Part shown: positions 1-32,958 of the stretch, one piece after another | How positions within the stretch are numbered: position 1 is the first letter of the stretch | How the letters are laid out: the number at the start of each line of letters is the position of its first letter | Source of the DNA: Azonexus sp. | GTDB taxonomy: Bacteria > Pseudomonadota > Gammaproteobacteria > Burkholderiales > Rhodocyclaceae | Reading direction: 5' to 3' | NCBI GenBank assembly: GCA_030824535.1 | Contig: JAVBXO010000396.1 | Location: forward strand, 1 to 32,958 | DNA length: 32,958 bases | Translations under genes and position numbers: made by a program | Notes under the pieces: generated by a model | What the model was told of the DNA's origin: nothing | Seen by the model: only the letters and a program-made list of their open reading frames with translations | The model's database searches: none

Positions 1-2
1 CT

Positions 3-3000
3 GCCAGCGGCGTCCTGAGCCTTTATGGCCTGGCCCACGCCCTCGAAAACGGCGATGCCCTTGCGGCGGCAACCTCAGGCATGCAAGCCGTGCAGTTCGG
101 TGCTTCCGCCTACGTGGCCGCCCTGCGCGCCTCGGAAGATGCCCTCCTCAACATCAGCGAGATTCAGGCAGCGGATGCGGTGGCGGATACGCTGGGAGAA
201 GCACTTCCCTACTTGAACCTTGTCAACAGTCTTGCCCACGAAGATTATACTGGAGCAGCAGTCTCTGCTCTCAGCATAGCCGGAGTTCCATATATCGGCT
301 GGGCCTACGCCGCCTACTCCATCATCGACTCCCTCTTCAACAGCGATGCCCCCCCCGATGCCTGGGGCAGTGGTCAGTTCATCTGGGACGGCAACGGCAT
401 CAGCTACCACGTCGTCGGTGAAACCGGTGGCAAGGAAGCCGTCGAGAGTGTCATGAGCAACACGTTGGCCACGCTCAACGCCATGATCGAGCAGGTGCGC
501 CAACAGAACCCCGGCAGCGCATTGGGCATCATTCCCAACCGCCTGCCGACCAGCGGCTACGACACCTCGGGCTACCGCTACACCGACATCGACCCGCTGA
601 GCGGTGCCGAACAGCACCCGGCCTTGCGCTTCGACACCAGCGGCCGCCCTTACAACGCCGAAACCGGCAGCCCCGAGTCTTACCAATCGATCATCGAAGG
701 CATGGTCCGCTCGGCGCTGGCGCGCGGCGCCATCGCCCCGCTGTGGGAAGTGTTGACGGCCAGGCAACAGGCGGATGCCGGTGACCCGAAAGCCGGCCTG
801 AGCGAGGAAGAACGGGCCGGTCGCGACGGGCAATTGGCCGCGCCGATCAGCGGCAGCACGCAAATTTTCCGGCCGGTGGTACTCGATGGCGACGGTGATG
901 GCATCGAAACCACCGATCGTGCCCATGGGGTTGCCTTCGATGTCGATGACTCCGGCTATCTCAAGCAGACCGCCTGGGTCAAGGGCGACGACGCCCTGCT
1001 GGTGCTCGACCGCAACTACAATGGTCAGTTCGACAGCGGGCGGGAACTCTTCGCCAATGGTGCCGTGACGCTTTCCCGGCGCGGTCTGGCCGGCATGGCC
1101 TGGGTCGATGCCAACTACGATGGCAAGCTCAGCGTCGCCGACCCGGTCTGGAATGAACTCAAAGTCTGGCGCGATCTCGATCAGGATGGTGCCCAGGATG
1201 CCGGTGAAGTGCAGGGCCTCGACAGCGTCGGCATTACCGAGCTCAACTACGCCATGGCCAGCTTCACCCGCAACGGCGTCAAGCAACAGATGGCTAGCCC
1301 CGATCTCGAGGCCGACAGCCAGGGCACCCGCGTTAGCGTAGTGCCCGAAGGCATTCTCATGCAGGCCAGCGACAACGCTCAGCTCTCGCTGATCGTCACC
1401 CGCGTCGCCGACCAGACCGCCGTGGAGGCCAACCAGGACGGGATCAGCGGCTACGAGGACGTCGAAATCATCGTCAATTCGCTCGATCTTCTGGCCAATG
1501 ACCAGCCCGGGGGTGCCCTGAGCATCACCGGCTTGGGCAATTTCCGGCATGGCTCGGGTTTCGTTGACGCCAACGGCTTCGTGCATTTCACGCCGGAAGC
1601 AAACTACGCCGGCGATGCGGCCGGGTTTGACTACGTCGCCCAGGATGCCAGCGGTCAGACGGCCACCTCGACGGTTGACGTCAGCTTGCAGAATACCAAT
1701 GACGCCCCCACGCTGGCACAGGTCAACCACGATCCCCGGCCGATCTATGGCTATACGCCGGTAATCTATAACGCTCTCGACGACTCAGGCACCAACATTC
1801 AGTACATCGCTGGCGGCAATCCGATCTATGTGCCCTATGCTATTCAGTACACGACGGTCGGCGAGGGAACGATTACGGCAAACACCATCGACAACCCGCC
1901 ACCCGGGAGATGGGATTACGAGTACCACACCACCCCCCTCGCCTTCGAAGACAGCGGTGCCGGCACGCTCCTGGGGACAGACATCGACGATCCGGCCAGC
2001 TCGCTGAGCTACGAAATCGTCAATCAGCCGCAGTATGGCGCGGTCAGCCTCAATGCCGACGGCTCCTTCCGGTACACCAGCTGGAAAGAACCGGGCGTCG
2101 CCAGCGACCGTATCGTCGTCGATGATCAATACGGCGGCACCAAAGATGGCACGCTCTATACGCAGAACAATCTTCCAGGCATATTCGTTTACCCGACCAC
2201 CGACGTCTTTGAGGTGCGAATCACCGATCCACAAGGCGCCAGCACTCTCCAGTCGATTTCCGTACCGCACTACGGCCCCTATATGCCGCCGACCCCCGAG
2301 GGTGGTGGTGGCGGCAAGCCGGTGGCCGTGGACCTCAGTGGCGACGGCTTCCAGTTCGTCGACGTCAAGGATTCCAACGTCTTCTTCGACGTCAACGACG
2401 ATGGCCGGAAACACCGTACCGCCTGGGTCGGCAAGGATGACGGCCTGCTGGCCTACGACAGCGATGGCGATGGTCAGATCAACCGGGCGGGTGAAATCAG
2501 CTTTACCCGCTACCAGGAAGGCGCTCAGACCGACCTGGAGGGTTTGCGTGGCTTTGACAGCAATGGCGATGCCCGCTTCGATGCTACGGATGACCAATGG
2601 GCCAGATTCGGCGTCTGGCAGGATGCCAACCAGAATGGCATGACTGACACCGGCGAATTCCAGTCGCTCAGCGCGATGGGCATTACTGCGGTCAACCTGT
2701 CCAGCGATGGCAAATTCCAGATCATCAACGGCCAGACCGTGCACGGTATCGGCGGCATGAGCAAGGCCGATGGCAGCACCCTGACGATTGCCGACGTCAC
2801 CCTCGCTTATAGCAACGAGATTCAAGTTCCCCAGGCCGACGGCTCAGTGGCAACCGTCAGCGACTCAGCTTTTTCACCGAGCGGTGAGGAAATCGACGGG
2901 ACCGAAGCTCAGGATCTCATTCTTGGCAAAACCGGCAACAATATTGTCAAGGGCCTGGGTGGCGACGATGTCATCTTCGAGGATGGCGGCAACGACATCG

Positions 3001-5747
3001 TCGATGGCGGCGATGGCAATGACCTGCTATATGCGGGTGCCGATAACGACCTGGTGCTTGGCGGTGCTGGCGACGATGTCGCCTACGCCGGTCCGGGCAA
3101 CGATGTACTGTTTGCCGGCGAGGGTCATGACGCCATTTTTGCTGAAGACGGCAATGATGTCGTGTTCGGTAGCGCAGGCAACGATCTGATTTCCGGCGGC
3201 GCGGGCAACGACGTGCTCTCCGGAGATGACGGCGATGACCAGCTTTACGGCGAAGCCGGCAACGATGCCTTGTTCGGCCGCGACGGCGACGACGAGCTAT
3301 CGGGCATGGACGGCAATGACCGTCTTGATGGCGGCACGGGCAACAACCTGCTGGATGGTGGCACAGGCGCGGACGAAATGCTCGGCGGCGCTGGCGATGA
3401 CCGCTATGTCGTCGATGATGCGGCCGACACGGTGAGCGAATTGCTCGCCGAGGGCAACGATACGATCCAGACGACACTCGATGGCTATACGCTGGGCGCC
3501 AACATCGAAAACCTCGCTCTGGGCGGAGTGAACAACCTGTCCGGCAATGGCAATGAACTCGATAACACGCTGTCCGGCAATTGGGGCAACAACTTCCTGA
3601 TGGGCGGTGCCGGCCAGGACAAGCTGGATGGCAAAACCGGGAGTGACACGCTGGTCGGCGGCATGGGAGACGACATTTATGTCGTCGACAATGCTGACGA
3701 TCAGGTGGTCGAGGCGGCTGACGAAGGTTTGGACACCGTCAAGGCAAGCGTCAGCCATACGCTTGCAGCCAACGTCGAACAGCTCAGCCTGAGCGGCAGC
3801 GCTGCGCTCAATGCCATTGGCAATGAACTGGATAACTTCCTTAACGGCAATGCCGGCAACAACCTGATTGACGGAAAGGCTGGCGTCGATACGATGGCTG
3901 GAGGAGCCGGCGACGATACCTACATGGTGGACAATCAGGACGATAGTGTGACTGAATTCTTCGATGAAGGCATCGACTCGATACTGACTGCAATCAGTTT
4001 CGCCCTGCCGGAAGAGCTCGAGAATCTCACGCTGACCGGCAGCGCCGACATTGACGGCAGCGGTAATGACCTGAACAACCATCTGCTCGGCAACGCTGCG
4101 GCCAATGTCCTGGATGGGGCAACAGGCAACGACGAAATGATCGGCGGTGGCGGCAACGATACCTACGTGGTGGATGATCAGGGCGATAGCGTGACGGAAT
4201 TCTTCGATGAGGGCATCGACTCGGTCCTGGCATCAATCAGTTTCGTCCTGCCAGAACAACTCGAGAACCTCACGCTGACCGGTAGCGCCGACATTGACGG
4301 TACCGGAAACGACTGGGACAACCATCTGCTCGGCAACAATGGAACCAATGTCCTGGATGGCGCCGCCGGCAATGACGAAATGAGGGGCGGTGACGGTCAC
4401 GACACCTATTGCGTCGATAGTTCTGGTGACCTCGTGTCGGAAGCACTTGGCGGCGGTTACGATACCGTACGCAGCACCATCAGCCTGACGATGCCCGACA
4501 ATATCGATGCCCTTCAACTGCTGGGCAAGGACGACATCAATGCCACTGGCAACTCCCTGAGCAATGCAATTGTCGGCAACAGTGGCCGAAACATTATTGA
4601 TGGCGGCAGCGGCTCAGACGCCATGGCGGGCGGCACCGGCGACGACGATTACATTGTCGATAGCCCAAAGGATGCGGTAAGCGAGCCGGCCTTCGGCGGC
4701 ATCGACAGCATCTATGCCAGCACCAACTATGGCCTTCCGGAACACGTCGAAAATCTGGCCCTGCTTGGCAACGCTGACATCAATGCCAGAGGCAACGACC
4801 AGGATAACCGCCTGACAGGCAACACCGGCAACAATGTCATTTACGCTGAGGCCGGGAACGACCAACTCGAGGGTCTGGCCGGGAACGACACCCTGTATGG
4901 CGAAACGGGGAACGATAGGGTGCATGCGGGCGATGGCCGAGACAGGCTTTACGGCGAAAGCGGCGACGATTACCTGCACGGTGGCACCGGCAACGACATA
5001 CTGGATGGCGGCGATGGCATTGACTTCCTGAGCGGCGCCAATGGCCGGGACGTCTTGCGCGACGCATGGGGCAACAACGCCCTTTTCGGTGGCAGGCAAA
5101 ATGATCGGATCGAGGCAGGGGCCGGCAACGACTTCATTGCCGGCGGCAAGCAGGACGATACGATCCAGGCAGGGAGTGGCGCCAACGTCATTGCTTTCAA
5201 CTGGGGCGATGGTCGCGATGTCTTGCTCCCCGACACAGAGGCGGTCAATACGCTTTCCCTGGGCGGGAAAATCGACAAGAAAAATCTTGCGCTGAAAAAA
5301 TCTGGTCAGGATTTGATCCTGTCGATGGGCAAAAGCAGTCAAGTTACACTCAAAAACTGGTACACCTCGGCAAGCAATCAGAATGTCTTCAAACTTCAGC
5401 TTGTCGAAACGCCCCCATCCCGCAACCACGGTCAACACCCGTCAAATGGCTGGAATATCGACAGCTTCGATTTCAAGGCCCTGGTACAAAACTTCGATAC
5501 AGCCCGTGTCAAAAATTCCAGGCACTCACCATGGAACATGATGAATGCCTTACTGGATGCACATCTTGAAAGCAGCGATACCAGCGCACTGGGTGGGGAA
5601 CTGGCGGCGCGCTACGCTGCCGGTGGTGAATCGGCCATCTCGCTCGGCCTCGCCCAGGAAACATTAAAGGATGCCCATTTCGGCAGCCAGACACAGACGG
5701 TGGGCCAGCGACTTGATGCGGCGGTACGCGCTTATCACCTGGCTTAA
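3..5747 (+). CDS. RTX-type calcium-binding exoprotein, 5' end beyond the window
   Basis: Very large secreted protein of the RTX family. The frame is open from the first bases, so the ATG at 81 is internal and the true start lies upstream. Order of parts: an Ala-rich helical start with a hydrophobic stretch (about 243-345); a Ca-binding module rich in DxDxDG loops (about 861-1257); a cadherin-like domain ending in NDAP (about 1419-1712) and a second one (about 1929-2265); a Gly-rich linker; a second copy of the DxDxDG module (about 2316-2703); then RTX nonapeptides and long RTX repeats (2916-5225). A C-terminal region with the pattern of the haemolysin-type calcium-binding related domain follows (about 5238-5405), then an unstructured-looking tail that presumably carries the type I secretion signal. 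The downstream acyltransferase homologue and HlyD support export by a type I system. Whether it is an adhesin, toxin or enzyme cannot be told, because the N-terminal part is missing. Confidence 0.93.
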   Translation, partial: ASGVLSLYGLAHALENGDALAAATSGMQAVQFGASAYVAALRASEDALLNISEIQAADAVADTLGEALPYLNLVNSLAHEDYTGAAVSALSIAGVPYIGWAYAAYSIIDSLFNSDAPPDAWGSGQFIWDGNGISYHVVGETGGKEAVESVMSNTLATLNAMIEQVRQQNPGSALGIIPNRLPTSGYDTSGYRYTDIDPLSGAEQHPALRFDTSGRPYNAETGSPESYQSIIEGMVRSALARGAIAPLWEVLTARQQADAGDPKAGLSEEERAGRDGQLAAPISGSTQIFRPVVLDGDGDGIETTDRAHGVAFDVDDSGYLKQTAWVKGDDALLVLDRNYNGQFDSGRELFANGAVTLSRRGLAGMAWVDANYDGKLSVADPVWNELKVWRDLDQDGAQDAGEVQGLDSVGITELNYAMASFTRNGVKQQMASPDLEADSQGTRVSVVPEGILMQASDNAQLSLIVTRVADQTAVEANQDGISGYEDVEIIVNSLDLLANDQPGGALSITGLGNFRHGSGFVDANGFVHFTPEANYAGDAAGFDYVAQDASGQTATSTVDVSLQNTNDAPTLAQVNHDPRPIYGYTPVIYNALDDSGTNIQYIAGGNPIYVPYAIQYTTVGEGTITANTIDNPPPGRWDYEYHTTPLAFEDSGAGTLLGTDIDDPASSLSYEIVNQPQYGAVSLNADGSFRYTSWKEPGVASDRIVVDDQYGGTKDGTLYTQNNLPGIFVYPTTDVFEVRITDPQGASTLQSISVPHYGPYMPPTPEGGGGGKPVAVDLSGDGFQFVDVKDSNVFFDVNDDGRKHRTAWVGKDDGLLAYDSDGDGQINRAGEISFTRYQEGAQTDLEGLRGFDSNGDARFDATDDQWARFGVWQDANQNGMTDTGEFQSLSAMGITAVNLSSDGKFQIINGQTVHGIGGMSKADGSTLTIADVTLAYSNEIQVPQADGSVATVSDSAFSPSGEEIDGTEAQDLILGKTGNNIVKGLGGDDVIFEDGGNDIVDGGDGNDLLYAGADNDLVLGGAGDDVAYAGPGNDVLFAGEGHDAIFAEDGNDVVFGSAGNDLISGGAGNDVLSGDDGDDQLYGEAGNDALFGRDGDDELSGMDGNDRLDGGTGNNLLDGGTGADEMLGGAGDDRYVVDDAADTVSELLAEGNDTIQTTLDGYTLGANIENLALGGVNNLSGNGNELDNTLSGNWGNNFLMGGAGQDKLDGKTGSDTLVGGMGDDIYVVDNADDQVVEAADEGLDTVKASVSHTLAANVEQLSLSGSAALNAIGNELDNFLNGNAGNNLIDGKAGVDTMAGGAGDDTYMVDNQDDSVTEFFDEGIDSILTAISFALPEELENLTLTGSADIDGSGNDLNNHLLGNAAANVLDGATGNDEMIGGGGNDTYVVDDQGDSVTEFFDEGIDSVLASISFVLPEQLENLTLTGSADIDGTGNDWDNHLLGNNGTNVLDGAAGNDEMRGGDGHDTYCVDSSGDLVSEALGGGYDTVRSTISLTMPDNIDALQLLGKDDINATGNSLSNAIVGNSGRNIIDGGSGSDAMAGGTGDDDYIVDSPKDAVSEPAFGGIDSIYASTNYGLPEHVENLALLGNADINARGNDQDNRLTGNTGNNVIYAEAGNDQLEGLAGNDTLYGETGNDRVHAGDGRDRLYGESGDDYLHGGTGNDILDGGDGIDFLSGANGRDVLRDAWGNNALFGGRQNDRIEAGAGNDFIAGGKQDDTIQAGSGANVIAFNWGDGRDVLLPDTEAVNTLSLGGKIDKKNLALKKSGQDLILSMGKSSQVTLKNWYTSASNQNVFKLQLVETPPSRNHGQHPSNGWNIDSFDFKALVQNFDTARVKNSRHSPWNMMNALLDAHLESSDTSALGGELAARYAAGGESAISLGLAQETLKDAHFGSQTQTVGQRLDAAVRAYHLA
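2916..3347 (+). repeat. First block of RTX nonapeptide repeats
   Basis: Within the RTX gene, about fifteen consecutive GGxGxDxxx-like nonapeptides are encoded, with GGDGNDLLY and GGAGNDVLS as typical units. In this family such units fold into a calcium-bound parallel beta-roll after secretion. Confidence 0.9.
3348..4835 (+). repeat. Six long RTX-type repeats, last four exactly 81 codons
   Basis: Six copies of a unit that starts with one or two nonapeptides, continues with a segment like DDxYVVDxxxDxVxE, then a conserved ENLxLxGxxxxxxxGN segment. Units begin near 3348, 3600, 3864, 4107, 4350 and 4593. The last four are spaced exactly 243 bp. The third and fourth are close to identical over about 150 bp of DNA, which suggests a recent tandem duplication. 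Confidence 0.9.
4836..5225 (+). repeat. Second block of RTX nonapeptide repeats
   Basis: About a dozen further GxxGxDxxx nonapeptides close the beta-roll region before the C-terminal domain. Several are imperfect, such as GGRQNDRIE and GGKQDDTIQ, which is usual at the edge of an RTX block. Confidence 0.87.
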
Positions 5748-5768
5748 GCCCCATGACAAAGGATATGT

Positions 5769-6251
5769 ATGCCTGACAAAACGACAGAAAGCGCCGCACT
5801 GGCAGCACTGGAAGAAGCCAGGGAGTCACTGGCCAAACTGCCGATTCTCGGCCCGGCCCTGTGGCTCTATGCCCGTGACCCGGTGAAGAAATTCATGTTC
5901 ATCGGCGACACCGACTGGGCTGTATTGCCGCCGATCATCCTCGATCAGTGCCGGCTCTATACCAGAGGTGGTTTGCCCTATGCCTTCGTGACCTGGGCAC
6001 GGGTCAATGATCAGGTCGATGCCCGGCTACGTTCGGATCATCCCAAGCTGGCACCCCATGAATGGAAATGCGGCGAACACCTCTGGATCATCGATGTGGT
6101 TGCACCATTTGGCCAACTCGACGAAACCTTGAAGGAGTTGCGCGAAACCCTGTTCGCGGGCCAAAAAGTTTCTGCGCTACTCCCCGATCCGGCCAAGGCT
6201 GGCGGAATTGGCGTGCAGGACTGGCCTCCGCTACCTGCTCACCACAACTGA
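5769..6251 (+). CDS. RTX toxin-activating acyltransferase (HlyC family) homologue with altered active site
   Basis: 160 residues, the usual size of HlyC-type enzymes, which transfer a fatty acyl group from acyl-ACP to internal lysines of an RTX protein in the cytosol. Family landmarks are visible: LG...WLY (27-34), LPPI...Q (53-60), P.AF..WA (70-77), W..G..LWIID..APFG (99-115). The Asp equivalent to HlyC Asp92 is kept (D109). An ungapped alignment from LG through LP puts Lys40 where HlyC has its essential His23, and Asp37 at HlyC Ser20. It may therefore be catalytically dead, use another chemistry, or act as a chaperone. Start at 5769 is supported by AAAGGA five bases upstream. It sits between the RTX gene and hlyD, whereas classical operons place C before A. 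Confidence 0.85.
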   Translation: MPDKTTESAALAALEEARESLAKLPILGPALWLYARDPVKKFMFIGDTDWAVLPPIILDQCRLYTRGGLPYAFVTWARVNDQVDARLRSDHPKLAPHEWKCGEHLWIIDVVAPFGQLDETLKELRETLFAGQKVSALLPDPAKAGGIGVQDWPPLPAHHN

Positions 6252-6260
6252 TAATCTGGC

Positions 6261-7631
6261 TTGCGCGTGAACCCCATTACTAAAACACTATCAGGCGATG
6301 TGCTGGACTTTGCACCGGGTCTCCTGTCCATCCAGGAGCGCCCGCCAGCAAAGTTACCGCGTATCGTCCTTTATACGGTCGTTGGCTTGTTTGGCATTCT
6401 GTTGCTCTGGGCTGTCTTCGGCAAACTGGATGTCGTTGCGTCGGCCGAGGGACGACTGGTCCCGCAAACCTACGTGAAAATCGTGCAACCGGCCGAAGCA
6501 GGTATCGTGCAGGCAATTTTGGTCCGCGAAGGACAATCCGTCGAGGCCGGAGAAATCCTGATGCAGATGGATGCAAAAATAGCCGAAGCTGATGCCCGAA
6601 CCATCCGCAACGAGTTCGAATTGAAACGTCTGCAATTACGCCGTATCACTGCCGAATTGACGGGCCGGCCAATACCCACCGAGACCGGGGACGTCCCGGA
6701 GCTATTTGCCCAGATCGCCAGCCAGTATGCCGCGCACCGGCAAACCTACCAGGATGGACTGGCACAGGAGCAGGCCATTCTTGGCAAGAGCCGCCACGAC
6801 CTCCAGGCGGCAGAAGAGCTGGCGCAAAAACTGCGGGAAACGCTCCCGACCTACCGCAAGAGCGCCGCAGCCTTCGAAAAGCTGGGCAAGGACGGCTTCT
6901 ATAGTCCGCTGGCAGTCGAAGAGAAGCAACGCGACCGGATCGAAAAGGAACAGGATCTGCGCGCGCAGGAATCCACCGTCGCCAGCCTGAAATCAACGAT
7001 TACGGCCAGCGAGAAAAAACTCGACCAGATTAGCTCGCATTACCGTAGCGAACTACAGAACGAGCGGGTCGACACTGAATCACAGTTTCGGCGTTTGCGA
7101 GATGAACTGGAAAAGCTTGAGCACAAATCGGGATTACTGGCCTTGCGCGCTCCGCAACGTGGGGTAATCAAGGATTTGGCGACACACACCGTGGGAACAG
7201 TGGTCTCTCCCGGCACAGTCCTGATGTCGCTGGTGCCGTATGACGAACCACTCCTCGCCGAAGTACTGGTAAAAAACGAAGACGTCGGCTTCGTCCACCC
7301 GGATCAGCGGGTCAAACTCAAGCTTGCAGCCTATCCCTTCCAGAAGTACGGCATGATCGATGGCACGGTAATCCATGTCGGGCCGGATGCCGGAGATAGC
7401 TCCGGCATCACCAGCAAGCCAAGCGGAGAAGCGTCTGATACGGCGTCGGCACTCCGTTACAAGGCACTGGTTCATCTGGACCAGCAGCATCTTGACAGCA
7501 ACGGCAAACCTCTGCGCCTTTCGTCGGGCATGCAGGTAATCTCCGAAATCCATCAAGGGCAGAGAACCGTCATGGAATATCTGCTCTCTCCCGTACAGAA
7601 GGCTTGGCAAGAGGCGGGGCGGGAGCGCTAA
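6261..7631 (+). CDS. hlyD: HlyD-family type I secretion adaptor (membrane fusion protein)
   Basis: Periplasmic adaptor that links an inner-membrane ABC exporter to a TolC-like outer-membrane channel. The 456 residues show a short cytosolic N-terminus, one membrane helix (about 34-53), a first lipoyl half (about 60-105, with VQPAEAGIVQAILVREGQSV), a long charged coiled-coil hairpin (about 110-295), the second lipoyl half beginning LRAPQRGVIKDL, a beta-barrel part, and the family C-terminus LSSGMQV..I..GQRTVMEYLLSP. The start is uncertain: TTG at 6261 or GTG at 6267, neither with a clear Shine-Dalgarno sequence. It begins 9 bases after the acyltransferase homologue, so the two are probably cotranscribed. 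The ABC exporter partner is not seen downstream and may lie left of the window. Confidence 0.92.
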   Translation: MRVNPITKTLSGDVLDFAPGLLSIQERPPAKLPRIVLYTVVGLFGILLLWAVFGKLDVVASAEGRLVPQTYVKIVQPAEAGIVQAILVREGQSVEAGEILMQMDAKIAEADARTIRNEFELKRLQLRRITAELTGRPIPTETGDVPELFAQIASQYAAHRQTYQDGLAQEQAILGKSRHDLQAAEELAQKLRETLPTYRKSAAAFEKLGKDGFYSPLAVEEKQRDRIEKEQDLRAQESTVASLKSTITASEKKLDQISSHYRSELQNERVDTESQFRRLRDELEKLEHKSGLLALRAPQRGVIKDLATHTVGTVVSPGTVLMSLVPYDEPLLAEVLVKNEDVGFVHPDQRVKLKLAAYPFQKYGMIDGTVIHVGPDAGDSSGITSKPSGEASDTASALRYKALVHLDQQHLDSNGKPLRLSSGMQVISEIHQGQRTVMEYLLSPVQKAWQEAGRER

Positions 7632-7659
7632 TCGATTGTCGATTGTCGATTGTCGATTG
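7632..7659. repeat. Four perfect tandem copies of a 7-bp unit
   Basis: TCGATTG is repeated four times without interruption, beginning directly after the hlyD stop codon. The unit is not a multiple of three and lies outside any gene. Length variation by slipped-strand replication would be expected. No function is evident. Confidence 0.9.
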
Positions 7660-7690
7660 CAAATGCTCGCGTCCTGGCGGACGCCCAAGC

Positions 7691-7716
7691 AAAAGGCCCG
7701 CATCGCTGCGGGCCTT
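7691..7716 (-). terminator. Hairpin terminator of the tRNA unit, possibly bidirectional
   Basis: Perfect 10-bp stem AAGGCCCGCA / TGCGGGCCTT with loop TCGC. Read on the minus strand it starts 8 bases after the tRNA CCA end and is followed by TTTTGCTT, as in a Rho-independent terminator. It could also stop plus-strand transcripts coming from hlyD. Confidence 0.75.
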
Positions 7717-7724
7717 GGTATTTC

Positions 7725-7801
7725 TGGTGGTGATGGGCAGAGTCGAACTGCCGACCTGTGGGTTATGAATCCACCGCTCTAACCATCTGAGCTACATCAC
7801 C
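7725..7801 (-). tRNA. tRNA with CAT anticodon, probably elongator tRNA-Met
   Basis: 77 nt including an encoded CCA. The cloverleaf read from the minus strand has acceptor GGTGATG paired with CATCACC, D-arm GCTC/GAGC, anticodon loop TTCATAA (anticodon at 7765-7767) and T-arm GGCAG/CTGCC with loop TTCGACT. The anticodon stem GTGGA/CCCAC has an A-C mismatch at its loop-closing pair (31-39). Initiator tRNA is unlikely because the first acceptor pair is a standard G-C. Elongator Met versus the lysidine-modified Ile(CAT) cannot be settled by eye; overall resemblance favours Met. Confidence 0.95.
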
Positions 7802-7818
7802 ACGCTTCGAGGGCACAG

Positions 7819-7847
7819 ATTATAGGTTGAAGCCGACGGGACGTCAA
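7819..7847 (-). promoter_or_regulatory. Strong sigma-70 promoter of the tRNA gene
   Basis: On the minus strand, -35 TTGACG (7847-7842), a 17-base spacer, and a perfect -10 TATAAT (7824-7819). Predicted transcription start is near 7812, about ten bases before the mature tRNA 5' end. Confidence 0.85.
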
Positions 7848-7853
7848 CCGCGT

Positions 7854-7859
7854 TATAAT
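7854..7859 (+). promoter_or_regulatory. Possible -10 element for miaB
   Basis: A perfect TATAAT lies 62 bases before the miaB start, facing away from the tRNA. The only -35 candidate, TTGAAG at 7827-7832, is 21 bases upstream, which is too far for a standard promoter, so the assignment is weak. If real, it overlaps the tRNA promoter region back to back. Confidence 0.3.
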
Positions 7860-7921
7860 GCAGAACTTTCCTGCCGCTAGCCTGCCGAAGCGGCACCACT
7901 GATTTTAAAAGCTTTTTCCCC

Positions 7922-9259
7922 ATGACCAAAAAACTTTTCATCCGCACTTTCGGGTGCCAGATGAACGAGTACGACTCGGACAAGATGGCCGACGTGCTCA
8001 ATGCTTCCGAAACCATCATCAAGACCGACAATCCTGAAGAAGCGGACATCATCCTGTTCAATACCTGCTCGGTGCGCGAAAAGGCGCAGGAGAAGGTGTT
8101 TCACGACCTGGGCCGGGTTCGCCATCTGAAACTGGCCAATCCTAATCTGATAATCGGCGTCGGCGGTTGTGTTGCCAGCCAGGAGGGCGAAGCCATTATC
8201 GCCCGCGCACCTTTCGTCGATATCGTCTTCGGGCCACAGACGCTGCATCGCCTGCCGCAACTGATCGCCGAACGCAAGGCCAAGGGCAAAGCGGCGGTTG
8301 ATGTGTCCTTCCCGGAAATCGAGAAGTTCGATTCGATGCCGCCGTCCGAGATCAAGGGCGCTTCCGCCTTTGTCTCGATCATGGAAGGTTGCTCGAAGTT
8401 CTGCACCTTCTGCATCGTGCCTTACACCCGTGGCGGCGAAGTGTCGCGGCCGTTCAACGACGTACTGACCGAAGTTGCCGACCTGGCGGCCAATGGTGTC
8501 GGCGAAGTGACGCTGCTCGGGCAGAACGTCAATGCTTACCGTGGCGACATGGAAGGCAGCGACGAGAAAGCCGACCTGGCGCTACTGATCGAGTACATCG
8601 CCGAAGTGCCGGGCATCGAGCGCATCCGCTACACGACCTCGCATCCGCGCGAAATGACCCAGCGCCTGTTCGACACTTACGTCAAAGTGCCGAAGCTGGT
8701 GTCGCACCTGCATCTGCCGGTGCAGTCCGGTTCCGACCGCGTGCTGGCGGCGATGAAGCGCGGCTACACGGCGCTCGAATACAAGTCGATCATCCGCAAG
8801 CTGCGCGCGGCGCGGCCGGATATTGCGCTGTCGTCCGACTTCATCGTCGGCTTCCCCGGCGAAACCGATGAAGATTTCGAACGGACGATGACGCTGATCG
8901 ACGAGGTCGGTTTCGACGCTTCCTTCTCTTTCATTTACAGCCCGCGTCCGGGTACGCCGGCGCTGGAGCTGGACGATTCGACGCCAGCTGCGGTCAAATC
9001 GGCACGCCTGTCCCGCCTGCAAAAGCGCATCGAGGAACTGGCGCAGGTCGTCAGTCAGGCCATGGTCGGCAGCGTCCAGCGCGTGCTGGTCGAAGGCCTG
9101 TCGAAAAAGGACGTTAACGAACTGGCCGGCCGCACCGACAACAACCGCATCGTCAATTTCGTGGGCAATCCACGCCTGATCAACACCTTCGTCGATGTCC
9201 GCATCACGTCGGCGCTGCCGCACAGCCTGAGGGGCGAGATTGTCATCCGAGAAGACTAA
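7922..9259 (+). CDS. miaB: tRNA-2-methylthio-N6-dimethylallyladenosine synthase
   Basis: Radical-SAM methylthiotransferase that converts i6A37 to ms2i6A37 in tRNAs reading UNN codons. The 445 residues are the normal length. The N-terminal UPF0004 domain has its three cluster cysteines (C12, C49, C83). The radical-SAM motif is CSKFCTFC (C157, C161, C164), followed by [19 protein letters not shown] and the C-terminal TRAM-like domain are typical. The start [19 protein letters not shown] matches known MiaB proteins. No strong Shine-Dalgarno sequence is seen before the ATG. It is the first gene of a run with phoH, ybeY, corC and lnt, the usual betaproteobacterial arrangement. Confidence 0.98.
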
Positions 9260-10232
9260 GCCGGCGTCCAAGCAAAAGCCGCTGGAATTCAGCCTGACGC
9301 CGGTCGACAACGGGCAACTGGCCAATCTGTGCGGACCGCTCGACGAGCATATCCGCCAGATTGAAGCCGGCTTCGATGTCGTCATCCGCCGACGTAACGA
9401 GCGCTTTTCGGTTTTGGGCGAAAATGCCCGGTTGACCGCAGATGCGCTGCGCCACTTCTATGCACTGGCACGCCAGCCGCTGTCGGTGGCGGAAATCCAG
9501 CTTGGCCTGATCGAGCTGACCAACGCCCCGGTGCGCCGCGTTTCACATCGTGCCGAAGGCGCGGGCGATGGTCCGCAACTGGTCACGCGCAAGAACGAGC
9601 TGCATGGCCGCACGCCGCGCCAGGTGGCTTACCTGAAGGCGATCCAGGAACACGACATCACCTTCGGCATCGGCCCCGCCGGCACCGGCAAGACTTATCT
9701 GGCCGTCGCTTCGGCGGTCGACGCCTTCGAGCGCGACCTGGTCGAGCGCATCATCCTGACCCGGCCGGCCGTCGAAGCTGGCGAGCGGCTGGGCTTTCTG
9801 CCGGGCGACCTGGCGCAGAAGATCGACCCTTACCTGCGGCCGCTGTACGACGCGCTCTACGACCTGATGGGCCACGACCGCGTCGCCAAGCTCTACGAAA
9901 AACACGCCATCGAAATCGCCCCGCTGGCCTTCATGCGCGGGCGCACGCTGAATCACGCCTTCATCATTCTCGATGAGGCGCAGAACACCACGCCGGAACA
10001 GATGAAGATGTTCCTGACGCGCATCGGCATCGGTGCCAAGGCCGTGGTGACCGGTGACGTGACCCAGATCGACCTGCCCAAGAGCCAGAAAAGCGGCCTC
10101 AAGGAAGCAGTCGAAGTGCTCAGCGATGTGCGCGGCATCGCTTTTACCCAATTCAAGAAAGAAGATGTCGTGCGCCATCCGCTGGTCGCCCGCATCGTCG
10201 ACGCCTATGAAAAACGCACCCAAACGCCTTAA
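9240..10232 (+). CDS. ybeZ: PhoH-like ATPase (YbeZ)
   Basis: Cytosolic P-loop ATPase of the PhoH family, thought to act with YbeY in RNA and ribosome metabolism. Walker A is GPAGTGKT (145-152), Walker B is FIILDEAQ (241-248), and RGRTL and [10 protein letters not shown] are typical PhoH motifs. 330 residues, in the family range. The best start is TTG at 9240, which overlaps the end of miaB by 20 bases and has AGGGG a few bases upstream. An ATG start would remove a large part of the conserved N-terminus. The 3' end overlaps ybeY by 26 bases, consistent with translational coupling. Confidence 0.95.
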
Positions 10233-10665
10233 TCTTTCCGTGCAATACGCCTGTAACCGCGAGGGCTTACCCTTGCGCGCCGATTTCGTACGCTGGGCGC
10301 GCGCGGCGCTGGTCGGCGGCGGTGAGATCACCATCCGCCTGGTTGACGCCGAAGAAGGTCAGGATCTGAATCGCGAGTATCGCGGCAAGGATTACGCGAC
10401 CAATGTGCTGTCCTTCCCCTACGAAACCGAGCCGGTGGTCATGGGTGATCTGGTGCTCTGCCCGAGCGTCGTTGCCCGTGAAGCCACCGAACAAAACAAG
10501 CCGCTGGCAGCCCATTACGCCCACCTGACGGTGCATGGTATGCTGCATTTACAAGGCTGGGACCACGAAAACGACGAGGACGCCCAAGCCATGGAAGACG
10601 AAGAAAGGGAAATTCTCGCCGCGCTCGGCTACCCTGATCCTTACCTGGGTGAGCGCGCCGACTGA
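10207..10665 (+). CDS. ybeY: Endoribonuclease YbeY (16S rRNA maturation)
   Basis: Zinc-dependent endoribonuclease needed for 16S rRNA 3'-end processing and ribosome quality control. 152 residues. The metal-binding motif [11 protein letters not shown] (H110, H114, H120) and the upstream [11 protein letters not shown] segment are characteristic. The frame is open further upstream to 10126, but that part is antisense-like sequence inside phoH, and family length supports the ATG at 10207. It overlaps phoH by 26 bases and is followed five bases later by corC. Confidence 0.96.
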
Positions 10666-10670
10666 AGATT

Positions 10671-11525
10671 ATGGACAGTGACAGTAAACCGGGATTCATT
10701 GAACGCCTGACCTCTTTTCTGCTGCGCGAGCCCGAAGATCGCGGGCAATTGCTGGAAGTGCTGCACGCGGCCTACCAGCGCAACCTGATGGACGCCGATG
10801 CGCTGACCATCATCGAAGGCGCCCTCGCCGCCTCCGAAACCCGTGTCACCGATGTCATGGTGCCGCGCGCCCAGATGGACGTCATCGATGTCCATGACCC
10901 ACTGGACGAAATCCTGCCGACCGTCATCGATGCCGCCCACTCGCGTTTTCCGGTCGTCGATGGTGACCGCGACAATGTGCTCGGCGTGCTGCTGGCCAAG
11001 GATATGCTGCGCATGCAGACCGACACCAGCTTCAATCTCCGTGACGCCCTGCGTCCGGCCGTCTTCATTCCCGAATCCAAACGCCTCAATGTGCTGCTAC
11101 GTGAATTTCGCGTTTCGCGTAATCACATGGCCATCGTCGTCAATGAATACGGCGGCGTTGCCGGCCTGGTGACGATTGAAGACGTGCTTGAACAAATCGT
11201 CGGCGACATCGAGGACGAGTACGACTTCGACGAAGCCCACGACAATATCCGGCTCGATGCTTCCGGCCGCCATCGCGTCAAGGCCCGCACCGAGATCGAG
11301 GACTTCAACGCGGCTTTCGCGACGCATTTCTCCAACGAGGAATTCGACACCGTCGGCGGCCTGATCCTGCGCCACCTCGGCCGCATGCCCAAACGCAACG
11401 AAATCGTCGAGATCGACGGCAGCCATTTCCAGGTACTGCGCGCCGACAGTCGTCGCCTCTACACCCTGCTCGTCGATCCGGCCAAGCCCGCAGCATCCGA
11501 GCCCAAGGAATCCCCACTCCGGTGA
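10671..11525 (+). CDS. corC: CBS-domain protein CorC/YbeX
   Basis: 284-residue cytosolic protein with two CBS domains (about 65-190, including VTDVMVPRAQMDVI and RNHMAIVVNEYGGVAGLVTIED) and a C-terminal CorC_HlyC domain (about 205-280, with FDTVGGLILRHLGRMP). Linked in enterobacteria to magnesium/cobalt efflux and, as YbeX, to ribosome metabolism. The older family label HlyC is unrelated to the RTX acyltransferase. Its place between ybeY and lnt is conserved in proteobacteria. The stop codon overlaps the lnt GTG start (GTGA), so the two are probably coupled. Confidence 0.95.
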   Translation: MDSDSKPGFIERLTSFLLREPEDRGQLLEVLHAAYQRNLMDADALTIIEGALAASETRVTDVMVPRAQMDVIDVHDPLDEILPTVIDAAHSRFPVVDGDRDNVLGVLLAKDMLRMQTDTSFNLRDALRPAVFIPESKRLNVLLREFRVSRNHMAIVVNEYGGVAGLVTIEDVLEQIVGDIEDEYDFDEAHDNIRLDASGRHRVKARTEIEDFNAAFATHFSNEEFDTVGGLILRHLGRMPKRNEIVEIDGSHFQVLRADSRRLYTLLVDPAKPAASEPKESPLR

Positions 11526-13030
11526 AGCACAACCCCGCCTGCACCCGACTGTCCTGCCTTCTTCATAGTCCGTTCCGGCGCTTCATTTCGGCTGCCCTGC
11601 TCGGTGCCGCCGGCGTGTTGTGCTTTGCCCCCGCCGAATTTTTCTGGCTGGCGCCGCTGGTCTGGGGGGGGCTATTCGCCCTGCTGCGGCGCGCCGAAAC
11701 CTCACGCCAGGCGACGTTGACCGGGTTTGGCTTCGGCCTGGGCTTTTTCCTGACGGGTGTTTCCTGGGTCTATGTCAGCCTGTCGGTCTTTGGCGGCATG
11801 CCCTGGTGGCTGGCCGGACTGGCCGCGCTGCTGTTTTGCACCGCGATGGCCCTTTATCCGGCGCTTGCTGGCGGCTTGTTCAAGCGCTGGCAGCCGGCTG
11901 GTTTCCTGGAACAGGCGATTTTCTTTGCCGCGCTGATTACTGCGGTCGACTGGCTGAGAAGCTGGTTTTTGACCGGCTTCCCCTGGCTCGGCATCGGTTA
12001 CTCGCAAGCGCCCCCCAGCCCGCTGGCGGGTTTTGCCCCCATTATTGGTGTCCATGGCCTAGCGCTGCTGCTTGCCCTGAACGGCGCACTGCTGTTGCGC
12101 TGGCGAATTGGCCTCACAGCGCTGGCAGCGACTTGCATCATCGGCCTGGGGCTACGCCAGATTGAATGGACACAGCCGGAAGGGAAGCCGCTGTCGGTGG
12201 CGCTAATCCAGGGCAATGTGCCGCAGGAAATGAAATTCCGCCCGGAAGCCTTCTATCGCACCCTGTCGCTGTATCGCCAGCTGATCACGCAACATCCGGC
12301 GCAACTGACGCTGCTGCCGGAAACTGCCTTGCCGGTGTTCTTCGAACAATTGCCCGAAAGCTACCTGCTGGAGCTGGAACGCCTGGCCAGCCGTCGTGGC
12401 GGCGACCTGCTGGCCGGCACGCTGACCGGCAACCAGCTCGGCTATTACAACAGCGCCGTCAGCCTCGGCAGCTCCGCTGCGCAGGTCTATAGCAAGCAGC
12501 ACCTGGTGCCGTTTGGTGAATTCATTCCGACGGGTTTTGCCTGGTTCATGGCCTATGCGCAGATCCCGATGTCGGCTTTCAGTCGCGGCAGCACCGTACC
12601 CGAGCCGCTGCGACTGGCCGGACATACGGTGGCGGTGAATATCTGCTACGAAGATGCTTTCGGCCGGGAGATTGCCCCCGTCGCAGGACAGGCCGGCGTG
12701 CTGGCCAATCTGTCGAATACCGCCTGGTTTGGTCATTCACTGGCCCAGCCGCAGCATTTGCAGATCTCGCAGATGCGGGCACTGGAAACCGGCCGGCCGA
12801 TGCTGCGCGCGACGAATACCGGCATGACCGCGATCATCGCCGCTGATGGCAATGTCACTGCCGTCCTGCCAGCTTTCGAAAGTGGTGTGCTCGAAGGTGA
12901 AGTTCAGCCGCGCACAGGCCAGACGCCCTATATCGTTTTCGGTGACTGGCCGGCCCTGCTGCTGATGGCGCTCGGACTGGCCTTCGGGCTGATATGCGGC
13001 AAGCGCCAGGCAACTGCGGTCGACGGCTGA
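11522..13030 (+). CDS. lnt: Apolipoprotein N-acyltransferase
   Basis: Inner-membrane enzyme that adds the third acyl chain to lipoproteins, the last step of lipoprotein maturation. The 502-residue protein has several N-terminal membrane helices (about 15-215), then a periplasmic nitrilase-fold domain with the catalytic triad Glu267 (LLPETALP), Lys325 (SKQHLVPFGEF) and Cys375 (NICYEDAFG), and a closing C-terminal helix (about 475-495). Start GTG at 11522 overlaps the corC stop by three bases. It is the last gene of the miaB-phoH-ybeY-corC-lnt run and is followed by a hairpin at 13073-13106. Confidence 0.97.
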   Translation: MKHNPACTRLSCLLHSPFRRFISAALLGAAGVLCFAPAEFFWLAPLVWGGLFALLRRAETSRQATLTGFGFGLGFFLTGVSWVYVSLSVFGGMPWWLAGLAALLFCTAMALYPALAGGLFKRWQPAGFLEQAIFFAALITAVDWLRSWFLTGFPWLGIGYSQAPPSPLAGFAPIIGVHGLALLLALNGALLLRWRIGLTALAATCIIGLGLRQIEWTQPEGKPLSVALIQGNVPQEMKFRPEAFYRTLSLYRQLITQHPAQLTLLPETALPVFFEQLPESYLLELERLASRRGGDLLAGTLTGNQLGYYNSAVSLGSSAAQVYSKQHLVPFGEFIPTGFAWFMAYAQIPMSAFSRGSTVPEPLRLAGHTVAVNICYEDAFGREIAPVAGQAGVLANLSNTAWFGHSLAQPQHLQISQMRALETGRPMLRATNTGMTAIIAADGNVTAVLPAFESGVLEGEVQPRTGQTPYIVFGDWPALLLMALGLAFGLICGKRQATAVDG

Positions 13031-13072
13031 AAAGCCGGCATTTTCAAACAAGGAAGCAAGGAAAAGAATCAC

Positions 13073-13106
13073 CCGGGGAGTCCGTCGGCTGCAACCGACT
13101 CCCCGG
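13073..13106. terminator. GC-rich hairpin between convergent lnt and the lytic transglycosylase gene
   Basis: Perfect arms CCGGGGAGTC / GACTCCCCGG (13073-13082 and 13097-13106), with an alternative inner pairing GTCGG/CCGAC. It lies in the 101-base gap between two convergent genes. There is no T-run on the plus side; the minus side is followed by a moderately T-rich ATTCTTTTCCTT. A shared terminator is the simplest reading. Confidence 0.55.
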
Positions 13107-13131
13107 ACAACTCGGACCTGGTGTGTGCTTA

Positions 13132-13866
13132 TCAGGCCTTGCGCGCCGTCTGCACAGCCGATTGCACCGCCGCCTGCAGGCGCTGATGCTCGCTGAGCAC
13201 CTTGCTGGCGTAGCGCCGTTCGGGATCGCTGGAAGCGCCACCAAACTGCTGCAAGCCTTCAACAAGGCCGCCACCGCGCACGATGGACTCCTTGAGCACC
13301 TTCGAACCGACCAGCACATTGGTCACCGGATCGAAGAAAGGCAGCTCACCGGCGTCATCGGGCAGCTTGTCGGCATGCATCGTCGGCATCACCTGCATCA
13401 AGCCCTGGGCGCCAACGACGCTTTGTGAAAAGGGATTGAAGCGGGATTCGATACCGATTACGGCAATGATCAACAGGGGATCAAGACCGAGCTTGCTGGC
13501 ATTGTGCTGCGCTGCCGAGAAAATCGGCACCAGCGCTTCGTTGGAAACGTTGTAGCGCCGAGCGACGTAGTTGAGCGCCCGCCGCATGCGGCTGTTCAAC
13601 TGTCCATCAACATCAAGCACCGGCGCAGGGGCCGGCGGTGTTTCAATGACCGGGTCGGCGGCACTTTGCACCGCGACCACAATCGGTTCGCCGCTCTCAA
13701 AAACGGCCTTGCGCACTGCGGGAAAATCAACCACCCCGGCCTGTACTGCACCGAGCCACAACAGGAAAAACACACCGGCAGCCGTCAAAAAACGCTGCAG
13801 CCATTCCGCGAAAACCGCAGAAACCCGCTGCATGCCGGGACTAAGGATAGTAGTCGTAGCGAACAT
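13132..13866 (-). CDS. Lytic transglycosylase (SLT domain), envelope-anchored
   Basis: Peptidoglycan-cleaving lytic transglycosylase acting in the periplasm. Of 244 residues, an N-terminal hydrophobic segment (about 26-44) is a signal peptide or anchor, then a Pro/Ala-rich linker, then the SLT domain (about 100-240). The catalytic Glu is E140 in GIESRFNPF, followed by the family motifs GAQGLMQVMP and the YASKVL segment near the end. The ATG at 13866 is chosen because AAGGAGG lies a few bases upstream; a TTG 36 bases further up is open but has no such site. The gene has its own promoter at 14048-14077 and an unusually long leader. It is small for a soluble Slt and closest in layout to short MltE/EmtA-like or secretion-associated transglycosylases. 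Confidence 0.9.
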   Translation of the reverse strand: MFATTTILSPGMQRVSAVFAEWLQRFLTAAGVFFLLWLGAVQAGVVDFPAVRKAVFESGEPIVVAVQSAADPVIETPPAPAPVLDVDGQLNSRMRRALNYVARRYNVSNEALVPIFSAAQHNASKLGLDPLLIIAVIGIESRFNPFSQSVVGAQGLMQVMPTMHADKLPDDAGELPFFDPVTNVLVGSKVLKESIVRGGGLVEGLQQFGGASSDPERRYASKVLSEHQRLQAAVQSAVQTARKA

Positions 13867-14041
13867 ACGCCCTCCTTCACAGTTGCCACCTCGGAAGAAC
13901 AAATCCTCGGCGAACGGTTACGGGGGGTACGACGTCGGCAATGCCCGGGAATCGGGCCAGCGGGGGGATCAGACCAGTCCCCGCCCTTACAAAAAAACAT
14001 GCCGGAACAGAGACCGGCGACCGACGTTGCACCGCAACATG
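13867..14041 (-). other. Long GC-rich 5' leader of the transglycosylase gene
   Basis: From the predicted transcription start near 14041 to the ATG there are about 175 untranslated bases. They contain inverted repeats, for example GCCCG/CGGGC around 13943-13957 and a G-run/C-run pair around 13960-13984. A structured leader is possible; no known riboswitch was recognised. Confidence 0.4.
14026..14038. promoter_or_regulatory. Palindrome GTTGCACCGCAAC, possible PhaR/PhbF-like operator, proximal copy
   Basis: Arms GTTGC/GCAAC around ACC, close to the predicted transcription start of the transglycosylase gene. It differs by one base from the 13-bp core of the copy at 14103-14119. Compared with the PhbF consensus TG-N-TGC-N3-GCAA known from Herbaspirillum, only the first T is missing. 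Confidence 0.5.
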
Positions 14042-14047
14042 AGTCGC

Positions 14048-14077
14048 ATTGTATTGATTAAAAGCCGATTTTGTCCA
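14048..14077 (-). promoter_or_regulatory. Sigma-70 promoter of the transglycosylase gene
   Basis: On the minus strand, -35 TGGACA (14077-14072), an 18-base spacer, and -10 TACAAT (14053-14048), each one base off consensus. Predicted start is near 14041. The promoter is AT-rich relative to its surroundings and lies between the two palindromes. Confidence 0.7.
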
Positions 14078-14102
14078 TCATTAAATCACCCGACACATTT
14101 AT

Positions 14103-14119
14103 TTGTTGCACTGCAACAA
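14103..14119. promoter_or_regulatory. Perfect 17-bp palindrome, possible PhaR/PhbF-like operator, distal copy
   Basis: TTGTTGCACTGCAACAA is a perfect dyad with a one-base centre. It contains TGTTGCACTGCAA, a full match to TG-N-TGC-N3-GCAA. It lies about 70 bases upstream of the predicted start of the transglycosylase gene and 29 bases beyond the msrA stop, so a role in msrA transcript termination is the main alternative. Confidence 0.55.
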
Positions 14120-14147
14120 CACTTTGAACCGCGAGTGACGGCCTGAA

Positions 14148-14690
14148 TCAGCTTGCCGGGCGCAGCAAATCGCGGAATTCCATCCTGACCTTGACGGCCT
14201 TTGGCGCCACCACGGCCAGGCAATATCCTTGGTAGGGATTGCGCTGAAAATAGTGATGGTGATAGTCCTCGGCCACGAAGAAATGCCCTGCCGGCACGAC
14301 TTCGGTGACGATGGGCTGCGGCCATATTGACTCGGTATTGAAGCGGGCAATCATGGCTTCGGCCTGCGCTTTTTGCGTATCGTCATGCGTAAAAATTGCC
14401 GAACGATACTGCGTGCCGACATCATGCCCCTGGCGATTCAGCGTCGTCGGATCGTGTATCGTGAAAAATACGGTCAACAGCATTTCGAAGTCGATTTTCG
14501 CCGGATCAAAAACGATCTGTACCACCTCGGCATGACCGCTGTCGCCCCGGCAAACCTTCTCGTAAGTCGGCGCCGGATCCTGCCCGCCCATATAGCCGGG
14601 CAGCACCGATTCGACCCCGGCCAATTGCTCGAACGCCGCTTCCAGACACCAGAAACAGCCACCGGCGAGGGTGGCGATTGTCTTGCTCAT
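14148..14690 (-). CDS. msrA: Peptide methionine sulfoxide reductase MsrA
   Basis: Reduces methionine-S-sulfoxide in proteins and free form, using thioredoxin. The 180 residues contain the catalytic motif GCFWC (C12 catalytic), the GYMGG segment, GHAEVVQIVFDP, HDPTTLNRQGHDVGTQYRS, and the C-terminal EDYHHHYF typical of the family. The frame stays open far upstream, but the ATG at 14690 gives the standard N-terminus MSKTIATLAGGCFWCLE. It lies 58 bases downstream of the dikinase gene on the same strand and could be transcribed with it, although no clear internal promoter was identified. Confidence 0.97.
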   Translation of the reverse strand: MSKTIATLAGGCFWCLEAAFEQLAGVESVLPGYMGGQDPAPTYEKVCRGDSGHAEVVQIVFDPAKIDFEMLLTVFFTIHDPTTLNRQGHDVGTQYRSAIFTHDDTQKAQAEAMIARFNTESIWPQPIVTEVVPAGHFFVAEDYHHHYFQRNPYQGYCLAVVAPKAVKVRMEFRDLLRPAS

Positions 14691-14748
14691 GGCGAATCCA
14701 TTCCGAATAGATAGAGGGATTCTGACTCGCCAAGGTGATTTTTGTTCC

Positions 14749-17250
14749 CTAAAGCAGTCGTCGTACCTCACCCAACATGCCGTCGACCTCGATTTCCTCA
14801 CCATCCTGCAGGCAATCAAGTATGCCCGGCAAATTGACCACGGCCGGCAGGGCAAACTCGCGGGCGACGATGGCGCCGTGCGACAGATAGCCGCCGGTTT
14901 CGACGACCAGACCGCCAGCCTTGAGAAACAGCGGCGTCCAGCCGGGATCGGTGGAGGGCGCGACGAGGATTTCGCCGGGCAGCAAGGCCAGGCCTTCGGC
15001 CGGATGACGCAGGCGGCGAACCTTGCCACGGGCAATGCCGGTGCCGGTGGCAACCCCGCGAAAGCACCGACCATCGGCTGGTTTTGCGGCATTTTCGAGC
15101 GTTGACCGCAGAACGGGAGCCCCCGTCGGCGAAAGCGTCAGCCATTCGCGTGGCGTGCAGGCCTGCCAACGGACGAACAGCGCCGCGCGCTCCGCCACCC
15201 GCGCCCGCAAGCCGGCCAAGGGCAAATGCCCCGCCGCGTAACGTTCGACTTCGCCGGGCAGCAAGTGAAAGATGTCGTCCGCTTGATCCAGCGCCCCCTC
15301 ACCCACCAGGCGCTCGCCGATCAGCAGCCACAAGCGCCGGCCGCTGGATAGCAGCGAAATGATCGCGCTACGCGCCGCCTCGCGCCGATTGCTGTCGCGA
15401 TTGGCCGCCTTGACCTGGGCGCGCAGCAGCGGCCGATACCAGAACGGCAGCTCCCGGCGGATGCGTGCCCAGGCAGCCGCCGCCGCTTGTCGCTGGCGCT
15501 CGCGCATGACTGCGGCGTCCACCTCGGCCAGCGCCGGCAATTGTTCGAGCAGACGTTCCGGCTGCTCATGCCAGCGCGGGCTGCGCACATAGGTTTCGTA
15601 ATGGCCGCGATGGCCATAAAGATCAAGAAAAGCCGCGAACGCCCGAGCAAATTGCGGGTGATTTTGCGGTCCACCGCATTTTTCGGCCGATTTTGCCAAC
15701 TGCGCCAGCTCGATCAAGGCATAGCCTTGCTGCGCCGTCACGCTCGGCTCGCCGCCGGCCAGCAGCGCCGCGCCGATAGCCGCGCTTTCGCCGGGAAAAA
15801 CGCGCTCCAGCGTATCGAGCAACAAACTCAAACTGCCGCCCCCGGAACCCTGCAGGAAGAACATCCCGACAAATTCGCGCACCGGCCGAAACAGGCGCTG
15901 CAACAACGCGGTGATTTCTGCGTTGTCCTGCGGCAAGGGCACCGTGCGCAGTTCGCGGGCCAGCGCCAGCGCCTGTTCGACCTCGGCATCACCGCGCCGG
16001 CCCATCGCCGTCGCATGGCGCAAGTAACGCAGCGTGCGCCCGAGACGGGCCAGGCGTTCGCGCCAATTTGGCGGCGTCACGGCGATTACCGGCTGGTGGC
16101 CGCCCATCAGCGCATTGAAACGCTCAGGCAACAAACCGATGCCATCCCAGGCTTCCCACTGCATGATCGACGCTTCGAGATACAACCGGCCGTCGAACAA
16201 GCCGGCGCGCTGCACACCGGGCAACAGCCGATAGCCGGCCAGTTGCCAGCCCTGGCGCAGCAGATCGTTGCAGCCACGGCGCGAGAAATTCCAGTCCATC
16301 GACTGCAAGGGCTCGGGCATGATTTCGCAAGTATTGCCACGCGTCCAGATCGCCGGCTGCTGGCGCAGGGCGTCGTAGGTGTAATGCGGCCGCCGTGTCA
16401 CCGGCCGCGCCTGCGTCAGCCAGAACTGCCCGCCATCCCAAACCCATTCGAGATCGTAAAAAGGCGCGACGAAATCGCAGGCAACAGCCGCATCGCGCAA
16501 CAAGGCCGCCAGGCTTTCTGCCTGTCGGCGGTCAAAAACCAGTCGCTGTGCGTCGGCCGAAGCCACCGGCTGCAACTGCGTGCCACCGCCCGCCGCTGCC
16601 ACCCGCATCATCGCCTTGCTGCCGATTTTGCTTTCATTCAGCCGCCAGGTATCGCTCGTGTCCTCGGCAAACACATATTCGTCACCCGACGCTTCGCCCC
16701 CGACCAAGGCCTCGCCCAAACCCCAATGGGCATGCACGACAATCCGGTCGTCGCGGCCACTGACAGGATCGCAGGTGAAAGCAATACCCGAGGCGAGCGC
16801 CGGCAGCAGCGGCATGACCACCACCGCCATCGCCGGCTCGCCTTTGACGCCCAGGCGCTCACGGTAAGCCTCCGCTGTCGGCGTATCGAGTGAGGCCCAA
16901 ATTTCAGCCACTGCTGCGGTCAGCGCTTCCAGACCGGCAATATTCAGACAGGAGCGATAAATGCCGGCAAACGACGCCGCCGCACCATCCTCGCCGACCG
17001 CCGAGGAACGCACGGCCAGCGGCAAATTCAGCCAGCCGCGCGCCGCCAGCTCGGCCTGCAACAGCGCTTGCAGATCGCCCGGCACACCGTCCCGCCGCTG
17101 CCGACTCCAGATGGCCGGAATCACGAAGAACTCCGGCACCGGCAAGCCGTAGCGGTGCAGCAGACCCAACTGTTTTCCTTTGCCACCGACATCGGCCAGC
17201 CCGGCATCGGCAGCCGTGACAGCGGAGATCAAAGCCGTGAGCGCACTCAT
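14749..17250 (-). CDS. PEP-synthase-like dikinase with rifampicin phosphotransferase architecture
   Basis: 833 residues. An N-terminal ATP-grasp PEP/pyruvate-binding domain (about 1-285) shows VGGKGKQLGLL, AVRSSAVGEDG (79-89), CDPVSG (160-165), GLGEALVGG (177-185) and LTQARPVT. A middle domain (about 300-730) begins TRGNTCEIMPEPLQ. A C-terminal phosphohistidine swivel domain ends with TGGYLSHGAI, His791 being the expected phosphohistidine. PEP synthase proper carries that domain before a C-terminal TIM barrel; here the protein ends 42 residues after the His and has no barrel, as in rifampicin phosphotransferases, which convert ATP + rifamycin to AMP + phosphorylated drug + Pi. The substrate is not shown by the sequence, and RPH-like homologues of unknown function exist. 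The start ATG overlaps the tetR stop (ATGA), so it is coupled to the TetR regulator. Confidence 0.85.
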   Translation of the reverse strand: MSALTALISAVTAADAGLADVGGKGKQLGLLHRYGLPVPEFFVIPAIWSRQRRDGVPGDLQALLQAELAARGWLNLPLAVRSSAVGEDGAAASFAGIYRSCLNIAGLEALTAAVAEIWASLDTPTAEAYRERLGVKGEPAMAVVVMPLLPALASGIAFTCDPVSGRDDRIVVHAHWGLGEALVGGEASGDEYVFAEDTSDTWRLNESKIGSKAMMRVAAAGGGTQLQPVASADAQRLVFDRRQAESLAALLRDAAVACDFVAPFYDLEWVWDGGQFWLTQARPVTRRPHYTYDALRQQPAIWTRGNTCEIMPEPLQSMDWNFSRRGCNDLLRQGWQLAGYRLLPGVQRAGLFDGRLYLEASIMQWEAWDGIGLLPERFNALMGGHQPVIAVTPPNWRERLARLGRTLRYLRHATAMGRRGDAEVEQALALARELRTVPLPQDNAEITALLQRLFRPVREFVGMFFLQGSGGGSLSLLLDTLERVFPGESAAIGAALLAGGEPSVTAQQGYALIELAQLAKSAEKCGGPQNHPQFARAFAAFLDLYGHRGHYETYVRSPRWHEQPERLLEQLPALAEVDAAVMRERQRQAAAAAWARIRRELPFWYRPLLRAQVKAANRDSNRREAARSAIISLLSSGRRLWLLIGERLVGEGALDQADDIFHLLPGEVERYAAGHLPLAGLRARVAERAALFVRWQACTPREWLTLSPTGAPVLRSTLENAAKPADGRCFRGVATGTGIARGKVRRLRHPAEGLALLPGEILVAPSTDPGWTPLFLKAGGLVVETGGYLSHGAIVAREFALPAVVNLPGILDCLQDGEEIEVDGMLGEVRRLL

Positions 17251-17873
17251 GACCGCGCCCCCATGCCCTGGCAAACCAGATCCAGCATGCACGCCAACTC
17301 CCCGGACAGCGACAGCCCGTCTTCGCTGAGCCAGCGCAGCAAGGTCGCCAGATGGACAAACTGGACATGCATCGCCAGCAAAGGCGCGGCAATATCGCTG
17401 CGCAAATCGCCGCTGGCCTGGCCCTGGGCAATCAGCTCGCAAAAAATCCGGTCCATACCACTGCGCTCACGCCCTTCGTCCGGGCGGCGCAGGTCGCCCA
17501 TACGAAAACGCACGTAAGGCAGCAGATAAGCCCGGCGGCTTTCGCACCATGCCGCCTGCAACTCAAGAAAGCGCGCCAGCCGCGCCCGTCCCGGTGCCGC
17601 CCGCGCCAGTTCCGGCTGAATCGCCGGCCAGGCCGCGCGCAGCTCACGGTGGAAAATATGCCGCAGCAAGGCTTCCTTGACCGGAAAGTGGCGGTAAAGC
17701 GTGACCTTGGAAACATCGCCCGCCTCGGCAATGCGCTCCATCGTCACTGCGTCGAAACCCTCGGCCTCGAACAAGGCCCAGGCGGTATCGGCCAGATGAT
17801 CCAGCTGCTGCAGCCGCTTGCGTTCGCGCCGACCGGCATCCTGATCGGGAAGTGCTTGAGGAGAGTTGGCCAT
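17247..17873 (-). CDS. TetR/AcrR-family transcriptional regulator
   Basis: 208 residues. The N-terminal helix-turn-helix (about 20-65) reads TAWALFEAEGFDAVTMERIAEAGDVSKVTLYRHFPVKEALL in substance: helix, turn and the VTLYRHF recognition pattern of TetR proteins. The C-terminal helical ligand domain is not assignable to a known ligand. The ATG at 17873 is preferred over an upstream TTG because GGAG precedes it at usual distance. The gene is followed without a gap by the dikinase, whose ATG overlaps its stop. Two palindromes overlapping its promoter suggest autorepression, with an inducer that may be the dikinase substrate. Confidence 0.93.
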   Translation of the reverse strand: MANSPQALPDQDAGRRERKRLQQLDHLADTAWALFEAEGFDAVTMERIAEAGDVSKVTLYRHFPVKEALLRHIFHRELRAAWPAIQPELARAAPGRARLARFLELQAAWCESRRAYLLPYVRFRMGDLRRPDEGRERSGMDRIFCELIAQGQASGDLRSDIAAPLLAMHVQFVHLATLLRWLSEDGLSLSGELACMLDLVCQGMGARS

Positions 17874-17891
17874 GAGCGGCTCCAAACAAGG

Positions 17892-17920
17892 TAACGACGT
17901 TAATTATTGAACGTCGTTCA
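17892..17920. promoter_or_regulatory. Twin palindromic operator for the TetR regulator
   Basis: Two adjacent dyads, TAACGACGTTA (17892-17902) and TGAACGTCGTTCA (17908-17920), share the core AACG-W-CGTT, with centres 17 bp apart. The second fills the promoter spacer and the first starts at the -10 downstream edge. Such paired dyads are typical of TetR-family operators; which protein binds is inferred from position. Confidence 0.8.
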
Positions 17921-17931
17921 CTATTTTTCAA
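17903..17931 (-). promoter_or_regulatory. Sigma-70 promoter of tetR-dikinase
   Basis: On the minus strand, -35 TTGAAA (17931-17926), a 17-base spacer, and -10 AATAAT (17908-17903). The operator dyads cover the spacer and the start region, so binding should block RNA polymerase. Confidence 0.75.
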
Positions 17932-17945
17932 GCATCCAGGCGTAT

Positions 17946-17975
17946 CTGACCACGGCCGGCAAAAGCAAGTAAAAT
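17946..17975 (+). promoter_or_regulatory. Possible promoter of glyQ
   Basis: CTGACC (17946-17951), an 18-base spacer and TAAAAT (17970-17975), 31 bases before the glyQ ATG. The -10 is good and the -35 moderate. It is divergent from the tetR promoter. Confidence 0.4.
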
Positions 17976-18006
17976 CGAAGGCTTTCTGCCTTTCCGAGTG
18001 CGTCCC

Positions 18007-18963
18007 ATGACCACCAGCAACGCTATTACCAAGAAGCCCACGTTCCAGGAAATCATCCTGCGCCTGCAGCAATACTGGAGCGACAAGGGTTGCGCCCTGC
18101 TTCAGCCCTACGACATGGAAGTCGGTGCCGGCACCAGCCACACCGCCACCTTCCTCCGCGCCATCGGCCCCGAGCCATGGAAAGCCGCCTACGTGCAGCC
18201 TTCGCGCCGTCCCAAGGATGGCCGTTATGGCGAAAACCCGAACCGCATGCAGCACTACTACCAGTATCAGGTGGTGTTGAAGCCGGCCCCTGACAACATC
18301 CTCGAGCTCTACCTCGGCTCGCTCGAAGCCCTCGGTTTTGATCTCAAGAAAAACGACGTGCGTTTCGTCGAAGACGACTGGGAAAACCCGACCCTGGGTG
18401 CCTGGGGTCTGGGCTGGGAAGTCTGGATGAACGGCATGGAAGTCACGCAGTTCACCTACTTCCAGCAAGTCGGCGGCATCGACTGCAAGCCGATCACCGG
18501 CGAAATCACCTACGGTCTGGAACGCCTGGCGATGTACCTGCAAGGCGTCGAAAACGTCTATGACCTGACCTGGACGGAAGGGCTGACCTACGGCGACGTG
18601 TATCACCAGAACGAAGTCGAGCAATCGACCTACAACTTCGAACATTCCGACGCTGACTTCCTGTTCACCGCCTTCGGTGCGCACGAAAAGCAGGCGCAGC
18701 ACCTGATGGGCGCACAACTGGCGCTGCCGGCCTACGAGCAAGTGCTCAAGGCCGCGCACACCTTCAACCTGCTCGATGCGCGTGGCGCGATTTCCGTCAC
18801 CGAGCGCGCTGCTTACATTGGCCGCATCCGCAACCTCGCCCGCGCCGTCGCCCAAGCCTACCTCGACTCCCGCGCCCGCCTCGGCTTCCCGATGGCCCCG
18901 CGTGAATGGGCTGCCGAAGTGCTGGCCAAGCTCGAAGAACAGAACGCCAAGAAAGCGGCCTGA
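18007..18963 (+). CDS. glyQ: Glycine--tRNA ligase alpha subunit
   Basis: Catalytic subunit of the bacterial alpha2beta2 glycyl-tRNA synthetase. 318 residues with nearly invariant family segments: [56 protein letters not shown] and [11 protein letters not shown]. The ATG at 18007 gives the expected N-terminus; the GTG three codons earlier is an alternative. In most betaproteobacteria glyS follows directly. Here a two-gene cassette (18978-22078) separates them, starting 14 bases after the glyQ stop. Confidence 0.98.
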
Positions 18964-18977
18964 GCGAGGAACAAGCC

Positions 18978-20318
18978 ATGCTGACCGCCAAAGATCTCAG
19001 GGACTTCCAGAAAGTTCTGCGCCAGAGTGACCACCCGCTGAATGTTGGTGACGCTTTTCACGTCCCGAACCTGCACGGCGACAAGCAGTACGACATGATT
19101 GAGCGCCTTTTCCGGGAGATCGAAAGTTGCGACGGCAGCGGCTTGTATTACTTCACCGGCCAGCGCGGCACCGGCAAAAGTACCGAATTGCGACGGCTGG
19201 AAACCCGGCTAAACGGAGAAGGCTATCGCTGTATTCGTTTCGATGCACTGCACTATCTCAACGACACGCAGCCAATTGATGCACACCTGCTGATGTTGAT
19301 GGTTGCGGCAGGTGTCGACGATTGGCTCACCGAAAAATATCCAGAAAAAGACGGGGGCGCCGAAAGCCTTCTTAGCCGCTTTCAAGATTGGCTAAAAACC
19401 AAGGTCGAACTCGAAAAGGTTGATGTCAGCTTGGGTGCTGGCCCCGGCCTGCCCAGCACACGCTTGCAATTCAATCTCAAACCACAGCAGGAAACCCTGA
19501 GCAGCAAGATTCGTGGCATGAGCGACCGCCGTGAATTTCACGAAAGCATCATCAAATTCATCGCCGAAATGTGCCAGTGGCTTCAGAAGCGTGAGCAGCG
19601 GCGCATCGTCATCGTTGTCGATTCGCTGGAAAATCTACGTGGTAACCCGCTCGCCGAGCAGGATCAAGAGCGCATATTCGGCAGCGTACTCGATGTCTTT
19701 GCCGATCACCTGGCCTTGATTCGCGTACCGGACGTGCACATGGTGTATTCGGTTCCACCCTACCTCTGCTTCCTGGCCAACATCACACCACAGGTGTCAT
19801 GGACGCCGCTGGCCTCAGTACGCGTCTGTGAAAAGCCGGAAATCGCCCGACGTAAGCCGCGTGAAATCGGCCTGGCGGTGATGCGCGACCTACTCGAACG
19901 CCGACTGCCGCGCTGGCGGGAAGTCCTCAGCCAGGAGGCGCTCGACCGTCTCTCCCTGCTTTCCGGTGGCGACCTACGCCAATTCATCATCCGCATCCTG
20001 ACGGATGTGTTCTACCAGGCGCAATTTGCACTGGAACGCCTGCCCCTGGCCAAGGACGATAGCATCATCGATGAGGTAGCCGCCGCCTGTAGCAGAGAAA
20101 TGGAACGCCTCACCGTGCGCAGCGAATGGCCTTTGCTCAAAACCATTGCCAACGAAAACAACATCGTTGCCGAGAACCGCAGTCAGATAAAAATATTGGC
20201 GCACCTACTCGACACCAAGGTCATTCTCAATTACCGCAACGGTGGCGAATGGTATGACCTGCATCCAACCCTGTGGGCCACCCTTGACGCCTACACTAGC
20301 CCTGCTCAGTCCACCTGA
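18978..20318 (+). CDS. P-loop ATPase (AAA/STAND-like) of unassigned family, inserted between glyQ and glyS
   Basis: 446 residues. Walker A is GQRGTGKS (61-68), preceded by a strand LYYFT; Walker B is RIVIVVDSLENL with Asp215. After the ATPase core come helical segments and a C-terminal piece (about 380-440, ending NGGEWYDLHPTLWATL) that looks like a winged helix, a layout common in STAND/ORC-type NTPases. No signal peptide or membrane helix. The ATG at 18978 is chosen because AGGA lies seven bases upstream; 72 bases of open frame before it overlap glyQ. The TPR protein gene follows after 5 bases, so the pair is surely cotranscribed. No specific function is recognised. A conflict or signalling role is only inferred from the ATPase-TPR pairing. 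Confidence 0.85.
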   Translation: MLTAKDLRDFQKVLRQSDHPLNVGDAFHVPNLHGDKQYDMIERLFREIESCDGSGLYYFTGQRGTGKSTELRRLETRLNGEGYRCIRFDALHYLNDTQPIDAHLLMLMVAAGVDDWLTEKYPEKDGGAESLLSRFQDWLKTKVELEKVDVSLGAGPGLPSTRLQFNLKPQQETLSSKIRGMSDRREFHESIIKFIAEMCQWLQKREQRRIVIVVDSLENLRGNPLAEQDQERIFGSVLDVFADHLALIRVPDVHMVYSVPPYLCFLANITPQVSWTPLASVRVCEKPEIARRKPREIGLAVMRDLLERRLPRWREVLSQEALDRLSLLSGGDLRQFIIRILTDVFYQAQFALERLPLAKDDSIIDEVAAACSREMERLTVRSEWPLLKTIANENNIVAENRSQIKILAHLLDTKVILNYRNGGEWYDLHPTLWATLDAYTSPAQST

Positions 20319-20323
20319 CGGAT

Positions 20324-22078
20324 ATGCCCGAACTGCGGTTTGAACTTGATGCCTCGCTGAGCAGTGATTTTGAAAATCACTGGCAGCGGCTGCGCATCTT
20401 GCTTGAAGAGCCACAGCTATTTGCCATCCAGTTCGTTTTCAGCAGCAATTACGAATTACACAGCGCGCTGCTGCGCCGTCTGCAGCAGACGGCACTCAGT
20501 CTTGCGGTGGACTGCCTGGAATTGCCTAAAACCAGCAGTGCGGAACTGAGCGATACCGGCACTTCGACCGCGCCAAGCACCGCGCACCAACTCGCCGAAG
20601 CCATCACCCGCCATTGCCTGGCGCGCATCTTCCCAGCGGCACCACCGCACACCCGCCTGCTGCTGCTCGACCTGCATCAGGCCCTGCCCGTGGCCCTCGC
20701 TGCGCTGCTCGCCGAGCCTGTTGATGGCGAGCGGCCAGCCATCCTGCATCAAGCACTGGCCGATAGTCGTGCCCTGCTGCTCAGTCGCCTCAACGAGCGC
20801 CGCGCCCAATTGTCTGCATTTGGCCCGCTGCTCATTTTATTGCCCGAAGACTGGACAAAACCCGCTGCCGAATACGCACCGGATTTGTGGACGCAGCGCC
20901 TCAGTTCGCTCTACCTGCCTCCACCCATTCCCTGCGCAGAAGGCAGCCCAAGCAGCGAGCCTGCACAAGGCGTGCTCCCCCCTGAAGAAGCCCCGCGCGC
21001 CGCCGAACGCAACATCCTCGCCCGCTGGCAGGAGGCGCTACGCAGCGGGCAAACCCAGCGCCTGCCGGTAAGCGACGGCTGGATTGCCGCTGAAACCAGT
21101 GCCAAACTGGGCAACGGCCAGGAAGCCGAAGACCTCGCCGCACTGTGCCTGCGCCTGGCCTACGAACGCGGCAGCCTACGCGAGCAGATGGGCAGTCAAA
21201 ATATTCTCGGCGACATGCGCCTGCGCCGCGGTCGCATTGAACAGGCGCGCGAAGCCTATACGGTTGCCCTGAGCATCGCCCAGGAATTGGTCAGCAAGGA
21301 GCCGGACAACACCGAGCGGCAGCGCGACCTGTCGGTCAGTTACGACAAGGTGGCCGACATCCTGCGCCGCAGCGACCCCGCTAGCGCCCTAGCAAACTAC
21401 CAAGCCAGCCTGAATATTCGCCAAGACCTGGCCCGCCAGGAACCTGACAACACCCAGTGGCAGCGTAACCTGTCGGTCAGTTACGAAAAGGTGGCCGACA
21501 TCCTGCGCCGCAGCGACCCTGCCGCCGCCCTCGATAGCTGTCAGGCCAGCCTCAAAATCAGCCAAGACCTCGCCCAGCGTGAGCCGGACAACACCGAGTG
21601 GCAGCGCGACCTGTCGGTCAGTTACGAGAAGGTGGCCGACATCCTGCGACCCAGCGACCCTGCCGCCGCCTTCGCCAATTACGAAGCCAGCCTCAAAATC
21701 CGCCAAGACCTCGCCCGGCGCGAGCCGGACAATACCGAGTGGCAGCGCGACCTGTCGGTCAGTTACCACAAGGTAGCCGACATCCTGCGCCGCAGCGACC
21801 CCACCGCCGCCCTCGACAACTATCAGGCCAGCCTGAGCATTTGCCTTAACCTGGCGCAGCGCGAACCAGACAACCTCGAATTGCAAACTGACCAGATCAT
21901 CAGCCACGTCAAAATTGCAACACTGCATCCAACCGTACCCACCACCGAAGCCCGCGCCCATTTGCAGGCTGCCTTGCAGCTTGCCCGCCAGCTAGAGCGC
22001 GCCCAATTACTGACCCATGACCAGGCCGTGTGGCCTGATGATATCCAACGGCGGCTCGACGCCTTGCCGTCGGCCTGA
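20324..22078 (+). CDS. TPR-repeat protein with degenerate P-loop-like N-terminal domain, partner of the upstream ATPase
   Basis: 584 residues. Residues 1-200 alternate strands and helices as in a P-loop fold: a strand-loop-helix at 32-54 (FAIQFVFSSNYELHSALLRR) lacking GKT/S, a Walker-B-like LLLLDLHQ (112-118), then LNERRAQL and APDLWTQR. A Pro-rich linker (about 199-225) leads to helical repeats. One TPR-like unit occurs at about 285-325, then four 47-residue units (326-513) of the form EPDNxxWQRDLSVSYxKVADILRRSDPxxAL, then a decayed fifth. TPRs mediate protein binding, so an adaptor or sensor for the ATPase is plausible, but nothing enzymatic is seen. The gene starts 5 bases after the ATPase and ends 34 bases before glyS. 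Confidence 0.85.
   Translation: MPELRFELDASLSSDFENHWQRLRILLEEPQLFAIQFVFSSNYELHSALLRRLQQTALSLAVDCLELPKTSSAELSDTGTSTAPSTAHQLAEAITRHCLARIFPAAPPHTRLLLLDLHQALPVALAALLAEPVDGERPAILHQALADSRALLLSRLNERRAQLSAFGPLLILLPEDWTKPAAEYAPDLWTQRLSSLYLPPPIPCAEGSPSSEPAQGVLPPEEAPRAAERNILARWQEALRSGQTQRLPVSDGWIAAETSAKLGNGQEAEDLAALCLRLAYERGSLREQMGSQNILGDMRLRRGRIEQAREAYTVALSIAQELVSKEPDNTERQRDLSVSYDKVADILRRSDPASALANYQASLNIRQDLARQEPDNTQWQRNLSVSYEKVADILRRSDPAAALDSCQASLKISQDLAQREPDNTEWQRDLSVSYEKVADILRPSDPAAAFANYEASLKIRQDLARREPDNTEWQRDLSVSYHKVADILRRSDPTAALDNYQASLSICLNLAQREPDNLELQTDQIISHVKIATLHPTVPTTEARAHLQAALQLARQLERAQLLTHDQAVWPDDIQRRLDALPSA
21299..21862 (+). repeat. Four tandem 141-bp units encoding long TPRs
   Basis: Units begin at 21299, 21440, 21581 and 21722, exactly 141 bp (47 codons) apart, with a decayed fifth from 21863. 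DNA identity between units is high, including long runs such as the part encoding DLSVSY. This points to recent expansion or gene conversion. Confidence 0.95.
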
Positions 22079-22112
22079 ACCTTGACCAGAATTACACGCT
22101 TTAGAGAATCGC

Positions 22113-24248
22113 ATGAACACCTCCGTGAATAAAAATCTCCTCGTCGAACTCTTCGTTGAAGAACTGCCGCCCAAGGCGCTGAAGAAGCTGGGTGAAGCCT
22201 TTGCTGCTGCCTTGGTCAATTCGCTGAAAAATGCCGGTTTGGCGACGTCGACCGCAGAAGTCAGCGCTTACGCCTCGCCGCGCCGTCTGGCTGCGCATGT
22301 CACCGATGTCGCCGCCGTGGCCGCTGACAAGCCGGTGGTGCAGAAGCTGATGCCGGTCGCTGTCGGCCTCGACGCCAATGGCCATGCCACGCCGGCACTG
22401 TTGAAGAAGCTCGGCGCCCTCGGTGCCGATGCTTCCATCGTGCCGTCGCTGCGCCGCGAGAACGACGGCAAGGCCGACATTCTGTTTTACGACAGCCTGG
22501 CCAAGGGTGCGACGCTGGCTGAAGGCCTGCAAAAGGCCGTTGAAGCCGCACTCGCCGCCTTGCCGATTCCCAAGGTCATGACTTACCAGTTGCAGGATGG
22601 CTGGAGCAGCGTCAATTTTGTGCGTCCGGCGCATGGTCTGGTCGCGCTGCACGGCAGTGAAGTCGTGCCGGTTGCTGTGCTCGGCCTGACTTCCGGCAAT
22701 GCCACCAAGGGCCATCGCTTTGAAGCCGCCGTTGATCCGGTGATCATCGCCGACGCCGACAGCTACGCCGCAACCATGCTCAAGGATGGCTCGGTGATTG
22801 CATCGTTTGCCGAGCGCCGCGCCGAAATCGCCCGCCAGCTCGAAGCCGCTGCCGCCCAGGCCGGTGCAAATGGCTCCGCTCCGCTGCGGCCAATTGAAGA
22901 CGACGCCCTGCTCGACGAAGTCACGGCGCTGGTCGAGCGTCCGAATGTGCTGATCGGTCAGTTTGAAGAAGAATTCCTCGCCGTGCCGCAGGAATGCCTG
23001 ATTCTGACCATGAAGGCCAACCAGAAGTATTTCCCGCTGTTGGACGCGGCCGGCAAGCTGACCAACAAGTTCCTCGTCGTCAGCAACATCAGTCCGGAAG
23101 ATGCTTCGGCGGTCATCGGCGGCAACGAGCGCGTCGTGCGGCCGCGTCTGGCCGATGCCAAGTTCTTCTTCGACCAGGATCGCAAGAAGTCGCTGGAATC
23201 GCGTGTTATCGGCCTGTCCAAGGTCGTTTATCACAACAAGCTGGGCACCCAGGGCGAGCGCATGCAGCGCGTCGCGGCGATTGCCCGCGCCATCGGCCAG
23301 CAGCTCGCAGGTGAAGCGCTGGCGCTGCACGCCGAACAGGCCGCCGTGCTGGCCAAGGCCGACCTGCTAACCGACATGGTCGGCGAGTTCCCCGAGCTGC
23401 AAGGCATCATGGGCCGCTACTACGCCCAGCACGACGGCCTGAATGCCGACGTCGCCGACGCCATCGAAGATCATTACAAGCCGCGCTTTGCTGGCGACAG
23501 CCTGCCGCGCGGCATGGTTGGCACGGTCGTCGCGCTGGCCGACAAGCTGGAAACCCTGGTCGGCATGTTTGGCATCGGCCAGATTCCGACCGGCGACCGC
23601 GACCCGTTTGCGCTGCGCCGCCATGCACTGGGCGTGATTCGCATGCTCGCCGAGGGCAACCTCGATCTGCCGCTGAACGAACTGCTCAATGTCGCCGCTG
23701 GCGCCTTTGCTGCGGTCGACGGCTTCAAACCGGCCGAATCCGCGCTCGCCGACTTCATCTACGACCGCCTCGCCGGCAATCTGCGCGAACAGGGTTACTC
23801 GGCGCAGGAAGTCGATGCCGTGGTGTCGCAACGGCCGCAACGCCTGGGCGACATCCCCAAGCGCCTCGCCGCCGTGCGTGCTTTCTCGGCGCTGCCGGAA
23901 GCTGCCGCGCTGGCCGCCGCCAACAAGCGCGTCGGCAACATCCTGAAGAAGGTCGAAAACGCCGTTGAGGCCGTGGTCGACAACGCGCTGCTCAAGGAAG
24001 CCGCCGAAATCGCCCTGCACGATGCGCTGGTCGAAGTCGTGCCGCAAGCCGATGCCGCCTTCGTCACCGGTGACTACAACGAGTCGCTGATGGCACTGGC
24101 GGCGCTGCGCGCACCGGTCGATGCCTTCTTTGATGGCGTCATGGTCAATGCCGACGATCCGGCGCTGCGCGCCAACCGTCTCGGCCTGCTGGCCAAGCTG
24201 CACGCGGCCATGAACCGCGTTGCCGACCTGTCGAAGCTGTCCGCCTAA
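22113..24248 (+). CDS. glyS: Glycine--tRNA ligase beta subunit
   Basis: tRNA-binding subunit of the tetrameric glycyl-tRNA synthetase. 711 residues, close to the family norm. The N-terminus LLVELFVEELPPKALKKL, the segment VYHNKLGTQGERM, LADKLETLVGMFGIGQIPTGDRDPFALRR and the DALR-like C-terminus are diagnostic. It begins 34 bases after the TPR gene and so depends either on read-through of the inserted cassette or on a promoter inside it; no convincing promoter was seen directly upstream. Confidence 0.98.
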   Translation: MNTSVNKNLLVELFVEELPPKALKKLGEAFAAALVNSLKNAGLATSTAEVSAYASPRRLAAHVTDVAAVAADKPVVQKLMPVAVGLDANGHATPALLKKLGALGADASIVPSLRRENDGKADILFYDSLAKGATLAEGLQKAVEAALAALPIPKVMTYQLQDGWSSVNFVRPAHGLVALHGSEVVPVAVLGLTSGNATKGHRFEAAVDPVIIADADSYAATMLKDGSVIASFAERRAEIARQLEAAAAQAGANGSAPLRPIEDDALLDEVTALVERPNVLIGQFEEEFLAVPQECLILTMKANQKYFPLLDAAGKLTNKFLVVSNISPEDASAVIGGNERVVRPRLADAKFFFDQDRKKSLESRVIGLSKVVYHNKLGTQGERMQRVAAIARAIGQQLAGEALALHAEQAAVLAKADLLTDMVGEFPELQGIMGRYYAQHDGLNADVADAIEDHYKPRFAGDSLPRGMVGTVVALADKLETLVGMFGIGQIPTGDRDPFALRRHALGVIRMLAEGNLDLPLNELLNVAAGAFAAVDGFKPAESALADFIYDRLAGNLREQGYSAQEVDAVVSQRPQRLGDIPKRLAAVRAFSALPEAAALAAANKRVGNILKKVENAVEAVVDNALLKEAAEIALHDALVEVVPQADAAFVTGDYNESLMALAALRAPVDAFFDGVMVNADDPALRANRLGLLAKLHAAMNRVADLSKLSA

Positions 24249-24263
24249 GTGGGAAAAGGAACC

Positions 24264-24815
24264 ATGCCGACCAAGCTCGTCATCCTCGACCGTGATGGGG
24301 TCATCAACTTCGATTCGGCCCAGTTCATCAAGAGCCCAGCCGAATGGAAACCGATTCCCGGCAGCCTGGAGGCGATTGCCCGCCTCAAGCAGAGCGGCTA
24401 CCGGGTGATCGTGGCAACCAACCAGTCGGGGATCGGGCGCGGCTTGTTCGACATGGATACGCTGAACCAGATCCACGCCAAAATGCACAAGGCGGCGGTC
24501 TCCAGCGGCGGACAGATTGATGCCGTGTTCTATTGCCCGCACACGGCGGACTCGAAGTGCGATTGCCGCAAGCCAAAACCCGGCATGTTCAAACGTATTT
24601 CCGAAACGCTGAATGTCGACCTCAAGGGCGTGCCGACCATCGGCGATTCGCTACGCGACCTGCAAGCCGGCGCGGCGGCGGGTTGCCAGCCCTTCCTGGT
24701 GCTCACCGGCAAGGGTGAAAAAACCCAGCTCGACGGCGGCTTGCCCGAAGGCACGCTGACCTTCACCGACCTCGCTGCTGCGGTCAACCACCTGCTGATC
24801 AAGGAAAAGAAGTAA
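24264..24815 (+). CDS. gmhB: D-glycero-beta-D-manno-heptose-1,7-bisphosphate 7-phosphatase
   Basis: HAD-family phosphatase in ADP-heptose synthesis for the lipopolysaccharide inner core. 183 residues: DRDGVIN with nucleophile D9 and acid D11, ATNQSGIGRG, the zinc-binding CPHTADSKCDC (C91, H93, C99, C101), CRKPKPGM, and GDSLRDLQAG. The zinc loop is shorter than in the E. coli enzyme, as often seen in other proteobacteria. The ATG at 24264 has AAAAGGA only three bases upstream; GTG at 24249, directly after the glyS stop, is a weaker alternative. It is followed after three bases by plsC. Confidence 0.93.
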   Translation: MPTKLVILDRDGVINFDSAQFIKSPAEWKPIPGSLEAIARLKQSGYRVIVATNQSGIGRGLFDMDTLNQIHAKMHKAAVSSGGQIDAVFYCPHTADSKCDCRKPKPGMFKRISETLNVDLKGVPTIGDSLRDLQAGAAAGCQPFLVLTGKGEKTQLDGGLPEGTLTFTDLAAAVNHLLIKEKK

Positions 24816-24818
24816 AGC

Positions 24819-25571
24819 ATGAACGCCATCCGCTCCTCCCTGTTCATGGCTTACGCCATTCTCTGGTCAATCCTGACCGCGCCACTGGTCGTTCTCGCTG
24901 CGCTCGGGCTGCGCGGCCTCTGGGGTTATCGTTTCGGCAAGCTCTGGCGTCTGGGCATTCAGTTTGGCGTTGAAAACATCCTCGGCATCCGCCCCCAGGT
25001 CATTGGTCAGGAAAACATGCCGAAGGAGGCTTGCGTGATTCTCGCCAAGCACCAGTCGGCCTGGGAAACGATGACCCTGCAGGACACCGTGCCCAGCGGC
25101 GCTTACTGCGTTTTCGTGCTGAAGAAAGAATTGCTCAAGGTCCCCTTCATCGGCTGGGGTCTGGCGGCGATGAAAATGATCTCGATTGACCGCAGTTCCG
25201 GCAAGGAAGCCCTCGACCAGGTCGTCACCCAGGGCCGCGAGCGCCTGCAGCAGGGCTTTTACGTGATTGTCTTCCCCGAAGGCACGCGCGTCGCGCCGGG
25301 CCAGAAAAAGCGCTACAAGCCGGGCGGCGCCTATCTCGCCACCCATGTCGGCTGCAAGGTCGTACCGATCGCCCACAACGCCGGCGAACTCTGGCCGCGC
25401 CAGGCTTTCCTGAAAAAACCCGGCACCGTCACCGTCAGCATCGGCCCGGCTTTCGACGCCACCGGCATGACCGAAGCCGAGGTCAATCGCCGCGCCGAAG
25501 CCTGGATCGAAGACGAGATGCACCGCATCTCCCCGCATCGCTATGCCGGCGCCGCCCACAACGCCACCTGA
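24819..25571 (+). CDS. plsC: 1-acyl-sn-glycerol-3-phosphate acyltransferase
   Basis: Makes phosphatidic acid from lysophosphatidic acid at the inner membrane. 250 residues with an N-terminal membrane segment (about 8-32). The catalytic motif is HQSAWE (78-83), that is H-x4-E instead of the common H-x4-D. The motif FPEGTR (152-157) is intact, and KPGGAYLATHVGCKVVPIAHN follows. The Glu variant is, to my knowledge, usual for this betaproteobacterial subgroup. It starts three bases after gmhB, and its end overlaps the metallopeptidase gene by 29 bases. Confidence 0.94.
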   Translation: MNAIRSSLFMAYAILWSILTAPLVVLAALGLRGLWGYRFGKLWRLGIQFGVENILGIRPQVIGQENMPKEACVILAKHQSAWETMTLQDTVPSGAYCVFVLKKELLKVPFIGWGLAAMKMISIDRSSGKEALDQVVTQGRERLQQGFYVIVFPEGTRVAPGQKKRYKPGGAYLATHVGCKVVPIAHNAGELWPRQAFLKKPGTVTVSIGPAFDATGMTEAEVNRRAEAWIEDEMHRISPHRYAGAAHNAT

Positions 25572-26274
25572 CAGCCGCCGGCAGATCGTCCTCGCCAGCC
25601 AGACGGTCGACTATCAGTTGCGCCGCTCCCGACGGCGGACCATCGGCCTGCGCATCGACCAGCAGGGCTTGCGCGTCAGCGCCCCACTGCGGGCGCCGCT
25701 TTACGAAATCGAAAAACTGATTGCCGAGCACGGTCGCTGGGTGCTCGACAAACTCACGGAATGGCAGGAACGAGCGCCGCAACCGGCGCTGACGGTCGGC
25801 GATGGCGGCGTGGTTTTTGCCCTCGGACAGGCGTTGACCGTAAAAATCAGCCCCGCCGCCCGCGCTGGCTGGCAACTCGTCGACCAGCAACTGCAATTGC
25901 GCGTGCCGCCAGGCAGCAATGCCGCGCAAGTGCTGGAAAAGGCCTTGCGCGAACACGCCCGGCAAACCTTTCTCGCACGCCTGGCTTTCTACGCCCCCCG
26001 CCTCGGCGTCAGCCCGCCGCCGCTGCGCCTGTCCTCGGCACGCACCCGCTGGGGCAGTTGCAGCCAGCGCGGCGGCATCGCGCTGAACTGGCGGCTGGTG
26101 CTGATGCCCTTGGCAGTCGTCGATTACGTCGTCTGCCACGAACTCGCCCATCTCCGCGAAATGAACCACAGCCCACGCTTCTGGTCTGTCGTTGAGCAGC
26201 TCTACCCGGACTGGCAAGCACAGCGTCTCGAACTGCGGCGTCTGGGCAGGGAAATTCCAGTTATTAGTTGCTAG
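25543..26274 (+). CDS. YgjP-type zinc metallopeptidase (DUF45/M48-like)
   Basis: 243 residues of the YgjP/DUF45 family. The metal site is CHELAHLREMNH with H199, E200, H203 and H209. The preceding RTRWGSCSQRGGIALNWRL is the family signature. The N-terminal half is a beta-rich domain (about 15-110) starting with QTVDYQLRRSRRRTIGLRI. No signal peptide, so cytosolic. The physiological substrate of this family is not established. The start ATG at 25543 overlaps plsC by 29 bases, which suggests coupling; gene order with plsC and gloA is common in betaproteobacteria. Confidence 0.9.
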   Translation: MPAPPTTPPDSRRQIVLASQTVDYQLRRSRRRTIGLRIDQQGLRVSAPLRAPLYEIEKLIAEHGRWVLDKLTEWQERAPQPALTVGDGGVVFALGQALTVKISPAARAGWQLVDQQLQLRVPPGSNAAQVLEKALREHARQTFLARLAFYAPRLGVSPPPLRLSSARTRWGSCSQRGGIALNWRLVLMPLAVVDYVVCHELAHLREMNHSPRFWSVVEQLYPDWQAQRLELRRLGREIPVISC

Positions 26275-26323
26275 CTATTAGCTACTAGTAAATTCTTGCG
26301 CGCCCATGGCGCGGAAACTTGAG

Positions 26324-26355
26324 CTCGATCCTAACTCCCAACAACTCGATCCTAA
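26324..26355. repeat. Two 11-bp direct repeats just before gloA
   Basis: CTCGATCCTAA occurs at 26324-26334 and 26345-26355, start-to-start 21 bp, about two helical turns, ending five bases before the gloA ATG. Nearby are the dyad CGCGCC-CAT-GGCGCG (about 26299-26313) and an AT-rich ATTAG/CTAG stretch around the upstream stop. This could be a regulatory site or simply duplicated filler. Confidence 0.6.
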
Positions 26356-26360
26356 AAACC

Positions 26361-26753
26361 ATGCGCATCCTCCATACCATGCTCCGCGTCGTCGATCTCG
26401 ACCGCGCCATCGCCTTCTATACCGAAATCCTCGGCATGCAACTGCTGCGCCGCACGGACTACCCGGAAGGTCGCTTCACGCTGGCTTTCGTGGGCTATGG
26501 CAGTGAAGACCAGGAAGCCGTGCTCGAACTGACGCACAACTGGGATACCACGGCTTACGAACTGGGCAATGCCTACGGCCACATCGCGCTGGCCGTGCCC
26601 GACGCCGCCGCTGCCTGCGCCGCAATCAAGGAACGCGGCGGCAAGGTCGTGCGCGAAGCCGGGCCGATGAAACATGGCACGACGATCATCGCCTTCGTTG
26701 AAGACCCGGATGGCTACAAGGTCGAGCTCATCCAGGTCAAATCCGCGCCCTGA
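26361..26753 (+). CDS. gloA: Lactoylglutathione lyase (glyoxalase I)
   Basis: Converts the hemithioacetal of methylglyoxal and glutathione to S-lactoylglutathione. 130 residues, highly similar to E. coli GloA. Metal ligands are H5, E56, H74 and E122, matching the nickel-type enzyme; [22 protein letters not shown] and [13 protein letters not shown] are diagnostic. The ATG at 26361 gives the standard start [10 protein letters not shown]; an earlier ATG 42 bases upstream would add an unconserved tail. Only 14 bases separate its stop from that of the convergent helicase gene. Confidence 0.97.
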
Positions 26754-26767
26754 TAACGCCGCGCTGG

Positions 26768-29700
26768 CTACTCGCCGCGAATCAGCGCGACCAGGTCTTC
26801 GGTCGAGGGCAGCGCTGATGCATCGCCGTCGTCGAGGATGCTGTCGGCCAGCGCCCGTTTGTCGTGGTGTAGATCGACGATGCGCTCTTCGATACTGCCT
26901 TTGCTAACCAGTCGATAAACGGTGACTGGCCGCAGTTGGCCGATGCGGTGGGCGCGGCCCATGGCCTGGTCTTCGGCGGCCGGATTCCACCAGGGGTCGG
27001 TAATCACCACGTAGTCGGCGGCGGTCAGGTTGAGGCCGAAACCACCGGCTTTCAGACTGATCAGGAACAGGTCGCTTTCACCGGCCTGGAAGGCGGCAAC
27101 ACGCTTGCTGCGTTCGGCGGCGGGCGTCGCGCCATCGAGATATTGATAGCTGATGCCAGCCGCGTCGAGCGGCGCGCGCAGGATTTGCAGGAAATCGACG
27201 AACTGGCTGAAAACCAGGGTCTTGTGGCCGTTGGCCGTGAGTTCGGCGGCCAGTTCGGCAAAGGCCTGGACCTTGGCCCCGGCGATGCCGAATTCCGGGC
27301 TGGCCAGGCGGGGATCGCAGGCGGCACGGCGTAGCTTGGTCAGTTGCGCCAGGATGTTGAAACGGGCCTGACCGGCCTGAGCGCCGCTGTCGTTGAGCAT
27401 GCTGACATCGCTGATCGCCTGCCGGCGCAAAGCTTCATAGTGGGCGGCTTCGGCAGCTTCGGGGGTAACGGAAAGAATCAGTTCGGTGCGCGGCGGCAGA
27501 TCCTGCAACACCTGGCCTTTGGTGCGGCGCATCACGAAGGGGCCGATCAGGCGTTTCAGCACGTGTTGCGCGTCGCGGTCGCGGTTGCGTTCAATCGGGC
27601 CGGCGAAGCGTTCGTTGAAACGACCGATGGTGCCAAGCAGGCCGGGATTGACGAAGCGCATGATCGACCACAGTTCAGCCAGGCGGTTTTCCACCGGCGT
27701 GCCGGACAAGGCCAGGCGGAAATCGGCCGGCAGGTCAAAAACGGCCTGCGAGCGTTTGGCCGTGGCATTTTTGATCGCCTGCGCCTCGTCGGCGACCAGG
27801 GTGTGCCATTGGCGCCCCGCGAAACGTTCCTGCGCCAGTTGCAACAGGGTATAGGAGACGATCAGCACGTCCTGCGCGCCGGCGTTGTCGATCAACTGCT
27901 CGCGCTCGGCGTCGCTGGCCTCGCTATAGATGCGAGCGTTCAGGCTGGGTGCGAAGCGCAGCGCTTCGGCCAGCCAGTTGCCGCACACCGAGGTCGGGGC
28001 GATGACCAGCGCCGGACCGCCCTTGGCCCGTTCGAGCATGACGGCCAGCGCCTGCAAGGTCTTGCCCAGGCCCATGTCGTCAGCCAGGCAGCCGCCCAGG
28101 CCAGCAGCAGCGAGGCGCATGGCCCACTGGTAGCCCTCTTCCTGATAGGGGCGCAAGTCGGCCTGCAGGGATTTCGGCAATTTCGGCACCAGCGCTTGCG
28201 CCGCGCGCAGACGCTCGATGGCTTTACGAAAATCGCTGCCGGCACTCAGCTCAGTGCCATCGAGCACTTCGTCGAGCCAGGCGGCAGCGATTTGCGGCAC
28301 CTTGCTGCCGTGTTTGTCGACTTCGGCGACGGCGGCGAGATCGAGCAATTTCTGTTTCAGCGCGCGGGTCAGCGCCGCGTAGACGCCATCGCCCATCGGG
28401 ATGAAACGGCTCTTGTCGCGGGCAGCGGCGAGCAGGGTTTCCAGCTGCACGACCAGACCTTCATCGAGCCCGGCCTGGCCGGAGACGCGGAACCAGTCGC
28501 GTTCCTTGCTGACGGTGATGCCGAGCTTGCCGGCATCGATGCTGATGACGCGGACGCTTTTACCCTTCGGCCAATCGACGGCGGCGATGGCGGCCAGACC
28601 GGGCAGTGCCTCAACCAGGCCGAGTGCCAGTTCCGGGTCGTCGATCAGCCACTCGCTGCTTTCCGCATCGTCAAGAAAGGGGAAGGCATCAAGTACCGCC
28701 TCCAGATGTTTCTTTTCGGTGGCCAGCTGGCGCTCGGTGCCTAAAGTCTCGCCACCTATCGCCGCCATCAGGCGAACACGCCCACTGCCCACCGGCAAGC
28801 GTGGGCCATCAGCGCCCAGCGGCGCGGCCACCAGGCGCAGCGACAGCGACTCACCCACCGGTGCCAGCTCGGCGCGCAAGCGCGATTCGCAGGCCACCTG
28901 CCGCGAGGCCTGCGCCGCATCGGCCTGCACCTGGAAATGCCCGGCCAGCGCCTGCAAGGTCTTGTCGAGCTCGGCCTGCACGCCCTCGGCATTGGCCGGC
29001 ACCGCGAAACGTCCGGACACCAGTTGCGCGGCACGTCGTTGCGCCACCGTGTAGCGCACCAGCCGGACGCGCTGCGGCCCGTCCGGCAGCAGGGTGATCA
29101 GACGTAGCGCCTCGGCGTCGCGCTTTTCTTCGGCATCGTAGTAATAACTATCCCCCGGCTCTGTACGCAGGGGAGGATTGATCTGCATGACAATCTTGTC
29201 ACCCTGGCGGACGACCTCGAATTCGGGCGGCGTTTCGACGAGATCGACCAACAGCGCCGGTGCGCTATCGAGGGCGACCGCCGGGTGGCCGACCAGCGCG
29301 ACGATGGCATTGGCCAGATCGAAATTGAAACGCTTGGCGTAATTGCGCTCGGCGCGCAGGCAACGGGCCAGTTTGACATCACCGGGCGATAGCGCCTGAT
29401 CGGCAGCCAAACGACTCAAGGGCAGGGCCTTCGGCGTGCTCCAGCCACTGCGACCGCGCTTCTGTTCAAAAGGCTTGATGGCCAGCAGTTCACCCTGCTT
29501 GCCGATGCAGAGCGTCCACAGGATGCGGGTCTTGTCGGCGCCATCCTTGGCTTTCACGCCTGGCACAGTTTCGCCAGCCAGTTCCTGGAGCGCGCCGAGC
29601 ACCTCACGCCAGCGCTCGCCTTTGCCGGCAACGAAAAAGCCGGCCGGGGGGTCGCCGCCGGCGAGGACGGCTTCAGCGCCATCCAGCATACCGAGCAGCC

Positions 29701-30970
29701 TGGTGAAACCGCAGTCCTGCAGACGACAACGGAGGTTATCCAGAAACGCCTTCTTGTCGTCTTCTTTGACCTTGCCCAGTGCCTCGGGGCCGACCCAGGC
29801 GGCCAGCATCAGCTTCCAGAAAAGCGCCAGCGTATGGCGCTCGTAACCGGACTTGTGCAGCACAAAAGCGCTCGCCACCAGCGGCGCATTGCCCAGGCGC
29901 GCATCGATGGCATTGACCCAGCGCCCCCAGTCGTCGTGCGCGCTGGGCGTGCGCGTGCCGGCTTCGCCGACGCAAAACTTGCGCGCCAGTTCGAGATGTT
30001 TCGGGCCGCCTTGCGCCAGCAGGGCGAGCGGGTAAAACCAGGCGATCGATTCCGGGAACACCTGTTTGCGAACACCCATCTCGGCCTGGCCGCGTTTGAG
30101 GGCGGCTTCGAAGGCCTGTTGGCCGCTGGCCCACTGGCCATCGGCAATCAGCGCCGCTGCCCGCAAGGCGTCGCAAGCAGCGACATCGATACCGGCCAGG
30201 GCTTTTTCCAGCACGGCCGAGTCGCCGCATTGCACGGCGAAATCAGCCAGGGCCAGGCGCAGATACGACACCAGGCTTGCCGGCTGGGTCGTCGATTGCG
30301 CCTTGGCCCAATCGACGACCGGCAGCAATTTGCTTGACCAGAATTTGCAGACCAAGACGGTGGCCCGGCTAGCCAAGTCGTTTTGCCAGTAAAGGTCGAC
30401 ACGCTGGAAGCTGTCGGCATCGAAAGGCAGCAGGACGGCGTAGGCCGCCAGTTCTCCCCAATCCCCGCCCTGCTTGATTAGATTGACGACCGGCGTGAGT
30501 TCTTCCCGACTGCTGCCGGCCAGCAACATCGCGCGCAGCAGGGCGATGGCGCTCGTCTGGTTGCCGCTAAAGCTGTAGTGGCGCAACCGCTGCAAGTCGA
30601 AGCCATAAAAGCGGCAAATCAGGTCGACCAGTTCGCGGCCTTCCATGAGCTCAAACCATTGCCGATAAAGCGCAATACGCAGCGTATCAGCCAGCTGAAA
30701 ATAGCCGGGGCGTTGTACATGCTCCTCAAGCAGCTGTTTGCCCATCAGTTCATCGAACGCGGTTTTCACCTGTTCAAGGGTGAAATTGCGTCCGGCCGAG
30801 GGTTTGAACGCCAGCACGGGCAGCAGCTTGTGCAGATCATTGCGGGTGAAGTAAGACCACAACAGGGCGCCAGCCAGGGCGACTTTATGCGTCTCGGCGC
30901 TGAGTCCCTGTTGGTCGAGTTTGCCGAAGGCGCCTTCGGGCGGCAGCGTATTCAAAAGATCAAGGGCCAT
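26768..30970 (-). CDS. SNF2-family DEAD/DEAH-box helicase with large N-terminal region
   Basis: 1400 residues. The C-terminal third is a SNF2 ATPase: LRPYQEEGYQWAM (about 940), DDMGLGKTLQ (about 965), APTSVCGNWLAEA, DEAQAIKN (about 1060), SGTPVENRLAELWS, then the helicase C lobe with LVFSQFVDFLQ (about 1250), SLKAGGFGLNL and QAMGRAHRIGQ (about 1340). Such enzymes move along DNA or displace bound protein; the target here is unknown. Residues 1-900 show no catalytic motif that I recognise and look mostly helical in the first half. The start at 30970 (MALDLLNTLPPEG) is preferred; an ATG at 31048 would add 26 residues. No methylase, nuclease or other defence partner adjoins it. Confidence 0.92.
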   Translation of the reverse strand: MALDLLNTLPPEGAFGKLDQQGLSAETHKVALAGALLWSYFTRNDLHKLLPVLAFKPSAGRNFTLEQVKTAFDELMGKQLLEEHVQRPGYFQLADTLRIALYRQWFELMEGRELVDLICRFYGFDLQRLRHYSFSGNQTSAIALLRAMLLAGSSREELTPVVNLIKQGGDWGELAAYAVLLPFDADSFQRVDLYWQNDLASRATVLVCKFWSSKLLPVVDWAKAQSTTQPASLVSYLRLALADFAVQCGDSAVLEKALAGIDVAACDALRAAALIADGQWASGQQAFEAALKRGQAEMGVRKQVFPESIAWFYPLALLAQGGPKHLELARKFCVGEAGTRTPSAHDDWGRWVNAIDARLGNAPLVASAFVLHKSGYERHTLALFWKLMLAAWVGPEALGKVKEDDKKAFLDNLRCRLQDCGFTRLLGMLDGAEAVLAGGDPPAGFFVAGKGERWREVLGALQELAGETVPGVKAKDGADKTRILWTLCIGKQGELLAIKPFEQKRGRSGWSTPKALPLSRLAADQALSPGDVKLARCLRAERNYAKRFNFDLANAIVALVGHPAVALDSAPALLVDLVETPPEFEVVRQGDKIVMQINPPLRTEPGDSYYYDAEEKRDAEALRLITLLPDGPQRVRLVRYTVAQRRAAQLVSGRFAVPANAEGVQAELDKTLQALAGHFQVQADAAQASRQVACESRLRAELAPVGESLSLRLVAAPLGADGPRLPVGSGRVRLMAAIGGETLGTERQLATEKKHLEAVLDAFPFLDDAESSEWLIDDPELALGLVEALPGLAAIAAVDWPKGKSVRVISIDAGKLGITVSKERDWFRVSGQAGLDEGLVVQLETLLAAARDKSRFIPMGDGVYAALTRALKQKLLDLAAVAEVDKHGSKVPQIAAAWLDEVLDGTELSAGSDFRKAIERLRAAQALVPKLPKSLQADLRPYQEEGYQWAMRLAAAGLGGCLADDMGLGKTLQALAVMLERAKGGPALVIAPTSVCGNWLAEALRFAPSLNARIYSEASDAEREQLIDNAGAQDVLIVSYTLLQLAQERFAGRQWHTLVADEAQAIKNATAKRSQAVFDLPADFRLALSGTPVENRLAELWSIMRFVNPGLLGTIGRFNERFAGPIERNRDRDAQHVLKRLIGPFVMRRTKGQVLQDLPPRTELILSVTPEAAEAAHYEALRRQAISDVSMLNDSGAQAGQARFNILAQLTKLRRAACDPRLASPEFGIAGAKVQAFAELAAELTANGHKTLVFSQFVDFLQILRAPLDAAGISYQYLDGATPAAERSKRVAAFQAGESDLFLISLKAGGFGLNLTAADYVVITDPWWNPAAEDQAMGRAHRIGQLRPVTVYRLVSKGSIEERIVDLHHDKRALADSILDDGDASALPSTEDLVALIRGE

Positions 30971-31157
30971 AGAGATTCTATCGTTCGTAATTCCTGGGTA
31001 CAGGCCAGGCCCATGTTGAAAGGCATCCAAAATGGTGTTGCACAACATCAGTAGATGTCAATAATTACCGAGGAATCGGAACCAGCACCGACAAGGATCG
31101 AACGGATCCTGCGCGATTGAAGCCGGGCAAGACAGCACAGACCGCTCCCGGCGGCTT

Positions 31158-31166
31158 TGCTAGAAT
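31158..31166 (+). promoter_or_regulatory. Extended -10 promoter of the solute-binding protein gene
   Basis: TGC followed by TAGAAT (31161-31166) is an extended -10 element, 28 bases before the ATG at 31195. No good -35 is found at normal spacing, as is common for this promoter type. Confidence 0.5.
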
Positions 31167-31194
31167 GGGCGATTCCCTGCCGGACACTGCTCCC

Positions 31195-31983
31195 ATGCGC
31201 CGTCACCTGCTTGCCATCCTCGCCCTGCTGGCCCTCTCCGGTAACGCTTTCGCCCAGGAAAGCGCCCTCGAGCGCATCCTCGCCAGCAAAACCCTGCGCG
31301 TCTGCATCTGGCCAGACTACTTCGGCATCAGTTATCGCGACCCGAAAACCCGGCAGCTGGCCGGCATCGACATTGACCTGGCCAAGAGCCTGGCGCGGGA
31401 ACTTGGCGCTACGCTGGAATTTGTCGACAGCTCCTTTGCCCGGCTGATCACCGATGTCACCGAGGATCGCTGCGACATCGCGATGTTCGCCATCGGCATC
31501 ACGCCGCAGCGCCTGGAAAAACTCCGTTTCACCTCCCCTTATCTGGCCAGCGACATTTACGCCATCGCCAGCAAGGCCAACCGCCGGGTCAAAACCTGGG
31601 CCGACATCGACCAGCCCGGCAGCGTTGTCGCGGTCGCCAAGGGCACGCTGCACGAACCCATCATGCGGGAAAAGCTCAGGGCGGCGACACTCAAGGTGCT
31701 CGACACCCCGCAAGCCCGCGAACAGGAAGTGGAATCGGGGCGCGCCGACGTCTTCATGACCGACTTTCCGTTCAGCCAGCGCATGCTGCGCACCACCGAC
31801 TGGGCCCGCCTGATCCGTCCTGACAGCACTTATCACATCACCCCCTATGCCTGGGCCATGCGTCCCGGCGATGAACGCTGGCATACCCGCGTCGAGCAAT
31901 TCCTGAGCAATGTCAAGCACAACGGCGAGCTAAAGGCTGCCGCCGCGCGCCACGGTCTGCTGCCCATCCTTGTCCTCGACTAA
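31195..31983 (+). CDS. Periplasmic solute-binding protein (amino-acid ABC type, SBP_bac_3)
   Basis: 262 residues. Signal peptide MRRHLLAILALLALSGNAFA with likely cleavage before QES. The mature part is a type II binding fold: LRVCIWPDYFGISYRD, the GIDIDLAKSLARELGATLEFV helix region, ITPQRLEKLRFTSPYLASDIYAI, VAVAKGTLHEPIM and RADVFMTDFPFSQRML. These match polar amino-acid binding proteins. No permease or ATPase gene follows; instead the next gene is a membrane sensor that overlaps its end by 14 bases. It may therefore serve as ligand receptor for that sensor rather than for transport. The ATG at 31195 is chosen because the longer open frame lacks a signal peptide at its start. Confidence 0.9.
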   Translation: MRRHLLAILALLALSGNAFAQESALERILASKTLRVCIWPDYFGISYRDPKTRQLAGIDIDLAKSLARELGATLEFVDSSFARLITDVTEDRCDIAMFAIGITPQRLEKLRFTSPYLASDIYAIASKANRRVKTWADIDQPGSVVAVAKGTLHEPIMREKLRAATLKVLDTPQAREQEVESGRADVFMTDFPFSQRMLRTTDWARLIRPDSTYHITPYAWAMRPGDERWHTRVEQFLSNVKHNGELKAAAARHGLLPILVLD

Positions 31984-32958
31984 GAACTCGCTCACGCCGG
32001 GCGCCCATGCCCGTTCGCTGACCCGCCTGCTCATTGGCCTGCAGTTACTGCTGGCACTGGCCATCATCGGCGGCGCCGTCGCCAATATTTACAGTCTGCG
32101 TCGGGAAGCCCTGGCCCGCCACCTCGACACGGCTCGCCGCCAGGCGGCGATGGTCGAGGAACAGATCACGCAAACCCTGAATCTGACCGACCTGTCGCTA
32201 CGCAGTCTGGTCGATCCGGACGAGCAACTCACCCCCCACCGTCTTGAACGGGGGGGCAACAGCCTCACCGAGCAGGCGCTCAAGCGCGTCAGCCGCCGCC
32301 TGCTCTTCCTGCGCTCGCTGTCCATCGCCAATGCCGATGGCCGCATCCGCGCCAGCTCGAATCCCGAAAACCTGGGCAGCCAGCTGAACACCAATGATTT
32401 CCAGCCAGCCCGCGACCCCGATGGTCGCGCCGATTTCCTGCGTCTGGGCGCCCCCCGCGAAGGGCGCGACCTGGCCGACTCGCGGACGGCAACGCCAGCC
32501 AGCCCGCTGCTGGGCAAGAGCATGATTTTCCCGGTCGCCCGCGAAACAGAAAGCGAAGGAGAACATCAGCAGCTGATCGCCGCGATCAATCCGGATTACT
32601 TTCTCAATCACATCCTGCGCCACATCGATCCCGAACTGACGACCATCGACATTCTGGCCTACGACGGCGGCCTGCTGCTCTCCTCCGACGAGTACAAACC
32701 GCTTGGCAGCCCGGGCATGGCCGCCGACCTCCTGTCCAGCGTGCAACAGGACGAGATCGTCGAGCGCCCGGAAATCCTGCGCGACGACAAAGCCTGGTTG
32801 GCCGCCTTTCGCGTTTCCCGCTACTTCCCCCTGATCGTGCAAGTCACCGTTGATCGCGACAAGGCGTTGGCCCAGTGGCAGACAGATAGCCGGGAAACCC
32901 TGCTGATGACCGGCACTGCGCTGCTGCTGCTGCTATCGCTGACCGGCTTGCTGATCGC
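31970..32958 (+). CDS. Membrane sensor protein with periplasmic Cache-like domain, 3' end beyond the window
   Basis: The frame is open from 31934 to the right edge. The only common start codon before the first membrane helix is TTG at 31970, overlapping the solute-binding protein gene by 14 bases. Visible parts: membrane helix (about residues 20-42, rich in Leu/Ala/Ile), a periplasmic region of about 260 residues that begins LRREALARHLDTARRQ and includes RSLSIANADGRIRASS and LAYDGGLLLSS, a dCache-like pattern, and a second membrane helix (ETLLMTGTALLLLLSL) at the edge. The cytosolic output domain (GGDEF, EAL or histidine kinase) is not in the window, so the output is unknown. Confidence 0.82.
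   Translation, partial: MSSTKNSLTPGAHARSLTRLLIGLQLLLALAIIGGAVANIYSLRREALARHLDTARRQAAMVEEQITQTLNLTDLSLRSLVDPDEQLTPHRLERGGNSLTEQALKRVSRRLLFLRSLSIANADGRIRASSNPENLGSQLNTNDFQPARDPDGRADFLRLGAPREGRDLADSRTATPASPLLGKSMIFPVARETESEGEHQQLIAAINPDYFLNHILRHIDPELTTIDILAYDGGLLLSSDEYKPLGSPGMAADLLSSVQQDEIVERPEILRDDKAWLAAFRVSRYFPLIVQVTVDRDKALAQWQTDSRETLLMTGTALLLLLSLTGLLI

Follow-up and report, generated by a model that had tools for sequence, protein, structure and literature searches.

Several two-gene and three-gene systems built around STAND-like proteins have been described, and the nSTAND2 two-gene systems have been predicted to be mobile and to counter invaders (Kaur et al. 2021, PMC8195603, Figure 6C). 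According to the part of that paper that deals with them, both proteins are STAND-like, with NTP-binding motifs eroded in one and a conserved arginine finger in both, and the eroded protein has variable ends, most commonly GT4 or HEPN. The iSTAND/VMAP ternary systems, as outlined in the relevant section of another account, contain a core made up of a MoxR ATPase and a vWA protein (Kaur et al. 2020, PMC7159879). Beyond these two papers and PMC10907252, no paper found in our literature search, which most subscription papers fell outside, describes the gene pair considered here.

The window, that is, the whole stretch of 32,958 nucleotides that was analysed (Azonexus sp., contig JAVBXO010000396.1), carries an ATPase gene and a TPR-containing partner gene between glyQ and glyS (Table 1). 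The ORFs in the window give spacers of 14 bp (glyQ-ATPase), 5 bp (ATPase-partner), and 34 bp (partner-glyS), and their start and stop positions agree with the gene order and spacing proposed in the first-pass annotation.

Table 1. Features of the glyQ-glyS locus, in positions of the window
Feature	Position	Strand	Evidence
glyQ, glycyl-tRNA synthetase alpha, host gene upstream of the pair	18007..18963	+	PF02091 E 1.2e-150; ATG 18007; stop 18961-18963
ATPase gene (P0001, 446 aa), AAA+/STAND-type P-loop ATPase	18978..20318	+	ATG 18978, stop 20316-20318
Walker A GQRGTGKS, residues 61-68	19158..19181	+	G61, G64, G66, K67 invariant in 79 aligned sequences
Walker B strand, last residue D215	19605..19622	+	D215, E218 invariant (79-sequence alignment)
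Winged-helix-like C-terminal segment, ends in conserved W-x-D-x-H-P motif	20118..20291	+	AF2 model; W425, P430 invariant, D427 >90%
Partner gene (P0002, 584 aa)	20324..22078	+	ATG 20324, stop 22076-22078
Pseudo-NTPase domain, N-terminal, about residues 14-200, without Walker A	20363..20923	+	P-loop-fold helix/strand alternation in model; N157, R160, D187, W189 invariant in 64 sequences
TPR superhelix, about residues 222-580	20987..22063	+	
Tandem 141-bp repeats, 3.8 copies, 47-aa TPR units	21297..21834	+	TRF score 768
glyS, glycyl-tRNA synthetase beta, host gene downstream	22113..24248	+	ATG 22113; PF02092 E 5.5e-187 at 22137-23825

Sixty genomes of the genus were surveyed; glyQ was matched in 55, and the 54 with glyS on the same contig form the measurable set. 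The gap between the glyQ and glyS domain edges is 94-217 bp in 51 of these 54, and the three large gaps measure 1874, 3263 (the window), and 3408 bp, two of them holding the ATPase-partner pair and one holding unrelated genes. The pair at glyQ-glyS is acquired, because only 2 of the 54 measurable genomes carry it and 51 show the short gap; the same spacing rules out an ancestral glyQ-X-Y-glyS order and bears out the earlier view that the insertion is unusual. Two species have the pair in this site in common. In 14 fetched relatives without a large insert, glyS starts 1-2 nt after the glyQ stop in 12 and after a longer spacer in two. The first six codons of glyS in the window are unlike those of the empty-site relatives, with similarity beginning at codon 7 in 13 of the 14, and the GC3 of the ATPase gene is lower (67 vs. 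78-80 for glyS and glyQ).

No terminal repeat is common to the insert ends of the 13 loci tested, which is consistent with the lack of att-like remnants noted previously. Terminal repeats or target duplications were rejected as an explanation: the end of glyQ and the end of the partner gene share 8 bp in the window, yet across 13 loci the shared suffix averages 3.3 nt vs. 2.9 for crossed pairs. Occurrence is patchy at every level, with matches in 3 of 60 genomes of the genus (one of them, G046, by distant match only), in 15 of 297 of the family, and, at E 1e-15, in 4 of 300 of the order, a count that takes in the window's own genome. Among plasmids, 7 of 72,556 records match, all at <60% identity. 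A phage or virus origin was discarded, there being no match in phage records and no relative encoded by the 41 stretches of viral contigs that fit a pattern.

P0001, the first of the two proteins, is an ATPase of the AAA+/STAND type. It has Walker A and Walker B motifs and an AAA+ core followed by a helical and a winged-helix-like segment, and it scores 28.8 bits against Pfam AAA_22 (cut-off 27). In the AF2 model (pLDDT 91.8, pTM 0.92), the tail consists of helices 381-393 and 401-412 and strands 416-420 and 424-428, so the winged-helix-like ending suspected from the letters is present in the model. Comparison of this model with Foldseek and VIA shows a fold resembling TnsC, PABY2304, ORC/Cdc6, SSO1545, CED-4, and RdrA. 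The death and immune switches among the fold neighbors are CED-4, Apaf-1, plant NLRs, and RdrA, and the transposition and replication AAA+ proteins TnsC and ORC/Cdc6 match at least as well. Walker A is found in 79 of 80 ATPase ORFs in the wider family, the exception (L076) being a fragment of 244 aa close to the end of a contig, and R309 and R334 are invariant or near-invariant in 79 sequences.

The partner begins, as first proposed, with a degenerate NTPase-like domain, recognized by its P-loop-like order in the model, its invariant residues, and the lack of Walker A; this N-terminal part has no Pfam match. Arginines R160 and R192 are invariant or near-invariant in 64 sequences. Profile comparison of the NTPase-like domains of the two proteins gave no significant sign of homology (hhalign probability 4.4%). 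The second structure comparison of the partner (VIA) covered residues 222-582 only. Pfam, PADLOC, and NCBIfam searches with both proteins recognized no effector domain in the window copy.

At least 389 relatives were confirmed in the contig scan, of which 80 loci were studied; they were found with an alignment query, P0001 alone giving no match in the same contig search. Of the 74 loci whose partner ORF was usable, 72 have a partner with the pseudo-NTPase motif directly behind the ATPase, the Walker A pattern occurring in none of the 72; in 60 of the 74, the partner overlaps the ATPase stop or begins no more than 10 bp from it (starts chosen by script). Distances among ATPases and among partners correlate over 64 loci (Mantel r 0.76, with 0 of 2000 permutations as high), a correlation to which host relatedness contributes. 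Copies with in-frame stops exist among the relatives.

The C-terminal ends of the partners vary. Most are TPRs (Pfam TPR_12 in 62 of 75), and some cousins have TIR, SIR2, NACHT, FGE-sulfatase, or WD40. Ten partners picked for their unusual look were scanned singly, and six carry effector or NLR-type domains. The scans gave TIR, NACHT, and FGE in L106; SIR2, NACHT, and FGE in L141; SIR2, nSTAND5, and TPR in L082; TIR plus a NACHT match below the cut-off in L140; TIR in L117; NACHT in L118; and WD40 in L012. The first-pass annotation had likened the pair to the NTPase-plus-repeat modules of conflict systems, and this fits the family because of the degenerate NTPase-like fold and the TIR, SIR2, and NACHT ends; it does not extend to an effector in the window copy. 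On balance, we lean toward reading the pair as a two-gene STAND-type conflict module, probably directed against invaders, which was acquired from outside and resides in a core operon.

Signalling roles are also known for STAND, TPR, WD40, and NACHT proteins. Together with the presence of the family in Myxococcota, Planctomycetota, Acidobacteriota, and several proteobacterial groups, this would suit a module for signalling or regulated responses in bacteria that lead complex lifestyles, responding to envelope or developmental signals, for example, rather than to invaders. We consider this unlikely, since scattered occurrence, a lower GC3, ends that vary, and TIR and SIR2 domains are more typical of conflict genes.

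The residence of the family in core operons goes beyond the earlier note and was unexpected. Directly behind hom there are 17 of the 80 loci, 13 of which are then followed by thrC, and these are spread over several branches of the tree; four loci lie behind greA, one in glyQ-glyS, and seven behind metG, pnp, dxs, and others. Further host genes are pgi, aceE, and ahcY, and in the ATPase tree the hom-thrC, greA, and other sites are intermixed within branches. A third conserved component was considered and dropped, as the recurrent upstream gene proved to be homoserine dehydrogenase. The hom-thrC gap exceeds 700 bp in 11 of 85 genomes, a comparison drawn from 96 hom and 93 thrC rows among the matches listed, leaving out genomes found in one list only and three with hom and thrC on different contigs (G374, G466, and G480). 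None of the 11 carries the family at E 1e-15, and the six of them that were fetched show other genes. In G535, one of the genomes in this comparison whose hom and thrC lie on different contigs, the pair is directly behind hom; judged by its length, this contig is that of L075.

The many core operons occupied, the insert ends tested without common terminal repeats, and the copies with in-frame stops could also point to a selfish passenger without host function, for which core-operon junctions would be safe, transcribed, and hard-to-lose places. Nevertheless, 79 of the 80 ATPase ORFs have kept Walker A and 72 of the 74 partners their motif; this conservation argues for selection for function and makes a mere passenger quite improbable. 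Least probable is a regulator or assembly chaperone of the host operon that makes or tunes glycyl-tRNA synthetase here and threonine, methionine, or other amino-acid enzymes elsewhere. In its favor, ATPase plus TPR is a chaperone-like pairing, and genes for amino acids or translation (glyQ/glyS, hom/thrC, and metG) account for many of the sites. Against it, glyQS works without a large insert in 51 of 54 genus genomes, pnp, dxs, pgi, aceE, and ahcY are hosts as well, single branches of the ATPase tree hold different sites, and cousins carry TIR and SIR2.

Neither protein matched a housekeeping family in Pfam, NCBIfam, or PADLOC; with the absence of the pair from most relatives, a housekeeping family was rejected. 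PADLOC gave no confident match either, the best for P0001 being short and local (E 0.002 for PDC-S20 and 0.0068 for mad8), with none for P0002. The neighbor screen took the 105 nearest ORFs of 63 loci, picked by length and cut at 400 aa, some of them likely spurious antisense ORFs. They matched 59 PADLOC families, none by more than 2 of the 105 ORFs among the matches listed (25), and some matches are housekeeping look-alikes (e.g., RmuC). A defence-island context was rejected: with no confident PADLOC match for the pair and no listed family matched by more than 2 neighbor ORFs, the usual support of this kind is missing.

The pair, read as a conflict module, is probably an overlooked bacterial immune system because its relatives carry cell-suicide domains and sit in other core operons; the defence function is one that we infer. 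The ATPase would be the switch, assembling with the partner's Walker A-less N-terminal domain, and nucleotide binding or hydrolysis would set the resting state. An invader or damage signal on the TPR superhelix of the partner might then release the complex as an active oligomer. In the cousins, TIR, SIR2, or NACHT parts on the partner domain could subsequently kill or starve the cell through NAD loss, whereas the output of the TPR-only window copy would have to be another protein or the complex itself. Lodged in the glyQ-glyS operon, the pair would be steadily expressed from the host's promoter. The physical complex, sensing, killing, expression, and anti-phage function are likewise what we infer for the pair. 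At close to, but below, even chances, we propose that it represents a previously undescribed family of immune switches of a split STAND type, an active ATPase and a pseudo-ATPase with exchangeable sensors and effectors, with a niche at core-operon junctions (hom-thrC, glyQ-glyS, and behind greA, metG, and pnp).

Many searches for immune genes lean on clustering with known defence genes or mobile elements, and would miss a family whose members sit singly in core operons such as hom-thrC and glyQ-glyS. If our reading is true, subfamilies have settled at hom-thrC, glyQ-glyS, greA, metG, and pnp, and core operons would therefore be worth searching for immune systems, besides defence islands and prophages; core-operon junctions also offer a simple rule for finding more members. 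A switch split in this way, whose ATP site belongs to one protein while a Walker A-less ATPase-like domain in the other bears the sensor or effector, would make a tractable model of STAND control. One partner domain joined to TPR, TIR, SIR2, NACHT, or WD40 could allow sensor and effector to be separated experimentally.

Compared with known ATPases, P0001 shows about 12-13% identity to the archaeal ATPases SSO1545 and PABY2304 and to the ORC/Cdc6-TnsC AAA+ proteins, and Pfam ATPase_2 falls below the cut-off (E 0.058). RADAR (RdrA ATPase and RdrB deaminase) was rejected, with similarity to RdrA in fold only and no deaminase match in the pair. Another comparison is with Avs, which we take to be the name for the antiviral STAND proteins concerned. 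Like these, as presented in the pertinent part of PMC10907252, the pair's family combines a STAND switch, a TPR-type sensor, and an effector, but there one polypeptide does what two proteins do here, with the ATP site and the sensor apart. The iSTAND/VMAP systems, going by the section of PMC7159879 devoted to them, likewise have an inactive STAND component, an ATPase partner, and TIR or peptidase ends; in contrast, P0001 and P0002 have no MoxR or vWA match, and their neighbors are glyQ and glyS. The closest described kind, likened by description, is the nSTAND2 two-gene system. Its account in PMC8195603 mentions no core-operon habit in the part concerned with it, whereas the family of the pair has one, and its GT4 and HEPN ends differ from the TPR, TIR, SIR2, NACHT, FGE, and WD40 ends found here; GT4 and HEPN are neither among the 25 Pfam families matched most often by the 75 partners (103 rarer families lie outside these) nor among the matches listed for the ten single scans. 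As that part of the account has it for nSTAND2, NTP motifs are eroded in one protein (Walker A in 0 of 72 partners here), and both are two-gene operons with one intact and one eroded NTP site, the eroded protein having the variable ends.

Within the window, glyQ (PF02091 match), the ATPase gene, its partner gene and glyS (PF02092 match) follow one another on the + strand, separated by 14, 5 and 34 bp, so that the two-gene insert between glyQ and glyS described in the first-pass annotation is borne out by ORF coordinates, spacers and profile matches. The GC3 of the ATPase gene (67%) is lower than that of glyS (78%) or glyQ (80%); the genome assembly comprises 451 contigs and is 88% complete. 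Elsewhere in the window, a giant ORF, with an adaptor gene downstream of it, has the look of a surface protein secreted by a type I system.

Features of the window, and partners of relatives as resolved by single scans
Feature	Coordinates	Strand	Length	Matches or remarks
Giant ORF	81-5747			Calcium-binding RTX-type repeats; NCBIfam matches all below cut-offs
Secretion adaptor	6261-7631			HlyD-type
ATPase gene	18978-20318	+	446 aa	
Partner gene	20324-22078	+	584 aa	
Large helicase	26768-31048	-		SNF2-type; top NCBIfam match SCO1167 helicase, ZorD weaker, all below cut-off
L106 partner				TIR+NACHT+FGE-sulfatase
L141 partner				SIR2+NACHT+FGE
L082 partner				SIR2+nSTAND5+TPR
L140 partner				TIR; NACHT match just below cut-off
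L117 partner				TIR
L118 partner				NACHT
L012 partner (Acaryochloris plasmid)				WD40 repeats at end
L130 and L131 partners				TPR

Among 60 genomes of the genus, glyQ was matched in 55 and glyS lay on the same contig in 54; tabulating the gap between domain edges, as had been proposed, showed a large insert to be unusual, 51 of these 54 having 94-217 bp. The three large gaps belong to the window (3263 bp), G011 (3408 bp), which carries the same pair at the same position, and G013 (1874 bp), where two genes unrelated to the pair are found. By eye, the G013 genes (another species; L047 on contig C114, 3684-5464) are an NHL-repeat lipoprotein and a YdjM-type membrane hydrolase. Within the genus, two or more insertions have made use of this junction. 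In 14 fetched relatives with an empty site, glyS starts 1-2 nt past the glyQ stop in 12 and after a longer spacer in two. Junction sequences on either side are alike in the window and G011, which also share a glyS start unlike the empty-site form; the simplest reading is therefore that one insertion event would account for both.

Pairwise alignment of the window with the G011 stretch gave nucleotide identities of 88-94% for glyQ, 67-76% for the ATPase gene, 80-90% for most of the partner and 76-89% for glyS. Since the ATPase is less identical than its flanking genes, it may have been exchanged or be evolving faster. The dip spans 18978-20350, and the first 40 residues of the partner are just 50% identical, as if the ATPase and the partner start had been exchanged, or were co-evolving, together.

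Matches to the ATPase occur in three of the 60 genomes of the genus, G046 showing just a distant one, and in 15 of 297 family-level genomes; at E 1e-15 its profile picks up four of 300 order genomes, counting the window's own. That genome holds a second, distant pair on contig C44, with an ATPase 33% identical; the pair (L008, 2919-6663) has its own partner with about 11 near-identical TPRs and sits, by eye, behind an acetoacetyl-CoA synthetase-like gene. A genome-collection scan with a 14-sequence alignment yielded at least 583 candidate stretches, of which tblastn confirmed at least 389 as relatives; the 80 loci kept come from beta- and gammaproteobacteria, Thermodesulfobacteriota, Myxococcota, Acidobacteriota and Planctomycetota. 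Seven plasmid records (Nostoc, Acaryochloris, Acidisarcina) matched, and none of the phage records and viral contigs searched did. An in-frame stop interrupts the ATPase in some copies (L018 in G077; L142 and L147 in G597), and decayed members seem to exist.

Residence in core operons is an uncommon and testable chromosomal habit of the family. Homoserine dehydrogenase (hom) lies directly upstream on the same strand in 17 of the 80 loci (in L083 and L096 as only its end, at the contig start), and threonine synthase (thrC) is the next gene in all 13 whose contig continues, with a 4-nt overlap with the partner stop in seven; these identities rest on NCBIfam at one locus plus tblastn. greA, preceded by carB, is upstream in four loci; one locus (L062, a Gallionella MAG) has the pair between glyQ and glyS, a single small gene separating glyQ from the ATPase gene; and metG, pnp, dxs, ahcY, rsmB, aceE and pgi (the last below the curated cut-off) are each upstream in one. 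Search-verified core genes thus adjoin the pair in 29 of 80 loci, a raw, uncontrolled count of gene neighbourhoods, the other 51 being not individually assigned or cut by contig ends.

In a quick tree of 81 ATPases (SH-aLRT support only, with long-row warnings that include L075 and the group L126, L127 and L137), the glyQ-glyS copies of the window, G011 and L062 group in a single branch (support 99). Seven changes are needed for the hom-thrC label, each of them required by starred branches, where shuffled labels need 15.7 on average; the label is therefore clustered. Even so, pairs have entered or vacated hom-thrC on several occasions, and by eye the partners involved look like four or more kinds. 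Of 85 order genomes, hom-thrC spacing is at most 250 bp in 71, 250-700 bp in three and above 700 bp in 11, and these 11 have no family match at E 1e-15. Other genes fill the six of these gaps that were fetched, so hom-thrC may serve conflict genes more generally as a landing site. By eye, one contains an AAA ATPase and DUF4276-like pair (L153 in G591, 231-1999) and another a PIN toxin gene (L154 in G459, 566-970).

TPR_12 was matched in 62 of 75 partners, and six of ten scanned singly, picked for their unusual look, carry TIR, SIR2 or NACHT; the single scan ruled out L124 as a partner. Four partners (L033, L036, L037, L039) have long arrays of near-identical TPR units, which suggests that the sensor arm expands or contracts rapidly. 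Swapping of effectors or sensors around a constant core, as seen among these partners, is a pattern that PMC7159879, PMC8195603 and PMC10907252 describe for conflict systems.

The best reading of the pair is a split STAND switch, in which the ATPase would bind ATP and the partner would supply an ATPase-like domain without Walker A together with a sensor or effector arm. Signal binding at the TPR arm would trigger oligomerisation, and the TIR or SIR2 parts of cousins would deplete NAD. ATPase and partner distances correlate (r 0.76, 64 loci, none of 2000 permutations as high), as for proteins that may interact or merely be co-inherited. The earlier interpretation as a conflict module stands in part, favoured by the swapped TIR, SIR2 and NACHT ends of cousins. 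The two genes belong together, one being an active-type ATPase; every later step is one that we infer.

The MoxR-vWA ternary system and RADAR were rejected as identities of the pair, and PADLOC returned no confident model for it, in keeping with the initial failure to recognise a named system. Among described kinds, the nSTAND2 two-gene system comes closest: as set out in PMC8195603, it resembles the pair in its layout, one eroded partner and variable ends. The comparison is by description rather than by sequence, and the pair is not assigned to that system here. The ends themselves differ, being most commonly GT4 or HEPN in nSTAND2 as described there, and TPR, TIR, SIR2, NACHT or WD40 in the present family.
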